Shown here: in pieces, positions 1 through 64,000 of the stretch
Layout of the letters: each line of letters starts with the position of its first letter
Numbering within the stretch: the first letter of the stretch is position 1
The notes under the pieces: generated by a model
The model's input: the letters and a program-made list of their open reading frames with translations, nothing else
Database searches by the model: none
What the model was told of the DNA's origin: nothing
Position numbers and translations under genes: made by a program
Assembly (NCBI RefSeq): GCF_005938645.2
Contig: NZ_CP042171.1
Coordinates: forward strand, 3,100,001-3,164,000
Direction of reading: 5' to 3'
DNA: 64,000 nt
Source of the DNA: Pedobacter sp. KBS0701
GTDB lineage: Bacteria > Bacteroidota > Bacteroidia > Sphingobacteriales > Sphingobacteriaceae

Positions 1-1110
1 CTTTAGATCTGTGCCATAATTTACAGGTAAATAAAGTTTCTGGTTCACACTATCCAGAACAATGTTATTTTGGTTGATTGCCTTATTTTTTGCGGTCTGT
101 AGAACAGACTCGACCGTATACCACTGTTTAAGCAAACGACTTAACTCTTGTTGATTAATCGGTAAAATAGTTCCGTGCCTGGGATGAAAATCCATTGTAA
201 CATCCTGATCTACTACACTAAAATTTGCTAAATCTTTACTTCTGGTAAACTGGTAACGGCCTTTCATATATACATCATACATCAGGATATACTCATCACT
301 ATGGTTCAGCTTAAAAACACCGGCTCCTTCTACGGCCTCTTTAGTTTGCTGCAGATATTTATCCTGTAATACATAACCTTCTGTTAGTTTATTAGAAACT
401 GCCTTTTTAATGCCATTGCCATTACCTTCCGTTTTAAAAAACAGATTGTATTTTCCTTTATCGTAAATAATATCTCCATCAATACAAGAGCCATTGGCTG
501 GACTAAAAAAGAGCTGTTTTGGAGTGGTTTCCAAGTCGGTAAAATCAGCGTTGGCATAAGCGTAATAAATTTTATCAGGCTCATCGCCATTCTTCATCGA
601 CCAATAAACCATATATTTTTTGGCAGTTTTATCGTAAATGGTCTGCGGTGCCCAAACGCGTAGCAGATTTTCGTTATTCGGGAAACGTTTTTGAATATCA
701 ACAACTGCTGATGTCCAATGAATCAGATCATTTGATTTCAACAATACCATTGCCCTGTTCGAGTTCCAACCATTGGCCGAAACCATATCCGTAGCCACCA
801 TATAAAAGGTTTTGCCATCTTCGCCACGCAAAATATGTGGGTCGCGAACGCCGCCTGTACTACTAATCTTTTCTGAAGAAATGATTGCGTTATTGTTATT
901 TAATGCGCTGAAATGATAACCATCGGTACTCACTGCAAAACGAATGGCTTCCTCTGCCTTCGAATTTCCGGTAAAATAGGTAAATAAGTAAGCTACATTT
1001 TCTCTTGATTCGGCTTTTTGACCAGAAGTTTTTTTAGGTTGTGCGATTATTTTCCCTGATAAACATATCAGTAATAAAATAATACCATATTTTGTTGATG
1101 AATACTTCAT
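1..1110 (-). CDS. GH43-type glycoside hydrolase (C-terminus outside window)
   Basis: The gene starts with ATG at 1110 and stays open to the left edge, so at least 370 residues are present and the C-terminus is missing. An N-terminal signal peptide (MKYSSTKYGIILLLICLSG) points to export. The body has features of five-bladed-propeller GH43 enzymes: an RDPHIL motif near residue 89 (expected catalytic base region), a WAPQ motif near 152, and an EGAGVFKL segment near 260 (expected acid). GH43 enzymes cleave arabinosides, xylosides or galactosides; the substrate cannot be read here. It lies 16 bp downstream of the BNR-repeat gene and behind a hybrid two-component regulator, so it is probably induced by plant or algal polysaccharide fragments. 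The family is fairly sure; the subfamily is not. Confidence 0.8.
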   Translation of the reverse strand, partial: MKYSSTKYGIILLLICLSGKIIAQPKKTSGQKAESRENVAYLFTYFTGNSKAEEAIRFAVSTDGYHFSALNNNNAIISSEKISSTGGVRDPHILRGEDGKTFYMVATDMVSANGWNSNRAMVLLKSNDLIHWTSAVVDIQKRFPNNENLLRVWAPQTIYDKTAKKYMVYWSMKNGDEPDKIYYAYANADFTDLETTPKQLFFSPANGSCIDGDIIYDKGKYNLFFKTEGNGNGIKKAVSNKLTEGYVLQDKYLQQTKEAVEGAGVFKLNHSDEYILMYDVYMKGRYQFTRSKDLANFSVVDQDVTMDFHPRHGTILPINQQELSRLLKQWYTVESVLQTAKNKAINQNNIVLDSVNQKLYLPVNYGTDLK

Positions 1111-1126
1111 TTCTCGGTTAGTTATT

Positions 1127-2449
1127 CTATTTTTTTGGTTTCCAATCCAATACCTGGACCTGTGTTGGCGTCTGCTCTGCTTTTCCTTCCCCATCTATTT
1201 GGGTAACATTTTGTAAAAATAGGCTCAATATACTCTTAGTTTTCCAAAGTTCAGTATCATAAGTGGGCTCCCAATCGCCCATGCTGGTTTTGGTAAGGTC
1301 TTTAATTATCCAGTTTTCTGATCCAAGATGATCGTTTAAAGCAATAGATGCCTTGTTTCCTCGTTCGGCATCTCTAAACAATAAACCTGCAGCATAATAT
1401 TTTCCATTTGGCCAAACGATAATCTGTGGTCGCGAAATTGGAATCCGCTTGGTACCAGTGCCACTTAGACTAAAAGTTGTTTTTCTAAAATTAAGGTTAC
1501 TTACTTTCCAGCTGCTATCCGTTTTAAAAACCAGGTGATACTGAGGCCCGGTTTCATTCGCTCCGCGCCAATAACCAGCAATAAACACATTACCTTTTGC
1601 ATCGGCAAACATTGATGTTTGGTTAATCAACTCACTTTGCTGTGGAATTTTTACGGTATACTCTGCATTTGTTGCGGTTATGGGAAGCTGATATTTTTCA
1701 CCAGTGGATTTTAACCAGCTTATACCTCCATCGGTTGATTTTGCATAACATAAATCATGGTTACTGGCTACATCAGGGCTTTCGCGCCAAACCCACGATA
1801 AATGAATGGTCCCAACCTGATCTACTGCAACCTGCCAATAGGCATTACGCTGTCCTTCGCCATCAATCATCCCATCCTGTAAACGTGTCCACTTTTTAGT
1901 TTTTAAATCATAAAGATTAATCATGAGGTTTCCGTTTCCAGAGCCCCCATCACGGTAAAAAAACAAAAGATCGCCATTAGCCAGCTTATAAAACTCAGGA
2001 TAACTGACATTATTTTCCTTTGCAGAAAGCATAACTTCTTTTTTGCCTAAAGTTAACGAACCTGCTGAAACTGATTTGGCGTAGTTTAGATTATTGTTAT
2101 GCTGCCCCCAGGCAATATGCAGAAAACCATCGCCATCAACCATAATACTGATTGATTTATGAGCATCGGTAGCATCTCCTTTATAAGGTGTGATAACTGA
2201 CACCCAGCGGGAAGAATTGATTTTGCGTTTAGCCAGTACCACATTTTGTTCGTGATCATAATAAGCAGCATACTGGCTATTTTTAAAGCTAACTAAAGCA
2301 TTTTTACGAAAAATAACAGTATTTACCGAATTGTTTGCCCAGCCGTTGCTGGCAATAGTACTCAGCTTTGTTTCTTGTGCAACACTCATCAGGCTGATGC
2401 CAATGAACACACAGATTAGAAATATACTTTTATTTAGGTATTGATACAT
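1127..2449 (-). CDS. Secreted BNR-repeat protein (BNR_4 type, possible polysaccharide lyase-like propeller)
   Basis: The 440-residue protein has a signal peptide ending near SVAQ (about residue 24). It then has repeated Asp-box-like blades, for example SKSTDGGISW near the middle and SISIMVDGDGFLHIAWG near residues 95-111. This matches the BNR_4 group (PF15892), seven-bladed propellers that include several uronate lyases and many uncharacterised PUL proteins. No catalytic assignment is possible by eye. It is the first gene behind the hybrid two-component system, with a 139-bp gap holding two CAGGGGGT direct repeats, and is followed after 16 bp by the GH43 gene. It is probably periplasmic or surface-exposed and acts on the same glycan as the GH43 enzyme. 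Confidence 0.75.
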   Translation of the reverse strand: MYQYLNKSIFLICVFIGISLMSVAQETKLSTIASNGWANNSVNTVIFRKNALVSFKNSQYAAYYDHEQNVVLAKRKINSSRWVSVITPYKGDATDAHKSISIMVDGDGFLHIAWGQHNNNLNYAKSVSAGSLTLGKKEVMLSAKENNVSYPEFYKLANGDLLFFYRDGGSGNGNLMINLYDLKTKKWTRLQDGMIDGEGQRNAYWQVAVDQVGTIHLSWVWRESPDVASNHDLCYAKSTDGGISWLKSTGEKYQLPITATNAEYTVKIPQQSELINQTSMFADAKGNVFIAGYWRGANETGPQYHLVFKTDSSWKVSNLNFRKTTFSLSGTGTKRIPISRPQIIVWPNGKYYAAGLLFRDAERGNKASIALNDHLGSENWIIKDLTKTSMGDWEPTYDTELWKTKSILSLFLQNVTQIDGEGKAEQTPTQVQVLDWKPKK

Positions 2450-2515
2450 TATACGGTTACACTGGTCGGCGTTACATTTGGCAAAGCCGAATTACCGAAA
2501 TTTTTAAGCTTTACA

Positions 2516-2545
2516 CAGGGGGTTAAATCATACTTTGCAGGGGGT
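2516..2545 (-). promoter_or_regulatory. Two direct repeats, 22 bp apart, upstream of the BNR/GH43 genes
   Basis: CAGGGGGT occurs at 2516-2523 and again at 2538-2545, in the same orientation, with start-to-start spacing of 22 bp, about two helical turns. The pair lies 67-96 bp upstream of the BNR gene start. AraC-type DNA-binding domains, such as that on the adjacent hybrid regulator, commonly bind two direct repeats about 21 bp apart. The assignment as that regulator's operator is inference. Confidence 0.5.
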
Positions 2546-2588
2546 GTTTTAAGCTAAATGCCTTTTAAAACGTAAAATAGCGTAACTT

Positions 2589-5500
2589 TTATGTTGTAGC
2601 ATTAACATTGTAGTATTTATGGAAACTTTTCCTGTGTTTTTTTATAAACTCTGACGGTGTTAACTTAAATAACTTTTGAAACTGCTCTCTAAAATATTTA
2701 CTATCATTTATGCCAACTCTAAAGGCAGCTTCGTTAATATTTAAATTAGTATTGATTAATAATTCAGCAGCTTTTCTTAACCTGATAAAACGAATAAAAC
2801 CATTTATTGACTGGCCCGAAGTAGCCTTGATCCTTTTATAGAGATTAGAATGACTCATTCCAAGATCAGATGCCAGTGTTTTTACGTTAAAGCTGTCCTC
2901 CATCAAATTTTCTTCGATAATCATAATGCATTTTTGAAGAAAGCCCTTATCCTCTTGCGAGACTTTATGGGCATCACTCTTCAAGGTTATTTCATTGTAG
3001 AAATAAGACTGAAGATTGGTCCTGTTTTTAATAATGCTATTAATCTTGGCTGTAAAAAGCTCTTTATCGAAAGGTTTACCGATAAAATCGTAGGCACCAA
3101 CTTCAATTCCTTTAAGTTTTACTTCCGGACTAGGGTCGCCGGTTAGCAGAATTACAGGAATATGGCTTAGGGCAGAATCGTCTTTAATCGCCTTACAGAG
3201 TTCGATACCGTTGAGGCCATCCATGTTTACATCAGATATCACAATATCAGGTAAATATTCTTTACAAAGTTTTAGCCCGTCAGTACCGTTTTCGGCCTTG
3301 TAAATTTTGAAGTTGTCCTGAAAAATCTGCTTAATGTAATCTATAATTTCGAGGTTATCATCAACAACCAAAATCGAGTGTAAATCTGAGATGAGCAATT
3401 CGAGGTTGCCTACATTCTCCGTGTCATTATTTTCAGCTTCCTCTTCTTGTGCAATAAGCTCATTTACATAAGTTAATTCGTTTTGAAAGACATCGCTGTG
3501 TTGCAAATCTGGTTCTCCAACCGGGATATCGATCAAAAATATCGTACCCTTTCCCTGATTGGAGCGAAACGAAATTTTACCCTGATGCAATTCTACAAAG
3601 TTTTTGGCCAGGTAAAGACCAATACCGAAACCCATTTTCAGCGATTCGTTCGACATGACCTTATAAAATTTATCGAATAACTTTTCACCTACATGCGCCG
3701 GTATGCCCGGACCACTATCGCTCACTTCAATATGCACGCGCATGCCAAGGGTTTTAACACTAAATTTTACAAAACCGTGCTTTGGGGTAAATTTAAGTGC
3801 ATTAGAGAGCAGGTTAAAAAAAACAATTTCGAGTTTGTCTTTATCTGCATAAATATCCAGGTCCTCTTCTTCGCACTCAAATATATAATCGATGTGATTC
3901 TGCTTTGCCAAATAATTAAAGCAGAGGAAAATCTCATTTGTAAATTTATATAGGTTGATCCTTACAATTTTCAAGGTATCATTCTCACTTTCCGTTTTTC
4001 TAAATAGTAATAACTGATCTACCAGGCTTAACAAGCGCCTCGAATTTCGGTAAACTACATTTAAATCGTTCTTCTCCTGCCCCGGATCTTTTTTATGGAT
4101 AATATCTTTTATCGGATTAACGATCAGGGTTAACGGTGTTCTCAGCTCGTGCGAAATATTGGTAAAGAAATTTAACTTTTTCTCATTCAGATCCTTTTCA
4201 CGCTCCATTTTAAAATTGGTAAGTTCCACTTCGTGTTTTAATCTTCTTTGCCGGTTACGATAGGTTTGAAAAAGATAAAACAGGGAAGACCCTATGATGA
4301 GGTAAATGGTATATGCCCACCAGGTACGATACCAAGGGGGTAAAATCCGAATGAATACGATCTTTTCGTTGTTGCTCCAGGCGCCTTCGGTATCTGTACT
4401 TTTAATGTGCAGTTTATATTCGCCCTCGTCTAATCTGGAATAATAAGCTGTACTCAATTTGTTTACATAATTCCAGTTTCTGTCCCAACCTTCCAGGTAA
4501 TAAGCATACGAAATCTGGTCCTGAAAAGAGAATTCTATGGCTGCATAATCGATAGAAATTACGGCAGCACTATATGGAATTTCAATATGGGCTAAATTAA
4601 CAATAGAGATATCGTTATAACCTGAATCCTGGTCCAGTGGAATATTATTGATCCTGAAATCTGTCAGCACCATTTTAGGCATCCTTCTATTTTTCTTTAT
4701 GCTATCGGGCGAAAACAGATTGAAGCCGCCAATTCCACCAAATAAAAAATCACTATTAGTAAGCTTTAATGCTGCATTATAATTAAACTGATTGCTCTGT
4801 AAACCATCAGTAGCATAATAGTTTTTAAAGTTATGGTGTGTAACATCAAATTTCGAGAGACCGTTATAGGTACTGCACCATAAATTGCCTTGCTTATCCT
4901 GAAGGATATTGAGTACTGAATTACCTGGCAATCCATCACTCTGGATATATCGCCTTATTTTTTTGGTTTCGGGATCAAAAAGCAATAAGCCTCCACCTTC
5001 TGTACCGATCCATATTTGATGATTTAAACCCTCCTGAATGGCCCTGATGGCAAAATTAATTTTTGTATAATGATGTCTTTTATTAATTGGATCTATTTCA
5101 ATCAGTTCCGTATAGTTCCCAGCCCAAAGTCTGCCTTTCGAATCCTGGAGCAGGCTGTGAATATCTTTTAACTTATGATCGAAAAGTTCAAATTTATCAG
5201 CACTTTTATTGTAACGGTATAATGCGCCACCTTTTGTTGTGCCTACCCAAATATTTTGTTTTTTGTCTTGATAAAGCTTCCAGATATTAATATCATCGAT
5301 GCCTTTAAAAGTATTATGACAGTTATAGTGGACAAATTTTCCGGTTGTTTTATTAAAACGGTCTATCCCTCCGCTAAAACTGGCCACCCAAACATTGTGA
5401 TCTGCATCATTTAAAATACTCGTAACAAAATTACTCGTTAAGGAGTTTGGATCGCTGGTTTTAGCATAATTAGTAAATATATTTTGCTTTCGGTTCCAAA

Positions 5501-6632
5501 CACTTAAACCACCTCCATCAGTTCCTATCCAAATGTTTTTGTTCTCATCTTCACTAAAAGAGAGCACAAAATTGTTAATTAAGGAATTTCTGTTTAATGG
5601 ATCATGTTTAATCGTTGTAAACTGCTCATTTTCCGGATCAATGATATTAACCCCTCCACGTAAGGTAGCTATCCACTTTCTGGATTCGCGGTCTTCGTAA
5701 ACCTGTGCAACAGAATTACTGCTTAGTAAGCCTTTTTCTTTTCCTGCAGGCAGGTAATTCGTCTTTTGATTTTTTGTGTCGTAAACGGTAATTCCTCCCC
5801 CATCGGTCGAAATCCAGAGTTTTTGTTTCCGATCAAACAACAAATTCATAATATTCTCATTACTTAAATGCTGGTTGAACCTGGTCAGGCTACCTTTGGT
5901 TTTATCAAGCTGAAAAAGTCCGCGTTCTGTTCCAACCCAAAGCATTTGGTTAGTACCTTTGGTCATGCAAGTTACCGAGCGCACCGCAGTATTTACTAAA
6001 CGAAGTATGTTTTTATCATGATCATATCTACAAAGCCCAACATCTTTTATAAAAAGCCAGAGGGTTTGATTTTCATCTACATATAAAGCTTTTACTGTAA
6101 AATCGAAATTTTTACCAAATGGGATCCGTTCTGCTGTGCCACTATTCTTTTTGAGCATGAAAAGACCCTTTTCTTCGGTGGCCACATAAACCACTGAAGA
6201 CTTACTTATTGCAATTGAATTAATCGCATCACTTACTTCAGTTTTTATGCCTTTATTAAGGTAAATCAATTGATGAAACTTGGAATCGGCATAATCATAA
6301 TATGAAATTCCTTTTTGTGTACCTACCCAAACCCTGTTATTCTCATCTCCGTTCAATACGGTAATATGATTATTTACCAATGAATGTTCGTCTCCCCACC
6401 CATTTCTGAAAACCTTGAAATGATAGCCATCGTAACGGTTTAGTCCGTCATAGGTCCCCATCCACATGAAGCCATAATGATCCAGATACAAAGAATTTAC
6501 CACATTATTAGACAAACCGTTTTCTACCTCCAGGTATTTAAGGCGAATAGTTGAAGACTGGGCAAAACCAATACCAGCACCCATCCATAAAAATAGCATG
6601 AAGCAGGCAGTTTTTTTTTGTATAAGAAACAT
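2589..6632 (-). CDS. Hybrid two-component system sensor kinase/AraC regulator (HTCS)
   Basis: The 1347-residue single-chain regulator has the full HTCS order. A signal peptide (about 1-25) leads into two periplasmic propeller halves of two-component-regulator repeats (about 30-690) and a Y_Y_Y domain (about 700-770). One membrane helix (about 775-800) follows. Next come a HisKA domain with the phospho-His in SHELRTPLTL near residue 828, a HATPase domain, a receiver with its phospho-Asp in ISDVNMDG near residue 1134, and a C-terminal AraC HTH (about 1235-1340). HTCS proteins bind oligosaccharides in the periplasm and switch on neighbouring PULs. It is co-oriented with the BNR and GH43 genes, so these are the likely targets. 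All key residues appear intact. Confidence 0.95.
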   Translation of the reverse strand: MFLIQKKTACFMLFLWMGAGIGFAQSSTIRLKYLEVENGLSNNVVNSLYLDHYGFMWMGTYDGLNRYDGYHFKVFRNGWGDEHSLVNNHITVLNGDENNRVWVGTQKGISYYDYADSKFHQLIYLNKGIKTEVSDAINSIAISKSSVVYVATEEKGLFMLKKNSGTAERIPFGKNFDFTVKALYVDENQTLWLFIKDVGLCRYDHDKNILRLVNTAVRSVTCMTKGTNQMLWVGTERGLFQLDKTKGSLTRFNQHLSNENIMNLLFDRKQKLWISTDGGGITVYDTKNQKTNYLPAGKEKGLLSSNSVAQVYEDRESRKWIATLRGGVNIIDPENEQFTTIKHDPLNRNSLINNFVLSFSEDENKNIWIGTDGGGLSVWNRKQNIFTNYAKTSDPNSLTSNFVTSILNDADHNVWVASFSGGIDRFNKTTGKFVHYNCHNTFKGIDDINIWKLYQDKKQNIWVGTTKGGALYRYNKSADKFELFDHKLKDIHSLLQDSKGRLWAGNYTELIEIDPINKRHHYTKINFAIRAIQEGLNHQIWIGTEGGGLLLFDPETKKIRRYIQSDGLPGNSVLNILQDKQGNLWCSTYNGLSKFDVTHHNFKNYYATDGLQSNQFNYNAALKLTNSDFLFGGIGGFNLFSPDSIKKNRRMPKMVLTDFRINNIPLDQDSGYNDISIVNLAHIEIPYSAAVISIDYAAIEFSFQDQISYAYYLEGWDRNWNYVNKLSTAYYSRLDEGEYKLHIKSTDTEGAWSNNEKIVFIRILPPWYRTWWAYTIYLIIGSSLFYLFQTYRNRQRRLKHEVELTNFKMEREKDLNEKKLNFFTNISHELRTPLTLIVNPIKDIIHKKDPGQEKNDLNVVYRNSRRLLSLVDQLLLFRKTESENDTLKIVRINLYKFTNEIFLCFNYLAKQNHIDYIFECEEEDLDIYADKDKLEIVFFNLLSNALKFTPKHGFVKFSVKTLGMRVHIEVSDSGPGIPAHVGEKLFDKFYKVMSNESLKMGFGIGLYLAKNFVELHQGKISFRSNQGKGTIFLIDIPVGEPDLQHSDVFQNELTYVNELIAQEEEAENNDTENVGNLELLISDLHSILVVDDNLEIIDYIKQIFQDNFKIYKAENGTDGLKLCKEYLPDIVISDVNMDGLNGIELCKAIKDDSALSHIPVILLTGDPSPEVKLKGIEVGAYDFIGKPFDKELFTAKINSIIKNRTNLQSYFYNEITLKSDAHKVSQEDKGFLQKCIMIIEENLMEDSFNVKTLASDLGMSHSNLYKRIKATSGQSINGFIRFIRLRKAAELLINTNLNINEAAFRVGINDSKYFREQFQKLFKLTPSEFIKKHRKSFHKYYNVNATT

Positions 6633-6794
6633 AGAGAAAACAGTACTGAAGTATTATTTGGTATGGAACGAATATACATATTTTCTTAAACTCCATTAGC
6701 TGCTATGGTTTAGGATTAAATAGCTAAAAGCGCAAGATTTCTACTACACTAACGAAGTAAATTAACTTATTATAAGAGAAGCAGTTTAAAAAAA

Positions 6795-7076
6795 TCACTT
6801 CACATCAGAATGTCCGAGATGTTTTGTAGGACTGACTTCATCACGAATAAGCTGTTTTAGTTGTTTAATTTCAGGAAAACTTTGTATCTGCTTTCTATCG
6901 AAAATTAGTTTCCCGCCAACATGAACCGTAAAAACGCCAGATGTTTCACTCGGAATTAAAGTTACGCCCTTCACCTCGTCTACAAAAGTTGTTAAAATTT
7001 CCTGTGCCATGTAAGCCGAACGTAACATCCAGCCACATTTAGGGCAATACGTGATATTAACAAGCGGTTTTTCCAT
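6795..7076 (-). CDS. SelT/SelW/SelH (Rdx) family thioredoxin-like protein
   Basis: This 93-residue protein has the family signature YCPKCGW at residues 10-16. Here the redox site is CxxC, both cysteines, with no selenocysteine codon. The length and the late FDRK segment fit the Rdx fold (PF10262). No signal peptide is visible, so it is probably cytosolic. The family is thought to act in thiol redox reactions, but bacterial members have no settled substrate. It stands alone, about 160 bp upstream of the HTCS start on the same strand. I chose the ATG at 7076 because the fold begins immediately after it. Confidence 0.8.
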   Translation of the reverse strand: MEKPLVNITYCPKCGWMLRSAYMAQEILTTFVDEVKGVTLIPSETSGVFTVHVGGKLIFDRKQIQSFPEIKQLKQLIRDEVSPTKHLGHSDVK

Positions 7077-7349
7077 AGTTTTTTTTTACAAGGGTACAAA
7101 AAATTTGGAGTGATGGAAAATGGAGGTATTAGATGATAACAGACAAAATTGGGCGTATAGTAATGCGAGTGAGTTGGTGATACATTAGACGATGGCAGAG
7201 AAAGCCTGATCAAGTTCTAAAGGCCAATCCTACTACAACACTTCCCTAAATTTTTGAACCTGTTGTAAACCTTGATTTGACCACGAAACAGGATTTTTGC
7301 CAATTGGGCTGAAACAGCTTAAACGTATGCGGAATCAATGTTATAAATT

Positions 7350-8441
7350 TTATGATTTCTTTTTATGCTTTTTCCTTTTCTTCCACCAGATGATAAAACC
7401 TGTAATAGGTAAACTTGCTGCTATCAAAGCTGCCAGAAGAGAAATAATTTTATTTGGAAGGCCCAAAAGCCTGCCCGTGTGCAGATCATAATTGGTGGCT
7501 TCTATTAAATCGGCACCGTTAAAATCTTTATACAGTTTGGCCCTGATCATTCTACCAGTGGCTTCCTCATAAAAAAAGGTATTTTGTTTGCGCGCCCAAC
7601 GGTAAGGATAAATCATTCTTAACCGCAGTTCGCCTTTACCACGCAGCGAAAAACTAGTGGAAATCGCACCGGGATATTTAATTTTAGCCTCAGTGTAAAT
7701 TTTATTGTAACGTACAGGTAGCGAATCGATATGCGTAGGATTCGCTGAAACGATAGCTTTGCCTTGCCCTAATTTACTCCCGGTAAAAAAGCTGGCTGCA
7801 TTTTTCACCTCTTTAAATGCAAAGTATAAACCGCTCAAAGCGGTAATTAATAATATAACTGACGCATAAAAACCCAGTACATTATGCAAATCGTAATTCA
7901 GTCGTTTAAATGATGCTTTTCGTTTAATGGTTAACGATTGTTTTAATAAGCGCATTTGGCCAGGAAACCAGAGTATCAGTCCGGTTATCAGCATCAGTAT
8001 AAAAATAACCACCGACCACTCTATGATAAACTTCCCGGTTTTACCCAGCAATAACGAGGTATGGAGATGCTCTACAACCTGGAGCCAATCTTCGCCACCT
8101 TTTTTAACCAAAGAGGCATTATAGGGGTTAAAATAGTAAACCTTACCCTTTTTACTGGTAAGTTCTACCGTTGCATTTGGCAAGGCATCTTCAATTCTGA
8201 TCAGCCTTAATTCATCTTTCGGCGAAAGTTTTTCGAATCCTGAAATAACTTTATCTAAACCTATAAAAGGCTTCTCCTGAAGTCCCACATAGCGGAAATC
8301 CTTTTGTGTAAAATCCCTGATTTCTTCTTCAAAGATATACAGCGCACCAGTAATACTAATAATAAATACCACCAGGCCAGTTGCCAGGCCGAGCCAGAGA
8401 TGAATATTCCTGATGGTATTTTTAAAATCCCTTTTCTTCAT
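7350..8441 (-). CDS. PepSY-associated inner-membrane protein (iron-uptake associated)
   Basis: The 363-residue protein has four hydrophobic helices (about 14-36, 140-160, 188-210 and 335-353). Between them lie PepSY-type periplasmic regions and a Lys-rich tail. It fits the PepSY_TM family, often found beside siderophore receptors and thought to be involved in ferric-siderophore reduction or handling in the inner membrane. The conserved histidines HLWLG near residue 15, HLHTSLL near 125 and DLHNVLG near 185 may be haem or metal ligands. The gene starts 3 bp after the stop of the TonB-dependent receptor, so the two are cotranscribed. Confidence 0.88.
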   Translation of the reverse strand: MKKRDFKNTIRNIHLWLGLATGLVVFIISITGALYIFEEEIRDFTQKDFRYVGLQEKPFIGLDKVISGFEKLSPKDELRLIRIEDALPNATVELTSKKGKVYYFNPYNASLVKKGGEDWLQVVEHLHTSLLLGKTGKFIIEWSVVIFILMLITGLILWFPGQMRLLKQSLTIKRKASFKRLNYDLHNVLGFYASVILLITALSGLYFAFKEVKNAASFFTGSKLGQGKAIVSANPTHIDSLPVRYNKIYTEAKIKYPGAISTSFSLRGKGELRLRMIYPYRWARKQNTFFYEEATGRMIRAKLYKDFNGADLIEATNYDLHTGRLLGLPNKIISLLAALIAASLPITGFIIWWKKRKKHKKKS

Positions 8442-8444
8442 CGC

Positions 8445-10796
8445 TTAAAAAGCATAGCCTAGTGAGAGGTTAAATCTGCATCCATTCCCTCTCACATAAT
8501 TTACATTGCTGCCATAAAACTGGGAAATAGCAGGGTAATAAACTTTATTCAATAAATTTTCTATTCCTAACGATAGTTTTAATGGTTGTGTAACCTGATA
8601 TACTGCTGCAACGTTAAATAAGTTGAAGGCTTTCACCGGTCCTTCGCCGATTAAATATTTACCAGCAGCATTGGTTTTAAAACGGTCGCGATTTCCTACA
8701 CGCATCCAGTTTACATCCAAACTTAAGTTTTTAATGCCTGAATACTTAAGATAAACTGTAGTTTTTGAAGGTGGGATACGCGTTGTGTTTAAGTATACAT
8801 CTTTCTCTCCGTTAAAATTACCGTCATTATCTACATCCCCTTTACCTTCTACTTGTGCATAATTACCACCGATACTCAGCTCACGTAGTAATTGATAATC
8901 AGCTTGGATTTCAAATCCATATACACGCTCTGGAATACGTTGAGAAATATAGGTACCATTTACCTCTAAAAGATTGGCGCCCAGTTTAGAAGTGCTGTAG
9001 TAGTAAGCAGCACTGAAATTCAGTTTACCAAAGCTGCTGCTAAAACCCGCTTCATAATTGTTTACGATGATTGGTTTAGTTTCTAATTGAGACAAAGTAT
9101 TACTTTTTGCTGCCCTTAATACCCTACCTAACTCAAATACCGAGAACGACTGCGCATAACTGATAAAAGGATTAAAAAACTTGAATTTTGAGTAACGTGC
9201 TCCGGCATTAAATACCAAAGCGTTGTAGTTTAATTTACCGCCCTGTACAGCTATACTTCCGGCACCATTCGCACCAGTAGCCAGGGTATTAAAATCATCT
9301 ACATCAATGTTGATATTTTCGACTCTCAGGCCTCCTTTTATGGTTAAATCATTAATTAAAGTTGCAGAAGCCTGTAAGTAGGGTGCAAAGTTCACCATAT
9401 TCATATTAGGCACCCATAAACGACCATCAGTTAAACTTTGAGCAGTTTTATCATTCATTAAATCCAAACCATAGTTCAATTGCATTGGTACCTGGTCTGT
9501 AACATTAAAAGGTGTATTCAGGTTAACCCTTGCTCCTTTTTTGGTAGAAGTAATAGCCGACTGACCGCTTCCGAAAAATGATGCTGAATTAGAATAAATG
9601 GTATAAAAGTCCTGATAATATACATTGGCCGTTAAATCAGTTTTACCAAAAATCTGCTGACTGGTATATTGTAAATTAGCATTATGGTTAAATCTTGTTC
9701 CCTCATCTTCCCCCTGTCTTGTGCCATAAATGCCTATAGCGGGCGATTGACCGTAAATGCCATCTTTGGTCAGGTATTTAGAATGTTGCCTGGAACTAAA
9801 ATAATTGTACATTACCTGTAAACGCTGTTTTGGAGTAAAGTTATACCCCAGTTTTACAAATCCGTTGTAAGATCTGGTTTCGCCCAAACCATATTCCGGA
9901 GAGATAACCAGGCCTTCAGCATCGCGAAAAACACCAGTTTTTTCGAACATCCCGCTTACCAGGTAATCGAATTTACCTGTTTTACCATAAAGCTGTTGCG
10001 AAAAACGGTAGCCAATAGTACTGTCGCCTTTCAAATTTCCTGTAATTCCGGCTTGAGAATAGCCTCCGAATGATTTTCCGTTATCCGCCTTTTTAGTAAT
10101 ATAATTAATTAAACCACCTTCTGCACCATTACCATAAATAGCGGTGGCGCCTTTAATCACTTCAACACGCTCAATAACTGACGGATCTATACTGCGGATA
10201 TCTCTTCCTCCTGCTCTTAGCGGAGTAGATTGTGGAATACCATCAATTAATACCAAAACACTTCTACCACGCAAAGTCTGACCAGAGTTACCAGTTTGAT
10301 TGGTAGAAAAACCTAATCCCGGTACACTATATGAAAGTATGTTGGCCAAATTTGGACTAATGGTTGATTGTGTATTTAATTCCTTAGCGGTAAGCACCGT
10401 TACTGATGATGGTGTTTGTGATAATGACTCTGGCCTTCTGCTTGCCGAAACAATTATATCATTTAGTCCTTCAGTCTGTTCTTTTAAAACAAATGTTACC
10501 CAGGTTGTATCATTTGCAGTAACTGATACACCTTGCTCAAATGTATCGTAACCTGTAATAGAGACCTTAATCTGATGGTTTCCAATAGAAACAGTATTTA
10601 ATTTAAATGCACCTGTTTTATTAGAAGTGGTCTTAATATTCTGTTTTTTAACCTGTATATTGGCAAAGGGTATTCCGTTTCCTAAAGAATCTACAACTTT
10701 TCCACTAATTGTTCCTTTACCTGTTTGTGCAAAAAGGGTAATTGTGGATAGCATAATAAGTGCTGTGGCTAAAAATTTCAGGTATAGGTGTTTCAT
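8445..10796 (-). CDS. TonB-dependent receptor, siderophore type, with carboxypeptidase-like N-domain
   Basis: The start at 10796 gives 783 residues and puts the signal peptide (MKHLYLKFLATALIML, cut after FAQ) first; an upstream TTG would only add ten non-signal residues. Order: CarboxypepD_reg-like domain (about 25-110), TonB plug (about 125-245, with LRGRSVLVLIDGIPQS and ATAIYGNGAEGG), then a 22-strand-type barrel to the C-terminal phenylalanine. The plug resembles receptors for ferric siderophores rather than SusC. It is followed at once by a PepSY membrane protein, the usual arrangement for iron-complex uptake. An inverted repeat 29-53 bp upstream of the start is a candidate iron-responsive operator. 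Confidence 0.92.
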   Translation of the reverse strand: MKHLYLKFLATALIMLSTITLFAQTGKGTISGKVVDSLGNGIPFANIQVKKQNIKTTSNKTGAFKLNTVSIGNHQIKVSITGYDTFEQGVSVTANDTTWVTFVLKEQTEGLNDIIVSASRRPESLSQTPSSVTVLTAKELNTQSTISPNLANILSYSVPGLGFSTNQTGNSGQTLRGRSVLVLIDGIPQSTPLRAGGRDIRSIDPSVIERVEVIKGATAIYGNGAEGGLINYITKKADNGKSFGGYSQAGITGNLKGDSTIGYRFSQQLYGKTGKFDYLVSGMFEKTGVFRDAEGLVISPEYGLGETRSYNGFVKLGYNFTPKQRLQVMYNYFSSRQHSKYLTKDGIYGQSPAIGIYGTRQGEDEGTRFNHNANLQYTSQQIFGKTDLTANVYYQDFYTIYSNSASFFGSGQSAITSTKKGARVNLNTPFNVTDQVPMQLNYGLDLMNDKTAQSLTDGRLWVPNMNMVNFAPYLQASATLINDLTIKGGLRVENINIDVDDFNTLATGANGAGSIAVQGGKLNYNALVFNAGARYSKFKFFNPFISYAQSFSVFELGRVLRAAKSNTLSQLETKPIIVNNYEAGFSSSFGKLNFSAAYYYSTSKLGANLLEVNGTYISQRIPERVYGFEIQADYQLLRELSIGGNYAQVEGKGDVDNDGNFNGEKDVYLNTTRIPPSKTTVYLKYSGIKNLSLDVNWMRVGNRDRFKTNAAGKYLIGEGPVKAFNLFNVAAVYQVTQPLKLSLGIENLLNKVYYPAISQFYGSNVNYVRGNGCRFNLSLGYAF

Positions 10797-10824
10797 GCAA
10801 TTTATAAATTTCGGCAAAGCTAAC

Positions 10825-10849
10825 ATTATTTAGACTCGTTAAAAATAAT
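10825..10849 (-). promoter_or_regulatory. Inverted repeat upstream of the TonB receptor (candidate iron-responsive operator)
   Basis: ATTATTT at 10825-10831 and AAATAAT at 10843-10849 form perfect 7-bp arms around an 11-bp spacer. The centre lies about 41 bp upstream of the receptor start. Size, A+T content and position fit a Fur-type site in front of an iron uptake gene, but I cannot check a consensus. Confidence 0.4.
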
Positions 10850-10959
10850 AATTTGAAAAACATCGCTGATCGGTGTTTAATCATGCATCATTTTAAAAAA
10901 AATAAGGCAAAAGGTTTAATTTATTTGATATTTGCGTTAAATCATATTGAGTAAAAAAG

Positions 10960-11748
10960 ATGTTGGAAACAAAGATTACGTACGCAATGATCACCGGAGC
11001 CAGCAAAGGTATTGGCAGATCAATAGCCATTGCGCTGGCCAGGAGAAAAATCAATCTATTGCTTATTTCCCGCTCAGCTGATGAATTAGGTATATTACAA
11101 ACTGCCATTAAAAACGAATATGGAGTTGAAGTGCATATCCTGGCAATTGACCTTAGCCAGGCTCAAGCCCCTAAAGCTGTATATAGCTGGATAACCGAAA
11201 AAAATTACGCCATCCATATCCTGATTAATAACGCAGGCTACGGATTGTGGGGGAAATTTGCAGAACTGGACTTAAGTGCCCAGTTAGAAATGTGTCAATT
11301 AAATATGACTACAGTAACTGCATTGTGCCATTTATTGCTTCCAATCCTGTCAACACAAGAAAAAGCATATATTCTGAATGTATGCAGCACTGCAGCCTAT
11401 CAGGCGGTACCAACTTTAGCCATTTATTCGGCAACTAAAGCCTTTATTTTATCTTTTACCAGGGCATTAAGATTCGAACTTAAAGATGGTCCGGTTTCAG
11501 TAAGCTGCCTGAGTCCTGGTCCTGTTGATACAGGTTTTGCACACCGCGCCGGACTGGATGCTTTTAACAAAATGGCAGAGAAATTTAATATGAAACCCGA
11601 TGAAGTGGCCAAAATTGCCATAAAAGGATTGTTCTCCGGGAAATCTGAAATTATTCCAGGTTTTACCAATATCATCAGTGTATACGCCAACAGAATCCTG
11701 CCAAAGGGATTTATCGAAAAAATGGCCGCAGGGATTTATAAGACTTAG
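10960..11748 (+). CDS. Short-chain dehydrogenase/reductase (SDR)
   Basis: This classical SDR of 262 residues has the NAD(P)-binding motif TGASKGIGRSIA (residues 13-24), the structural NNAG motif near residue 90, a catalytic Ser near 144 and the YSATK active site near 157-161. The basic residues after the glycine motif and the AARRK segment suggest NADPH preference, which is inference. The protein resembles the DltE/YqjQ-like group of cytosolic SDRs acting on unknown carbonyl compounds. It is transcribed divergently from the TonB receptor across about 160 bp and appears monocistronic. The substrate is unknown. Confidence 0.88.
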   Translation: MLETKITYAMITGASKGIGRSIAIALARRKINLLLISRSADELGILQTAIKNEYGVEVHILAIDLSQAQAPKAVYSWITEKNYAIHILINNAGYGLWGKFAELDLSAQLEMCQLNMTTVTALCHLLLPILSTQEKAYILNVCSTAAYQAVPTLAIYSATKAFILSFTRALRFELKDGPVSVSCLSPGPVDTGFAHRAGLDAFNKMAEKFNMKPDEVAKIAIKGLFSGKSEIIPGFTNIISVYANRILPKGFIEKMAAGIYKT

Positions 11749-11818
11749 TTCAAGATGCTTCCACCTAACTAACCGTATACATCATTCCCTAAATTATCCT
11801 GTTTGATGTATGAATGTC

Positions 11819-11832
11819 GGATGGGAACATCC
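11819..11832. repeat. Short hairpin GGATG-GGAA-CATCC
   Basis: Five-base-pair stem with a GGAA tetraloop. Related hairpins occur at 12177-12192 (CGGAT/ATCCG) and 12206-12229. The three flank the dispersed element on both sides. Confidence 0.45.
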
Positions 11833-11859
11833 AACAACACTGATATGCTATCAAAATTG

Positions 11860-12127
11860 ATTTGGAAATGAACAGTTCTGTGTGCCTGGCATTTTTAGTC
11901 CCGCATTCCATTGCAAGTCCGCGCTCGTTCCTCGTTTACGGGCTTTTCATTACATTCGGGTTTAGGAACAAAGGTTTGTACACATGCAACCCTAAAAATG
12001 AAATATTGTTTAGGCCATTTAGCCCCGGGTGCAGCGATACCCTGCAGCAAGGAGGCACGACGAAGCGCAGCGTGAAGCGAAACACGGGAACAAAGTACCC
12101 TATTACGACTACAATTGCGCTCCAAAT
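11860..12127. repeat. Dispersed foldback element, copy 1
   Basis: This 268-bp segment matches 25060-25341 over most of its length, with shared blocks such as CAGTTCTGTGTGCCTGGC, CCATTTAGCCCCGG and TACCCTGCAG. Its ends are complementary: ATTTGGA at 11860-11866 and TCCAAAT at 12121-12127. Inside, ACAAA/TTTGT and GGGTT/AACCC form nested stems around 11957-11993. The open reading frames across it are not conserved between the copies, so it is likely a structured repeat or RNA rather than a gene. Confidence 0.7.
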
Positions 12128-12205
12128 AATAAAAGATCAATTTAATTAAAAATGAATCTGTAACGGACCTGCATGCCGGATAGAAACATCCGCCCCCCGA
12201 GATTG

Positions 12206-12229
12206 CAGTCAGATGTTTCCATCTGACTG
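12206..12229. repeat. Perfect 10-bp hairpin
   Basis: CAGTCAGATG (12206-12215), a TTTC loop, then CATCTGACTG (12220-12229). No T-run follows, so a terminator role is doubtful. It resembles the two other GGATG-type hairpins in this gap. Confidence 0.5.
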
Positions 12230-12510
12230 ATTAGCAGAATTACAATAAATATGGCTCCTGTAGCCATTATTTGCACATCTCTACCCTACCACAGCTCCTT
12301 CCAAAAAAATATTTCAAATAAAATTCTTTGGAATATTAAAAATATGTTACGTTTGTATTAAATACTACTAATTCTATAGACTATGTCGAATAAAACAAAC
12401 ACGTTTTATTTTCCTCCAGTACCGAACCACTCGCCAATGCGAATGTGCTGTTGCTGCGCATAACTCTATCTCCAATTTATCCTTTTCCTAAATCTTTTAA
12501 ATTTTTACAC

Positions 12511-13317
12511 ATGGCCACATCGTATCCAACCTTTATCTTATCTGAACAATTAACACCGGAACAGCTTGATTTTTTTAACACCCATGGCTTTATCCATTTC
12601 AAGAATTTTATCAAATCCGAAACGGTTTCTTCCATTATCGATGCTTCTAAACAAGTAGAAAAAAAATGGATACAGGAAGATATCAAAAAAATAAATGGTG
12701 TACCAATTAAATACGGAAGAGATCTTGATGGCTCGGCAATTGTACAACGTTTTGCCTTTATAAACCAACAGCACCAAACTTTAAGTGGCCTGTTAATGGA
12801 TCCACGGTTTAACGCCTTGCTTCAATTGGCTGGCGACGGCGCACGTTTAGGTACTGAAGAAAAAGATGGTATGGTGTTTAACCACTATATAAACGGACCA
12901 GAAAGTAAATTCAGCAAAATGGGCTGGCATACTGACGGTTTGAGGGATATTTTTTACGGAACAAAACTAAATCCGATGTTGAACGTGGGGATCCACCTGA
13001 GTACTTTAAAGCCTGAAAATGGCGGATTAAAAATTATCCCCGGTACGCACAAACAAAGTATATACCAAATGCTATTTCGCAAAAAATATTTCCTGGATAA
13101 TAAACCTGATGCGGAAGAAGTAGCTATCTTGCCTGAAGCTGGTGATTTAACCATTCATGACGGAAGGCTTTGGCACAGGGTTGCAGAGTCTTCTGTTCGC
13201 GGAGAGGAAAGCAGAAGACGTGTTATCTATATTCCGATTATTGCGGGTAAGTATGCGCCAAAAAATGAAAATAGTCCAACCGTATTCTACCAGCGCTTCG
13301 CAGGCATCGTTAAATAG
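12511..13317 (+). CDS. Phytanoyl-CoA dioxygenase-family Fe(II)/2-oxoglutarate oxygenase
   Basis: The start ATG at 12511 gives 268 residues; the open frame extends upstream but without recognisable protein. The double-stranded beta-helix iron site is visible: HxD in GWHTDG (His 140, Asp 142) and the distal His in LWHRV near 222. The 2-oxoglutarate-binding arginine is probably among the RRR residues that follow. Members hydroxylate small molecules or lipids in the cytosol; the substrate is not predictable. It leads a tight rightward cluster with a possible 50-residue protein, a CDP-alcohol phosphotransferase and a GtrA protein, which hints at a lipid or surface-glycan role by context only. Confidence 0.85.
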   Translation: MATSYPTFILSEQLTPEQLDFFNTHGFIHFKNFIKSETVSSIIDASKQVEKKWIQEDIKKINGVPIKYGRDLDGSAIVQRFAFINQQHQTLSGLLMDPRFNALLQLAGDGARLGTEEKDGMVFNHYINGPESKFSKMGWHTDGLRDIFYGTKLNPMLNVGIHLSTLKPENGGLKIIPGTHKQSIYQMLFRKKYFLDNKPDAEEVAILPEAGDLTIHDGRLWHRVAESSVRGEESRRRVIYIPIIAGKYAPKNENSPTVFYQRFAGIVK

Positions 13318-13320
13318 TTT

Positions 13321-13473
13321 ATGTTATTTGTGCTAGTAATCAGTTACCTGGTCAGATCAGGGAAGCTAAAACGGTTAAGCGACTTTTCAAAAAGCCTTCC
13401 GAAGAAAATCAGTTTAAAATTTTATCGGCCAGAAACGGTTATGTTGTTTGGCTTTGTTTTAGCAGGTTATTAA
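13321..13473 (+). CDS. Possible small membrane protein, 50 residues
   Basis: An ATG at 13321, 3 bp after the oxygenase stop, opens a frame that ends with TAA at 13473, just ahead of the next gene at 13475. The product starts with a short hydrophobic stretch (MLFVLVISYLV), has a basic middle rich in Lys and Ser, and ends in a second hydrophobic stretch (VMLFGFVLAGY). The exact filling of the gap between two genes favours a real gene. I recognise no family. It could also be chance or a decayed remnant. Confidence 0.4.
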   Translation: MLFVLVISYLVRSGKLKRLSDFSKSLPKKISLKFYRPETVMLFGFVLAGY

Positions 13474-13474
13474 A

Positions 13475-14155
13475 TTGGAGGATATTATTAAAGAAAAAGA
13501 AGTTAATACAGCGGTATTTTCAGACCGGGAACGAACCAATATTCTACGTAAAGGAGAACAAAGGCTGATCTTATTTCTGCTTAAAAAAGTACCAGGCTGG
13601 ATTACGCCAAATATCATGACCGGTATCGGTATGTTTGGATCATTAATCGTTTTTTCAGCTTTTGTTTTAGGCAGATTTGTTTCGGGAAATTATTTACTGG
13701 CAGGCATTTTAGGTCTTATTATCAACTGGCTTGGCGATTCGCTGGACGGCAGATTGGCTTATTACCGGAAAATAGCCCGAAAATGGTATGGATTTGCATT
13801 GGATATTGTGATGGATTGGCTCAGCATTATCCTCATCGGGTTTGGCTATTACTTTTACGCTGTCGGAACAACACAGATTTTTGCATTTTTATTCGTGGTG
13901 TTGTATGGCTGGTCCATGATTATTAGTCAACTCCGCTATAAAATAACAGGTTTTTATCAAATCGATTCAGGGCATTTAGGACCAACAGAGTTACGGGTAA
14001 TTATTTCAATTATTCTTATTACTGAAACGTTCATTACAGGTAGCATCACCTATTTTGCCATCGCCACAACCCTGTTGTTATTGATAATCAATAGCATAGA
14101 CACTTTAAAACTTTTAAAGGCAGGCGATGCTAAAGACCGGGAGGAAAAAGAATGA
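13475..14155 (+). CDS. CDP-alcohol phosphatidyltransferase family membrane protein
   Basis: The reading frame is closed by TAG at 13460, and the first plausible start is TTG at 13475, giving 226 residues. The CDP-alcohol motif lies at about residues 87-111: DG, then AYY, then GFALDIVMD. The Asp residues that bind metal and the CDP-alcohol are present. The usual Arg after Ala (DGxxAR) is Tyr here, which is unusual. About five or six membrane helices follow. Such enzymes transfer an alcohol phosphate from a CDP-alcohol to a lipid or sugar alcohol acceptor. The gene overlaps the next gene by 4 bp (ATGA), so it is translationally coupled to the GtrA protein. Confidence 0.82.
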   Translation: MEDIIKEKEVNTAVFSDRERTNILRKGEQRLILFLLKKVPGWITPNIMTGIGMFGSLIVFSAFVLGRFVSGNYLLAGILGLIINWLGDSLDGRLAYYRKIARKWYGFALDIVMDWLSIILIGFGYYFYAVGTTQIFAFLFVVLYGWSMIISQLRYKITGFYQIDSGHLGPTELRVIISIILITETFITGSITYFAIATTLLLLIINSIDTLKLLKAGDAKDREEKE

Positions 14156-14622
14156 TCAATTGGGCATCTGTTAAGCTTTTTCTGAAAGCTCAGGTATCGG
14201 CTTTTTCTGGCGGTGTTACCGATTATGGACTAATGGTACTGCTAACTGAGTGGTTTCACATTCACTTTACCATTTCTATTTTAATTTCCGGAACCCTGGG
14301 TGGGATTGTCAATTTTTGTATTAACCGTTTTTGGGCTTTTAAAAGCATTGATGGGTATCACAGCTCTACCAGCGGCCAACTCATTCGTTTTTTCACGGTA
14401 GTTCTGGGCAGTATTTCATTAAAATCAGCAGGCACCTATTTATTTCATCAAAGCTTAAATGTAGATTATAAAATCGGCAGACTTTTAATTGATAGTATCG
14501 TTTCTTACGGCTTTAATTATCCGCTAATGAAATATTGGGTATTTAAAATTAATAGTCTTCGTAATGATGAAGCTGATGAAGAAGATTATTTTGAAACAAT
14601 TGGCGAAGAACAAAGGGTTTAA
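14152..14622 (+). CDS. GtrA-family membrane protein
   Basis: This 156-residue protein has four hydrophobic helices (about 12-32, 40-62, 80-100 and 105-130) and the GtrA-type pattern with NFCINRFWAFK near residue 60. GtrA proteins are thought to flip or help move lipid-linked sugars across the cytoplasmic membrane for surface polysaccharide or teichoic/arabinan modification. Its start overlaps the stop of the CDP-alcohol phosphotransferase by 4 bp. Together they suggest a lipid-carrier-linked envelope modification; this is inferred from neighbourhood. The C-terminal acidic tail is unremarkable. Confidence 0.85.
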   Translation: MINWASVKLFLKAQVSAFSGGVTDYGLMVLLTEWFHIHFTISILISGTLGGIVNFCINRFWAFKSIDGYHSSTSGQLIRFFTVVLGSISLKSAGTYLFHQSLNVDYKIGRLLIDSIVSYGFNYPLMKYWVFKINSLRNDEADEEDYFETIGEEQRV

Positions 14623-14978
14623 GGGCTTGCTTCTACCCTTACGGTATGGTGAAATATAATTTCTTCTACCAAAACACATTAACAAACGTTTGCGCTTTAT
14701 TTGTTAATCAGAACATTCTGGATGGTCTCTGATTGTCATTGTTTCAGGCGAGGTACAGCGTGTAGTCGAAAACCGCGATCGCTTAGCAAAGCTAAATCTA
14801 ATCATACAGATCTCCTTTCAAATTTATTATCCTGACAAAAATGCGTACACTATAGGCTTTAACACCGTGATCGCGTTAAATCCGATAGCTATTGGATCAA
14901 AAGGACGAAATTATAAAGATAAAAGAATGTCCAGTTCAAATAATGGGGTATAAAAACTGAACACATGCCTTTATCATC
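14623..14978. other. Intergenic region between convergent genes
   Basis: About 356 bp with no gene. It carries a perfect CAAACGTTTG palindrome (14683-14692) and a degraded copy of the GATAGCTATYGG-type palindrome near 14880-14895, followed by AAAGGACGA as at the copy near 34590. No clear terminator is visible. Confidence 0.5.
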
Positions 14979-16070
14979 TTAGTTCAATATTGTTTTAGCT
15001 TCGTTCACTCTATTTTCATTAATTTTCTTAATAATCTCTTCAAATTCCGATTGTTTTGCCGTGTACTTATTAAGTAAATCGATCTGATTTAAGCCCCGCA
15101 CCAGGTTGTGTTTAGGATAATTCGTTTTATAATAGATATCGCCATTTAAGAAATCGGTAATGAACCTTACCGCCTGCATGTAAATCATAAATTTACCCGA
15201 ATAGATAAAGAACTGTTTTTCAGTAAAGGCCAAAACCTGATCCATTTCTTCCATATAACCTTTATGTATTGCGGCAAAAACGTCTTCTCTAATGGCTATT
15301 TTATTAAAATCTTTTTCTTCTTCATTGGCTTCAGAGAGATAGGTACGCATCATATCACCGACATCGCTAATAAAGTATCCCGCCATTACGGTATCCAAAT
15401 CAATTACGCATAAACCCACTCCGGTTTCGGCCTGTAGCAATACATTACTAATTTTAGTATCATGGTGTACCACACGTAAATTAAGTGCACCGCTATTTAT
15501 CATATCTACATACTGCTCTTCTATATCATAATGTCTGATAATTTCTTCAATAGCAGATTTTGCTTCACTAATCCTTTCGTCGCTAGCTTGTGCTAATGCT
15601 TTTTTAAACTGTTCTACACGTAAAGGCAGGTTATGAAAATCTTCAATTGTGGGCTTTAACTTTTGTACGTTAAAGGCACAAAGCATCCTTGTAAATTTAC
15701 CAAACTGCCTGGCTGCATGGTAAGCCTGCTCAGGCTGATGTACAAAATCAATCGAGCAAGAATTTTCCACAAATGGAAAAATCCTGTAAAAATGATCGTC
15801 GATAACTACAAAATCAGAACTATTTAAAGTCTTAATTGGGGCCACAAATAGATATTTAGGAGCTGTTTGATCGAGATATTTTTTTATGGTCTCAATATTT
15901 TGAGCAATATTTTGAGGCTCGCGAAAAACCGCTGTATTTACCTCTTGCAAAATATAGGCTAATTCTTTACTGTAAACTTTCCAGGTACGGTTAATTAAAC
16001 CCGAGCCGAAAGGTTCTATTTTAAATTTTTCTGCATTAAGTCCATAAGCACCTAAAACTGCTTGAAACAT
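14979..16070 (-). CDS. NahK-like sugar 1-kinase (aminoglycoside phosphotransferase fold)
   Basis: The start at 16070 gives 363 residues and begins directly with the conserved N-terminus; an upstream ATG at 16124 adds 18 residues with no family match. Motifs: GSGLINRTWKV near residues 21-31, an ILQEVN segment, the catalytic loop HHDTKISN near 201-208, and the metal-binding DLDTVMAGY near 222-230. The pattern matches the group containing N-acetylhexosamine 1-kinase. It is the second gene after a GH109 glycosidase, so phosphorylation of released GalNAc or GlcNAc is a reasonable guess. A different sugar or amino-alcohol substrate is possible. Confidence 0.75.
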   Translation of the reverse strand: MFQAVLGAYGLNAEKFKIEPFGSGLINRTWKVYSKELAYILQEVNTAVFREPQNIAQNIETIKKYLDQTAPKYLFVAPIKTLNSSDFVVIDDHFYRIFPFVENSCSIDFVHQPEQAYHAARQFGKFTRMLCAFNVQKLKPTIEDFHNLPLRVEQFKKALAQASDERISEAKSAIEEIIRHYDIEEQYVDMINSGALNLRVVHHDTKISNVLLQAETGVGLCVIDLDTVMAGYFISDVGDMMRTYLSEANEEEKDFNKIAIREDVFAAIHKGYMEEMDQVLAFTEKQFFIYSGKFMIYMQAVRFITDFLNGDIYYKTNYPKHNLVRGLNQIDLLNKYTAKQSEFEEIIKKINENRVNEAKTILN

Positions 16071-16150
16071 AAGATGGTAATATATATTTGAATAAAAATT
16101 GTTCCGGGCAACCCAATTGATCAACCTGAATAAAGTTACGTATTAAAATA

Positions 16151-16178
16151 TGCGGGCAAGCCATAAGCAATACCCGCA
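16151..16178 (-). terminator. Intercistronic G+C-rich hairpin between GH109 and kinase genes
   Basis: TGCGGG at 16151-16156 pairs with CCCGCA at 16173-16178 around a 16-nt loop, in the gap between the two genes. On the minus strand the stem is followed by a weak T-rich stretch. It may act as an attenuator or protect the GH109 message; this is uncertain. Confidence 0.35.
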
Positions 16179-16185
16179 ACCGAGA

Positions 16186-17538
16186 CTAAAAGCCACTATC
16201 ATCTAAAGCGAAAGTATTTTTTCGATCCTTCCATTTTCCCCTGGTAAAATCAGGGAATTTCTGGGGCATATTACCTTTCTTCAACGATTTTGTCGATAGT
16301 GGGGTGATTACACTCATTGTTACCGAGTCATATACATCAATTGGCGTTTGTTTTTTCTGTTTTACTGCCTGGATAAATCCATTAAATACAAACCAGTCCA
16401 TACCGCCATGACCTGCTCCCACAGCCTCTGCTTCATATTTTTTCCAAAGTGGGTGATCATATTTGGCAAACCACTCTTGAGCAGGATCCCAGACATCATC
16501 TTTCTTTGATTTATGATCAATGTATACTGATTTATTTACATCCATCCAAAGACCTTTTGTTCCCTGCACCCTAAAACCAATCGAATATGGACGCGGCAAG
16601 TGTGTATCGTGACTTAACAAAACGGTTTCGCCGTTTGCACAGTTAATCATGGTGGTCGTTACATCACCGTTTTTATAATTGATTTTGGCATTTGGATGTC
16701 CGGGAGACATTTCTTCTACATAAGCTGCCAATCCTTTAGCTTTAGAGCTGAACGATACCAGGCTGGTAAAACTATTTCCCCTGTTAATGTTAGCATATTG
16801 CATTAATGGGCCAACACCGTGCGTTGGATATAAATCACCGTCCTGATCGATGTTAAACTGCGTACGCCATTGCGCCTCGCTTAAGGCTTTTGGTCCGTAC
16901 TCTACCCCACCGCCGTAATAATCTTTACCGTTGTTAAACAGTACGTTTCTTAAGTTATGCTGGTAGCCACCTTCAAGATGCACCAATTCCCCGAAAAGGC
17001 CTTGCCTAACCATGTTTAAGGCCGCCATTACGTCTCTACGGTAGCAAACGTTCTCTAAAGTCATATAAGGCATGCCTGTTTTTTCAGAAGTGTTTACAAT
17101 ATCCCAGTGATCCTGGACTGTTAAACCAGCAATTACTTCGCAACCCACATATTTACCTGCTTTCATGGCATCAACCGCCTGGTCGCGGTGAAACTGCCAT
17201 GGCGTTGCTATAATTACGGCATCAATATCTTCACGGTCTAAAAGTTTTTTATAAGCATCTAAGCCTCCGGTATATTCTGTTGCAGCTGGTCTGCCTTTTT
17301 TGGCTATAAAATTACGACATATTTTAAGAGAACTTTCCTGGGTATCGCAAATTGCCACAATTTCTACATCATCTCTTAAGGCACCTTCAGAAATGTGGCT
17401 CATACCACGTGCACCTACCCCAATATAACCTAATCTTACTTTTCCATTGTCTGATGATGCAAATAAACTTCCGGTTGGCAGGATGGTTAAGCCCGCAGCC
17501 GTAAGTGCACCATTTTTGATAAATTCTCTACGTTCCAT
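16186..17538 (-). CDS. GH109-type alpha-N-acetylgalactosaminidase (Gfo/Idh/MocA fold)
   Basis: The 450-residue protein begins with a Tat-like leader (MERREFIKNGALTAAGL), followed by a Rossmann motif GYIGVGARGMSH near residues 37-48. It keeps features typical of GH109 enzymes: VCYRRDV, YPTHGVGP and GHGGMD. GH109 enzymes cleave terminal alpha-GalNAc with bound NAD by an oxidation/elimination mechanism and are usually exported with cofactor by the Tat path. A plain Gfo/Idh/MocA dehydrogenase is the alternative. It is first in a two-gene operon with a NahK-like kinase, which fits GalNAc salvage. CAAACG-type palindromes lie upstream. Confidence 0.82.
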   Translation of the reverse strand: MERREFIKNGALTAAGLTILPTGSLFASSDNGKVRLGYIGVGARGMSHISEGALRDDVEIVAICDTQESSLKICRNFIAKKGRPAATEYTGGLDAYKKLLDREDIDAVIIATPWQFHRDQAVDAMKAGKYVGCEVIAGLTVQDHWDIVNTSEKTGMPYMTLENVCYRRDVMAALNMVRQGLFGELVHLEGGYQHNLRNVLFNNGKDYYGGGVEYGPKALSEAQWRTQFNIDQDGDLYPTHGVGPLMQYANINRGNSFTSLVSFSSKAKGLAAYVEEMSPGHPNAKINYKNGDVTTTMINCANGETVLLSHDTHLPRPYSIGFRVQGTKGLWMDVNKSVYIDHKSKKDDVWDPAQEWFAKYDHPLWKKYEAEAVGAGHGGMDWFVFNGFIQAVKQKKQTPIDVYDSVTMSVITPLSTKSLKKGNMPQKFPDFTRGKWKDRKNTFALDDSGF

Positions 17539-17592
17539 TTGTGTTTTTTAATATTATTGTTTAGTTTTTAATTGATCTGGTTAATACTGAAC

Positions 17593-17600
17593 AAACGTTT
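17593..17600. promoter_or_regulatory. AAACGTTT palindrome upstream of the GH109 gene
   Basis: The 8-bp palindrome lies about 55 bp upstream of the GH109 start. LacI-family operators often have an AAACGTTT-like core. No LacI-type gene is in the window, so the assignment is tentative. Confidence 0.35.
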
Positions 17601-17631
17601 TACTAGCTATTCTTTAGCATTTTATATTAAG

Positions 17632-17647
17632 ACCTGCGCGCGCAGGT
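17632..17647. repeat. Perfect 16-bp palindrome
   Basis: ACCTGCGCGCGCAGGT reads the same on both strands. It is strikingly G+C-rich within A+T-rich DNA and lies about 95 bp upstream of the GH109 start. Confidence 0.5.
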
Positions 17648-18403
17648 AACTGATTGGCTGTTTTTTTTACTATTCCACAATAAGTAAGCATAAACGATAT
17701 TTAAATCATGTCTTTCGCCATTTGCAAACGTTGTTTCCTTCCAGCTTTCCGTATCAGGACAATATGCATTTCTCTACACCCTATCAGATATGGCATGCCA
17801 CTAAGCTCAAAAGATTGGATATCTATTTCTTTTTGGCCCCGGCTATTTAGGCATAAGCCAGGTAATAGTCTTAATACAAGTATTTTTTGAAGCGAACGGA
17901 TAAGCATTTGTGCTGTTTTTTGGTTTTATTGATTTGTATTTTTTAAAAGTAGAATAAGCAAATGAGCATTACAACATAAATATCAGCGCAAACGATTGAC
18001 TAATTTTTAGATAAGCTGCTTTATCCGGACCGGGATTTAACAGCTCTTTTAATTATCCATTTCCGATGTCCTGATTAGCAGATATGGATTAAGGAATATT
18101 TTGTTTGGCAAGTAGGAACAAAAAGAGGCAGTCTAAAATTTGAGGCGAGGCTGCAAAATAAACAATCAGGGAAAAAGTTAACCAAAAGCAAAATAGACCA
18201 GAAAAAATGGGTCATAACCCAAACTTGTTGGCAATGAAAAAATGGGCTGTGTAATTATTCAAGCAACTACCCGACATTAGAAATGTGATCGGCTGATAAT
18301 CTCATCAAGTTAAGCACTGCGGTCGTTAGTCTGTGCGTAGTCGAAGACTTTCCTGAGATTGATAATTCGCAAATAGATGCCCTTTGAATACGCTTCAAAA
18401 GGT

Positions 18404-18513
18404 CGTCATTATAAAGGAGGAACGACTAATCAATCTATCATGCTAATAATCCTTGCTATAGGTCGGAACAGGCTGTCGGCTGAAAAAGCCTTCTTATAAG
18501 ACGATTCCTCGCC
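18404..18513. repeat. Diverged copy of the GTCATTGCGAGG foldback repeat
   Basis: CGTCATT, GGAGGAACGAC, CAATCTATCAT, CCTTGCTATA and GGCTGAAAAAGCCTTCT occur in the same order as in the reverse complement of 49613-49709, with scattered changes. The palindromic arms have decayed. Confidence 0.55.
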
Positions 18514-18704
18514 GAAACGTTATGCCTTATTACTAAAGATGGACGGATCAGAAAATTTTAGCAGAGCTTTGTCTGTTCATTATTATTATCCACTTCAAAT
18601 AAATACCAACATGAATTAGTACAACTAAAGGAAAAATAGGGTGTATCAATAAATAACCTAGATTAAGCGAATTGAGGCCTGCCGGCAACAAAGGGCGTTA
18701 TCTT

Positions 18705-19439
18705 TCACAAACCTAAGGCTGCCTTCAATTTCACGTAGCCTGTTTTACTTACAGGCAACCAGATATCAGACTTTAGCAAAACCACATAACTATCCTTCTC
18801 TTTTAGTTCTATTTTAGTTACCTGAGCCAGGTTAATGATGTAAGACCGGTGTATGCGAATAAACTGGCTCACATCAAGCGTTTGTTCGAAATAAGCCATG
18901 GTTTTGTTTTTGTAGAAAGCGCCATCAACGGTACTTAATTTCACATAATCATCATCAGCCTCCAAGTAGTTGATATCGGCAACAGGAATAATCTTAATTA
19001 CGCCGTCTTTTTTAACCACTACCCTATTGTTTTGAGCCGGACTTAAAGCTGCAGCATCCAAAACAGCCTCTGTATTTTCGGTTTGATTTAATTTGCCCGG
19101 TAACTTTTTAAGAGCAGCATCGAAGCGCGACTTATCAATCGGCTTAAGCAAATAATCTACCGCATTAACTTCAAAAGCTTTAATGGCATATTCATCAAAT
19201 GCTGTGGTAAAAATTACCGCAGGTTTATCTTCCACCAGTTCGAGCATTTCGAAACCACTGATTTTAGGCATCTGTATATCAAGAAAAATTAAATCAGGCT
19301 TATGAAGGGTAATGGCTTTTAAACCTTCAAACCCATCACCACATTCTGCTACAATCTCTATTTCTGCATGATCTGAAAGGTAATATTTTATAATATCTCT
19401 CGCTAAAGGCTCATCATCAATTAGTATTGTTCTGATCAT
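18705..19439 (-). CDS. LytTR-type response regulator
   Basis: This 244-residue protein has an N-terminal receiver (phospho-Asp in FLDIQMP near residue 54, TTAFDEYA, and KP in YLLKPID near 105). After a linker comes a C-terminal LytTR DNA-binding domain with RVVVKKDGVIKIIP, YLEADDDYV and FIRIHRSYIIN. Such regulators bind direct repeats through the LytTR beta-fold. The start overlaps the upstream sensor kinase by 23 bp, so the pair is translationally coupled. The cluster with a LiaF-like gene suggests an envelope-stress response. All expected residues are present. Confidence 0.93.
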   Translation of the reverse strand: MIRTILIDDEPLARDIIKYYLSDHAEIEIVAECGDGFEGLKAITLHKPDLIFLDIQMPKISGFEMLELVEDKPAVIFTTAFDEYAIKAFEVNAVDYLLKPIDKSRFDAALKKLPGKLNQTENTEAVLDAAALSPAQNNRVVVKKDGVIKIIPVADINYLEADDDYVKLSTVDGAFYKNKTMAYFEQTLDVSQFIRIHRSYIINLAQVTKIELKEKDSYVVLLKSDIWLPVSKTGYVKLKAALGL

Positions 19440-20478
19440 TTTTTTGTGGAATTTTTAGGGTGGTAATATATAAATTATTTGCCTCAATATCGGTTTGTAA
19501 TAAATGGGTATTTGCAAATAACAGATATAACCTGCGTTTAATGGCACTTAAACCAAATCCTGTGCCTCCGGCAGCTTTCATCTCCGGATCGAAAGGATTT
19601 TGTACGCGCAACTGTAAAATATTGTACTCTACAGTAACATCAATTTTGATTGTAATGCCTGCAGATGTGTTATACAGTCCGAATTTAATGGCGTTTTCTA
19701 CGATAGGTTGCAATAATGTACCGGGCAGACAAAGGTTTAAGGTATCTTCGGCAACGTTAACTTCAATGTTTAACCTATGGCTAAACCTTACTTTTTCGAT
19801 ATCAAGATACAGCTGAATGTACTCCATTTCTTCTTCTACGGAAACCCATAATTCATCATCGCGTTTTAGGGTACCACGTAGAAAAGAAGCTAATTTTGTA
19901 ATCATTACCCCCGCCTCTTTTGGGTTAACCATGGTAAGTGCAAATACCGAATTTAAACTATTGAAAAGAAAATGCGGCTGTAATTGGTGTCTTAACTTAT
20001 TTAACTCAGCCTCTTTGGCTAAACTTTTAGCTGCCGATAGTCTTTCATGTGTTTCTGATTGTTCTTCTAACCTGTACCATAAAATATTAGCTAAGGCACA
20101 CCAGGCTAAACACATAAAAGAAATTAAGCCTCTAAAGGCAAAAGAGAAATTGTAAAAATCTTTGTATTCTTTATAATCGGCAAAAATATAAAGCATGCTA
20201 TATTTAGCGGCATAAACAATTACAAATGTGAGGGCCAGCGTAATAATCAGTACATAGAGAATCCGTTCATTTTTTGGCTGATAATAACCAAGCATATTGC
20301 TTAGCCCTATACAGGCCAATGCCAGCAAAAAGTTATTGATTAAGCTATCGGTTATCGCTATCCACCAGGAAAAATTAACTACATAATGCAATCCGGCACC
20401 ACACAATACAGTCCACATTATTGCAATGGTTAACGATATTTTCTGTATTTGCGGAACGGATAAAGGTCTAGTTGTCAA
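19417..20478 (-). CDS. LytS-type sensor histidine kinase
   Basis: This protein has 353 residues if started at the TTG at 20478, which overlaps the end of the DUF4288 gene by 11 bp; the next ATG, 19 codons in, would cut the first membrane helix. Four membrane helices (about 15-35, 45-62, 75-95 and 115-135) precede a His_kinase domain. That domain has the phospho-His in LRHQLQPHFLFNSLN near residue 172 and the ATPase motifs PIVENAIKFG near 262 and GTGFGLSAI near 310. It partners the adjacent LytTR regulator. No extracellular sensor domain is present, so it probably senses membrane state. Confidence 0.92.
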   Translation of the reverse strand: MTTRPLSVPQIQKISLTIAIMWTVLCGAGLHYVVNFSWWIAITDSLINNFLLALACIGLSNMLGYYQPKNERILYVLIITLALTFVIVYAAKYSMLYIFADYKEYKDFYNFSFAFRGLISFMCLAWCALANILWYRLEEQSETHERLSAAKSLAKEAELNKLRHQLQPHFLFNSLNSVFALTMVNPKEAGVMITKLASFLRGTLKRDDELWVSVEEEMEYIQLYLDIEKVRFSHRLNIEVNVAEDTLNLCLPGTLLQPIVENAIKFGLYNTSAGITIKIDVTVEYNILQLRVQNPFDPEMKAAGGTGFGLSAIKRRLYLLFANTHLLQTDIEANNLYITTLKIPQKNDQNNTN

Positions 20479-20815
20479 AATCGTTTTGATTAGTTAATGA
20501 TTGATTACGGTGCGCTAGCTTTTCCAGGTATTTTGTAACTGATTTAGGCTCAACAATCCTGGAACTTACTTCTACACCATCGGTAAGTTCTGCAACTTCC
20601 GATATTCCACCTACACCTAAAAACTTCCATATTACCTTATCTCCCTGGCAATTATTAAAAGAGGGATTAAAATGTACGGCATTCAAATTAGCTTTGCTTA
20701 AGGCCTGCCTTATACCTTCTGCCTGGATTAAACGCGTTTGTTCATTAAATTGGGGTGTATGCTTTCCTTCACCACAAATTACCTGATAGATACAATTTAC
20801 TGCAAACCATTTCAT
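20468..20815 (-). CDS. DUF4288 protein
   Basis: The start ATG at 20815 (MKWFAVNCIYQVICGEGKHT) gives 115 residues. The sequence fits the DUF4288 family by its opening MKWF.V..IYQ pattern and the FNEQTRLIQAE segment. There is no signal peptide or membrane helix, so it is probably cytosolic. Function is unknown. It sits inside the LiaF-like/LytS/LytR cluster: its stop overlaps the kinase start by 11 bp, and it begins 22 bp after the LiaF-like stop. A role in the same signalling pathway is inferred from this packing only. Confidence 0.75.
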   Translation of the reverse strand: MKWFAVNCIYQVICGEGKHTPQFNEQTRLIQAEGIRQALSKANLNAVHFNPSFNNCQGDKVIWKFLGVGGISEVAELTDGVEVSSRIVEPKSVTKYLEKLAHRNQSLTNQNDFDN

Positions 20816-20837
20816 AGGCAATGTTTATAATAAATGT

Positions 20838-21602
20838 TTAGAAACTTTTAATTTCAATCCCGCCAAATAAAGCCGTTCCATCTAAAACCAATGTTTTTTT
20901 CAGCTCTGCTACCGGCATCACATGTGATCTTTTATCTTCAACGCTACCAAATAATGCCGTTACGTTCGATTTTATTGCCCAGTTTTGTGGTACAATTAAT
21001 TTAATTCCTCCAAAAACTGCCGTTACATCAAGCGATACTGTTTCAGGAAAATCAGCCTGGGTCATTACAATATCGGCACCGCCAAAAACGGCCGTAATAT
21101 CGCCACCCTGAAAGTTTTTAGTGTAAACAGTTTGATGGCTACCACCAAAAACAGCCATTACATCAATAATATCGTTATTATTTGCAGCGTTTTTATCGCC
21201 TCCTGCTTCAAAATTAAAATCGGCCTTGTGCTTATTTTTAGGTTTTTTCTTAAAAACCGACGCATCTTTCGGTCTGAAGATTAAAAAACCACCCACTATC
21301 ACCAAACCAATACCTAATGCATATTTAGACAGGTCGAGATCCAGCCCGGGTATGCGAATTAAGGTATTGTATGCGCCGATCAAAATCAAGATCAGCCAGG
21401 CTATTCCCTTAAAGTTACGACGAACGCCGATAAATACACCAAGTAAAATTAAAAAATTAGACCAGCTGAATATCCACCCCGGAATCGCTAATCCCATATT
21501 GTTCAATAGAAATGCAAATCCGATGATGACTATGATGAAACCGCTCCAAACCCTTCCTGAGTTTTTAAGCTGGTTGTTATCGTTATTATTAATATTTTCC
21601 AT
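20838..21602 (-). CDS. LiaF-like membrane protein with C-terminal antibiotic-response domain
   Basis: This 254-residue protein has an N-terminal hydrophilic stretch rich in Asn and four short hydrophobic helices (about 19-37, 42-58, 65-82 and 92-110). A Lys-rich linker leads to a repetitive beta-domain with four AVFGG/ALFG-type repeats (residues about 150-254). This matches LiaF-type proteins (transmembrane part plus LiaF C-terminal domain). In Firmicutes LiaF restrains a cell-wall-stress two-component system; the position just upstream of a LytS/LytR pair suggests an equivalent role here. The gene leads the four-gene leftward operon. Confidence 0.87.
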   Translation of the reverse strand: MENINNNDNNQLKNSGRVWSGFIIVIIGFAFLLNNMGLAIPGWIFSWSNFLILLGVFIGVRRNFKGIAWLILILIGAYNTLIRIPGLDLDLSKYALGIGLVIVGGFLIFRPKDASVFKKKPKNKHKADFNFEAGGDKNAANNNDIIDVMAVFGGSHQTVYTKNFQGGDITAVFGGADIVMTQADFPETVSLDVTAVFGGIKLIVPQNWAIKSNVTALFGSVEDKRSHVMPVAELKKTLVLDGTALFGGIEIKSF

Positions 21603-21734
21603 TTGTGCTCGTATTTAATCATCCAAAAATATTGATAAACATCAGATCATAGTATATACAACATGTAAGAACTCTGTAAAAGACGGTAAGTGCCCTTATT
21701 TTATCGGTGAAAATTATTTTGTTATTTTGATGGC

Positions 21735-22607
21735 ATGAAATTTCTCCTGCTAATGTTCGGTCTTGCTATTTCTACCTGCTTATATGCTCAGGAAATAAGC
21801 AGTCATTATAAGATCTACGATGTAAAAAAACAAAAATCGATATCAACAGACGATATTGTTGCTGATATGGAGCAGGCAGATGTTTTATTTTTTGGCGAAG
21901 ACCATAACGATTCTGTAGGGCACTACCTCGAAGCAACGCTCTTCAGAAAACTCCATTCAAAATATCCATTAAAAACGGCGCTATCTTTAGAAATGTTCCA
22001 TACTGATGTACAACCTGAATTAGACGAATACCTGGCAGGGTTAATATCAGAAAAAAATTTTATCAAAGAAAGCAGGGCCTGGGGAAATTATAAAGATTAC
22101 AGACCTTTAATCGAGTATGCCAAACAAAACAGGTTAAAAGTTATTGCTTCAAATGCGGCAACACGTTACAGTAATGCGGTTACACTAGGCGGACTTAAGG
22201 TTTTAGAAAATTTCCCAAAAACATCATTCAATTTTTTACCTCCCTTGCCTATTGATACGGCTCAGGGCAGATATTATGAAAAATTTACGGAAACTTTGGG
22301 TGGACACCTTATGGGCCCGATGAAAATTTATCAGACTCAAAATTTGTGGGATGCGACCATGGCCTGGTCTATCAATAAGTTTATTAAGGCAAACAGGGGC
22401 ATAAAGGTTTTTCAACTTAACGGGCGTTTTCATAGCGATGAAAAACTGGGGACGCTGGCAAAACTCAAACAATTAAATCCAAAATTAAAAATCCTAAATA
22501 TTTCGTCGTTTTCTGATGAAAGCTTTATCAAGCCCGATTGGGAGAAATTTAAATATCTTGGTGATTATATCATTCTTACAGATCCAAAGGTAAAAAGGAG
22601 TTATTAA
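21735..22607 (+). CDS. ChaN-family lipoprotein-like protein (haem-binding/Tiki superfamily)
   Basis: The 290-residue protein has a signal peptide (MKFLLLMFGLAISTCLYAQ; the Cys could be a lipobox, but the site looks more like signal peptidase I). It shows the ChaN pattern VLFFGEDHNDSVGHYLE near residues 50-66, SLEMFHTDVQPELDEYL near 83-99, a YKDYRPLIEYAK segment and NGRFHSD near 227. ChaN (DUF399) proteins bind haem in some species and belong to the Tiki/EreA-like fold with possible protease activity. The gene stands alone, divergent from the LiaF-like operon. Confidence 0.88.
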   Translation: MKFLLLMFGLAISTCLYAQEISSHYKIYDVKKQKSISTDDIVADMEQADVLFFGEDHNDSVGHYLEATLFRKLHSKYPLKTALSLEMFHTDVQPELDEYLAGLISEKNFIKESRAWGNYKDYRPLIEYAKQNRLKVIASNAATRYSNAVTLGGLKVLENFPKTSFNFLPPLPIDTAQGRYYEKFTETLGGHLMGPMKIYQTQNLWDATMAWSINKFIKANRGIKVFQLNGRFHSDEKLGTLAKLKQLNPKLKILNISSFSDESFIKPDWEKFKYLGDYIILTDPKVKRSY

Positions 22608-22817
22608 TCTGAATCAGTTAAAAGATGTTCAGCAGATATTTATTACTCGGTTCGTCACCCTGATCCATAGCTAGCGGATTCATTTCAGGGTCTGTTTTGC
22701 AGGAAGATAAAAAATGCTGACCACGCAGTAGCTACAAGACAATTGAAAACAATAGTTATACTTTTAAAATAAATTAAGCACAACGAAAGTGCCTGAAAAA
22801 GAACCTATTAAAACAAA

Positions 22818-22852
22818 AAAGCTCCGTAGCCAGAACCAGTTTGCGGAGCTTT
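22818..22852 (-). terminator. Rho-independent terminator of mscL
   Basis: AAAGCTCCG at 22818-22826 pairs with CGGAGCTTT at 22844-22852. On the minus strand the stem is followed by a T-rich run (22811-22817). It begins 4 bp after the mscL stop codon. Confidence 0.85.
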
Positions 22853-22856
22853 GGTT

Positions 22857-23306
22857 TTATGCTTTTGCTTTTAGTAAATCTCTGATTTCAGTTAAAAGCA
22901 CTTCTTCTTTTGTAGGCACAGGTGGTGCAGCAACTGCTACGGCTTCTTCCTTCTTTTTCATTCTGTTAATTGCCTTAACCATAATAAAAACAATTAATGC
23001 CAACAGTAAGAAGTTTATCGCAACCGTAATAAAATTACCATATGCAAATATAGCAGCATCCGGAGCAGCTTTTTTGGCATCTGCCAACGATGCTCCCTCC
23101 GGGATAAGTTCCGATCCTTTACCCATTGCAAAGTAAATGCTGCTGAAATCTGGTTTACCCGCCATAGCAGCAACTACAGGCATTATTAAGTCTTCAATTA
23201 CACTGGTCACAATCTTACCGAAAGCTCCGCCAATAATAACTCCAACTGCTAAATCGAAAGCATTGCCCTTAATGGCAAACTCTTTAAATTCTTTTACAAA
23301 TCCCAT
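22857..23306 (-). CDS. mscL: Large-conductance mechanosensitive channel MscL
   Basis: This 149-residue protein starts with the MscL N-terminal helix (MGFVKEFKEFAIKGNAFDLA) and the pore helix VGVIIGGAFGKIVTSVIEDLIMP written with the usual Gly/Ala packing. The periplasmic loop with YFAMGKGSEL and the second helix (about 90-113) follow. The C-terminal cytoplasmic helix has the KEEVLLTEIRDLL motif. MscL is a pentameric inner-membrane valve that opens under hypo-osmotic shock. The length is normal. It is monocistronic with a clear terminator and faces the ChaN gene tail-to-tail. Confidence 0.97.
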   Translation of the reverse strand: MGFVKEFKEFAIKGNAFDLAVGVIIGGAFGKIVTSVIEDLIMPVVAAMAGKPDFSSIYFAMGKGSELIPEGASLADAKKAAPDAAIFAYGNFITVAINFLLLALIVFIMVKAINRMKKKEEAVAVAAPPVPTKEEVLLTEIRDLLKAKA

Positions 23307-23443
23307 ACGCTGTCTGTGTAGTTCTATTTATTTACTAAAATAGCAAACATTAAACTCAATGCAAATGTTTAGCAAATAATTTTAAAACCAAACATATCGA
23401 TAGCATTTAGATCAAATCAGCATAATATCTGAAATCTATTGTT

Positions 23444-23451
23444 TATTTTTG
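23444..23451 (+). promoter_or_regulatory. Candidate Bacteroidota -7 promoter element of rpoN
   Basis: TATTTTTG matches the TAnnTTTG -7 consensus of Bacteroidota housekeeping promoters and lies 22 bp before the rpoN start. No good -33 TTTG is visible at the expected distance. Confidence 0.35.
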
Positions 23452-23472
23452 CCCTATTCTTTTTTATTTACT

Positions 23473-24945
23473 ATGCTAAAACAACACCTACAACAAAAAT
23501 TATTACAAAAGTTATCACCACAACAAATACAGTTTATTAAATTGTTGCAGGTACCAACCGTTGCTTTAGATACCCGTGTAAAAGAAGAACTCGAAGAAAA
23601 CCCTGCGCTTGAAGATCCAAGCTTAATGACTCAGGATGAGCCAAAGAGCGAATATGATGATTTAAATGATGGGCCTGAAGATTACGAACAACCATCAGAA
23701 GATACCAGCATGGATGAATTTAATGTAGATGATTATTTACAGGATGATTCGACCAACGATTACAGCACCAACTACAATAATGGCGACGATGATGAAGAGA
23801 AAAAAGAAACGCCAATTGCCATAGAAAGTACATTTTTTGAAAGTTTACAAGAGCAATTGGACCTTATTCCCCTATCCGATCAGGATTTCATTATTGGCAA
23901 ACAGATTATCGGCAGTTTAGATGATGATGGTTATTTACGCCGTCCCCTGGGCTCCATGATCGATGATCTTGCTTTTTCCCAGAATGTTATGGTTGAGGAA
24001 GAGGATGTATTGGAAATGTTAAAACTGATCCAAAGCTTCGATCCTCCGGGCATTGGCGCAAGAGATCTGAAAGAATGTTTATTGATCCAGTTAAAAAGAA
24101 AAGACCCGAACAATCCCATTATAGTTAAAGCAATGAATGTTGTAGAAAACTATCTGGATGAGTTTACACGTAAACACTACGATAAATTAGAAAAAAGTTT
24201 AGGCCTGGATAGCGAAGAGCTTAAAGAGGTGGTAAATGAAATTTTACGTTTAAATCCGAAACCAGGTGATGCCAATCAGGTTACAACCAAACAAATGCAG
24301 ATTATTCCTGATTTCCACATCAGCAATAACGACGGCGTATTGATTTTAACATTAAATTCGAAAAATGCTCCTGAATTAAAGGTAAGCAGATCTTACCAGG
24401 AAATGTTTGAGCATTATGACAAAGCTGCATCCAAAGATAAAAAGCTAAAAGAGGCTGTTCAGTTTGTGAAACAAAAATTAGATTCTGCCCGATGGTTTAT
24501 AGATGCGATTAAACAAAGACAACAAACTTTGTTAAAAACCATGAATGCCATTATGCACTATCAATATGAATATTTTTTAACGGCCGATGAGCGTAAAATG
24601 CGCCCGATGATCTTAAAAGATATCGCAGATAAAATCGATATGGATATCTCAACCGTATCAAGGGTCGCAAACTCTAAATATGTACAAACCGAATTTGGCA
24701 CGTTCCTGTTAAAATCTTTCTTCTCAGAAGCTATACAGACCGAAAACGGTGAAGAAGTTTCGAATAAAGAGGTTAAAAAAATATTAGAAGACTGTATTGG
24801 CAACGAAGATAAACGCAAACCTTTGGCTGATGAAAAATTAACCGAAATTTTAAAAGAAAGAGGTTATAACATTGCCAGAAGAACGGTTGCGAAATATCGT
24901 GAACAAATGAATATTCCGGTAGCCAGGCTTAGGAAAGAACTTTAG
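23473..24945 (+). CDS. rpoN: RNA polymerase sigma-54 factor
   Basis: Starting at the ATG at 23473 the protein has 490 residues; an upstream TTG adds eight residues that do not fit the family. Region I is a Gln/Leu-rich activator-interacting stretch with LSPQQIQFIKLLQ and ELEENPALED. Region II is acidic, the core-binding domain follows, and the HTH has MDISTVSRVANSKYV near residue 400. The RpoN box ARRTVAKYRE is near the C-terminus. It directs transcription that needs enhancer-binding ATPases. No such activator is in the window. The gene is monocistronic and intact. Confidence 0.97.
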   Translation: MLKQHLQQKLLQKLSPQQIQFIKLLQVPTVALDTRVKEELEENPALEDPSLMTQDEPKSEYDDLNDGPEDYEQPSEDTSMDEFNVDDYLQDDSTNDYSTNYNNGDDDEEKKETPIAIESTFFESLQEQLDLIPLSDQDFIIGKQIIGSLDDDGYLRRPLGSMIDDLAFSQNVMVEEEDVLEMLKLIQSFDPPGIGARDLKECLLIQLKRKDPNNPIIVKAMNVVENYLDEFTRKHYDKLEKSLGLDSEELKEVVNEILRLNPKPGDANQVTTKQMQIIPDFHISNNDGVLILTLNSKNAPELKVSRSYQEMFEHYDKAASKDKKLKEAVQFVKQKLDSARWFIDAIKQRQQTLLKTMNAIMHYQYEYFLTADERKMRPMILKDIADKIDMDISTVSRVANSKYVQTEFGTFLLKSFFSEAIQTENGEEVSNKEVKKILEDCIGNEDKRKPLADEKLTEILKERGYNIARRTVAKYREQMNIPVARLRKEL

Positions 24946-24987
24946 TTCAGTTGGCAGTTTTCAGTTAACAGTTTTCAGTTGGCAGTT
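24946..24987. repeat. Tandem repeat, 3 x 14 bp
   Basis: Three head-to-tail units TTCAGTTGGCAGTT, TTCAGTTAACAGTT and TTCAGTTGGCAGTT start one base after the rpoN stop codon. The second unit differs at two positions. Confidence 0.75.
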
Positions 24988-25059
24988 ATTTATTTAAAGT
25001 ATAGGATTTATTGCGAGCAAACCGTGTTGCGCTCCAAATGTAAATGGTGTATTTATTGT

Positions 25060-25341
25060 GATTGGGAAATGAGCAGTTCTGTGTGCCTGGCAGCTTAAGC
25101 CCCAACTTTCAATTCCAGGTCCGACCCTTTGAATCGGGATTTCTCGATTACGGGCTTTGCATTGCAATCGGGTTTGAGCACAAAGTTTGTGCACCCTGCA
25201 AACCCCGAAAAATGAAAACTGCCCGGGCCATTTAGCCCCGGCTGGAGTGTTACCCTGCAGGGACGAGGTACGAGGAAGCGAAGCGTAAAAACGGAAGACG
25301 GGAGGACATTCCCTATTTTATTCAGGCTTTGCGCTCCAATC
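25060..25341. repeat. Dispersed foldback element, copy 2
   Basis: This 282-bp segment between rpoN and the PorP gene matches 11860-12127. Its ends are GATTGG (25060-25065) and CCAATC (25336-25341), complementary to each other yet different from the ends of copy 1. Inside, GCACAAA/TTTGTGC and CGGGTTT/AAACCC form nested stems near 25156-25206. Another TTGCGCTCCAAAT, the same as the right end of copy 1, lies just outside at about 25027-25039. Confidence 0.7.
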
Positions 25342-25368
25342 GATAAGATATATCTGAATACCGATATA

Positions 25369-26379
25369 TTACCACATTTTAATATAAGATGGCACTTTGT
25401 AGATGTTATTCAGTAATAAACCCAACACAATTTCGTGGCTGCCGTTGCTTACCTGGTTTAACTGCGAAGTGGTAAAATCGTAAGAATAAGTCAGGTTAAC
25501 CATTTTCCCAATATTGAAACCTGCCATTGCAGCAAAAGAATCGTCTTTACGATAGCTCCCACCTAACCAGATTTTATCTTTAAAAGCCAGTTTCAGGTTT
25601 ACATCAACAGATACAGGTGCAGGTGATACATATTTCACCATAATGGATGGGATGGCTGCTATTTCATCGTCGACAAAAAACTTATATCCTGCAGTAGCAA
25701 AATAATGCGGCACTTCTTTACCCAGATTATAGTTATTATCGCCTGTGAAACTTAGTTTCTGAGGTAAAATTTGCTGTACCGAAACACCTGCGAACATCCT
25801 GGCACCATACAACCATAAACCTATACTCAAATCTGGCTTTACCTGATTAATCAACGCCCTGTTCATTACAGGATCCGTTGGCGTATCAAAGGTAAGTGCA
25901 TTTACATCTAACGAGATACTCGAAATACCTGCAGCTACCCCAGCCGATAAATTAAAATTATTACTCAACTGCAAATGATAAGCATAGGTAACATTGGCAT
26001 CCAGTCTTTTTATCGGACCAGTTTTATCCAAAACAGCGGTTAGCCCCATTCCATGGTGAGATGGCGACGACATGTAGTTTTGCATGTAATTCCGGTCCAT
26101 CGGATTCCCTGTTTGCTCCGGAAAAGAGGTTAGTACATTACTCCATAGCTGATTATCGCCCAGTGCCCAGTTTGCCGACACAAATGAAGTTTGAGGTGCG
26201 TCGGTAATACCCGACCATTGTTTACGGTAACCGGCTTTAAAATCGAGGTAATTTTCAATTCCGGACAGTGCAGGATTTAACAGGTATTGGTTAAAAATGT
26301 ATTGCGTATACTGCGGCTTTTGCTGTGCAAATAAGTTAAATGTTGCAAAAAGTGCAAATATGATGATGAGTTTTTTCAA
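25369..26379 (-). CDS. PorP/SprF-family type IX secretion-associated outer-membrane protein
   Basis: The 336-residue protein has a signal peptide (MKKLIIIFALFATFNLFAQ) and the family opening QKPQYTQYIFNQYLLNPALSG. Beta-strand-rich barrel sequence runs to the C-terminus. PorP/SprF proteins are outer-membrane partners that attach or deliver type B cargo of the type IX secretion system. Its start lies directly after the stop of the large PKD protein with a type B C-terminal domain, and this pairing is the classic arrangement. It probably anchors that protein on the cell surface. Confidence 0.92.
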   Translation of the reverse strand: MKKLIIIFALFATFNLFAQQKPQYTQYIFNQYLLNPALSGIENYLDFKAGYRKQWSGITDAPQTSFVSANWALGDNQLWSNVLTSFPEQTGNPMDRNYMQNYMSSPSHHGMGLTAVLDKTGPIKRLDANVTYAYHLQLSNNFNLSAGVAAGISSISLDVNALTFDTPTDPVMNRALINQVKPDLSIGLWLYGARMFAGVSVQQILPQKLSFTGDNNYNLGKEVPHYFATAGYKFFVDDEIAAIPSIMVKYVSPAPVSVDVNLKLAFKDKIWLGGSYRKDDSFAAMAGFNIGKMVNLTYSYDFTTSQLNQVSNGSHEIVLGLLLNNIYKVPSYIKMW

Positions 26380-26380
26380 T

Positions 26381-29300
26381 TTATCTGATTATGGTGAGCG
26401 GTCCGGTTATTGCTTTTCTTCCGTTACCCGGCCTAATGATATAGTAATAAACGCCGACCGGAAGAGGTTCATTCTGATAGTTACCATCAAAAGGTATTTT
26501 ATATCCATTGCTAAAAAACACTTTATTTCCATTTCGGTTAAAAACTTCAACTGTAGCATTTGGATATGATTCTAAATATTTGATAATCCAGGTATCATTT
26601 ACGTTGTCACCATTTGGTGTAAAGCTATTGGGTGGATTAATAGCCTGTAAAACTTTAATGAATACTTTTGTGGTTGTTGTACAACCCTCTGGCTGTGTTG
26701 TAGCCCTGAGTGTATATTCTGTGTCCTGATCTGGTGAGGCAATCGGATTCAATACATCTGTTTTGTTCAAACCAATCGACGGAGACCATTCATATTTTAA
26801 ATTGGCACCTTCAGCTGTTGCAGGGATCTCGATCTGTTCACCAGCCAAAATATAAATCAATGAACCTGCATTGGCCACTGGCGATTTGTAGACTACAATG
26901 GTTTTACTAACTGAAGAAGAACAATCGTTATCGCCTTTAAAAGTATAGGTGATGGTATGTGATCCAACTCCTGCAATTTTAGGATTAAAGGTTCCGTCGG
27001 CCTTTACGCCATCTCCAGCATATTCACCAGCACCTCCGGTCACTTCTTCCCCAGCTTTTTGCTTTCCCTGTGTGATAAGCACTGTTCCATCGGCTTCGCA
27101 AACGGCAGGTATATCATCAAACTCTAATTGCGGAACCGGTTTTAAGATAACTGGTTTCTCTACTTTCTCTAAACATCTTTCACCTGAATAAGCCACCAAC
27201 TTAATATTAAAACTGCGATCAGTGATACCGCCAAAAGTATTGTACTGGATCTCTATATTACTATCATCAGGATAAGGAATGGTTTTATAAATGCTGGTTT
27301 CATTCGGATAATCCCTATAAATTTCAATTTTCGTAATCCTGCCTGCAAAAGTAGTTGATGTATTTTTTATGATAATCTTATCGCTCACACAAACATTATC
27401 TTTTATGATATCAAAATCAGCAGTTTTAACCGCCCCGTTAATGGTGAAGGTAAGTGTTTTTGACATTTCACAATCACCTCCATTTTTAACAATTAAAGCC
27501 ACGGTATAATCACCAGTAACAGTAGGCGAAAAAGAACCATCAAAATCAGTTGAGGTTCCTACTATATTATTATCAAAAGTAAAGGTCCAATGAGCACTTA
27601 AACCTGTTGTACTTCCATCTCCATTTTTGGAAGTATTTTTAAACTTAGCCATGCCATCGTTAACACAGAAGTCGGGTAGCTCAAATCCGGCTGAGGGAGG
27701 ATTGATAATCGTTATAGGCTTTGGTAATGAGTTAACACAACCTTTGTCGCTTTCTGTAGTTAGTGTAACAGTGTAAAGGCCTGCGGTATTGTATTGATGA
27801 GTGGGATGCTGTTCGTTAGAAGGAGCACTTCCATCGCCAAAATCCCAGGTCCATTTCACTATTTTGCCTGCACCTTCTATCCTTGATTTATCAGTAAAAA
27901 CAGTTGGTTTATTTGTACAGAATTCAGTCGCAACAAAATCTGCAAACGGGGTAGGATTTATCGTAATTTCAACTGGTTCTGATGTATTTGAACAATTCGA
28001 ACCTGTAGTAACCGTTAATCTGACATTATATTTATCAGGTCTGGCGTAAGTATGCACAGGATGCTGTTCAGTAGATGGTGTACTTCCATCGCCAAAATCC
28101 CACAGCCATTTCGTTACTGCAAAGTCTTCAGCATTAGAAATGCTTAAATCATTAAATTTAGTATCCATACGTGAACAGCCAATTACAGGATCAAACTTTG
28201 CTGTGGGCAGATCGTAAATATTAAAAGTATAATTTGTGGTTAAATCACCAGATACACATGATGATGTATTGGGAACATGCGCTACAATTTCTAAGCTATG
28301 CTTACCCTTTTCTGCAAAAGTTTTATTGTATGGAGATTCGTAAGTAAATATACTGGTCCCATCTGGTAAAGTTTTCGTTTCCAGTAAATGCGTTGGCTCC
28401 TGATGAATTACAGCTTCATTATCCAGCGACCAATTAATGTATTCGGGTTTGTAAGGAAGTGAAATCTTAATATTATAATTTTCTCCAACGCATCCATTTT
28501 GTCCTTCTTCGTTTTTTGCGGTGTTAAATACGGTAAGATAGTTGTTGGAAGACAGATTTGTACCGGCAGAATAAGCATAGGATTCATGATCACCAAAACC
28601 GTAAGCCACAGCGTTAAAGCCATCACCGGCAGTTAATGTTATGCTTTCATCGTTAACCGGAATCTGCGTATAGGAGTAAATAGAATTCCCATTTAAAATG
28701 GTCCAAGCGGTATTTGGCGCCACGCCGTTATACCTAAATCCTGAGATGCTAGCTGTCTTAATTAAAACATTTACATACTTTTCTGTAATATCCTGCAAAT
28801 CAGAAGAAAAAACAGTCACCCCTTTTATATTAAATTCAATCGGATTTAATATCACCATTTCCGGATCACCTGAAGTAGGGATTCCATTAGCAGAGGAACA
28901 ATCTTGCGTTAAGGAATACTCAGCTACACTAATTAATTTATCAGCTGTGATAAAAGTGGAGCTGGTTAATTGTTCGCTTTCAATAGGTTCACCTTTATTA
29001 ACAATATATGTAGTCCCATTATAAGTTACCCTTGTATTATCTTCTTGTGCAAGAATCCGTAAAATATATTTTCTATTGATAAAGGGTACGACACCATAAT
29101 TTTTACCCCAGCTGTTTGTGGGATAAAGTTGCTGAAATAATGGATCCTGGGAGGAACCACAAACAATTGCAATTACTGAAGAACCTGAAAATGCCGCAAA
29201 ACGTTTACAAGAAGATGTTGCAGGATCTGTTTCTACAAAAGTACCGGTAAGATCTTGTGTTCCATACGCTAAGTATTCATAAACATCACCAGCTTTGTTT

Positions 29301-29863
29301 AAGGTGATGGGAATTTTATTGCCATTTTTTTCATGCAAAATGATATCCGTATTATCTTCTACAGCTACCAGTGTTAAAAAATTATTGCCCCCGGTGCTCT
29401 GCGAAAAATTCATAGAGTAATAGGTCTGGCCTAAAGTTTCAAATGGCAAAATTAACGAAGCAGCAGATCTCGCCGCACCATAAATATGGGTATAAACAGA
29501 AACTTTTGGCTTACCATCGGTAACCTTAACATGTATCCCTTTATTTGTTAAAACCCGATTGGCTTCCGATATTCCATCTATATAAGCATTGGCTCTTGGA
29601 ACATCAAACCTCACGGCTGTATTGGCTGGAATAGTCTTTGTAACAGGCACTGCATTCCCACAGGTTACAGTAACTTCAGAAGTAGATTTTGATGTTACAA
29701 AAACAGCAATATTGCCATAAGGGGTTACTCCATTAGTTGCTCTTGAGGGTACATGGGTAGGGAAAACTGTCCAAAAATCAGTTCCTTCATTAGATATATT
29801 TTGCCCGAATGTTTGGTTAAAAAACAAAGACACAAAAAAAACCAATAACCAATGCCTCTTCAT
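26381..29863 (-). CDS. T9SS type B surface protein with IgGFc-binding-like and PKD domains
   Basis: This exported protein of 1160 residues has a signal peptide of about 20 residues and an N-terminal domain like the IgGFc-binding module (about 25-430, with NIAVFVTSKSTSEVTV and YTHIYGAARSAASLILPF). Then come several PKD domains, two with the WDFGDGS motif (near residues 590 and 685), and further Ig-like repeats. It ends with a gliding-motility-type C-terminal domain (about 1075-1160, starting NPPNSFTPNGDNVNDTW) that marks type IX secretion. It probably acts as an adhesin or binding protein at the surface. The next gene, overlapping in effect with 1 bp between, is its PorP/SprF partner. Confidence 0.9.
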   Translation of the reverse strand: MKRHWLLVFFVSLFFNQTFGQNISNEGTDFWTVFPTHVPSRATNGVTPYGNIAVFVTSKSTSEVTVTCGNAVPVTKTIPANTAVRFDVPRANAYIDGISEANRVLTNKGIHVKVTDGKPKVSVYTHIYGAARSAASLILPFETLGQTYYSMNFSQSTGGNNFLTLVAVEDNTDIILHEKNGNKIPITLNKAGDVYEYLAYGTQDLTGTFVETDPATSSCKRFAAFSGSSVIAIVCGSSQDPLFQQLYPTNSWGKNYGVVPFINRKYILRILAQEDNTRVTYNGTTYIVNKGEPIESEQLTSSTFITADKLISVAEYSLTQDCSSANGIPTSGDPEMVILNPIEFNIKGVTVFSSDLQDITEKYVNVLIKTASISGFRYNGVAPNTAWTILNGNSIYSYTQIPVNDESITLTAGDGFNAVAYGFGDHESYAYSAGTNLSSNNYLTVFNTAKNEEGQNGCVGENYNIKISLPYKPEYINWSLDNEAVIHQEPTHLLETKTLPDGTSIFTYESPYNKTFAEKGKHSLEIVAHVPNTSSCVSGDLTTNYTFNIYDLPTAKFDPVIGCSRMDTKFNDLSISNAEDFAVTKWLWDFGDGSTPSTEQHPVHTYARPDKYNVRLTVTTGSNCSNTSEPVEITINPTPFADFVATEFCTNKPTVFTDKSRIEGAGKIVKWTWDFGDGSAPSNEQHPTHQYNTAGLYTVTLTTESDKGCVNSLPKPITIINPPSAGFELPDFCVNDGMAKFKNTSKNGDGSTTGLSAHWTFTFDNNIVGTSTDFDGSFSPTVTGDYTVALIVKNGGDCEMSKTLTFTINGAVKTADFDIIKDNVCVSDKIIIKNTSTTFAGRITKIEIYRDYPNETSIYKTIPYPDDSNIEIQYNTFGGITDRSFNIKLVAYSGERCLEKVEKPVILKPVPQLEFDDIPAVCEADGTVLITQGKQKAGEEVTGGAGEYAGDGVKADGTFNPKIAGVGSHTITYTFKGDNDCSSSVSKTIVVYKSPVANAGSLIYILAGEQIEIPATAEGANLKYEWSPSIGLNKTDVLNPIASPDQDTEYTLRATTQPEGCTTTTKVFIKVLQAINPPNSFTPNGDNVNDTWIIKYLESYPNATVEVFNRNGNKVFFSNGYKIPFDGNYQNEPLPVGVYYYIIRPGNGRKAITGPLTIIR

Positions 29864-30120
29864 TACCTATCAGCCTAATTGAAAACGTTATACATGTTGT
29901 TTGATATAGATATGCAATATACCATTAATCAAATCACAAGAAAAAACAATTATAAAGTTTTAACAATTTTAAGTGGTAAAAATCACCTTTCGTGTAATAA
30001 ATCTTAAGAGTAGTGTAAAAAAATTTCACATATGAACACAATTGCTATGAAAAAATAGAAATGGTAAAGATGGATATAACTAAAAAAGCCACCTTATAAA
30101 AGCGGCTATATAATAAAAAT

Positions 30121-30333
30121 TCAGTTATTTCCCTGGTCGGACTGATCGCCACTACCATATTTCTCTGAAAAATCTTTGGCCTTTTCATCTGCCTCATGAT
30201 CACTATGCGCTTCAGGCTCCAGATTCTCATCCAAACGGTCGTTCCAGTTATTGAGTCCTTTATCAGGATTTTCAGCATTTTTTTCAGTAAAATCTGATTT
30301 TGATTTGGCCAGGTCTTGTTTTTGATTTTCCAT
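30121..30333 (-). CDS. Small acidic hydrophilic protein, 70 residues
   Basis: This 70-residue frame encodes a very polar product rich in Asp, Glu, Asn and Lys, with no hydrophobic segment. It contains NNWNDRLDENLEPEAHSDHEADEKA in its middle in broken form: NNWNDRLDE then EPEAHSDHEADE. It is probably intrinsically disordered and cytosolic. I know no function. It lies 59 bp downstream of tatA on the same strand and may be cotranscribed with it. Codon use and the clean start favour a real gene. Confidence 0.55.
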   Translation of the reverse strand: MENQKQDLAKSKSDFTEKNAENPDKGLNNWNDRLDENLEPEAHSDHEADEKAKDFSEKYGSGDQSDQGNN

Positions 30334-30392
30334 TATTTGGTATTTATTTTAATTAAAACAGTGCCTGTAAAAGAATGTTTCACTAATAAGAA

Positions 30393-30533
30393 TTATTTAA
30401 CTGGCGGCTCATTTTTGGCATCCTTAAATTCTTTTACACTCTTCCCTATTCCCCTCATTAGTTCGGGAAGTTTCTTACCACCAAAAATAAGCAGGATAAC
30501 CACGCCGATTAAAATAATTTCTATTGCAGACAT
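30393..30533 (-). CDS. tatA: Twin-arginine translocase subunit TatA/TatE, very short
   Basis: A 46-residue protein with the TatA pattern: a short N-terminal membrane helix (MSAIEIILIGVVILLIFGG), the hinge KKLPELMRGIG and an amphipathic helix (KSVKEFKDAKNE). The family normally has 55-90 residues; here the acidic/basic C-terminal tail is almost absent. TatA oligomers form the protein-conducting part of the Tat path for folded proteins. No tatC is nearby. In the same window the GH109 enzyme carries a Tat-like leader. Confidence 0.9.
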   Translation of the reverse strand: MSAIEIILIGVVILLIFGGKKLPELMRGIGKSVKEFKDAKNEPPVK

Positions 30534-30655
30534 ATCGTTATATTTTCCCCAATATACGTGATTTATTTTGAACCGGATTGTTTGATTTCTTTATTGGTCT
30601 TTGTTTTCCATAGTACCTGGCATAGCCTCCAAATTAAATTAATTATACAAGAAAG

Positions 30656-30680
30656 ATCCTGAAACAAGTTCAGGATGACG
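30656..30680. repeat. Short palindromic repeat
   Basis: TCCTGAA and TTCAGGA flank ACAAG in a short hairpin followed by TGACG. It belongs to the same style of intergenic foldback repeats seen elsewhere in the window. Confidence 0.45.
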
Positions 30681-30723
30681 AAAACGAAGAAAATAATCGA
30701 CGCTTAACACCAACCCCTAAAAA

Positions 30724-31578
30724 CTAAACCAACAAAGCATTCAATGTTCTTTTTTTAATATTTGGTACCGCTCCATGGCGCATAAATTCGGCTAAACCTT
30801 TTAATTGTTTGATCGACTTGATGGCTTCATAACCTTCATATGATGTTCTGATTTTGTTCAGCAGCATGGTATCTGTTTTAAACAGATCACTTTCAACCAA
30901 TATTCCTTTATTCAAAAATTTTTTGATCAGTTCGGCCATTTTGCCATTAGCATATAAATGAAGGGGCAATTTAAAAACCTCATTATTCAGCTTCTCAAAA
31001 GCTTCATTAATCCATGCTACTTCAGTTTGTGCATTCACCGCTATTTTCCCATCATTCAAAACAACTGAAGTCAAAAATTCGCGTGCACGCTGGCGGGAAA
31101 TTACCCCACCATGAACTCCATCCCGTAAAGTATAATCCAAACGATCGGCACAGAGCGCTGGCAAGGGCTGTTCTAAAATATCAAAGGTGCCATACAGAAT
31201 CTGGTTAACATTATATCCATATTTCAACAGTACATCAGGCACTTCAGATTTACATAAAACCTCGGCAAAAATCTTTTCATGATAATCTTCGTCCAAATTG
31301 TCGAATACATAATCACCCACATGAGAAAAGGCAGTATGCGAAATATCGTGTAGCAAGCCAGCAATTTGCTCCAGTTCCGAACCACCAAGCATCCTGATCA
31401 GCATGGTCACTCCGATAGCATGCTCCAGCCGTGAATGGCAGATATCCGGATTGACCAAAAATATAGCACCGCTTTGGTGAACCCCACCTAATCTTTTTAA
31501 AGCGTCAGTATTTAACAGATCGGAAAATACCATTGGCAGTTCCATTTTGCCATATAAAAAATCGTTTACCTGGATCAT
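30724..31578 (-). CDS. HD-domain phosphohydrolase
   Basis: The 284-residue protein has the HD metal site: His in SRLEHAIGV near residue 52, HD in LLHDISHTAFSHVGDYV near 77-78, and a distal Asp in ADRLDYTLRDG near 145. It resembles the dGTPase-like/YdhJ subgroup of HD hydrolases, which act on nucleotides or phosphate esters. The substrate is not predictable. There is no signal peptide, so it is cytosolic. The gene is monocistronic and divergent from the TetR/ABC1-kinase pair across about 225 bp. Confidence 0.88.
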   Translation of the reverse strand: MIQVNDFLYGKMELPMVFSDLLNTDALKRLGGVHQSGAIFLVNPDICHSRLEHAIGVTMLIRMLGGSELEQIAGLLHDISHTAFSHVGDYVFDNLDEDYHEKIFAEVLCKSEVPDVLLKYGYNVNQILYGTFDILEQPLPALCADRLDYTLRDGVHGGVISRQRAREFLTSVVLNDGKIAVNAQTEVAWINEAFEKLNNEVFKLPLHLYANGKMAELIKKFLNKGILVESDLFKTDTMLLNKIRTSYEGYEAIKSIKQLKGLAEFMRHGAVPNIKKRTLNALLV

Positions 31579-31804
31579 ATTACTGTGCTTTAATTAAAAG
31601 GAATAATCAGCAGCAAAAATACTAAATATATTAGCTTTATCATAAAAAATTATCAACATTAAAATTTTATAAAACTAAAATTATTAGTCTAAAAACCAAC
31701 TTTCAAATATTTTGAAAGCTATTATTACAATTTCGTGATCAACAAAAAAACAGCAGTAAAAACAACCCGATTAATTAAACGTTATAATTGTAAAAAATAG
31801 CGAT

Positions 31805-32458
31805 ATGGCAACTGCTGAACAAATTAGAAAAGGGTATTTAGATTATGTTTTAACGAACAATGAAAAGCCTAAATCGGTTTACATTTTTGCAAAAAAAATT
31901 AAAATTACCGAAGCCGATTTTTATCAGTTTTTCTCTTCTTTCGAAAGCATTGAGAAAACAATCTGGTTTGAACTCACTTTCGAAACCATTACTAAAATCA
32001 AAGAGCAGGAAGTTTGGCTCCAGTATACGGCCAGAGAAAAAATGCTTTCATTCTTTTACAGTTATCTTGAAAATCTGAAGAATGAACGCAGTTTTGTGAT
32101 TTATAGTTTAAAAAATCACCGGGGTAAATTTTCTACCCCTGATGTACTGGCTGGCGTAAAGCCTGTTTTCGAGAACTTCGCACAAGAAATTATTGAAGAG
32201 GGTTTAGATAGTGGAGAACTTGCTGAGCGCCGCTTTTTAAGCAAAAGATATAAGGATGCCTTATGGATCCAGTTTGCCTTTATTCTTAATTTCTGGATCA
32301 ACGATGATAGTGAAGCTTTCGAAAAAAGCGATGAAGCCATAGAAAAAGGCATTAATGTTACTTTCGATCTCTTTCAGCATTCGCCAATTGATAATTTATT
32401 GGAATACGGGAAGTTTTTATCCAGGAATGGAAAATTTGCAGAAAAGATGAGGTTTTAA
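31805..32458 (+). CDS. TetR-family-like regulator
   Basis: The 217-residue all-helical protein has an N-terminal part (about 1-50: KGYLDYVLTNNEKPKSVYIFAKKIKI in broken form, then ITEADFYQFFSSFESIEKTIW) that matches the TetR HTH, including the usual Tyr-Phe recognition-helix end and the IEKTIW start of helix 4. The C-terminal ligand region is divergent. It lies 7 bp upstream of an AarF/ABC1-type kinase gene and probably regulates that operon or a membrane-lipid process. The HTH is weaker than in typical TetR members, so the DNA-binding role is less certain. Confidence 0.72.
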   Translation: MATAEQIRKGYLDYVLTNNEKPKSVYIFAKKIKITEADFYQFFSSFESIEKTIWFELTFETITKIKEQEVWLQYTAREKMLSFFYSYLENLKNERSFVIYSLKNHRGKFSTPDVLAGVKPVFENFAQEIIEEGLDSGELAERRFLSKRYKDALWIQFAFILNFWINDDSEAFEKSDEAIEKGINVTFDLFQHSPIDNLLEYGKFLSRNGKFAEKMRF

Positions 32459-32465
32459 ACACCAG

Positions 32466-33770
32466 ATGAAGACACAAAAAAGTATTCCAACTACAAAGGT
32501 AGAGCGTTCGGCAAAATTTGTTAAAACAGGTATTCAGATCGGAGGTAATTACATTAAACATTATTCGAAAAAACTGTTTAATCCTGAAATGGACCGGGAA
32601 CAGCTTAATGAGGATAATGCAACCGACATTTATAAATCACTGAGCGAACTAAAAGGCAGCGCCTTAAAAATTGCACAAATGCTGAGCATGGATAAAAATA
32701 TCCTGCCTAAATCGTATGTTGATAAATTTAGCCAGTCGCAATACAATGCTCCCCCCCTCTCAGGTCCGTTAATTGTGCGTACTTTCACCAAAAATTTCGG
32801 TAAAACACCAGAAAACATTTTCGATAGTTTTAACTTAAATTCCAGCAATGCAGCTTCTATCGGGCAAGTACACCAGGCCATGCTTAATGGCAAAAAATTA
32901 GCCATCAAAATTCAATATCCAGGCGTGGGCGATAGTATTTCGTCTGATTTAAAACTGGTAAAACCTTTTGCATTCCGTTTACTGGGCATGTCTGAAAGAG
33001 AATTGAACATCTATATCAAAGAAGTTGAAGAACGTTTGCTCGAAGAAACGGATTACGAACTGGAAGTTAAACGTTCTATGGAATTTTCTGAAGCCTGTAA
33101 AAACCTTGATCATGTGGTTTTCCCGAAATATTATCCCGAACTATCTGGTAAACGTATCATCACGATGGATTGGATTGATGGGCAGCACTTAAAGGAATTT
33201 TTGCAAACCAATCCGTCTCAGCAACTTCGGAATAAAATCGGTCAGGCTTTATGGGATTTCTACAACTTTCAGCAACACGAACTGAGGGCTGTACATGCAG
33301 ATCCACATCCGGGGAATTTTATGATCACTCCAGATGAAAATTTAGGCGTAATTGATTTTGGCTGTATTAAAGAAATGCCAGATGACTTTTATTACCCTTT
33401 TTTTTCCTTAATTTCTACTGATGTCATCAATGATAAAAATAAAACGATCGATGCTTTTAAAAAACTGGATATGATCCACGCAGACGATTCTGCTGAGCAG
33501 GTTGAATTTTATTATAAATCATATAGGGAAATGATCAGTCTCTTTGCCAAACCTTATATCAGTAAATCTTTTGATTTTAGTAAGCCTGATTTTTTTGAGC
33601 AGCTGTACGCATACGGTGAAAAGATTTCTAAAATGCCAGAATTTAAACAGGCCCGTGGGGTAAAACATTTTATTTATGTTAACCGGACTAATTTTGGGTT
33701 ATACCAGATTTTGCACGAGTTACAGGCTACTGTACATACGGATACCTATAAACCCACTTTAGAAAGATAA
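32466..33770 (+). CDS. AarF/UbiB/ABC1-family atypical kinase
   Basis: The 434-residue protein has ABC1/UbiB marks. The KxGQ-like region (LKGSALKIAQMLSMD) is near residue 59. The Ala-rich nucleotide loop is ASIGQVHQA near 130 with the Lys in LAIKIQYPG near 145. Catalytic HADPHPGNF is near 278 and the metal-binding IDFG near 295. UbiB-type kinases or ATPases are needed for quinone synthesis or lipid handling in many organisms; the role in Bacteroidota is unclear. No membrane helix is seen at the C-terminus. It is cotranscribed with the TetR-like gene. Confidence 0.9.
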   Translation: MKTQKSIPTTKVERSAKFVKTGIQIGGNYIKHYSKKLFNPEMDREQLNEDNATDIYKSLSELKGSALKIAQMLSMDKNILPKSYVDKFSQSQYNAPPLSGPLIVRTFTKNFGKTPENIFDSFNLNSSNAASIGQVHQAMLNGKKLAIKIQYPGVGDSISSDLKLVKPFAFRLLGMSERELNIYIKEVEERLLEETDYELEVKRSMEFSEACKNLDHVVFPKYYPELSGKRIITMDWIDGQHLKEFLQTNPSQQLRNKIGQALWDFYNFQQHELRAVHADPHPGNFMITPDENLGVIDFGCIKEMPDDFYYPFFSLISTDVINDKNKTIDAFKKLDMIHADDSAEQVEFYYKSYREMISLFAKPYISKSFDFSKPDFFEQLYAYGEKISKMPEFKQARGVKHFIYVNRTNFGLYQILHELQATVHTDTYKPTLER

Positions 33771-33817
33771 AAGGAGATTAATATGGTTGCACTAAACCGG
33801 TAGCTATTTGGAATGGA

Positions 33818-34369
33818 TTAATTACATAATGCTCCGGCAAAATCTTTTGATGTATAAGCTTCAAATATGCTGCCTGCAGTTCCGATAGACTCACTGGCTT
33901 TTGAATCCGATTTTACAGTCTTCGCTCCTTCCATTGTTTTTAAAGGAATGCCATCTTTAACGTAAAACCGGTATTCTGTTTTGGTAACCTTGCCAATGGC
34001 AGGTCCGCCAATAATGGTCTCAAAACAAAAAATAACTTTACCCGATCGGTAATAGTATTCATTTACCCAGCTCCCATCACCTATTGAACCTGATTCTACG
34101 ATTTTAACGATGGCTTTTCCGTCAAAATAGTAATTCACTACGCCGTCCTCCGTACAACCGGCAGATTCATAAGTGTAGTGTTCCTTTTTTAACGGCTTTG
34201 AATTGATTTTCTGCACATCCTGTCGAATTGCTAAAATTGCCTGGTCGACCATTTGTTTGTTCGATGTTACATTTTGTTGCAATGGCGCAGGTTTCGTTAC
34301 CTGGGCAAACGCCGCATTTGTTAAACCAAAAGACAGGGAAAATAGAAGGACAGTTTTGCAAAAGGTCAT
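33818..34369 (-). CDS. Secreted protein of unknown function
   Basis: The 183-residue product has a signal peptide (MTFCKTVLLFSLSFGLTNAAFAQ) and a mixed alpha/beta body with SAGCTEDGVVNYYFDGKAIV and a WVNEYYYRSGKVIFCFE stretch. These antiparallel strand patterns resemble small periplasmic proteins in Bacteroidota. Cysteines at about residues 71, 114 and 182 may form a disulfide. I recognise no family. It is convergent with the ABC1-kinase gene, 48 bp away, and appears monocistronic. Confidence 0.65.
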   Translation of the reverse strand: MTFCKTVLLFSLSFGLTNAAFAQVTKPAPLQQNVTSNKQMVDQAILAIRQDVQKINSKPLKKEHYTYESAGCTEDGVVNYYFDGKAIVKIVESGSIGDGSWVNEYYYRSGKVIFCFETIIGGPAIGKVTKTEYRFYVKDGIPLKTMEGAKTVKSDSKASESIGTAGSIFEAYTSKDFAGALCN

Positions 34370-34579
34370 AGGTATATTTATTGTTTAAGTAAACACGTCA
34401 TGAGGACTAAACAATCCATCTGCCATTCGGTTTATTGTTGTGGTAACTTTTATAACCTAAGGTGCAATATGTTTATAATTAATAATTGCAGGAGACTTTT
34501 ATTTAGATCCGTAATTTTGAGCGCAGTCGGGAAATCAATAAATTAAATCCGGTAAAATGCTTTTGTAGATTTCTCCTTT

Positions 34580-34620
34580 CCATTGCACTCCATCCGATAG
34601 CTATCGGATCGAAAAGGACG
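34580..34620. repeat. GATAGCTATC-type palindrome
   Basis: ATCCGATAGCTATCGGAT is a perfect palindrome at about 34591-34608, followed by AAAGGACGA. Similar cores occur near 14880, 43580 and 54135. Confidence 0.55.
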
Positions 34621-34640
34621 ATTATACTATTAAATAAACG

Positions 34641-34997
34641 CTAAGTATTTTTCTTTACCACATCAACCATGTGATCGATATCAAATGGTTTTTCAATATA
34701 ATCATCGGCTTTGCAATCTTCTGCCTGTTGCGGTAAGTTATTGGATGTTGAGGTGAGCACGGCCGGTAGGTCTTGCGTTTCAGGGTCAGATTTAAGTTCT
34801 TTAATCACCTGCGACCCTTTCTTTTTGCCTTTGATGTGATCATCCACAATCACTACATCGGGCTCAATTTCATCTATTTTATCTATAGGATCGGTTGTTA
34901 AAGATGCGGTAACATCAAAGCCCTCTTCTTCCAATACCTGGTCCATTATATCAAGGATATCTTTATTATCCTGAACAAGTACAACCTTTTTCTTCAT
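34641..34997 (-). CDS. Stand-alone response-regulator receiver domain
   Basis: Started at the ATG at 34997 (MKKKVVLVQDN) the protein has 118 residues; the upstream start at 35042 would add an unrelated hydrophobic stretch. It is a single receiver: phospho-Asp in VVIVDDHIKG near residue 53, Thr/Ser in VLTSTSN near 81, and Lys in EKPFD near 103. The first acidic position reads QDN instead of the usual DD, so one metal ligand may be changed. There is no output domain. It may act by protein-protein interaction, like CheY-type regulators. No kinase is adjacent. Confidence 0.85.
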   Translation of the reverse strand: MKKKVVLVQDNKDILDIMDQVLEEEGFDVTASLTTDPIDKIDEIEPDVVIVDDHIKGKKKGSQVIKELKSDPETQDLPAVLTSTSNNLPQQAEDCKADDYIEKPFDIDHMVDVVKKNT

Positions 34998-35061
34998 AAA
35001 TAAACAGACTAAATTCTCATTAAAGATAAAAAAAAAGAGCAATCCAAAAATGGATCTTAAA

Positions 35062-35193
35062 TTATTTTACAAATGCTTGGTAAAGTTTCAGGTTTTCGTC
35101 TTGGATTAATGCCTGTTCGTCGAGTATTACGTATCGATTGTATAAAAATGCAATATGGCCTGCAACGTTTTTCATTTCACCGCGTCTTATCAT
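35062..35193 (-). CDS. Possible small protein, 37-43 residues
   Basis: A short frame in the gap between the receiver gene and the divergent GIN-domain gene. Starting at 35193 it encodes 43 residues (opening MIRRGEMKNVAGHIAFLYNR), or 37 from the ATG at 35175. The product looks protein-like, with a mix of Tyr, Leu, Asp and Gln and the ending NLKLYQAFVK. I recognise no family. It could be real or chance. Confidence 0.35.
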   Translation of the reverse strand: MIRRGEMKNVAGHIAFLYNRYVILDEQALIQDENLKLYQAFVK

Positions 35194-35265
35194 CAAAACA
35201 AAAACAAAAATACTTAAACATTTAAATAACAATTAATTAACATTTAATTATTAAATAAAAATATT

Positions 35266-35868
35266 ATGAAAACCGCTATCAAAACGCTAATCGCAACTTC
35301 ATTAACAGCAATTGTTTTATCATCTGCTGTATTTACCACAAGGGTTTCTGCAATAGAAAAAGAACCAGATGCCATTATAAAAATATCGGCCTTTAGAAGA
35401 ATTTCAGTGGCAGGAAATGTAGAAGTAACCATTATCCAAAGAAGTAATGCCGGTATTTTTTATAGTGATGATAACATAGGAACAGCAAAAGTGATGCAAA
35501 TGGGGGATAATTTAAAAATCACTTCAACCAGTACTGAAAAAGCAAAATTAACCGTTTATGTAAATGATTTTTTCAGGATTGAAGCATCAGAAAATGCCAT
35601 TGTTAAAACTGAAGGAAAACTAAACACCAAATATCTTCAGATCTTTTTAAAAGGAAATGCTCATGCAGATATCAATACCAGCTCAGAAGGTTTATATACT
35701 GTGATTTCAGATTATGCAGATTTAAAATTAAGCGGCTCTACTGATATCCATACTTTGGTAATGGGTAAATCACAAAAGTTAACCATCGATAAATTTGCTG
35801 CTTTAAAAACCAATATCAGTTCGATAGAAACTGATGCTGTTGAAAGAGAAATTGCTGCCATCAACTAA
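35266..35868 (+). CDS. GIN-domain (DUF2807-type) exported protein
   Basis: This 200-residue protein has a signal peptide (MKTAIKTLIATSLTAIVLSSAVF) and a right-handed beta-helix-like body. The body has the pattern FRRISVAGNVEVTIIQ near residues 40-55 and repeated short strands (NAIVKTEGKL, NAHADINTSS, YADLKLSGS). This is the GIN/DUF2807 head fold common in Bacteroidota periplasmic proteins. The function is unknown; envelope or auto-transporter-like scaffold roles have been suggested. It is monocistronic with a strong terminator. Confidence 0.82.
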   Translation: MKTAIKTLIATSLTAIVLSSAVFTTRVSAIEKEPDAIIKISAFRRISVAGNVEVTIIQRSNAGIFYSDDNIGTAKVMQMGDNLKITSTSTEKAKLTVYVNDFFRIEASENAIVKTEGKLNTKYLQIFLKGNAHADINTSSEGLYTVISDYADLKLSGSTDIHTLVMGKSQKLTIDKFAALKTNISSIETDAVEREIAAIN

Positions 35869-35890
35869 TTATAAAACACACAAATGAAAT

Positions 35891-35920
35891 AAGGCTTTCT
35901 GATCGGGATCAGAAAGCCTT
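35891..35920 (+). terminator. Strong rho-independent terminator
   Basis: AAGGCTTTCTGATC (35891-35904) and GATCAGAAAGCCTT (35907-35920) form a perfect 14-bp inverted repeat with a two-base centre, then TTGTT. It ends the GIN-domain gene and, lying before the opposite-facing GAF gene, can serve both directions. Confidence 0.85.
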
Positions 35921-35986
35921 TTGTTATATGGGAAAATCTAAGAGGACGATGGAATGCACAAAATTAATGACGACTTCTTACGATTA

Positions 35987-38413
35987 TTAGTGCTGCAACA
36001 CCTTTGCGATCTCCTTCTCAATAGATTTGATTTCTTTAGGTTTAAGCTTTTTAGCAGCATCTGTCTTTGTCGTTACTTTATTTTCCAGATACTTTACGCC
36101 TACCCTTAACGCTTTTAAGCCTGATACACCCTGAAGTTCATCCAATTCCAATTGCTCTAAATCGTCATTTAAATAACCTTGAACCTGCATGTATTTGATA
36201 TATTCTACATATTCTTTGGCTTCTTCAGGATTAAAGTAAACCATAGAAATTTTATGAGGCTGTGTTAAACGTTCTGAAGTTCCTTTTATCAGCACTTTAT
36301 CAATCCGTTTTTTAACAACTTCGTAACGGATATTATAGGCTCCTTCCACATCAAAACGGCGTTCATCGTTCCTGAAACTAATATCAATAGCATTTGAGTG
36401 GATAAAAATCAATTGCGTAGTTTCGAGTGCGCGTGGCATTTCGGCAATTAAACTATTTGATAACCGGGCAATATCAACCATGGAAGTAAGCTGCCACAAG
36501 CGGATATTTTTCAGGTAAAGCAAATCAAAGGGTTTTTCGGGCGCAATGTCCTGGCCAATATAAATATCGTATTCTACCCCATCTGTTCTAAATTTGGCGA
36601 AATAACAAGGATAAGAAGCCTGCAGCTTTGATTGCGATTTTTCAAGGTACTGACTTACTTCGGTATTGATCAGCTGCATGGAAACTTCAAGCTGCCTGCG
36701 GTTTTCGAATGCGGCTCCGGTTTCTGGCACCACCACTTCGAAATATTTATCAATCACGTCGGCTGTTTGAGGATGATTTCCTTTAATGATAGACAAGAAA
36801 GGATAAACCTCAACTTCCAAAAATTCGTTCAGCTGACTTTCTTCGTTTGATGAAGCAAAATCGCCAATTCGTTTAATCCAGTCCTTACAATTAAAAACCA
36901 GCTTATCAATCAGCTCTAAAGAAACATGCTTACGGATGAGTTTTAAAGTATCAATTAAGGTATTTAACTGCACTTCCATATCATCTTTAAGCGCTTTATT
37001 ACGCTCGATGGTGGAGTTGCGGATATCAATAGCACCAAACAGCGGGTATAAATGTTTAAAGGTAACCGTCTCGATTTCTTTTAACTTGTGATAACCATTA
37101 TTCTGCTGAAGAAAATGCCAAACGGCCTCGTTAAATTTCCACTGAACGGAAGGTTGCAGAGCCGTAAATTTATCCATTAAAATTTCGTCCATTTTGGCAT
37201 TAAACTCTTCAATGCTGTATTGGAAAAGCTGACCGATTAACGGCATTGCCGGACGTAACCTGGATAACAATTTATCATCAACAGCTACTTCATCATTAGA
37301 ATATACCTCAAGTACGCCTGCCAGCTCTTTATTATAGTAAATAGGCAGCACTGAATAAGAACTAACACCCGCAGCTTTTAAAACCTTTAAAAAAGGATCT
37401 TTCTCTATCTGATCTTCGTTAATGGCGCCCACAAAAATAGCCCTTGGGTTTTCCTTGTACTTATCAACCAGCGAATAAAAAACTTCTTCTTCTAAATTAG
37501 AAGCTTTTGCCGAATTAATGAGCTTACTTTGCGAAAACTCCTGGTTATCAAATACCAGCTTATTATTAACCGTTAAAAAAGGCATCAGGCCAAATTCCAG
37601 CTTACTGTTACCACTAAGAGTTTTTAACGCATGTATTACATGGCTATAAGCTTCGGTCTGGTAGTTATGATCAGCCAACGCACCCCGAATACCTTCAATA
37701 GAGTGTTGCAAAGTAACATCGGTAATGGAAATGATGCTAAAGCCTTCAAAATGGAAATTACTCAAAGACAGATTTTCTACCAGGTATTCTAATTCCGTTT
37801 CTTCCTGAAAATGTTTACCTAATTCTTCGAAATTCAGCTCAGGCAAATCGCCCTTATGCATAATGTCTACAAACTTGGTATCCGTCTGGATATTATAATA
37901 CTGCGTTAGTTTCGTTTCCTCATTAATGTGCGCATAAATGATCTCGTTTTTCAGTACCGGGGTAAAATTATAAAAACGGCCTAAAATTACGTTATAGATA
38001 AACTTAAGCTGTTTTTTCTCAACCGGCTCATTATCTTTCGTTACCTTGTTTTTAGGATCGTGATCCTTAAAAAATTTATAAAATGCATTGGTGCTAAAAA
38101 AAATCTGATCCGGGATCGGGGTACTTAAAGCCCAAAACAAATCATCTTCGTTATCCATTAAAGGGGTTAGAATAGTAAAAATTAATTCTAAAGTATCTTT
38201 ATATTTGGATAATTCTTCTGCACTGATGTTGCCAAGCAGCACATCGTCTTTTTCAATTTTTTGAAGTAAAAACCTGTAAAATTCAGATTTTACCGATTTT
38301 TCTGTTTTCAACCTGCCTTTTAAATACTCCACAAGGGGGCGAAAAGACAGAGATGATTCTACCTGGCAATGTATACATTCGTTTTTATGTATCTGTATTA
38401 CATTGGTATTCAT
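35987..38413 (-). CDS. Large cytoplasmic GAF-domain protein
   Basis: This 808-residue protein has no signal peptide or membrane helix. A GAF-like domain is visible at about residues 300-400 (AIFVGAINEDQIEKDPF, YSVLPIYYNKELAGVLEVYS), placed between long helical regions. The N-terminus has two cysteines and His (HKNECIHC), possibly metal-binding. The C-terminal third is helical and strand-mixed with VDIARLSNSLIAEMPRALE. No kinase or cyclase output is seen. It stands alone and is probably a sensor or scaffold whose ligand is unknown. Confidence 0.75.
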   Translation of the reverse strand: MNTNVIQIHKNECIHCQVESSLSFRPLVEYLKGRLKTEKSVKSEFYRFLLQKIEKDDVLLGNISAEELSKYKDTLELIFTILTPLMDNEDDLFWALSTPIPDQIFFSTNAFYKFFKDHDPKNKVTKDNEPVEKKQLKFIYNVILGRFYNFTPVLKNEIIYAHINEETKLTQYYNIQTDTKFVDIMHKGDLPELNFEELGKHFQEETELEYLVENLSLSNFHFEGFSIISITDVTLQHSIEGIRGALADHNYQTEAYSHVIHALKTLSGNSKLEFGLMPFLTVNNKLVFDNQEFSQSKLINSAKASNLEEEVFYSLVDKYKENPRAIFVGAINEDQIEKDPFLKVLKAAGVSSYSVLPIYYNKELAGVLEVYSNDEVAVDDKLLSRLRPAMPLIGQLFQYSIEEFNAKMDEILMDKFTALQPSVQWKFNEAVWHFLQQNNGYHKLKEIETVTFKHLYPLFGAIDIRNSTIERNKALKDDMEVQLNTLIDTLKLIRKHVSLELIDKLVFNCKDWIKRIGDFASSNEESQLNEFLEVEVYPFLSIIKGNHPQTADVIDKYFEVVVPETGAAFENRRQLEVSMQLINTEVSQYLEKSQSKLQASYPCYFAKFRTDGVEYDIYIGQDIAPEKPFDLLYLKNIRLWQLTSMVDIARLSNSLIAEMPRALETTQLIFIHSNAIDISFRNDERRFDVEGAYNIRYEVVKKRIDKVLIKGTSERLTQPHKISMVYFNPEEAKEYVEYIKYMQVQGYLNDDLEQLELDELQGVSGLKALRVGVKYLENKVTTKTDAAKKLKPKEIKSIEKEIAKVLQH

Positions 38414-38553
38414 TGTATAAGTTTGCTATAGTGTAAAATTTATAGTTATCTATTTAATTACTAATCCATTGCAAAGATACATACTCCTTAAAGCAATATT
38501 CGTCTGCTGAACGTAATACTTGGATATTAGATCTATTAATATGTTACACAAAT

Positions 38554-41500
38554 TTAGTACCTAAAATTAAGCGATACATAAGGATACCAGCCATCCGAAG
38601 AATGTCCCATCACAAATCGCACAACTGTGAGTGATGCGGGAGCAAAATAAACCCCTCCTCCTACACCATGGTGCCACAATGTAGAGGCTTCATTTCTTTT
38701 CCATACCCTGCCTACATCATAAAAACCCAGTAAGCCAACTTGTCCGGGTAAAACGTAGCTTACTAAATCGCCAAGTTTAGCACGTAACTCTAAATTATTG
38801 TAAAACGTATGTTCCCCCGCAAACCTGAACTGACGATAGCCTAAAAGATTTCCTTGTCCGCCTAGAAATAAGGCCTGGTAAAATGCAGGTTTACCAATGG
38901 TTACCCCACCACCAAAACGGTCTGCCAAAATGAAGTTTTTTCTGCCATCCAGGTTTTTATATAATGCTATACTCGCTGTAAACTGCCCATAAGAGTTAGA
39001 ATATTTGTTAATGCCTTTGTAGCCCAATAGTTTAAAATCTACATAACTACCTAAAGTTGGTAATAAATCATTATCGCGGGTGTTGTTGGTGAAATTCACA
39101 AATGCACCTGCAAACATCTTTTCGTTTCTAACGGTAAGCGAATCAGAAGAATGCAATTGTGATGTATTTTCGATAAAACGGCCATCGTTATCTTCCTGAT
39201 TATATTTATAATATTGATAGGACGGACCAACACTAAAAGTAGATTTAGGACGGCGCCACCTAATGGAGGCATCAACCTGGTAAAGATTGAAACGTGCACG
39301 GTAATACCTGATATTATCATCATCATCGCCATGCTCATCAAAATGTGTTTCGTTACCTAAACCAAAGAAATTCTGTGTGTTATTTGGGGCGAAAGCATCG
39401 GCTTTTAATACAAAATCGCCCTTTCCTAAAGCTTTTAACCACTCACCTTTATAATTAAACCTGAAGGCTTTTGTAGAGAAAGAGTGCAGAAAAGAAATGG
39501 TTTGCGAATTGCCATAAGGTTGCTTTCTGAAACCTGGATTGGTTTGTTTATAAATCAAACCCAATAAAACCCCGTCATCCTGATTATAACCAGCATTTAA
39601 TAACCAAGAATTTCGGCGGTACATATCTTTCGGGATGTAGCTAAAATTTGAAGTATCATTAGAGATTATTTTTCTGATCTTATTGGCATCCTCTCCGTTA
39701 TAAGTTGCCTTATCCGTTCTGCCATATAATTTTACAGATCCGTTACTGTTTGCAAAATCGTAAACTTTAGTACCCTTTCCACCAATAATCCGTAGTTTAA
39801 TATTTGAGTTTTTATTGTTCAGGATCAGGCTATCGTTACCATTGTGCATGTACACCCTGATCTCTTTGGTTACTTTCGGGTCAAATTTCCGGTCAAAAAG
39901 CTCATCTTTAATATTACCCTCTTTAGAAATTTTATTGATTTTCACCCGTAATCCATCGTTTTCAGCATCGGTAATCTGAATGCGTTCATTCTTATTGGTC
40001 ACTTCGATATCCACAATGCGGTTAAAAAAATGATAGTACTGGTTCATCAGCTTTGGCAAAGTGGCTATCCGGTTACGCATCTGCGCCAGAAAAGCATCAT
40101 GATGAAGGGAATAACTTGGTTCAGGGAGTTTTTTCAATGCTTTTTCGAAAACTGCATCGTTATAATTTGCGCAGAAATCTTTCACAATTTTATCAAATTC
40201 CTCCTCATCGATATTAGCGGTCCAGCGGCTGCTGATTTCCCTTCCTTCCCATAAAAACCAATTGATATTCTGTATGCCACGTTCGTAACCCTGCATCATT
40301 GGTAATAATGACGAAGATTGTGTATAACGCTGTAAAAAGCCATCTGATCTAAAAAATACCTGATCACGGTCTCTAGGCACTGGCGTATAAATCTGACCGT
40401 CCTTGGTTTTGGTTGCTTTCCAGCGCCATTGATCTTCGTGCCTGTCCCAATCACCCAATAATACATCAAATGCCCTTGCTCTCACCCATGATGGTCCATC
40501 CAGTTTATTATCATTATCATCAGTAAGCTTTCTATCCATTTTTGGAGAGTTGTCTGAATCTCCGGTGGGTTCCCGCTCTTCGAATAAACACAGGGTATTT
40601 GCAAAAGCTGATTCAAATTCTCCAAGATTATCATCAGGCGAAACCCAGCCAATAATCGGGTTGCTATGTGCAATGCCACCAGCTTTGGCAAGTTCAGGAA
40701 CCACGAGTGCCGAAAACGGATGCTGTGCTGACATGTTATCCTTTATAATATCTTTCGCAAAAGTTTCGCGTAAGGCAGCAGGCAGAAGTACTTCCGGATA
40801 TTTTTCTACGCTTCGCAATACATATTCTTTGCCGTCTTTATCTTCTAAACGCAATGATCGCGATTGGTTACCACCACCACGTTGGGTTGCTTTTAAACCA
40901 CCCATCATTTGCGAAACACGCAGCACAGGAACTTTTGTTTTTTCGGCATACTCTTTACGGTAATTTTCGCCGAAAACATATCGGTGAAAACGGCCAACAC
41001 TATCGTATTCTGGCTTAACGCGCACAAAAATGCTATCGGCAGTTATTGGTTTATCTCTGTTTCTTACTTTTTGAGAAATGGTTTCGAACTTTTTCAGGTA
41101 ACTGTAAACCTTTTTAACGCTGGTATCTGAATAGATATAATATTCATAACGCATATCATTGTTCTTCAACTGATCGGCCACTACGTAACCCTGCTGCATT
41201 TCGTGAAACAATGAGGTTTTACCTTCTTTATTTGGTGATACTTTTGAACCCGATCCACTGATAATCTGCAATTGTTTTCCCTTAATTAACTGTAGGCCAT
41301 GTTCATGCCCGGCCACATAAGTTACATTTGGATAATCGCCAAATACACCGGTTACCGATTTAATCATATCCTTATAAGCCGGGTGGTTTAAATCTTCAGG
41401 ACTCAATAAGGTAGAACGTAATAAAGGATAAACAGAACCTAAGCCAGGCAAAGGGATATAGAGATTTTTGTTTAAAGATGTTAACGGAAACAGATGATTT

Positions 41501-42168
41501 CTTAAGTTAAAATAACCACCATGTGGCCCGTAACTTTGGAAGGGATGGTGCGATGCCAGAAGAATTACTTTATCTTTATTTTCTTCCAATAACTGCTCCA
41601 TTTTTACCAGCACCTCATCTTTGGTACGGCAGTCGCAATCGCCATCAGGATTAGATTTATTGTAGGGGAACAACCACCATTCACTATCGTAGGCAATAAT
41701 GGTGAGTTTATCGGTTAATTTAATCGCTATGGGATCAGGACAACCATTATCTGGAATCAGTTTCAGTAAAGGGTCGTTCTGTTGCCTGAGGTAATCGCCC
41801 TGGGCTTTTATTTTGGCCAGTCCTTTAGGCCCGGATTTATCCCAATCGTGGTTGCCAGGGATAAAATAAACCGCAGCCCCCATTTTTCGCATCGGTTCGA
41901 ACTGCGAACGTAGAATCTTTTTGGTTGTATCCTCTTCTACACTGCCTGGCAGGCCCATTCCGGTTGGATAAATATTATCGCCCAGATATACAACGGTTGT
42001 TTTTTTGGGAAGGATCTGCTTTGCAGCATTTTTTAAATCCTGCATTTGGGCAGGGTTCATTTCGCCTGCGTCTCCAAAAAGAATTACACGGTATTTTACA
42101 TCATCCTGCGCAAAGGCAATGAAGTTGATTAAAAATAAGACGGTAAAAAGGGTAAATCTTTTAATCAT
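38554..42168 (-). CDS. Metallophosphoesterase fused to a kinase-like middle region and an outer-membrane barrel
   Basis: This 1204-residue exported protein has a signal peptide (about 1-20) and a calcineurin-like phosphatase (about 25-310: FGDAGE, LGDNIYP, GNHDWD, SHHPF, AGHEHG). The middle region (about 425-720) has a beta-rich start with YVLRSVEK near 451, then GDWDRHEDQW near 573-582 and DRDQVFF near 600, a layout that resembles atypical kinases. The C-terminal BamA/surface-antigen-type barrel (about 880-1204) ends in an aromatic residue. The phosphatase is probably displayed at the outer membrane. Family names for the first and last parts are secure; the middle is by eye only. Confidence 0.8.
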   Translation of the reverse strand: MIKRFTLFTVLFLINFIAFAQDDVKYRVILFGDAGEMNPAQMQDLKNAAKQILPKKTTVVYLGDNIYPTGMGLPGSVEEDTTKKILRSQFEPMRKMGAAVYFIPGNHDWDKSGPKGLAKIKAQGDYLRQQNDPLLKLIPDNGCPDPIAIKLTDKLTIIAYDSEWWLFPYNKSNPDGDCDCRTKDEVLVKMEQLLEENKDKVILLASHHPFQSYGPHGGYFNLRNHLFPLTSLNKNLYIPLPGLGSVYPLLRSTLLSPEDLNHPAYKDMIKSVTGVFGDYPNVTYVAGHEHGLQLIKGKQLQIISGSGSKVSPNKEGKTSLFHEMQQGYVVADQLKNNDMRYEYYIYSDTSVKKVYSYLKKFETISQKVRNRDKPITADSIFVRVKPEYDSVGRFHRYVFGENYRKEYAEKTKVPVLRVSQMMGGLKATQRGGGNQSRSLRLEDKDGKEYVLRSVEKYPEVLLPAALRETFAKDIIKDNMSAQHPFSALVVPELAKAGGIAHSNPIIGWVSPDDNLGEFESAFANTLCLFEEREPTGDSDNSPKMDRKLTDDNDNKLDGPSWVRARAFDVLLGDWDRHEDQWRWKATKTKDGQIYTPVPRDRDQVFFRSDGFLQRYTQSSSLLPMMQGYERGIQNINWFLWEGREISSRWTANIDEEEFDKIVKDFCANYNDAVFEKALKKLPEPSYSLHHDAFLAQMRNRIATLPKLMNQYYHFFNRIVDIEVTNKNERIQITDAENDGLRVKINKISKEGNIKDELFDRKFDPKVTKEIRVYMHNGNDSLILNNKNSNIKLRIIGGKGTKVYDFANSNGSVKLYGRTDKATYNGEDANKIRKIISNDTSNFSYIPKDMYRRNSWLLNAGYNQDDGVLLGLIYKQTNPGFRKQPYGNSQTISFLHSFSTKAFRFNYKGEWLKALGKGDFVLKADAFAPNNTQNFFGLGNETHFDEHGDDDDNIRYYRARFNLYQVDASIRWRRPKSTFSVGPSYQYYKYNQEDNDGRFIENTSQLHSSDSLTVRNEKMFAGAFVNFTNNTRDNDLLPTLGSYVDFKLLGYKGINKYSNSYGQFTASIALYKNLDGRKNFILADRFGGGVTIGKPAFYQALFLGGQGNLLGYRQFRFAGEHTFYNNLELRAKLGDLVSYVLPGQVGLLGFYDVGRVWKRNEASTLWHHGVGGGVYFAPASLTVVRFVMGHSSDGWYPYVSLNFRY

Positions 42169-42564
42169 AGAGCAACATTTGTATAAAGATAGTTATTTTA
42201 ATTTTTTTGAGATTTTTTATGTTAAGAATCTCTTTTATCGTGGTTAAAAGTACACCCTTAATTTATCTTAACTCTTTAATGGTGAAAAAATATAAGTTGA
42301 AATCTAACCATTAAGAAATTAAGGACATTAAGTTATTATTATAATAAGTTGTTATTTTGAATAGAGCACAGCGGAGTGGATAAATCCTTAAACTATTTTA
42401 AAAGATTTCTCCACTGCGGTCGAAATGACGATATTTTCGAGACCAATCACCTTCTTTATCCATTTGTCCATTCATATTGATTTTTATAAAATAAATTAGC
42501 CATCACGATGACAATTTATATTAATGAGACAGCCTCTTAATAGATCCTGATACAACTACCAAAT
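42169..42564. other. Intergenic region with a foldback repeat
   Basis: About 396 bp, A+T rich, without a gene. A foldback at about 42358-42430 contains GGATAAATCC and TTCTCCACTGCGGTCGAAAT and ends in GACG, related to the copy at 49796-49872. The rest shows nothing I can name. Confidence 0.5.
42358..42430. repeat. Foldback repeat (TCTCCACTGCGGTCGAAATGACG type)
   Basis: AGCGGAGTGG pairs roughly with CCACTGCGGT across about 50 bp. The same right arm appears at 53922-53943 and, inverted, at 49797-49815. Confidence 0.5.
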
Positions 42565-43479
42565 TTACTTCTTCAATTTAAACTGTAAAACATTACCAGC
42601 GGCCAGGGTTCCGCCTTCGTTAGAAATGTAAAGGTTGTTATCGCGGTCGAAAGCAATGCCTTCCGGTTGATTAAATAACTTCGGATCTAATGCTTGTGTT
42701 GTTTTAACTCTAAAATCAGCATCAGTAATCACTAACAGCTTATTTACTGATGAAAGAATGTACCACTCATTGGTTTTTGGATTTTTAGCCAGTGCAGATG
42801 GACGGAACCTTGATTTTGAGCTTCCGGAAGCTTTTTCAATCGCTTTATGCGAAAGGCTAAATTCTCCTGCTGCTGTTAGCGAAGCATCATCAGCAACTTT
42901 AAAGCCATAAATACTGGAAGCCTTTGCCTTAGAATCAGGTTTACTATCTTTAGTCAGCACATAAATCATATTGTTTTTTTCATCTGCCGCCAATCCTTCA
43001 TACTCGGCTTTGGGTACAAGATCTTTGGTTTTGGTTACATTGGCGGCTTCTGGCTTACCTACTTCAGCAATTGGGAACGTATGCAATTCGCCATTACTTT
43101 TTAACACAATGAAATAATTTTTGATGATGGTTACATCTTCATAATCGCCTTTGCCACCAAATTTCGTAAATTTTGACTCTTTATCGCCCAAACCTAAATA
43201 AAAGAGGTCGCCATCTTCATCCTGTATCGCAAATACTTCTTTTGGATCGCCATTATGAAATACAATGCCTGAAATTTCGAAAAGATTATGTGGCATGTTG
43301 TATTTTACCGGATTAGCCAGATCATAAGGAAAATCTGATTTTGCTGTCTCACTTGTTGAAGCTGTTGTACTGGTTGAATCATTTTTTTTATCATCTCGGT
43401 TGCCATTAACGCACGATACGCTAAAAAAAGCGGAAGCGATTAGAAGACCTGAAGCCAAAAAAGTTTTATTGTATTTCAT
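42565..43479 (-). CDS. SdiA-regulated-domain lipoprotein (beta-propeller)
   Basis: The 304-residue protein has a lipoprotein leader with the Cys in FFSVSC near residue 23, a Ser/Thr/Asp linker and a propeller with EISGIVFHNGD, AIQDEDGDLFYL, YEGLAADEKNN and QPEGIAFDRDNNLYISNEGG. This matches the SdiA-regulated family (PF06977), calcium- or ligand-binding propellers of unknown enzymatic role. It is probably an outer- or inner-membrane-anchored periplasmic protein. It lies 144 bp downstream of ppk1, separated by a foldback repeat. Confidence 0.8.
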   Translation of the reverse strand: MKYNKTFLASGLLIASAFFSVSCVNGNRDDKKNDSTSTTASTSETAKSDFPYDLANPVKYNMPHNLFEISGIVFHNGDPKEVFAIQDEDGDLFYLGLGDKESKFTKFGGKGDYEDVTIIKNYFIVLKSNGELHTFPIAEVGKPEAANVTKTKDLVPKAEYEGLAADEKNNMIYVLTKDSKPDSKAKASSIYGFKVADDASLTAAGEFSLSHKAIEKASGSSKSRFRPSALAKNPKTNEWYILSSVNKLLVITDADFRVKTTQALDPKLFNQPEGIAFDRDNNLYISNEGGTLAAGNVLQFKLKK

Positions 43480-43521
43480 AAGGGTAAAATTTAATCTTTA
43501 ATAACTGTTTTATTTATCGGC

Positions 43522-43605
43522 CGTCATTCCCGCGCAGGCGGGAATCGTAATGCAATAGGTTTAAGATTCCCAATCAACCCGATAGCTATCGGGTTGGGAA
43601 TGACG
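43522..43605. repeat. Nested foldback repeat between ppk1 and the lipoprotein gene
   Basis: CGTCATTCCC (43522-43531) and GGGAATGACG (43596-43605) are perfect 10-bp arms. A perfect palindrome AACCCGATAGCTATCGGGTT lies within the right half at about 43576-43595. The left half has its own CCCGCGCAGGCGGG hairpin. It may serve as a terminator for ppk1, but no T-run is obvious. Confidence 0.7.
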
Positions 43606-43622
43606 ACCGTACTAAGCTGTAT

Positions 43623-45662
43623 TTAATCTTTTTTCAGTAATTCATAAATATCATGCTGAGAGGAAACAAGAACCCCACCAGTTTTAACCGGAATATTATT
43701 CATATTTTCATCTATACAAACCGCCTGCACGTTATCTTGTTTTTGGATTTCGATAATAGCGATCATTTCCTGCTTTATCTGCTCATTATAAATCGGAAAG
43801 CAAACTTCAATTCTTCGATAGATATTCCGGTTCATCCAATCGGCAGAACCGAGGTACACATCTTTTTTGCCCAGGTTATCAAAGATAAAAACACGTCCGT
43901 GTTCTAAATAACGATCTACAATGCGGGTAACCTTAATGTTTTCGCTCATCCCTGCTACACCTGGAATCAGGCGGCAAATGCTCCGCACAATCATTTCAAT
44001 CTTTACCCCTGCCTGTGAAGCCTCGTACAGTTTATTGATCAAAACCTTTTCTTCGAGGTTGTTCATTTTAATGGTAATACCTGCTGGTTTACCTTGTTTG
44101 GCGTGTTCAATTTCCCTATCAATCAGGTTGAGAAAAACTTGCTGTAAATTAAACTGAGCCACTAACAAATGATTAAACTTAACCTGGTCTGAGGAAGTAG
44201 GTTTAACCCTTTTGGACAGAAAAATAAATAGTAATTCTACCTCACGCAGCATTTCTTTATTGGCCGTCATTAAAATATGATCGGTATAAAAAGCAGCTGT
44301 GCTTTCATTAAAGTTTCCGGTAGCAAACAAACCAGAATAACGCATTCTATTCCCAACCTGGCGTTTCACTAAGGCTACCTTGGCATGAACTTTTAAAGCA
44401 GTAACACTGTAAATAATATCAACGCCAACTTCCTTCATTTTTTTTGCCCACTTGATGTTATTGGCCTCATCAAAACGGGCTTTAAGCTCAACTAAAACGG
44501 TAACTTTTTTGCCGTTTTTTGCCGCGCTGATTAAAGCATTTACAATTTTCGAATCGCTTGCTACGCGATATAGCGTAACGTAAATCTCCCTGACTTCGGC
44601 ATCAATAGCGGCTTCATTAAAAAAGCGCAACACACTATCGTAACTCTGGTAAGGTGTATGTACAATAATATCGTTTTTGTAAATAGCCTCGGTTAACGAT
44701 CCATCTATCAAATCGGTATTACAAAGTTTTGGCCAGTTTTGGTTGGATAATTTTGCAGAATTTACCGGAAAAGCCATAAAATCTTTCAGGTTATGGTACT
44801 GCCCGCCTTCTATCCTGTTGGCCTTTTTTAAATTGAAAAGTTTTTTAAGCAGTTCAAATACATTGGCAGGTATGCCAGGCTGGTGGAGAAAACGAGTAGC
44901 TAAACCCGAATCGCGTTTCAACAATTGTTTTTCCAGCTGTTCTGATAAACTGCCTGAATATTCATCTTTGAGATCTATTTCAGCATCTCTCGTGATTTTG
45001 AAACTATAACAACCGGTTACCTCACCTTGCGGAAAAACACGGTCTAAATGAAAACGCACAATATCATCCAGAAACACCACAAAAGTTTCATCACCTGATT
45101 CGATCTTATAAAAACGGGGTAACTGGTTGGAAGGGATATTTAAAATAACCACTTCTGCACCCTCTTTCTTTTTTAGTGTAATCAGAAAATACAGTTCATT
45201 ATTGGAAGGAAAAAAATCAGAATCTGCATGAAGGTAAACAGGCTGCAAAAAGGCCATTACCTGGCTTAAAAAATACCGGGTTGTGCTTTTTTCAATTTCT
45301 GCGGGGAATGGCTCTCCGTAAATTAAGTTTATCTTATTTTCTTTGAGCAAGGGGATCAGATCTGATTTAAGTACCTTGCCATATCGTTCCTGCTGACCGG
45401 AAATGAGCTGATTGGCTGTATCCAATAAATTATCGTCAATCCTGATATCATTATCTTCCTTACTACTCAGTTTCTCTAAAGCGAGCAACACGGGCATCCT
45501 TACCCGATAAAACTCATCAAGGTTAGAGGAAAATATCGACAGAAATTTAATGCGTTCTAAAAGCGGAACGGTACTTCGCTCTGCCTCCATTAAAATACGT
45601 TCGTTAAACTTTAACCAGCTTAAATCCCTGTTAAAAAAAGAGTTTTCTACTAGCTGTTCCAT
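43623..45662 (-). CDS. ppk1: Polyphosphate kinase 1
   Basis: The 679-residue protein has the PPK1 opening FFNRDLSWLKFNERIL and the SNLDEFYRVRMP segment near residue 50. The catalytic core has HAKVALVKRQ near residue 422 (phospho-His) and FNESTAAFYTDH. The second PLD-like half has GSADWMNRNIYRRIEVCFP near residue 610. PPK1 reversibly makes polyphosphate from ATP. Length is normal. Its start overlaps by one base the stop of the HD-PycTM gene, so the two are coupled. Confidence 0.97.
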   Translation of the reverse strand: MEQLVENSFFNRDLSWLKFNERILMEAERSTVPLLERIKFLSIFSSNLDEFYRVRMPVLLALEKLSSKEDNDIRIDDNLLDTANQLISGQQERYGKVLKSDLIPLLKENKINLIYGEPFPAEIEKSTTRYFLSQVMAFLQPVYLHADSDFFPSNNELYFLITLKKKEGAEVVILNIPSNQLPRFYKIESGDETFVVFLDDIVRFHLDRVFPQGEVTGCYSFKITRDAEIDLKDEYSGSLSEQLEKQLLKRDSGLATRFLHQPGIPANVFELLKKLFNLKKANRIEGGQYHNLKDFMAFPVNSAKLSNQNWPKLCNTDLIDGSLTEAIYKNDIIVHTPYQSYDSVLRFFNEAAIDAEVREIYVTLYRVASDSKIVNALISAAKNGKKVTVLVELKARFDEANNIKWAKKMKEVGVDIIYSVTALKVHAKVALVKRQVGNRMRYSGLFATGNFNESTAAFYTDHILMTANKEMLREVELLFIFLSKRVKPTSSDQVKFNHLLVAQFNLQQVFLNLIDREIEHAKQGKPAGITIKMNNLEEKVLINKLYEASQAGVKIEMIVRSICRLIPGVAGMSENIKVTRIVDRYLEHGRVFIFDNLGKKDVYLGSADWMNRNIYRRIEVCFPIYNEQIKQEMIAIIEIQKQDNVQAVCIDENMNNIPVKTGGVLVSSQHDIYELLKKD

Positions 45663-46876
45663 TAAAGTTTACCGTAAGCTGCGTAAGCAATTACAAATGC
45701 CAATACTGCTGCAATTAACCCGAACATAAAAATATTATAGGCCAGGCGGATCAGTTTATACTTTCTGCCCAAAACTACGCCCTGCGAGTATACATCGGTA
45801 ATTAATGTACCATATAAAAAGTCCTTATCGTTCATCACCTTAATCATACCATCGGTATAACTGGGCAAACTCATTTTATAAAAGTTACCGAAAAACAACA
45901 GGTTTACCTTTTTCTTATCCATATCTTCCTGCGTAAATTCTCCTTTCGGAATAGATGGCCGGGTTGATAAAATAGAAACAACTACGCAGGTTAAACTCAC
46001 CAACAGTAAAATAAATGTGGGAATAATCAGGTTGCCATGGTCTTCCAGCCGCCTTAACAATAAACTCACAATCAGGGAAAGCATAATCGAATTTACGGTG
46101 ATGAGGATATGCGCCTTATTATCGGCCATATCACTCAGCCGCTGGTTATTGGCTGAGGTAATCCTGAACATGGTTTCGATCCCTTTATCTGGCCTGCTGT
46201 CTTTATCCTTCTTTTTTTTGTCTTTAACAATAACCGGTGCAAAGTTTTTAGGTTCTTCGAGTTCGGTACTGATTACTTCCTGTGCAGTGAGTTTACTTTT
46301 CAGTTTTTCGATATTTTTTTGTTTCTGATCGCTTAACAGCAAATTGGCGTAATCGGTATGGTAATCATGCGACTCCATAAACTGGATATCCTTTTTGCGC
46401 CATTCTGATTTACTGATATCTTTTTTATAGATCAGTTCATTTTCCTTATGCATTAATTTCCCCTTTGCACGGAAATCGGCCAGCCCTAAATGGAACAGAT
46501 CTGCATCGCAAAGGATTTTATCAATTTCACTTTTAGGTTTCTGAGGAATTTTAGTCGCTAATATGGCACTTTTAACCTGATCACGGATTTCCTGATTCAC
46601 CTTATGCCCGGCTAAAAAATCATCAGCCAGCGCTGCTCCTTTTGCTTCGTGGTTTAATGCATCTTCAAAATACCCTGTATCGTGAAACCAGGCCGCAACG
46701 GTTACAATAAAAAAATCCTGTTCGTTTAACTGGTAATGATTGGCAATTTGCTGCGCAGCATTTACCACTTCTTGCGTATGCTCCAGGTTATGATAAACCA
46801 GGCGTGGATCGCTATGGGTATGGAAGTAATCGCCAACATGCTTTTCTACATCTTCCTGCAATTGTTTATAGTTCAT
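45662..46876 (-). CDS. HD-domain protein fused to a Pycsar-effector-type membrane domain
   Basis: The 404-residue protein has two parts. The N-terminal HD hydrolase domain (about 1-185) has HNLEHT near residue 30, WFHDTG with HD near 64-65 and CDADLFHLG near 125. After a Lys-rich charged linker (about 215-230) comes a PycTM-type domain (about 235-404) with SANNQRLSDMADNKAHILI, three membrane helices and a conserved NLLFFGNFYKMS stretch. PycTM domains are membrane effectors in Pycsar anti-phage systems that respond to cyclic pyrimidine nucleotides. No cyclase is nearby. Its coupling to ppk1 is notable. Confidence 0.85.
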   Translation of the reverse strand: MNYKQLQEDVEKHVGDYFHTHSDPRLVYHNLEHTQEVVNAAQQIANHYQLNEQDFFIVTVAAWFHDTGYFEDALNHEAKGAALADDFLAGHKVNQEIRDQVKSAILATKIPQKPKSEIDKILCDADLFHLGLADFRAKGKLMHKENELIYKKDISKSEWRKKDIQFMESHDYHTDYANLLLSDQKQKNIEKLKSKLTAQEVISTELEEPKNFAPVIVKDKKKKDKDSRPDKGIETMFRITSANNQRLSDMADNKAHILITVNSIMLSLIVSLLLRRLEDHGNLIIPTFILLLVSLTCVVVSILSTRPSIPKGEFTQEDMDKKKVNLLFFGNFYKMSLPSYTDGMIKVMNDKDFLYGTLITDVYSQGVVLGRKYKLIRLAYNIFMFGLIAAVLAFVIAYAAYGKL

Positions 46877-47322
46877 GTGCTTATTGATGTTGCGATAATT
46901 TGATAGGATGAAGGAAATGCATTTTCTTAAAAATCTTTAAAGCTGAAAAATCGGTTTATTTTTATAGTGATAAAATTACGCTATTTTTTTAAAAACAACA
47001 CTGATCTCCGCTCAACAATAATAATGCCCCGTTTATTTTACAATAAGATTTAGAAATGATTGACTCAAAAAAAATAATTTCATGCAATCAGGTTTATTCT
47101 TGTTAAAAAAAGATTACAATTTGATATAAACAGCGAATTCATTGGCATTAGAAAGCATTAATTTCAATTTAACTTTATGGTCAATCATCAGTAGAATTTT
47201 AATGTAATGCCAATATCACCGAATTGAATGATAAAACAGGTGTATATGCGGCATATTTTACAATCAGCATTCCTGATTTAAGCTGTAGCAAATATGACCT
47301 GAACTTTTTTCCGGAACAAATA
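46877..47322. other. Divergent intergenic region, A+T rich
   Basis: About 446 bp between the HD-PycTM gene and the alpha-galactosidase gene, which point away from each other. It must hold both promoters. I see no gene, no strong palindrome and no repeat; homopolymer A and T runs are frequent. Confidence 0.5.
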
Positions 47323-49509
47323 ATGAAAAGAAAAAACACCTGCTTTTTTTTACTGTCAATGGCAATAGCGCTGAACGGCTTTGCACAAAAAACGATAGAA
47401 ATTGCAACAAAAAACAATGTACTGATTTTAGAAACAGATCGTGACAACACTTTATTATCAACCTATCTTGGCAAAAAACTAGACAATGCGGGCGAATACC
47501 CAGGCATACAGGCATTAGATAAATATAAGCCCGGCTCTGATGATCTTTTAAACAAACGTGAAGCTTACATTGCCTCAGGCTCGCTTAATTTATTAGAGCC
47601 GGCATTAACCGTAACCCATAGCGATGGAAACAAATCAACGGTATTAACATTTTCGGATGTAAAAACCGAACAGCTGGATCAGAACAGAAAATTGACCAGC
47701 ATTATCCTTAAAGATCTAAAATACAATTTTCAGGTGACCTTAAAATACCTGGCTTATTTTAATGAAAACGTAATGGAGCAGTGGACTGAAATCAGGCATC
47801 AGGAGAAAGGCACTGTATTACTCAACAAATATGCTTCGGCAAACCTTACCCTGAGTGGAAAAAAATTCTTTCTTAAAAACCAATATAGCGGTGCTACCCG
47901 CGAAATGCGATCGGAAGAGCAGCAATTACTGCATGGTATAAAAACCATCGATTCGAAACTGGGAACCAGAACCAACCTGCTTCATTCTTCTTCCTTTATG
48001 GTTTCGATAGACCAGCCTGCAACCGAAGACATGGGGGAAGTAATTGCCGGATCGCTGGCATGGACCGGAAACTTTAAACTGGATTTTGAAACTTTTGACG
48101 AGTACTACCTCCGGATAACTGCAGGGATCAATAATTTTTCGTCGAATTATACTTTAAAGGCTGGCGAAAATTTCGTTACCCCCCGCTTTATTTATACTTA
48201 CTCATCGGCAGGAAAGGGTTTAGCCAGCAGGAATTTGCACGATTGGGCCAGAAATTATCAGCTATTGGATGGTAAAGGCGAAAGGTCTACCATCTTAAAC
48301 AACTGGGAAACCACTTATTTCGATTTTAATGATGAAAAACTAAATGAATTGACAAAGGATACCAAAAAATTAGGTGTTGATGTTTTTTTATTGGATGATG
48401 GCTGGTTTGGTAATAAATATCCACGTAATGGCTCTACTGCTGGTTTGGGCGACTGGCAATATAACAGACAAAAATTGAAGAACGGGATCAGTGCTTTGGG
48501 TAAAGAGGCCACCGCTAGTGGTGTAAAATTTGGCATCTGGATAGAACCTGAAATGGTAAACCCTAAAAGTGAGTTGTATGAAAACCATCCTGATTGGATA
48601 ATCAGACAGCCTGAAAGAAAAGAATATTACATGCGCAACCAGCTGGTGCTGGATTTAACCAACCCCAGGGTTCAGGATTTTATTTACAAAACAGTTGATG
48701 ATATTTTTAAGGAAGTACCGGAAGTTGCCTTCATTAAATGGGATTGTAATTCTCTGATATACAATGCCAACTCCCCTACCTTAAAAAACCAGGATCATTT
48801 TTATCTTGAATATATCAGGGGATTAAACAGCGTGCTGGATAGGATTAGAAAAAAATACCCTAAAACACCGATGATGCTTTGTGCCGGAGGCGGTTCGAGA
48901 GTTGATTATGCGGCACTACAATATTTCACCGAATTTTGGCCTAGTGATAATACCAATCCATACGACCGGATTTTTATTCAGTGGGAATATTCGTATTATT
49001 TCCCTGCTATTGCAATAGATAACCACATTACGGATATGGGTAAACAGCCTATTAAATTTAAAACAGATGTGGCTATGATGGGAAAACTCGGTTATGATGT
49101 ACGTGTAAATGATTTAAGCAAAAATGATTTGCTTTTTAGCCAGGATGCCGTTAAAACCTATAATAGCTTTAAAGATATTATCTGGCATGGCCAGCAATAC
49201 CGGCTGCAGGATCCTTATGAAAATAAAATAGCTTCAATTGCTTATGTTAATGATTCGAAAGATCAGGCCATTGTTTTTAATTATTATGTAGCCACCCTGT
49301 TTACAAACGGTGTGATATTACCGGTTAAATTAAAAGGATTAGATTCCACAAAAAAGTATAAAATAGAAGAAATTAATCTATACCCTGGCGTTAAATCGCC
49401 GATTGACAGCACTAAAGTTTACTCTGGCGACTTTTTAATGAAAGTAGGCTTTAATCCGGAAGCAAATGCTTACAGAACCAGTGTGGTTTTAAAGATACAG
49501 GCTATATAA
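47323..49509 (+). CDS. Secreted GH36 alpha-galactosidase
   Basis: The ATG at 47323 gives 728 residues and places a signal peptide (MKRKNTCFFLLSMAIALNG, cut after FAQ) first; an earlier ATG adds a non-signal stretch. The GH36 layout is complete: a beta-sandwich N-domain, then the barrel with LLDDGWFGN near residues 356-364. The nucleophile lies in KWDCN (Asp 474) and the acid/base in SDNTNPYDR (Asp 542). It releases terminal alpha-galactose from oligosaccharides such as raffinose family sugars or galactomannan fragments, outside the cytoplasm. It is monocistronic and probably independent of the left-end PUL. Confidence 0.93.
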   Translation: MKRKNTCFFLLSMAIALNGFAQKTIEIATKNNVLILETDRDNTLLSTYLGKKLDNAGEYPGIQALDKYKPGSDDLLNKREAYIASGSLNLLEPALTVTHSDGNKSTVLTFSDVKTEQLDQNRKLTSIILKDLKYNFQVTLKYLAYFNENVMEQWTEIRHQEKGTVLLNKYASANLTLSGKKFFLKNQYSGATREMRSEEQQLLHGIKTIDSKLGTRTNLLHSSSFMVSIDQPATEDMGEVIAGSLAWTGNFKLDFETFDEYYLRITAGINNFSSNYTLKAGENFVTPRFIYTYSSAGKGLASRNLHDWARNYQLLDGKGERSTILNNWETTYFDFNDEKLNELTKDTKKLGVDVFLLDDGWFGNKYPRNGSTAGLGDWQYNRQKLKNGISALGKEATASGVKFGIWIEPEMVNPKSELYENHPDWIIRQPERKEYYMRNQLVLDLTNPRVQDFIYKTVDDIFKEVPEVAFIKWDCNSLIYNANSPTLKNQDHFYLEYIRGLNSVLDRIRKKYPKTPMMLCAGGGSRVDYAALQYFTEFWPSDNTNPYDRIFIQWEYSYYFPAIAIDNHITDMGKQPIKFKTDVAMMGKLGYDVRVNDLSKNDLLFSQDAVKTYNSFKDIIWHGQQYRLQDPYENKIASIAYVNDSKDQAIVFNYYVATLFTNGVILPVKLKGLDSTKKYKIEEINLYPGVKSPIDSTKVYSGDFLMKVGFNPEANAYRTSVVLKIQAI

Positions 49510-49612
49510 ATTAGAGATAAATCGTAAAAAGATGTCACCCTGGAGGGGTAATTTATTGTATAAAATCAATATAAGTGACATGAGGATTTAGTGCATTGAG
49601 ACCGTGTGGAAT

Positions 49613-49709
49613 CGTCATTGCGAGAAGGCTTTTTCAGCCAACGAAGCAATCTTTATAGCAAGGCTCACTAGTATGATAGATTGCTTCGTCGTTCCTCCTC
49701 GCAATGACG
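49613..49709. repeat. Nested foldback repeat (GTCATTGCGAG type), best copy
   Basis: CGTCATTGCGAG (49613-49624) and CTCGCAATGACG (49698-49709) are perfect 12-bp arms. Inside, CGAAGCAATC and GATTGCTTCG form a second perfect stem. Related copies lie at 18404-18513 and 54026-54170. Confidence 0.75.
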
Positions 49710-49795
49710 ATCTTTCTTTTGAAATCCTGTCAATGGTAGAGTTAGATTTTTTCAAATACATCAGAAGGTTGATGACAGATATACAAAGGGCCTCA

Positions 49796-49872
49796 TTTCG
49801 ACCGCAGTGGAGAAATCTTTTAACATAGTTCAAAGATTTCTCCATTTCGCTGCGCTTCAGTCGAAATGACGG
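49796..49872. repeat. Foldback repeat (GTGGAGAAATCTTT type)
   Basis: GGAGAAATCTTT near 49810 pairs with AAAGATTTCTCC near 49833, with further complementarity of ATTTCGAC and GTCGAAAT at the outer ends. Confidence 0.65.
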
Positions 49873-50102
49873 CGATTTTTTAAATCTGTCAATAGCATCG
49901 TAATCTAGGGTATTTATTTGCGTTTTATCAATCTAAAGAAGTCTTCGACTACGCTCAGACTGACAACAACCGAAATTAAATTAATGACATTAAGGTGGTT
50001 ACAGATAGATTCGATGTTTTCCATAATCCTCCCGTTAATACCCGCCCGCTGCCGGGCAGACTTTAAATCAGGTAGTAATTCATATTAAAAAGCAGAGGGC
50101 AA

Positions 50103-52472
50103 TTATTGCATCAGCCTGTAATCTTCTTCTGCCTTTTTTACCTGGTCATAAATTGTGGGTTCGTGTTTTTTAATTTTAATTTTCACATATTTGGATGCGG
50201 GCATATTACTTTCCGCTACCACATTATTTACTGAAACCAACACATTGGTTTCGGGGAAATAAGTAACGGTATTCTTCTCCGGAATTTCGTAGGCAACAAT
50301 TACAAACAATGGTGCGATTCGTGTTATTCCATCATCATAATTAAACAGATCAACCTTATCCCCTGCTTTCAGTCCGAGTTTTTTGATGTCTTTTTGATTC
50401 ATAAAAATTACCCGCCGCTCATTTTTGATTCCCCTGTAGCGGTCATCCAACCCATAAATAGTCGTATTGAACTGATCATGCGTCCTGGTGGTCGCCATCA
50501 TAAACTCATCTTCCTCAAGATGATTGGCTGGAATTTCGGTCAGTGTAAAGGGAGCCCTGTTGCCAAATTTCTGGGTCAAGAATTTTCCTTCCCTTGCAGC
50601 GTTTGGCAAATAAAAGCCGCCTTTCCGTCTTACTTTAAAATTATAGTTTTCAAAGCCGGGTATGCACTGTGCTATCGCGTCACGAACCGCATCGTAACTA
50701 TCATGGTAAAGTGGCCAGTTCACAACCGATTTTTCTCCCAGTGTGGCCATCGCCATCCGGCATACAATCTGTGTTTCATTTATCAGGTTTTTAGATACGG
50801 CATCCAGCATTCCCTTAGAAGCCTGTACAACACCCATCGAATTTTCAGTAGATATGATCTGTACTTCACCATTCACGATGTCTTTGTCACTACGGCCATA
50901 CGTAGGCAAAATCAATGCTTCATTTCCATGAATTAAATGGCTGCGGTTAAGCTTGGTAGAAACACATACCAGCAGATCAAGTTTCCTTACTGCATTGGCG
51001 GTATATGTGGTATCAGGAGTTGCAGACAAAAAATTGCCACCCATGCAGAACAAAAATTTTACCTTACCGCCCTGCATTGCTTTTATTGTGCTTACCACAT
51101 CATAGCCATGCTCCCGCGGCATTTTAAATCCATAGAGTCCTTCCAAACGGTCTAATTGCTCATCAGTAGGTTTCTCATCAATCAGCATCGTCCGGTTTCC
51201 CTGTACATTACTGTGCCCCCGCACCGGGCAAACACCTGCGCCAGGTTTCCCGATGCTACCTTTAAGCAGCAGGATATTCACAATTTCCCTAATCATGGCC
51301 ACGCCGTTGGGTTGTTGTGTCAAACCCATTCCCCAACAGAAAATAATTCTGTTTTTAAATGCAATCATTTCGGCGGCTGTATATAAATCCTCCTTCGATA
51401 CGCCTGATAAACGGGCTAAATAATCGAGGTTGTAATCTTCCTGTTTAAATTGTTCTAAAAAAGCTTCATAACCGGTAGTCTTATCCTTTATAAACGCCTG
51501 ATCAAAAACTTTCCCCGGGTATTGTTTTTCAAACTCCATTAAAAGGATTTCCAGTGCCTTTAATAAGGCCATGTCGCCGTTAATCTTTACCGGAAGATAC
51601 AAATCAGCCAGCTTAACTCCTCCTCCAATCGTTCCTTTAATAGATTGAGGGTCCTGAAAGCCCATCAGGCCAGCTTCAGGCAGCGGGTTAATGGCAATAA
51701 TTTTGGCCCCATTTTTCTTCGCTTTTGCCAGTGCACTCATCATCCTCGGGGCGTTGGTTCCGGGATTATGGCCAATATCAATAATCAGATCCGTTTCATA
51801 AAAATCTTCAAGGGTTACTGTTCCTTTCCCTATACCAATAGTAGGCCTAAGTGCCGAACCTGAAGTTTCATGGCACATATTGGAGCAATCAGGCATATTG
51901 TTCGTCCCAAATTCTTTGGCAAAAAGCTGATAAACAAAAGAAGCTTCATTGCTTGTTCTGCCCGAAGTATAAAAGGCAGCCTCATGCGGAGATTGAAGCG
52001 CATTGAGGTGTGCAGCAATTTTCTTAAATGCATTCTCCCAGCTAATCGGTTCGTAATGTGTTCCGCCTTTTGGCATATACATCGGCTCAGTAAGTCTGCC
52101 AAATTTCCCAATCTGGTAATCATCCAGTTTAGCCAGCTCATATACCGAATGTTGTTTAAAAAAATCTGCGGTAACCCTTTTTGTAGTCGCTTCTTCCGCC
52201 AGGGCCTTGGCACCATTTTCACAATATTCGCCAACCGGCGACCGCTCATCATCAGGATCTGGCCAGGCGCAACTCGGACAATCGAAACCTTTAAACTGGT
52301 TCATGTTCAGCAGGGCCAGATTACCCCTGAAAAATGTTTTTTCTTCAATCAGATTTCCCATAGCGGCCATTACCGCATGCATACCTGCAGCCGATTGTGC
52401 TACCGTGCTAAGTTTAAGATCCAGCAGCTGGTATGGGTTTTCTGCTGAAGGTTTTTTTTCATTATTTTCCAT
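50103..52472 (-). CDS. FdhF/YdeP-family molybdopterin oxidoreductase
   Basis: This 789-residue molybdoenzyme has an N-terminal CPSCAWPDPD cluster motif near residue 66 and a YCENG segment near 83. It also has FYTSGRTSNEASFVYQLFAKEFG near 162 in broken form (YTSGRTSNEA), cofactor motifs such as IDIGHNPGTNAPR near 232 and GVCPVRGHSNVQGNRTM near 415, and a C-terminal MopB-type beta-barrel. It matches the YdeP branch of formate-dehydrogenase-like enzymes rather than true FdhF; the substrate is unknown. No Tat leader is visible. It lies 3 bp behind a DUF7009 gene and fdhD, one operon. Confidence 0.92.
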   Translation of the reverse strand: MENNEKKPSAENPYQLLDLKLSTVAQSAAGMHAVMAAMGNLIEEKTFFRGNLALLNMNQFKGFDCPSCAWPDPDDERSPVGEYCENGAKALAEEATTKRVTADFFKQHSVYELAKLDDYQIGKFGRLTEPMYMPKGGTHYEPISWENAFKKIAAHLNALQSPHEAAFYTSGRTSNEASFVYQLFAKEFGTNNMPDCSNMCHETSGSALRPTIGIGKGTVTLEDFYETDLIIDIGHNPGTNAPRMMSALAKAKKNGAKIIAINPLPEAGLMGFQDPQSIKGTIGGGVKLADLYLPVKINGDMALLKALEILLMEFEKQYPGKVFDQAFIKDKTTGYEAFLEQFKQEDYNLDYLARLSGVSKEDLYTAAEMIAFKNRIIFCWGMGLTQQPNGVAMIREIVNILLLKGSIGKPGAGVCPVRGHSNVQGNRTMLIDEKPTDEQLDRLEGLYGFKMPREHGYDVVSTIKAMQGGKVKFLFCMGGNFLSATPDTTYTANAVRKLDLLVCVSTKLNRSHLIHGNEALILPTYGRSDKDIVNGEVQIISTENSMGVVQASKGMLDAVSKNLINETQIVCRMAMATLGEKSVVNWPLYHDSYDAVRDAIAQCIPGFENYNFKVRRKGGFYLPNAAREGKFLTQKFGNRAPFTLTEIPANHLEEDEFMMATTRTHDQFNTTIYGLDDRYRGIKNERRVIFMNQKDIKKLGLKAGDKVDLFNYDDGITRIAPLFVIVAYEIPEKNTVTYFPETNVLVSVNNVVAESNMPASKYVKIKIKKHEPTIYDQVKKAEEDYRLMQ

Positions 52473-52475
52473 GGC

Positions 52476-52826
52476 TTAGCAATTGAGGTTGGGGTTCGGA
52501 AAATTGTCGCTCTGGTCTTCTGTCACGTTATCCAGGCAGGCAAAGTCTTTTTCTATAAGTAAGCTAACGGTACCTGAGGAGTCACTAAACCCAACTTTTT
52601 CGGTATTTACCAGTTCAGTTATCATTTCCAAAGGGATATTCAGCACAATTTTATTATTAGCAAAATCAGCGGTGAGTTTTTCCTCGCTTGTTCTTCTAAC
52701 AGCGTATTCCAGCGTATGGCTTGCAAAGTGGGTAAACTCAGAAAGAAACCCCAACATACCCAATGTGGTAACGTCTGATTTGCTTAAACGGTATCTGATT
52801 GAATTGCCTTTGATTCTAATTTTCAT
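52476..52826 (-). CDS. DUF7009-type small protein
   Basis: This 116-residue protein opens with MKIRIKGNSIRYRLSKSDV, typical of a family I associate with DUF7009. It ends in a Cys-containing tail with CLDNVTEDQSDNFPNPNLNC, where acidic residues and two Cys stand out. There is no signal peptide. Function is unknown. It overlaps fdhD by 11 bp and is 3 bp from the YdeP-type gene, so it probably serves maturation or regulation of that molybdoenzyme. The family name is from memory and less certain than the operon link. Confidence 0.7.
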   Translation of the reverse strand: MKIRIKGNSIRYRLSKSDVTTLGMLGFLSEFTHFASHTLEYAVRRTSEEKLTADFANNKIVLNIPLEMITELVNTEKVGFSDSSGTVSLLIEKDFACLDNVTEDQSDNFPNPNLNC

Positions 52827-53694
52827 GTGATATAGGGATTAATATGCGCGCATTTGTGGTATAAATATTGAACCTGTCTTCCCGAAGAAAGCCCAAAAGG
52901 GTTATTCCAAATTCCGAAGCCAGTTCTACAGCAAGGCTGGAGGGTGCACCAATGGCGGCCACAGTGGAAATACCTGCCATGGCCGCTTTTTGAATCAACT
53001 CAAAACTGGCCCTGCCGCTTAAAAGTAATATACGTTGGTTTAAAGGGAGCAGATCATTAGCCAGTGCTGCACCGATCAATTTATCTAAAGCATTATGTCG
53101 GCCAACATCCTCCCGGAGCAATAACAACTCGCCTTTCATCGTAAAAAGGCCTGATGCATGAATGCCCCCGGTTGCTGCAAAATTCTGTTGGGCAGCCCTG
53201 AGTTGGTCGGGCAGTTTATACAACACCTCCGGCAACAAAGTCATTTCCTGCTGATCAGCGTAATTCGAATAAGGGCTTACGGTTCTGATCGCTGCGATAG
53301 AGCCTTTGCCGCAAACCCCGCAGCTCGAGGTGGTGTAAAAGTTACGGTCAGCTTGTAAAAGATCAGGGATAAAACCTTCGTTTAATTCCACACCCACAAT
53401 ATTTTCCTTATTAAGTTCGCATGGCATGGCCAAATGGCTTATATTTTTCACCTGATCCTTGCCGGAGATAATGCCCTCAGTAAATAAAAAACCAAGTGCA
53501 AGCTCTAAATCCTGACCAGGGGTCCGCATGGTTACCGAGATGTTTTTTTGCACCCGGTTATTTTCCGAACCATATATCAGCCTGATTTCCAGGGGTTCTT
53601 CAACCGAAAGTACATCAAGCGCTGATGCGGTAATAACACCTGAAACTTTTCTCACAGGTATTTGCCTGATGGATAACGACGGGATATCTCTCAT
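52816..53694 (-). CDS. fdhD: Formate dehydrogenase accessory sulfurtransferase FdhD
   Basis: The 292-residue protein has the FdhD marks: the sulfur-transfer Cys in SSCGVCGKGSI near residues 122-132, AATGGIHASGLF near 172, REDVGRHNALDKLIGA near 195-210, and LSGRASFELIQKAAMAGI near 226-243. FdhD moves sulfur from a cysteine desulfurase to the molybdenum cofactor of formate-dehydrogenase-type enzymes and is needed for their activity. It is first in the operon with the DUF7009 protein and the YdeP-type enzyme, the likely client. Key residues are intact. Confidence 0.95.
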   Translation of the reverse strand: MRDIPSLSIRQIPVRKVSGVITASALDVLSVEEPLEIRLIYGSENNRVQKNISVTMRTPGQDLELALGFLFTEGIISGKDQVKNISHLAMPCELNKENIVGVELNEGFIPDLLQADRNFYTTSSCGVCGKGSIAAIRTVSPYSNYADQQEMTLLPEVLYKLPDQLRAAQQNFAATGGIHASGLFTMKGELLLLREDVGRHNALDKLIGAALANDLLPLNQRILLLSGRASFELIQKAAMAGISTVAAIGAPSSLAVELASEFGITLLGFLREDRFNIYTTNARILIPISHEN

Positions 53695-54505
53695 AAATAT
53701 ATTGGTAAATCAGAAAAAAAATTAACAGCCTGTTTAAAATTACATAAAATTTATTTCGTTTGTCAGTCTGAGTGTAGTCAAAGATCATTTCAACGCATTA
53801 ATAAAGCAATCAACTAAGCTATCAATGATAGATTCCAATAGAATGGTCGTCATCTCAACCGGAGCAACTCGAAGTGGAGAGCTCTATCAAGAACAGATTT
53901 TGCTTCGCAGAGCCTTCGGGTTCTCCACTGCGGTCGAAACGCCCCCCTTGCATATCTGTCATCAGCCCTCCTATGTATTTGAAAAACTCCAACCTCTACT
54001 ATTGACAGATCTTATAAGAAAGGTGGTCATTGCGAGGCACGAAGCAATCTTAAAGCGCACGCTGATAGCGATCGTTGTAAGATTGCTTCACAGAAAATCG
54101 GGGCAGGCTGCCGGCTGCAAAAGCCTTCTCGCATCCAATAGCTATCGCATGAAGATTCCTCGCCGGAACATAGCAATAGAACCTTCTCTCACTTATATTG
54201 CTTTTTATACAATAAATTATCCATCTTGTAACCGCAAAAAGCCATTGATATTTTTTATAAATTTAACCAGATTCTAAATATAATGATTTGAAAAGAAAGC
54301 TATCCTGCTGCTTTTAAGATTTTGCTGCTAATCGGATACCTAAGCTACAATCAGTATATCTTCACCGGATCCCGGCGGTTTATGATCCCGGCCAGTTTAT
54401 ATTTAGTAAAAAAGAGAATTAGCACTTCAAGCCAAACTAAAAACGGAGCGGTCATCCAACCAGCTCCGTCTGTCGTCATCCAAAACGAATAGCAAATGCT
54501 ACCTT
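53695..54505. other. Intergenic region dominated by decayed repeats
   Basis: About 810 bp without a supported gene. A 150-codon open frame at 53825-54277 runs through repeats and has repeat-derived codons only. The region holds a GTCTGAGTGTAGTC segment near 53763, a GTGGAG/CTCCAC foldback near 53873-53929, and a GTCATTGCGAGG foldback at 54026-54170. The last 200 bp show nothing I can name. Confidence 0.55.
54026..54170. repeat. GTCATTGCGAGG foldback repeat, third copy with an insertion
   Basis: GTCATTGCGAGG, GAAGCAATCTT, AAGATTGCTTC, GGCTGCAAAAGCCTTCTCGC and GATTCCTCGCCGGAAC occur in order. Between them lies an extra GATAGCTATCGC palindrome near 54140. The last blocks are shared with the copy at 18404-18513. 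Confidence 0.6.
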
Positions 54506-56788
54506 TTACTTTTTATTATTCGAACTGTCTTGTTCGATAAAATATTTTGCAAAATAGGCCCGCATGCGTTTTTCAAAATACAGTTTTGCAGGCCCCTCGT
54601 AATGGTGATCCTGCCCCGGCAGCACCATGAGGTCAAAATCTTTATCGGCCTTGATGAGCGCATCGACCATCCGGTAAGTATTTGCCGGATTTACATTTTC
54701 ATCCACTTCGCCGGTTACCAGCATTAAATGGCCTTTCAGATTTTTGGCCAGATCTTCATTGATAGGCATTTTCTTTTCCAGCCCTTGGTAAGTTTCGCCC
54801 CAGGTGCGACTATATATCCTATTGTCGTGATTACCTGATGAGGCAACCCCGACTTTATAAAAATCAGGATATTTACACATGGCTGCAACGGTCATCATAC
54901 CTCCGCCCGAATGGCCGAAGATTCCGACTTTGTTCATATCCATAAAGGGATGTTGTTTGGCCAGTTGCTCCAGTGCATATTGATCATCCTCGATAGCGTA
55001 ATCGCGAAGATTACCATAACCATATTTATAATAGCCGGCATTGCGGATGGGCGAACCTCCCCTATGCCCAACGGCCACCACGATGAATCCCATCTGCGCC
55101 AAAGCAGCATTATTATATTTATCCAGCACAGTAAAATCGTTCCAAACGGTTTCAATCTGCGGCCCCGGGTAAACCTGCGAGATGACCGGATATTTTTTAG
55201 CCGGATCAAAATCGAAAGGCTTCCAGATTAATCCATACAGATCGGTTATGCCATCTTTAGCTTTTACGGTGAAAGATTCTGCATTTTTCCAGCCATAGCC
55301 ATAGAGGTTACTTACATTTGGCTTTAATACTTCAGAAATGGTTTTACCGTCAATTCTACGCAGCACGGTTACTGGCGCCAGATCGATACGGGAATAGTTA
55401 TCTACAAAATACTTCCTATCCGGCGAAACTGCAACCTGGTGGGTCGCATTTTCAGGGGTAAGCAACTGTTCGTTTTTACCGTTTAAAGCCTCCTTGTACA
55501 ATAGGGCATAATAGGGATTAATGTTGCGCTGCTTGCCATAACCGTAGAGGTAAAGATTGCCCTTGGCGGTATCGATAGCCATGATTTTTCCGGCTGTAAA
55601 ATTGCCCTGGGTAATGCGGTTGAGCAAATGGCCCTCGCCGTCGTAACGGTAGTATTGGCCCCAACCCGTTCGGTCACTCCACCAGATAATTTCCTTTCCA
55701 CCTTTTATAATAGAAACATTAAAAAAATCTTCGTTAATAAAGGGCTTGCTGATTTCATGAATAATGGAGCGGACTTTTCCGGTAGCGAGGTCTACTGCAC
55801 AAAGTTCCATTTCATCCCTGCTGCGCTTTCGTCTGATCACAAAAACTTCCTTTGTATTGCCCTGGGCTTCGCATACTTCCAACTGCTGATCCGGCCAGCG
55901 TTTCAGGTCTGCCTTTTTAAAAGAACCGTTTCCGGCATCGCCAATATAAAGTTCATACTGTGCTACATCCTTATCGCCCGGCAATTCATATTTATAGGTA
56001 GATATCCGGGGTCTTGGCGTTATCGCCGAGCTGATTACAGATAGGGTAGCTACTTTCCTGGTATCTACACGTAATGCATAAAAATAGTTGGCACCTAACC
56101 ATTTTGCATTAGAAGGATAACTTTTATCTGTAGTGTATGTGCCCTTTTCATCTACACAAAATGAGAAATAAGGTTCAGCATCAAAACTCAACTGAAGTTC
56201 ATTTTTCTTATCGGAGGTTGCAGCGAGGTACAAATTATGTGCTTTGCTGTAAAGCGCCCATTTGCCATCTGCAGAAACACCAAAACCGGCTATTTTTTTT
56301 AGTGGTGCTTTGTTAAGCTGTAAGGTTAGTTTTTTGGTTTCGTAGTTATAGTCATAAGTTTTTGTGCCATATTTTATGAGAACCGTTTTTTCATCTTCCG
56401 AAAAATTAGCCCAATAAATCACTTCTTTTTCTTCCACCATTTGCCCGGTGAATGCTTTTAATTGCTTCCGTATTTCAGGTTTATCAAACAAGGCCTGCTT
56501 TTTTCCTGTAGCTAAATTTACAATGTAGTGCGTATTCTTTTTGCCGGGAGCGACAAGAGAATCGCCAGACAAATACGGTTGTTTACCATTTAAAGCAGGC
56601 TCATCGGCCACAAACCAAAAATACCTGCCATTTTTAAGAAAGAATGGAATCACCTTAGTGGTACCAATCAGCTTACTTAAATTGGGCGCATCAAATTTTT
56701 GCGCAGCTTTATAATTAGCCTGCTGTGCAACTGCCGCTGCACTGCAAACCAACCATAAGAAAATTAAACTAATTGGCTTTTTGTGCAT
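54506..56788 (-). CDS. S9-family peptidase (dipeptidyl-peptidase IV-like)
   Basis: The 760-residue exported peptidase has a signal peptide (cut after VAQ near 22), an N-terminal eight-bladed propeller and a C-terminal alpha/beta hydrolase domain. The triad is visible: Ser in GHSGGGMM near residue 624, Asp in VTGEVDENV near 700, and His in GQDHHYEG near 733. S9B enzymes remove dipeptides from peptides after Pro or Ala; specificity is unknown here. It is the last gene of a six-gene or longer operon of exported proteases and a SusD lipoprotein, and overlaps the thioredoxin-fold gene by 20 bp. Confidence 0.92.
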   Translation of the reverse strand: MHKKPISLIFLWLVCSAAAVAQQANYKAAQKFDAPNLSKLIGTTKVIPFFLKNGRYFWFVADEPALNGKQPYLSGDSLVAPGKKNTHYIVNLATGKKQALFDKPEIRKQLKAFTGQMVEEKEVIYWANFSEDEKTVLIKYGTKTYDYNYETKKLTLQLNKAPLKKIAGFGVSADGKWALYSKAHNLYLAATSDKKNELQLSFDAEPYFSFCVDEKGTYTTDKSYPSNAKWLGANYFYALRVDTRKVATLSVISSAITPRPRISTYKYELPGDKDVAQYELYIGDAGNGSFKKADLKRWPDQQLEVCEAQGNTKEVFVIRRKRSRDEMELCAVDLATGKVRSIIHEISKPFINEDFFNVSIIKGGKEIIWWSDRTGWGQYYRYDGEGHLLNRITQGNFTAGKIMAIDTAKGNLYLYGYGKQRNINPYYALLYKEALNGKNEQLLTPENATHQVAVSPDRKYFVDNYSRIDLAPVTVLRRIDGKTISEVLKPNVSNLYGYGWKNAESFTVKAKDGITDLYGLIWKPFDFDPAKKYPVISQVYPGPQIETVWNDFTVLDKYNNAALAQMGFIVVAVGHRGGSPIRNAGYYKYGYGNLRDYAIEDDQYALEQLAKQHPFMDMNKVGIFGHSGGGMMTVAAMCKYPDFYKVGVASSGNHDNRIYSRTWGETYQGLEKKMPINEDLAKNLKGHLMLVTGEVDENVNPANTYRMVDALIKADKDFDLMVLPGQDHHYEGPAKLYFEKRMRAYFAKYFIEQDSSNNKK

Positions 56789-57896
56789 ATCTCTCTTTCA
56801 TGGACTTAAATAAACTTACTAAATAAGGATTACTTGAAGTTCTGGTGATTTCATCTGAAAGCTCGGCTATCTTTGGAAATGTATAACCTTTAGTACTTTT
56901 GGCAAACGTAACATAGTCAAATAAGATATGACGGTTGTCTTCAGAGAAAGAACCTAAATTTTTCAGAAACAAATTGGTAACTTCATCAATGTTTTTCTCT
57001 CCCGCGGCAATGGCAATATCCATCATCACCAACAATTGTTTTTTATCGGGCATTTCGGTATTGCGAATTTGCGCTTTATAGCGTTCGTAATCATTTTTAT
57101 TGAAAGGTTTTACTTTAACATAAAAACCATTTAAAGTCCACGATGCAATTTGTCTGTATACCGAAGAAAGCTTTTGATCAACAGTATCTTTGGTGTTTTT
57201 GCCAACAAAATCTCTCCAATGTGTGGCCAGGTATTCGAAGTTAGGGCTTGAGAAATCAGAAAGGTACATGGTGTAGCGGTTTTGACCAAACAGGAACCAG
57301 TTTTCGGGACTGGCTTTTTGCTGGGGTGTTAAACTGGCCATCAGCTCGTCATTCAATTCTTTTGCTCTTGATTTTTCCATCACCTTAATTTTATGCCTGA
57401 TGTATGCTCTCATCAGCTCTGGTGTGCGCTCTCCACTTTCGTAACGGGCGTTTAAATTAGCTTCGTCATTGTTGGCCGTTAATCCTTTATTTGCATTGGC
57501 TATGAAATCTTTCGCAGACATGCCGCCCACAAATTTATTCTTTGTTTTTCCTTCAGTATCTAAAATGAGGTAGGATGGATAAGCCTCAATGGTATACATT
57601 TTTTTAACCGATGGGCCCTCTCCCTTTTCCATATCTACTTTGATGTTGATGAAGTTTTCATTATAAAAATCGGCAACACTGTCCTGGGTAAATATATTGG
57701 CCTCCATTTGCTTGCATGGAATACACCAGGTGGTAAAACAATCTACAAAAACCGATTTATTTTCACTTTTGGCCTTCGCCAAAGCTTCTTTGAGGTTTAG
57801 CTTTTCAAAATGGATTTCTTTTTTCTGGGCGCTTACAGCCAGGCTTAAAAAAAGCATGGTTACTGCAACACTAATTCTTCTCATATTATCTGGCAT
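56769..57896 (-). CDS. Exported thioredoxin-fold protein
   Basis: This 375-residue protein (or 371 from the ATG at 57884) has a signal peptide (RRISVAVTMLFLSLAVSAQ). The thioredoxin domain (about 25-150) has WCIPCKQME near residue 57 and the cis-Pro in AYPSYLIL near 105. The C-terminal half is helical and of unknown fold. It probably reduces or isomerises disulfides in the periplasm. It overlaps the preceding degenerate metalloprotease gene by 11 bp and the S9 peptidase by 20 bp, so it may help unfold disulfide-containing proteins for the proteases; this is inference. Confidence 0.88.
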   Translation of the reverse strand: MPDNMRRISVAVTMLFLSLAVSAQKKEIHFEKLNLKEALAKAKSENKSVFVDCFTTWCIPCKQMEANIFTQDSVADFYNENFINIKVDMEKGEGPSVKKMYTIEAYPSYLILDTEGKTKNKFVGGMSAKDFIANANKGLTANNDEANLNARYESGERTPELMRAYIRHKIKVMEKSRAKELNDELMASLTPQQKASPENWFLFGQNRYTMYLSDFSSPNFEYLATHWRDFVGKNTKDTVDQKLSSVYRQIASWTLNGFYVKVKPFNKNDYERYKAQIRNTEMPDKKQLLVMMDIAIAAGEKNIDEVTNLFLKNLGSFSEDNRHILFDYVTFAKSTKGYTFPKIAELSDEITRTSSNPYLVSLFKSMKERYAQKAN

Positions 57897-60225
57897 TAGG
57901 TTCGTTATTCATTAACATCTTCATTAATTGAAAATGCTCCTTTGTTAAAGCATCATTATGGGTATTGGCCACCTGGTTAATGTGTTTACTTAAAGAAATA
58001 CGGTAAGCATTTAAAACAATACCGATATCGCTTAAACCAGCATCGATTTTGTTTTTTGAAATTAAAGTCAGCAGGTTTTTGAGGTAGTTATATTGAATAT
58101 TGCGCTGATAAGTGCTTAATGCAGTATTCGGGTTAAAATCTAAAAAGATATAATGATCGACCTGACTAAACAAGTCTTTCGTACCAAAAACATTTTTTTC
58201 TCCAGAATTTTCAGCTTCCAGAAGATTACTAAGCAAATCGGCAGTGGTAAGGTAATTGATAATTTTATTTGAAGTTTTTGAAACCAGTGTTTCGGTATTG
58301 GAGCCATCCATGGATTGTGCCCTGTCGTTTCTTGTCCATGCCGGCACTTCTTTTAACACATTTTGATATAAAAATTCGAAGGTGGCCAATTGCCTTGCCT
58401 TTGGCACATAAACGGCTGGTATACTGTTGTAACCCTTCATCACCACAAAACGTTGTTTACCCCCAATATTAGGTAAAACACTGGTGGCATACTGATCATA
58501 GGACATGATGAAATTGGCAGCAAGCAACATATAAGTCCCCCAGGTATCATCATTCATTTTGGACGCAATACCTTCCAGTTTCGGGTAAAAAGCTTTCAGG
58601 CGGTTAATGCCAATTTGCGCGGCTTCGATATTTTGCGATGATAAATCATTGGCCTGTGCATAAGGGTTGTTTTTATCTTCTGCCGAGTAGTAAAGTGCCG
58701 GATTTATCTTACCATCCTTTAAAAAGGTGGCTCCGTTGATCCCATCCTGAAACTGACGATAAGCCCAGTTGATCGCCAAATGATCATAAGCACCTAGCTG
58801 TGGTAAAAACAGTTTGCTATTGAATGCTTTTGATACAGGCGTCATCAAATAGTTAAACTCTAAATTATCGGTAATTGAGGAAGTAAATCCATGTTGCGCT
58901 ACCCACTTTGGATCGCTTACCTGCTGCACATTATATGCAGTACTCGCAGCGTAATTAGGAAGCATTCCTAAAACTTCAGCCATGGCCTGGCTAACTTTAA
59001 ATTTCAGAATATCCTGACGTACAGCTGGCGAAGAAGCATCCTTCTGGATACGTGGATCGTAAGCCCCGCATTGAACGAAATACTTTTGAAGCAGATCATC
59101 AATCATTAAATCACTAAGTGTTACTTTAGCTGTTTTTATTTCTGCTGTGCGTGGGTCTTCTACCAGATCTACAACTGCTTTTGGGGTTACCCCTGCCCAG
59201 GCTATTAATACGCTACCTTCTTCCATGGCCACCGGTTTACCGTTTTCAGGTAAAATAACCTTTATCGCGTTTTTAAATCCGGCACTTTCAAAACACTTAT
59301 TCCAGGCCAAAACCCCATCTTTAACGGCATTGATAAAAAACTGCGGTACTGATGAGTGCAAATAAACCATTATAGGTTGCTGAGGCTCTACCAGATTACC
59401 CGCTTTATAACGGGCAGCGTCTTGTGGTTTTACCAGTAAGTTCCACTTTTTTATGATAGTAACTTTTTTTGCTGCATAACCGGCTAACCCAAAATCAGTA
59501 AACTGGCGGGTATCAAACCCGATACGTTTGTCGGCTGGTTTGATGGGCATCTGCGCTTCTGAAAGCTGCTGTAGCAACAGACCAAATTGCATGGTATTGG
59601 GCTGGTCTAAGGTTTTGCCATTATAATCACGTCCGGCATTGTTCTGGGTTCTGAGCACATTAAAAAAAACACCGTTTTTAACCGCTTCAACCTGTTCAAC
59701 ACCCGATCTGCCCGGATCTGGATTGGCCATAAGATTGTAGTTTTTGAAAGAAAAAAGTTCACCTCCTTCAATCAGTTGTCTGGTGATATCAATAATCACA
59801 CTACCGGTATCTTTACCTAGAGCTTCTATTTTAAATGTAAAGCTAATGGGTTCGAGGATTGAGCCACTCAACAGGTTAGACATGGGTGCGTTATTCACAG
59901 CCTGTTCGCTATAATTATTTCTGGTTACATACAGGTTTTCTCCCTGGCCTTTCACAAACCTGAGGATACCTGATGATTTTGAGACAGCGGAAGAACCGAA
60001 ACGAATATCTCCGGCTACCAGAATATCTTTATTCAATTGGTTTGGCCCAATCTGCAGGTAATATTTTTCATCCGCCTGGTAAACGGGAAATGTACCCGCT
60101 ACCACCTGCTTTTTATCTTTGATAAATTTCTCGAAATCTAGTGAAGTACTTTGTTTTGGTTGCTGGGCTACCACTGTAAAAGTAATGGCCAAAGCCAGCA
60201 ATACCATTGTTAATATTTTTTTCAT
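57886..60225 (-). CDS. DUF5117-type metalloprotease homologue lacking the zinc site
   Basis: The protein has 779 residues from the ATG at 60225 (60234 also possible), with a signal peptide (MKKILTMVLLALAITFTVVAQ in broken form). It is a full-length paralogue of the next gene upstream, with shared landmarks such as the VEDPRT/IDPRS segment and the NLEFNYLM/YLRFNYVV segment. Where the paralogue has HEVGHTLGLRH, this one reads QAMAEVLGMLP (residues 413-423). All three zinc histidines and the catalytic Glu are gone. It is probably a non-proteolytic partner, for example substrate-binding or regulatory. The rest of the protein is intact, so it is not a decaying pseudogene. Confidence 0.87.
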   Translation of the reverse strand: MKKILTMVLLALAITFTVVAQQPKQSTSLDFEKFIKDKKQVVAGTFPVYQADEKYYLQIGPNQLNKDILVAGDIRFGSSAVSKSSGILRFVKGQGENLYVTRNNYSEQAVNNAPMSNLLSGSILEPISFTFKIEALGKDTGSVIIDITRQLIEGGELFSFKNYNLMANPDPGRSGVEQVEAVKNGVFFNVLRTQNNAGRDYNGKTLDQPNTMQFGLLLQQLSEAQMPIKPADKRIGFDTRQFTDFGLAGYAAKKVTIIKKWNLLVKPQDAARYKAGNLVEPQQPIMVYLHSSVPQFFINAVKDGVLAWNKCFESAGFKNAIKVILPENGKPVAMEEGSVLIAWAGVTPKAVVDLVEDPRTAEIKTAKVTLSDLMIDDLLQKYFVQCGAYDPRIQKDASSPAVRQDILKFKVSQAMAEVLGMLPNYAASTAYNVQQVSDPKWVAQHGFTSSITDNLEFNYLMTPVSKAFNSKLFLPQLGAYDHLAINWAYRQFQDGINGATFLKDGKINPALYYSAEDKNNPYAQANDLSSQNIEAAQIGINRLKAFYPKLEGIASKMNDDTWGTYMLLAANFIMSYDQYATSVLPNIGGKQRFVVMKGYNSIPAVYVPKARQLATFEFLYQNVLKEVPAWTRNDRAQSMDGSNTETLVSKTSNKIINYLTTADLLSNLLEAENSGEKNVFGTKDLFSQVDHYIFLDFNPNTALSTYQRNIQYNYLKNLLTLISKNKIDAGLSDIGIVLNAYRISLSKHINQVANTHNDALTKEHFQLMKMLMNNEPNAR

Positions 60226-60324
60226 CCGTATCATTCTGCTTTTTAATGAAGATGAAGCCACCATCATGATCAATTTTTTTTTAAATCATTGACGCTCCAT
60301 CTGTTTATTTATATTGGCACTGTA

Positions 60325-62784
60325 CTAACTTGCAGGTTTGCTCTCCTGCCATTGCTTTATCAATTCTGAAATGGCCCTCAAATGATCTTTTGACAGGTAA
60401 TCGGTTTTGAGCTGTTGAGCGGCATCACAGGCTTTTTTAATTTTATCCAGTTGCAGTTTCATCAAAATAGCTTCATTATTTCCAAAACTTGCCGGGTTAT
60501 ATACCGAACCTAAAAGTTTGTTAATGTAATTCCGCTGCAACATTCTACGGTAATCGGAAATAGGTGCTGCCAAGCCCACATCGCCAAAAATGCCCTGATA
60601 TAAGTCATCAAAAAACTCGTTAAGCGTATAAGGGTTTTGTCCTGTAATACGTTCGTTCTTCGAGATGGCAGAAAACTTGTAAAAAACTTTTCCTAAAAAG
60701 GCTTCATAATCAGCCTGTACTTCACCATCAAATACAAATCTTGTTTTATCGGTTATATTTTTGGGAAACAACCAGGTAGGTTCCTGAAAGTAATATGTAT
60801 TGATAAAAGCCATAGCCTCTTTTTGCGTGGCACGGCCTACCGGCACGAAATTAGGTTTATCTTCTACCTTAAGCGCCTGATCGCCATACCTACCGCCAAT
60901 ATTTTTGACTACATGTGACAGGTATTCATTGTAACGGCTTGCAACAGAAGCGTGCATCCTTCTCATCATGCTGTAATTTTCGTCATCATCCTTCTCCAGC
61001 CAATCTTCCATATTATTCATGATGTATTTAAGATTTTTAATGCCTAAAGCACCGGCTTGCATGGCATTACTGCCCATATCTTCTGATTGTACGCGAGGAT
61101 CGGAAAAATCTCCTTCGGGGAAATAAAACAAACGTACATCTTTACGTTTCTCTGTCACCCAGTTTTTCAGAAATTCACCTTCTTTATAAGCATTGTTAGG
61201 TTCAGGAAAATATTTGTATCCCCATTCAATCGCAAATTCATCATAAACACCAATTTTAGGATGAAGTTCTTCAGCGGTAAAACCATCTTCTGGCTGTACT
61301 ACATAGTTAAATCTCAGGTAATCCATAATGGAAGCTCCAAAACCATTTTTGGCCACATAATCGCGTTTACGCACACTGTCTACATTGTAACTATGGCTCC
61401 CTGCAAAATCATGGCGAAGGCCTAAGGTATGGCCCACTTCGTGCGTGATTACGGTTTGTAACATACGCCCCATGATATCTTTTGCCAATGGAAGCTTACG
61501 ACCTCTCTGATCGATTGCAGAACACATCACAAAGTACCAGCGCTGCATTAAATCGGTAATGTTATGGAAAACGGCCACGTGCGAACTCAGAATTTGACCA
61601 GAGCGCGGATCAATCACCATCGGTCCGTAAGCATTTGCAGTAGTAGAGGGTTTATAAGAAATTACAGAATAATTAATGTTATCCATCGAAAAATCAGGAT
61701 CTTCTGCTGTGGTAGGTGCCATTTTAGCCACAATGGCATTTTTAAATCCTATTTTTTCAAAAACCTTTTGCCAGGCATCTACACCGGCAATAAAATATGG
61801 CTGTAAATATTCAGGTGTGTTCCTGTCTACATAAAAAACAATGGGTTTTGCAGGTTCAACCAGCTCACCACGCTTGTATTTTTCCACATCCTGTGGTTTA
61901 GGCTCTATTTTCCAACGGGTTGCCAAGCCACGCTCTTCCAGTTTAAGCGGATTGCTCGAATAATCATTCAATCCACGCGCAAAATAACCTACCCTTTTAT
62001 CAGCAAAACGCTGGCGCATAGGTATGGCCGGTAGCAGATACCAGCTTGCACCTACTTCCCATGCCGTTGGCCCGTTTTGGGGAACGCCCGGGTTTTCCTG
62101 TGGTTGCTGAGGTTCAACCGGTGCATCGCCCGAATTGGGCTTTTGGGTTAGCGCCCCCGGTAAATAATTACGCAATGAACGGAATACCAGGTTATTTTTA
62201 TAAACGGAGATGCCAGTTAATTTTGATAAGCCCGCCTGGTAAGGCCCCAGGCCTAATTCTTCTTTTGCACCACTTAACGATAAGATGGGCATGTCTGCAT
62301 TAATAGCCGGCGTAATATCAATCATCACCGCATCTGCATCTTTAGCAACCGGTGCAAAAGACATGATAATCGGCGTTGGCCTGGAGGTAATAGTATTATA
62401 AAAAATGCTGTTGGTTCTAGGTGCGTTATAAAACTGTGACTGTTCCATATTGATTGCACCTTTTTTATTCCTGTTAAATTTAAAGACGGCTTCGTGCACC
62501 ACGTCTCCTGCAAAGCCAAAACGCTTTCTCGAATCTCTGGCTACCTGTGCCGAACCTCTATTGATGACAATCATGGCCAGAATATCCCTGTTTAACAACG
62601 AATCCTTCAGTTCGAGGAAATACTTATCATTCTGCTGATAAATATTGAAAACACCTTTATACGAAATCGCATTCTGTTTTAGAAATGTGCTGATAGCCGG
62701 TGGCGATTGCGCTTCCTTTTGCGCCATTAAACTGGTGCTTAGGCAAAGATTACCCAGCAGCAACAACTTTTTTAATAGTTTCAT
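60325..62784 (-). CDS. DUF5117/DUF4953-type zinc-dependent metalloprotease, active copy
   Basis: The 819-residue exported protein has a signal peptide (MKLLKKLLLLGNLCLSTSLM, then AQ) and an N-terminal DUF5118/DUF5117 region. The metallopeptidase core has the extended zinc motif HEVGHTLGLRHD (His 448, Glu 449, His 452, His 458), followed by a DUF4953-like C-terminal part with IMDYLRFNYV as the likely Met-turn. This is a metzincin-like arrangement. It is probably periplasmic or surface-bound and breaks down proteins. It lies 71 bp behind an Mx1-type lipoprotein and 99 bp ahead of its inactive paralogue. Confidence 0.9.
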   Translation of the reverse strand: MKLLKKLLLLGNLCLSTSLMAQKEAQSPPAISTFLKQNAISYKGVFNIYQQNDKYFLELKDSLLNRDILAMIVINRGSAQVARDSRKRFGFAGDVVHEAVFKFNRNKKGAINMEQSQFYNAPRTNSIFYNTITSRPTPIIMSFAPVAKDADAVMIDITPAINADMPILSLSGAKEELGLGPYQAGLSKLTGISVYKNNLVFRSLRNYLPGALTQKPNSGDAPVEPQQPQENPGVPQNGPTAWEVGASWYLLPAIPMRQRFADKRVGYFARGLNDYSSNPLKLEERGLATRWKIEPKPQDVEKYKRGELVEPAKPIVFYVDRNTPEYLQPYFIAGVDAWQKVFEKIGFKNAIVAKMAPTTAEDPDFSMDNINYSVISYKPSTTANAYGPMVIDPRSGQILSSHVAVFHNITDLMQRWYFVMCSAIDQRGRKLPLAKDIMGRMLQTVITHEVGHTLGLRHDFAGSHSYNVDSVRKRDYVAKNGFGASIMDYLRFNYVVQPEDGFTAEELHPKIGVYDEFAIEWGYKYFPEPNNAYKEGEFLKNWVTEKRKDVRLFYFPEGDFSDPRVQSEDMGSNAMQAGALGIKNLKYIMNNMEDWLEKDDDENYSMMRRMHASVASRYNEYLSHVVKNIGGRYGDQALKVEDKPNFVPVGRATQKEAMAFINTYYFQEPTWLFPKNITDKTRFVFDGEVQADYEAFLGKVFYKFSAISKNERITGQNPYTLNEFFDDLYQGIFGDVGLAAPISDYRRMLQRNYINKLLGSVYNPASFGNNEAILMKLQLDKIKKACDAAQQLKTDYLSKDHLRAISELIKQWQESKPAS

Positions 62785-62855
62785 TCATTTTTGTTAAAAG
62801 CACTGCTTGTTATTTTTTTACAAACAGTGCTTAATTGATAATAGAGTTGGTTAGC

Positions 62856-63797
62856 CTAGAGGCCCCTGGTTGCATTTCCGATCACTTGAAGATCGACACC
62901 ATATTCATTGATAAAATAGTTTCTAACAATGTTATATCTCCTTTTTATCTGGCCTGCAGTATCTTTTGTAGCATTAAGCATTCCAGCTGGCGTGCTGTCT
63001 GTATTTGCTACAGACGCGTTTAACTGCGGGGTAGAATAAGTAACCATTGCAGTGATATAGGCGTTCCAATCCAGCTGGGCAGAAATGTTTGAAGTGCCCA
63101 TGATTATCCCCCTGCTATATGCCTGTGAGAGGGAACTTACATTGCTCATATAATCAGCACTACTGGCAAAGTCTGAAGATGGTGCAGATAATCCCCTGGC
63201 AAAAATGCTTTGCATGAAGATGAGATTCACCTTATAAATAAAGGCGCGCTGTTCAGCGGCAGTCATGGTGCTTACAGTTGCATCCCCATAATTCACCTGA
63301 ATGTTATCGTAATTGTAAAAAGCAGCTACTTTTTTCGTTCCTTTCGAAGCAGTAATTATTGGCGTAAAAATATAAGTGGTAAAAACAGAATCAACCTTTT
63401 TACAAAGCATGATCTTTACCGGGAGAAACTGTTTGAGAAATTTATCTGTGTAAAAATCAAACCATTTACTTTTGATCAGCGCGAGCTGAGGTGCCACGTA
63501 TGCCGGGTCGGATGGTTCCACTTCTGCACCAGGAGACCATGCCCCGTTTGTTGACACCGGTTTTTTCCAGCCGGTTGGCGTCCAATACACATCCTTTTCA
63601 GAGAATTTGTATAACATATATGTGCCGTAAGCATTATAATAGTTTACTATTGTCTGATCAAATGCATTATTTCCCTGAGGAACTTTATAAGTATCATCTA
63701 TACCAGAGGGTATAAGTTGCTCATCTTCTTTTTTACAAGAGGCGATCGAAATTGCCAGCATTAGGGCAAATAAGATCAAAAAATTCTGTTTCATCAT
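62856..63797 (-). CDS. Mx1-type SusD-associated lipoprotein without a recognisable zinc site
   Basis: The 313-residue lipoprotein has a leader with Cys in ISIASCKKED near residue 21. It matches the substrate-import-associated zinc metallohydrolase lipoprotein group by its length, its place right after a SusD gene and its conserved DDTYKVPQG and YGVDLQVI ends. Family members usually carry HExxH near residue 195. Here the aligned stretch reads MQSIF (residues 195-199), with no HExxH anywhere. It is probably a surface lipoprotein of the SusCD-type complex that binds rather than cuts. Confidence 0.75.
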   Translation of the reverse strand: MMKQNFLILFALMLAISIASCKKEDEQLIPSGIDDTYKVPQGNNAFDQTIVNYYNAYGTYMLYKFSEKDVYWTPTGWKKPVSTNGAWSPGAEVEPSDPAYVAPQLALIKSKWFDFYTDKFLKQFLPVKIMLCKKVDSVFTTYIFTPIITASKGTKKVAAFYNYDNIQVNYGDATVSTMTAAEQRAFIYKVNLIFMQSIFARGLSAPSSDFASSADYMSNVSSLSQAYSRGIIMGTSNISAQLDWNAYITAMVTYSTPQLNASVANTDSTPAGMLNATKDTAGQIKRRYNIVRNYFINEYGVDLQVIGNATRGL

Positions 63798-63820
63798 TTT
63801 TTTATTTTGGTAAATGATTG

Positions 63821-64000
63821 CTATTTCGGGTTTTGAGAAAGATCAGGATTATTATTCAAGGCGTTAAATGGAATCGGGAGGGCATAAAGTGAACTGTTTG
63901 CAGGCAGCGTATAAACAGTGGATACGCCATCAGCGCCGGTAAAATTATGCGTCACCGGAATGGCCCATCGTCTGATATCCTGCCATCTGGAGTTATTCTC
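63821..64000 (-). CDS. SusD/RagB-family outer-membrane lipoprotein, C-terminal end
   Basis: The last 59 residues are present; the rest lies beyond the right edge. The visible part has the SusD C-terminal pattern SRWQDIRRWAIP and the ending YALPIPFNALNNNP. SusD proteins sit over a SusC-type TonB channel and capture glycans or peptides. The genes that follow in the same direction encode peptidases, so a peptide or protein ligand is likely. The stop is 23 bp from the Mx1 lipoprotein start. Confidence 0.9.
   Translation of the reverse strand, partial: ENNSRWQDIRRWAIPVTHNFTGADGVSTVYTLPANSSLYALPIPFNALNNNPDLSQNPK

Follow-up and report, generated by a model that had tools for sequence, protein, structure and literature searches.

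A dispersed intergenic repeat of Pedobacter composed of two outward-reading Flavo-1-like hairpin modules

The repeat and its copies

The window analysed here is a stretch of 64,000 nucleotides, positions 3100001-3164000 of the single contig of 6,334,343 bases that makes up the genome of Pedobacter sp. KBS0701. It holds two plus-strand copies of an intergenic repeat, copy 1 at 11860..12127 and copy 2 at 25060..25341. The initial annotation had described two related segments at these places, and a profile of the family puts them at 11860-12126 (model positions 1-263) and 25061-25339, the ends of copy 2 being read from the sequence. The copies are homologous, with 75-78% local identity in ungapped blocks, and are alignable over their full length. 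The repeat, approximately 264 bp long, is found by BLAST (E<=0.01) at 39 places in the host genome, and 51 of the 99 sampled genomes of the genus have matches (best E 1e-86), so that the search for further copies suggested at the outset had a positive result. An exact 36-base core retrieves 63 DNA stretches from the named collection, every one from Pedobacter or Sphingobacteriaceae. The segment is one of dozens of intergenic repeat copies in Pedobacter.

The lengths and the missing conserved frame reported earlier were likewise confirmed. Among 195 distinct copies, length modulo 3 is uniform, no conserved reading frame is present and the best open stretch is 70 codons, near the 64 of shuffled sequence; a coding unit is rejected because there is no frame. 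Spread by phage or plasmid is also rejected, since the phage and plasmid collections searched hold no match to the element and viral contigs hold no exact match to its core. Other dispersed inverted repeats recur in the window, at 18297-18460, 42351-42428, 49562-49992 and 53921-54205 (for example of the CTGCGGTCGAAATG and TCTTCGACTACGCTCAGACTGAC types).

In an alignment of full copies the element opens with the left end ATTWGGAAATGA. Next come the 5' hairpin, whose distal arm is hypervariable, and a conserved centre, followed by the 3' hairpin and by a tail that ends in TTGCGCTCCAAAT. In copy 1, the copy alignment places the outer tail of the 5' module, with ATTTGGA at its boundary, at 11860..11899 on the minus strand. 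The 5' hairpin follows at 11900..11960, Flavo-1-like and with minus-strand sense, as judged from covariation and from Flavo-1 matches to the same half in relatives. The conserved centre between the modules occupies 11961..12023 in the same alignment, and the 3' hairpin, Flavo-1-like with plus-strand sense by Rfam match and covariation, lies at 12024..12088; by sequence and copy alignment, the 3' module finishes with an outer tail at 12089..12127 on the plus strand, which ends in TTGCGCTCCAAAT. All eight tested stem pairs are Watson-Crick in each hairpin of copy 1. In copy 2, the 5' hairpin (25101..25172, minus strand) keeps seven of eight tested pairs, the other being A/C, while the 3' hairpin (25237..25302, plus strand) keeps all eight, with C-G replacing the G-C and T-A the C-G of copy 1. 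An isolated right end TTGCGCTCCAAAT stands at 25027..25039 on the plus strand, 20 bp upstream of copy 2, which is the modal spacing of arrays, and from its sequence and this spacing a tandem unit upstream of copy 2 has apparently been lost.

Hairpins, ends and the Flavo-1 match

The helices emerge once alignment columns are tested directly. In the 5' hairpin there are 133 double-change cells against 42±4 after shuffling, and in the 3' hairpin 24 against 2.4±1.4; 0 of 500 shuffles reach the observed value in either, and slid registers give far fewer double-change cells. Among the 195 distinct copies, single pairs occur as TA 131/CG 48, TA 115/AT 58, GC 93/AT 37 and TA 171/GC 10/CG 7, and three tested pairs have changed compensatorily between copies 1 and 2 (AT/TA, GC/CG and CG/TA). 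RNAalifold on 111 copies returned no consensus fold (-4 kcal/mol) and the RNA fold of a single copy was no better than its shuffles (z 0.67), but both results are misleading because the variable arms misalign. One large palindrome was rejected, self-alignment being not above shuffled. The earlier reading of selection or copying on a folded structure thus stands as far as a repeat with a covarying fold is concerned, and covariation over many copies was indeed found, but the folds are two internal hairpins rather than the end structure that had been proposed, and the cue taken from the ends fails.

The ends themselves read as first described, ATTTGGA/TCCAAAT in copy 1 and GATTGG/CCAATC in copy 2, but their supposed covariation is unsupported. 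When Watson-Crick pairing was scored per outward position against shuffled partners, for 130 distinct end pairs from 95 loci, complementarity equalled that of the shuffled partners at each position, and covarying ends were rejected on this result. The commonest ends, ATTAGGA and TCCAAAT, fail to pair at the first outward position. When each locus contributes one copy, the paired run averages 1.03 against 0.81 shuffled (P=0.015), a negligible difference. The terminal inverted repeats, 7 bp long and imperfect (ATTWGGA/TCCAAAT), are explained by inverted module ends, because the element consists of two Flavo-1-type modules that read outward.

The Rfam family Flavo-1 (RF01705) matches both halves, the 5' half on the minus strand and the 3' half on the plus strand, and its stem pairs are borne out by the covariation. 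In copy L063 the 5' half scores 44.8 bits against the cut-off of 42; the 3' half scores 21-26 bits, under that cut-off, and both modules of the remaining scanned copies score 20-28 bits, which is sub-cut-off although consistently placed. Over its eight tested pairs the 3' module shows, by table sums, 60 G-U against 8 A-C cells on the plus strand. In the 5' module the plus-strand sums are 10 G-U against 28 A-C (22 of these 28 from one pair), and therefore its sense strand is the minus strand. Where mismatches are conserved, they read G-A on the sense strand of the module concerned. The element is thereby shown to be two outward-reading Flavo-1-type modules set back to back, with a shared CCAAAT boundary.

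The wider Flavo-1 family

Flavo-1 matches number 93 in the host genome, 55 of them over the cut-off, many solo and several in tandem arrays, and the family is present in 37 of 119 sampled genomes of the class. The CCAAAT tail boundary falls outside the Rfam model; among 37 Flavo-1 loci drawn from this genus and others, 24 have YYCAAA within the next 65 nt, where 5 are expected, and 6 have it on the opposite side.

Several variants were seen along the way. Tandem arrays are also formed by other subfamilies of Flavo-1, in units of about 305-370 bp (L241, which is 704400-707300 of the host genome, L242, L243 and L245), and a 324-bp tandem unit additionally holds a divergent inverted partner half. 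A further subclass (L267, L274, L275, L277, L279 and L255) has an outer helix, GCGT.../...ACGCCCAAA, just past the hairpin and outside the Rfam model.

Genomic placement and arrays

Within arrays the copies follow one another head to tail, most often 14-21 bp apart. Convergent genes flank 37 of the 87 clusters and divergent genes 9, and 2 clusters overlap an ORF. At sites between tandem genes the two orientations occur 27 and 14 times, which is no firm orientation bias. Target-site duplication was not detectable in 78 clusters, direct repeats being equal to or below the shuffled level. The partial copies at array ends had raised the idea that circularly permuted multimers were inserted as units, which was dropped because the breakpoints of the fragments scatter and many of them are nested insertions of another repeat.

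Two other repeats are associated with the element. One, with ends CAATGTCATTAAGTTAAG...CTTAACTTAATGACATTG, has been inserted repeatedly near a single point of the element, GCGTTACC at model position ~178, and seems to have duplicated GCGTTACC there; examples are L020 (~2409-2543), L034, L081, L105, L111, C6115748, C3228696 and C6042481, the C-numbers being start coordinates of merged loci on the host contig, C1. The other, a hairpin repeat CCTATCGGTTGGTGTCTCACCGACCGAAATAGAA, is found directly 5' of many copies (for example L009, 1301-1440) and in many array spacers.

Persistence and divergence

Six sites of the host genome were compared with relatives. In G001, G004 and G009 the element is mostly at the same place with an altered tandem number. 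The copy 2 site is without the element in the more distant G003, G005, G007 and G008, yet at site E the element is present in G003 and G007. No clean empty site was found. Median identity at the same site is 0.793, against 0.794 between different sites of one genome. At four-fold sites the identity to the nearest relatives is 0.61-0.62, and that to G007, G008 and G003 is 0.37-0.44; the site E element has an identity of 0.78-0.80 to that of G003/G007, where the four-fold sites are at 0.44/0.37.

Over 537 same-site pairs, identity declines from 0.876 (flanks 94-97%) to 0.82 (flanks 70-75%), the value for random pairs, so copies at a shared site keep about 82% identity even when synonymous positions have reached saturation. 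Identity within a genome equals identity between genomes, at 0.823 each, figures that are raised and compressed by the picking of loci in other genomes for consensus similarity; neither concerted evolution nor genome-specific bursts are seen in this equality. Fragments are more decayed than full copies (0.745 against 0.814 to the consensus). These comparisons disfavour dead relics, recent bursts specific to one genome and gene conversion inside genomes. Because similarity-based sampling inflates absolute identities, we only infer what they favour, a long-term upkeep of one structure, and the persistence at single sites could in part be replacement of copies rather than selection.

Possible origins and functions

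The suggestion in the initial annotation of a non-autonomous mobile element agrees with the architecture and the tandem arrays, but no cognate transposase, target duplication, genome-specific burst or clean empty site came to light. A MITE of a DDE transposon, with ATTWGGA/TCCAAAT as short terminal inverted repeats for a cut-and-paste transposase, would fit the inverted ends, size and intergenic dispersal, but the ends can be explained as the homologous boundaries of two inverted modules, genome-specific subfamilies are absent, and the DDE family tested shows no association with Flavo-1 in the genus (21/61 against 11/38 genomes). Without the target duplications that such a transposase would leave, we reject this explanation as very improbable. 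The same two absences, of target duplication and of a DDE association, suit a REPIN mobilised by a RAYT/Y1 transposase, its hairpins cut as single-stranded DNA, and so do the inverted pair of hairpins, equivalent to two inverted repeats in one unit, and the finding that Flavo-1 and Y1_Tnp tend to occur together in genomes of the genus (54/61 against 2/38, P=1e-17 with kinship ignored). Across the class, however, this association is weak (34/37 against 54/82), and Flavo-1 matches are numerous in some genomes, G074 and G107 among them, that give no Y1 hit. The key observation would be a gene flanked by its cognate repeat, and here membership of the element in a RAYT system fails: just 2 of 20 RAYT-like loci have Flavo-1 within about 1-1.6 kb, and the repeats that flank the RAYT genes examined are mostly unrelated ones. 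We do not claim RAYT mobilisation for this reason, and regard it as unlikely; around the RAYT-like loci and flanks examined, no mobilising gene was identified. The RAYT-like genes of Pedobacter (L292-L305, L307), which carry the motifs NH[VIL]H and Y[IL]HxNP, have their own flanking repeats, of several distinct families.

A structured RNA had also been proposed. An sRNA family of Rfam does match the hairpins, but because each strand has only one of the two modules in sense, no single transcript can contain both in sense. Each module might instead act separately, in 3' untranslated regions or as a small RNA (for example in 3'-end protection or termination), the neighbours' use of it keeping the copies in place. 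The listing of Flavo-1 as an sRNA, the G-U/A-C asymmetry, the bias of sites toward gene 3' ends and the constraint at each site speak for such a function; the opposed sense strands and the lack of a firm orientation bias at tandem-gene sites speak against it, and tandem arrays are unexpected for an sRNA gene. In published transcriptome work on F. psychrophilum, moreover, Flavo-1 showed no preference for sense or antisense and frequently fell outside transcripts (PMC9723704). We consider an RNA function of this kind conceivable but somewhat doubtful.

The explanation that we think fairly probable is that of a composite Flavo-1 repeat that spread between genes in an ancestor, turns over in tandem and has a fold recognised by a protein, working in the manner of REPINs and BIMEs. 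The element would have spread through intergenic sites in the ancestor of part of the genus, and its copy number would now shift mainly by tandem duplication and loss of a unit of about 282 bp, a pattern that is seen directly and from which the process is inferred. A protein may recognise each module as a folded single strand, the fold and not the exact sequence being maintained, as suggested by the covariation, the asymmetry of G-U and A-C cells and the conserved G-A mismatches. Because copies are retained at corresponding sites in different species and close to one consensus, selection or renewal probably acts on the hairpins, which would then not be dead relics. The putative recognising protein does not appear to be among the RAYT transposases sampled.

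Flavo-1 has been an unexplained "small RNA" of the Bacteroidota since 2010, its discovery paper giving no function for the motif that it lists (Weinberg et al. 2010, PMC2864571). That the "Flavo-1 sRNA" behaves as a repeat module is a new point; the behaviour is that of an ordinary-looking intergenic repeat, and the building block is an unexplained Rfam family. We put forward tentatively, as an idea that could well be wrong, that Flavo-1 is the recognition module of structure-recognised DNA repeats throughout the Bacteroidota, with a non-RAYT protein of its own, and that in Pedobacter an outward pair has been maintained site by site over the long term. The inverted pair within a high-copy tandem repeat, with sense on both strands, suggests studying Flavo-1 as repetitive structured DNA (or as paired RNA/DNA), and the extended CCAAAT boundary together with the paired architecture offers a concrete bait for the recognising protein.

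Comparison with known systems

The inverted arrangement of a Flavo-1 pair was not described in the literature searched. Each half of the element is, like Flavo-1 RNA (RF01705), a rod-like hairpin with symmetrical internal loops and a hypervariable distal arm, although the Pedobacter modules differ in being paired inverted, in their CCAAAT tails and in occurring in dozens of copies and in tandem. ERIC-type repeats, whose mobiliser is unknown, are mid-sized, imperfect, palindrome-like intergenic repeats, and the element seems to resemble them in this general way, but its sequence is unrelated and it consists of two separate outward-sense hairpins, not one palindrome. TnpA-Y1 genes of subclass 2.6 have been described with repeat structures flanking them (PMC6006769), and these "atypical secondary structures" are similarly structured repeats of Bacteroidetes copied elsewhere in the genome; in Pedobacter, however, such genes have other repeats as their flanking structures (for example GCGCAAGTCTTAGCG... 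and GTCGTAGCGTCTCGCTACGAC), not Flavo-1. With the gammaproteobacterial REP/REPIN/BIME repeats the element shares an extragenic location, high copy number, a bias toward convergent genes, inverted hairpin pairs, solo modules and clusters. It differs from them in having modules of about 110 nt rather than 20-65 nt and a tandem unit of about 282 bp, in that no 5' GTAG/GGAG (GT[AG]G-type) guide tetranucleotide was noticed at its hairpin foot in the copy alignment, and, compared with REPIN/RAYT, in not flanking the RAYT genes examined. In its working the element looks most like a REPIN/BIME-type extragenic structured repeat.

Follow-up and report, generated by a model that had tools for sequence, protein, structure and literature searches.

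SusC proteins are habitually annotated as glycan importers. Two SusCD pairs, RagAB of Porphyromonas gingivalis and BT2261-64 of Bacteroides thetaiotaomicron, are however described as peptide-binding transporters whose closed cavity receives oligopeptides (PMC7782687, PMC11992087), with a suggested SusCD size limit of about 5 kDa (PMC7782687). The operon studied here likewise encodes a SusC/SusD pair and goes beyond what those transporter descriptions cover in also encoding a reductant, an endoprotease pair, an S9 peptidase and a sigma/anti-sigma pair. It shares with the mucin O-glycoprotein locus BT4240-50 the combination of a SusCD operon, a binding lipoprotein and a peptidase. That locus differs in having a surface lipoprotein (the M60L peptidase) and glycosidases, and thioredoxin is absent from the text of PMC11992087; digestion of the imported peptide is left open by its authors (PMC11992087). 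The BT3013 locus (SusD, the predicted M60-like BT3015, no CAZymes) also joins SusCD to a peptidase without a carbohydrate enzyme, but is uncharacterised, and the passage on it mentions neither a dead/live pair nor thioredoxin (PMC11992087).

Mitochondrial processing peptidase (MPP) offers a second comparison, since it too has homologous live and dead subunits, of which the dead one is described as essential (PMC11266112). MPP belongs to an unrelated family with an HxxEH motif, and its heteromer has been shown, whereas here linkage and co-inheritance would point to one. Bacterial M16B hetero-subunit peptidases reportedly show a live/dead subunit likeness as well. The preliminary description of this DNA had called its kind of locus not well described, and we found no account of such loci in the open-access literature subset, peptide-importing SusCD pairs being known. 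Nor did we find anything bearing on this operon in PMC10434189 or PMC7881567.

Gene content of the operon

Six genes at 54506-64000 of the window (the whole stretch of 64,000 nucleotides analysed) lie on the minus strand, and SusC, FecR and FecI complete the operon beyond the window's edge.

54506-56788, minus strand: S9 family peptidase, DPP IV-like (DPPIV_N and Peptidase_S9), plain signal peptide
56769-57896, minus strand: thioredoxin-fold protein (Thioredox_DsbH/Thioredoxin_7), plain signal peptide
57886-60273 as a frame, 57886-60225 from the likely ATG, minus strand: predicted pseudoprotease DUF5118-DUF5117-DUF4953, zinc site missing
60325-62784, minus strand: predicted active met-zincin DUF5118-DUF5117-DUF4953, HEVGHTLGLRH
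62856-63797, minus strand: Mx1-like lipoprotein without HExxH
63821-65329 (extended coordinates), minus strand: SusD (RagB/SusD family lipoprotein), its last 180 bases (C-terminal end) inside the window
65331-68951 (extended window coordinates), outside the window: SusC
69110-70270 (extended window coordinates), outside the window: FecR
70586-71167 (extended window coordinates), outside the window: FecI

From SusC to S9, neighbouring genes overlap or are less than 100 bases apart: in transcription order the gaps are 1 base (SusC-SusD), 23 (SusD-Mx1), 71 (Mx1-live met-zincin), 51 (live-dead met-zincin; 99 counted from the ATG at 60225, the likely start of the dead copy), -11 (dead met-zincin-thioredoxin) and -20 (thioredoxin-S9). 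The SusC-to-S9 order recurs in seven genomes (this one, P. suwonensis, Pedobacter sp. AK013, G111, G061, G284 and G346), which argues that the gene set is not chance. The preliminary description had listed the six window genes as running in one direction with short gaps or overlaps, and had suggested looking to the right for SusC and a regulator and elsewhere for the same gene order; families and coordinates agree with it, and the SusC gene, a FecI/FecR pair and the conserved order were all found.

SusC scores 618.9 bits against TIGR04056 (cut-off 368.25) and carries an STN domain (PF07660, 42.1 bits). SusD, with the lipobox LGSC, exceeds the cut-offs of PF14322 (91.4 bits) and PF07980 (64.7 bits), while FecI matches TIGR02985 (136.3 bits) and FecR matches PF04773. 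The adjacent SusC and SusD genes mark a SusCD nutrient-uptake locus, and the ECF sigma/anti-sigma pair with the STN domain in SusC places it in the sigma-controlled subtype. It does not classify as a polysaccharide utilisation locus, as all nine genes from FecI to S9 fall in non-carbohydrate-enzyme families by Pfam and NCBIfam. The SusCD operon is thus complete and, by its domains, appears to sense its substrate, and it contains no carbohydrate enzyme. Sigma-70-type sites at the loci were fewer than in shuffles; the Bacteroidota-type promoter pattern, TTTG/TAnnTTTG, gave one match per locus against 1.6 expected and none upstream of FecI, and terminators showed no excess (15 versus 13.3; 2 versus 3.3). 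We accordingly propose no promoter for the operon.

The Mx1-like protein (lipobox IASC) passes the Pfam cut-off of PF15890 (27.0 versus 25.6 bits), so that its first designation as an Mx1-type lipoprotein holds at that level. It falls short of TIGR04549, the substrate import-associated zinc metallohydrolase lipoproteins (26.4 bits versus a cut-off of 75), and lacks HExxH, and would thus be a distant relative of that family rather than a member. HExxH is missing in 6/6 close relatives and at all 28 loci compared; a second Mx1 of this genome retains HEFQH. A PDB sequence search with the Mx1-like protein gave no match. The protein is probably a surface substrate-binding pseudopeptidase.

The thioredoxin-fold protein (PF03190, 53.4 bits) has a WCIPC motif and about 230 additional C-terminal residues, with C58, C61 and P107 invariant across the eight aligned proteins. 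The S9 peptidase has the features of the DPP IV-like type, namely a propeller domain (PF00930, 99.1 bits), an S9 domain (PF00326, 113.8 bits) and a Ser-Asp-His triad, assigned from motifs to S627, D696 and H728, each invariant in 6/6 aligned orthologues. Both proteins and the two met-zincins carry plain signal peptides without a lipobox (types assigned by eye and with a crude pattern), and Pfam and NCBIfam gave no match for type IX C-terminal signals. Since the signal peptides are plain, reduction and proteolysis probably take place in the periplasm, after import. The order of work first put forward therefore needs changing: surface capture, by SusD and the Mx1-like protein, is kept, but disulfide opening and endoproteolysis would no longer precede import. 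DsbD_TM genes are present in this genome.

The met-zincin pair and its evolution

Both met-zincins match PF16313, the live copy with 320.2 bits and the dead copy with 170.2 bits. The live copy shows the hallmarks of a DUF4953 met-zincin peptidase, HEVGHTLGLRH and a later conserved methionine; M487 of the SIMDY motif, invariant across 44/44 live copies, would form the Met-turn. Where the zinc site HExxHxxGxxH is expected, the dead copy carries QAMAEVLGMLP in the motif columns, an alignment from which three short met-zincin pieces were left out (L006, cut by the region end, and two pieces of one broken gene in L008). With its zinc site missing, the dead copy does not classify as a DUF4953 met-zincin peptidase and appears to be a homologue instead. 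The initial reading of one active and one inactive DUF5117 protease is thus supported. The dN/dS of the dead copy against P. suwonensis is 0.06-0.07, values at saturated dS being excluded, and this together with its conservation rules out a decaying pseudogene.

AlphaFold2 models of the live (pLDDT 87.3, pTM 0.86) and dead copies (pLDDT 84.8, pTM 0.84) gave nothing at E 1e-3 or better in a PDB fold search, and we therefore cannot name a known fold for them. A PDB sequence search with the live copy gave no match, and the DUF5117/DUF4953 family is named in no paper of the open-access literature subset searched.

Among the matches listed, 17/17 tandem met-zincin pairs hold one live and one dead copy. 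A 51-genome census comprised 80 genes (split rows joined), with 79 frames readable through our own profile and one weak match, in G012, left unclassified; 72 frames have an intact motif (a piece of a broken copy of this genome and contig-edge pieces included), six are dead and one is without a readable motif. The dead copies make up 6/12 tandem members versus 0/66 readable solos.

A single origin of the dead copies, the simplest story, was rejected (one-clade topology, p-AU 1e-5). In L020 and L022, two homologous pairs, opposite members have lost the zinc site; the met-zincin set compared for this omits 14 loci with near-duplicates or surplus singletons, including the L018 pair, almost identical to L017. 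Long branches (L049, L015) weaken the number of independent losses, and the 17 pairs and 28 loci are related by descent, so that counts overstate independence. Identities of the live and dead copies correlate with r 0.99, versus about 0.25 with SusD; both members thus appear to be exchanged between loci as a unit. In sum, the pair has been retained under purifying selection, moves between loci as one unit and arose by convergent evolution. The tandem-pair operons L015 and L020 have no thioredoxin.

Across the phylum, met-zincin matches occur in 27/61 genomes, with tandem pairs, by coordinates, in this genome only. Mx1-like relatives, found in 22/301 genomes of the family, occur at class level in 1/247, which is again this genome. 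Given this spread, we do not extend the claim to the whole phylum.

Uptake unit and proteases across relatives

All 28 Mx1-like matches were fetched and features scored within the same same-strand run. SusC, SusD and Mx1 are adjacent in 28/28 loci, a thioredoxin-fold gene is present in 27/28 operons and a peptidase in 27/28. The peptidases are of changing type: met-zincin/S9 at nine loci, S8 plus aspartyl at 12, S41 at three, M1 at three, and none at one (L148). In L145 a single frame encodes a protein that combines an S41 with a thioredoxin domain. By contrast, in a control set of 20 further SusC operons from this genome only 2/20 have a thioredoxin and 2/20 a peptidase (one M16, beside one of the thioredoxins, and one S9), peptidases having been sought partly with seeds from the test loci, with a Pfam check on 20 of 52 unassigned and three seed-assigned proteins. 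At least six of these 20 control operons contain glycoside hydrolases.

The contrast between 27/28 and 2/20, for the thioredoxin and for unrelated peptidase classes alike, makes a peptide-utilisation reading well supported by gene content. The SusC-SusD-Mx1 uptake unit would be a platform that different lineages equip with interchangeable protease cassettes, and since the protease class changes while the uptake unit stays, a polypeptide is the likely cargo. Peptides or very small proteins are more likely than whole proteins, because no surface endoprotease is encoded and because of the suggested SusCD limit of about 5 kDa (PMC7782687). The proposal of a protein-utilisation locus is hence upheld as to SusCD, peptidases, thioredoxin and the lack of a carbohydrate enzyme, and narrowed as to cargo.

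Proposed function and rival explanations

We propose, with a probability of roughly two in three, a substrate-induced SusCD operon for the uptake and digestion of peptides, probably disulfide-bonded, in which a live met-zincin works with a dead partner. Peptide would be bound at the surface by two proteins placed there by family and lipobox, namely SusD and the Mx1-like lipoprotein, which is catalytically dead, and SusC would import it via TonB while its STN domain reports occupancy to FecR and FecI, turning the operon up. Disulfides would then be opened in the periplasm by the thioredoxin-fold protein with its CxxC motif, supplied in turn by a DsbD-type protein. The active met-zincin would then cleave the opened chain with its dead tandem paralogue as obligate partner, which may bind or position substrate or complete the cleft, as in MPP, and the S9 peptidase would release dipeptides, as its family and triad suggest.

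The mechanism we favour would join the live and dead copies in one heteromeric protease, the pseudoprotease serving as a subunit. Within the same peptide-uptake operon, the dead copy could instead act on its own, binding substrate or serving as a chaperone, or else inhibit the live copy, a reading we consider unlikely but the most serious of the rivals. Scaffolding and regulatory pseudometallopeptidases are described (PMC11266112), and live singletons without a dead partner exist (e.g. L153 and L132, SusC-SusD-Mx1-thioredoxin-S9 operons with one met-zincin); yet the dead copy is always in tandem with a live one, loss is reciprocal in L020 and L022 and the two are exchanged as one unit, which suits direct partnership over a free binding protein.

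The remaining rivals concern what the operon is for. Removal of antimicrobial peptides or bacteriocins, which are often disulfide-bonded, would fit the thioredoxin and proteases, and a defence-gene neighbourhood lies upstream, though of anti-phage type. Coupling a TonB-dependent importer to a dedicated sensor pair is nevertheless a design for acquisition, importing a membrane-active peptide would be a poor defence, and a dipeptidyl-peptidase-like S9 as the final step, going by families, suits nutrition; we regard peptide defence as improbable. Piracy of a cofactor or iron (siderophore, haem or metal peptide), with proteases freeing the cargo, is less probable again: FecI and FecR resemble iron regulators by name and iron compounds are commonly taken up through TonB, but FecI/FecR also accompany further SusC genes in this genome, such as that of the GH9 locus L158, and a protease class that varies around a constant uptake unit points to polypeptide cargo. 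Least probable of all is a glycoprotein locus with the glycan as prize; SusCD plus a protease does occur in the M60L mucin locus of B. thetaiotaomicron (PMC11992087), but this operon has no glycoside hydrolase, its genes from FecI to S9 all belonging to other families.

A broader joint claim, which we hold to be evenly balanced, is that Bacteroidota, shown here in one family, carry true protein/peptide-utilisation loci built on a FecIR-SusC-SusD-dead Mx1-thioredoxin chassis with at least five catalytic protease types swapped on it, and that a SusC-linked met-zincin protease/pseudoprotease heteromer has arisen independently at least five times by tandem duplication and zinc-site loss in either member, a bacterial counterpart to MPP in an unrelated family without a solved structure. 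The signature of dead Mx1, thioredoxin and protease would allow peptide-specific loci to be called from sequence. DUF5117/DUF4953 is a protease family for which our PDB sequence and fold searches found no solved relative, and its recurrent live/dead pairs, including two homologous pairs with opposite losses, offer a natural experiment on pseudoenzyme retention.

Organisation and surroundings of the operon

The preliminary description had proposed a SusD-linked protein-degradation operon with a thioredoxin-fold member, and its six genes were found where it put them, on the minus strand and with the families it named. It had also proposed reading on to the right in search of SusC and a regulator; SusC, FecR and FecI are all present there, in an extension from the same complete 6.33 Mb genome (L006, in which position 1821 equals 63821 of the continued window numbering).

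54506-64000, minus strand: SusD, Mx1-like lipoprotein, met-zincin with the HExxHxxGxxH zinc site (live), paralogue without it (dead), thioredoxin-fold protein, S9 peptidase
L006:3331-6951: SusC
L006:7056-7083: strong G+C-rich hairpin between FecR and SusC
L006:14604-20000 (about 76600-82000): defence-type cluster upstream of FecI
50103-53694, same strand, past the 3' end of the operon: molybdopterin oxidoreductase-like and FdhD-type proteins

Neighbouring genes of the operon are separated by -20, -11, 51, 71, 23 and 1 bases. SusC carries STN, carboxypeptidase-regulatory and plug domains. Its STN (68-119) lies N-terminal to the carboxypeptidase-regulatory domain (139-221), an order opposite to that given for all cases in the available part of PMC7782687, where the carboxypeptidase-regulatory domain leads. 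The hairpin could serve attenuation or punctuation of transcription. The defence-type cluster encodes a type I methyltransferase (PADLOC, 639.9 bits), a ThsB-like TIR protein (182.1 bits), a weak match to AbiH and a protein similar to the C-terminal portion of HEC-06/Orf5. The identities of the proteins at 50103-53694 were judged by eye from their translations; they are apparently unrelated to the operon.

A shared uptake unit with changing peptidases

Conservation of the gene order was likewise borne out: SusC-SusD-Mx1-live-dead-thioredoxin-S9 is present in seven genomes (L005, L013, L014, L129, L130, L131 and L133, where, judged by contig content and length, L129 shares its genome with L012 and L130 with L011). 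Relatives of the Mx1-like lipoprotein gave 28 matches in 22 of the 301 genomes of the family, and all 28 loci were fetched and mapped, a run being genes on the same strand with gaps up to 250 bases. At every one, SusC and SusD precede the Mx1-like gene and its product lacks HExxH; a thioredoxin-fold gene lies in its run at 27 loci, as does a peptidase (27/28).

Peptidases at the Mx1-like loci (Pfam on representatives; remaining loci by phmmer against those)
Live/dead met-zincin pair and S9: 7 loci
S9 and a single live met-zincin: 2 loci (L132, L153)
S8 and aspartyl protease, at some loci joined by S41 and a further thioredoxin: 12 loci (L134-L144, L150)
S41: 3 loci (L145, L146, L149)
M1: 3 loci (L147, L151, L152)
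None: 1 locus (L148)

At L145:1-1725, next to SusC-SusD-Mx1, a single open frame joins Peptidase_S41 to a TlpA-like thioredoxin domain.

As a control, we mapped in the same way 20 of the 56 listed SusC loci of this genome (every third row plus the last). Only two contained a thioredoxin, against 27 of 28 Mx1-like loci (Fisher p = 4.6e-10, a statistic that ignores shared ancestry). Peptidases numbered 1/20 by seed and 2/20 after a Pfam check covering 20 of 52 unassigned and three seed-assigned proteins, namely an M16 adjoining a thioredoxin (L170) and an S9 (L171); glycoside hydrolases occurred in at least six (L158, L159, L160, L165, L168, L172). The L170 operon (6780-17617), FecI-FecR-SusC-SusD-thioredoxin-M16, follows the same plan as the operon described here, and M16 is a family whose members unite active and inactive domains in a single chain.

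Sequence identities split the operon into modules. Towards genome G061 the uptake unit is close (SusC 87, SusD 92, Mx1 91%), the met-zincins reach only 50 and 38%, the thioredoxin 74% and S9 81%. Towards P. suwonensis the uptake unit stands at 66, 54 and 55%, and the met-zincins, thioredoxin and S9 at 93, 92, 92 and 89%. Across the seven loci, pairwise identities correlate at 0.92-0.96 within SusC/SusD/Mx1, 0.91 between thioredoxin and S9, and 0.99 between live and dead met-zincin; for SusD with either of the met-zincins the value is about 0.25. The pair is thus exchanged as a unit.

Live and dead met-zincins

The zinc site is kept in 44 of 59 aligned met-zincins and lost in 15, all 15 having Q, R or K in place of its first histidine. 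Every tandem pair read joins one live and one dead copy (17/17, with L131 and L133 added to the 15 first read); no live/live or dead/dead pair was seen among them. The 15 pairs first read all sit in SusC operons, and a thioredoxin accompanies 13 of them, versus 3 of the 29 operons that have just one met-zincin. In a census, 43 of 51 genomes of the bacterial family held the DUF5118-DUF5117-DUF4953 family, in 72 live, six dead and one unreadable frames; all six dead copies stand in tandem with a live one, and no dead copy occurs among 66 readable singletons (Fisher 3.6e-6). Another met-zincin gene of this genome is split into two frames with its zinc site readable (G000:C1:1196603-1198092; L008:6315-7948).

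The dead copy is 92% identical to that of P. suwonensis and 68% to that of Pedobacter sp. AK013, the nearest named relatives of this genome, which mark it as a Pedobacter. Against P. suwonensis, dN/dS is 0.06-0.07 for the dead and 0.04-0.07 for the live member, indicating purifying selection on the pair. Both fold confidently in AlphaFold2, and a PDB search with the two models returned no match at E 1e-3. We moderately favor a working heteromer of the two. The principle of joined live and dead subunits is known from MPP (PMC11266112, in the part available).

Trees built without the motif columns bear on how the dead copies arose. With 59 rows, the tree needs five live/dead label changes, and strong branch support forces every one; with 49 rows it needs six, five of them forced. 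A single clade of dead copies, in a test run after the tree was seen, costs 768 log-likelihood units (p-AU 1e-5). Regain of the zinc site is compatible with these counts but implausible. The live copy comes first in L020 and second in L022, with the dead copy in the other position. Since the first genes are sisters, as are the second, and joining the two dead copies was rejected (p-AU 9.6e-66, likewise after the tree was seen), opposite members lost catalysis after one duplication.

Outside the Mx1 lineage, ten of the 17 pairs accompany a second SusCD lineage. A Pfam scan of four of these ten loci (L049, L021, L020, L022) places DUF4843 and PKD_2 lipoprotein-type genes in the interval from SusCD to the pair; L049 and L021 have thioredoxin-fold proteins after the pair, and L015 comprises SusC, SusD and the pair only. 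Pair and thioredoxin thus recur beside unrelated binding proteins.

Order of work and relation to known systems

By eye and simple pattern, SusD (LGSC) and the Mx1-like protein (IASC) carry lipoboxes, and both met-zincins, the thioredoxin and S9 carry plain signal peptides whose last residues are AQ. Pfam and NCBIfam matched no type IX secretion tail in the operon proteins. The S9 triad is invariant in six of six orthologues, and CxxC with the presumed cis-proline in eight of eight thioredoxin-fold proteins. A periplasmic reductant would plausibly have a source of electrons, given the three DsbD_TM matches in the genome, of which two lie in frames of 556 and 572 residues. These features suggest that a peptide would likely be captured at the surface, imported by SusC, reduced in the periplasm, cut by endoproteolysis and finally released as dipeptides. 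Surface capture keeps the first place it had in the preliminary description, but reduction, there set directly after capture, would now follow import into the periplasm, on the types of signal peptide. The probable cargo is peptides rather than whole proteins, since a total size limit near 5 kDa has been suggested for SusCD transporters (PMC7782687, in the part available) and the operon encodes no surface endoprotease. The locus very probably serves peptide or protein acquisition; to the whole account, with its later, inferred steps, we give about two chances in three as the best explanation.

Peptide-binding SusCD pairs (RagAB, BT2261-64), one SusCD locus that includes a mucin peptidase (BT4240-50) and an uncharacterised SusCD locus without CAZymes (BT3013) are in print, according to the available parts of PMC7782687 and PMC11992087. 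In the literature searched, no paper names DUF5117 or DUF4953, and no description of the uptake chassis or of such met-zincin pairs was found. Peptide-binding SusCD and the live/dead principle being already known, and chassis and pairs being without description in that literature, the locus is a variant on known SusCD loci, and its surprising element is the pseudoprotease.
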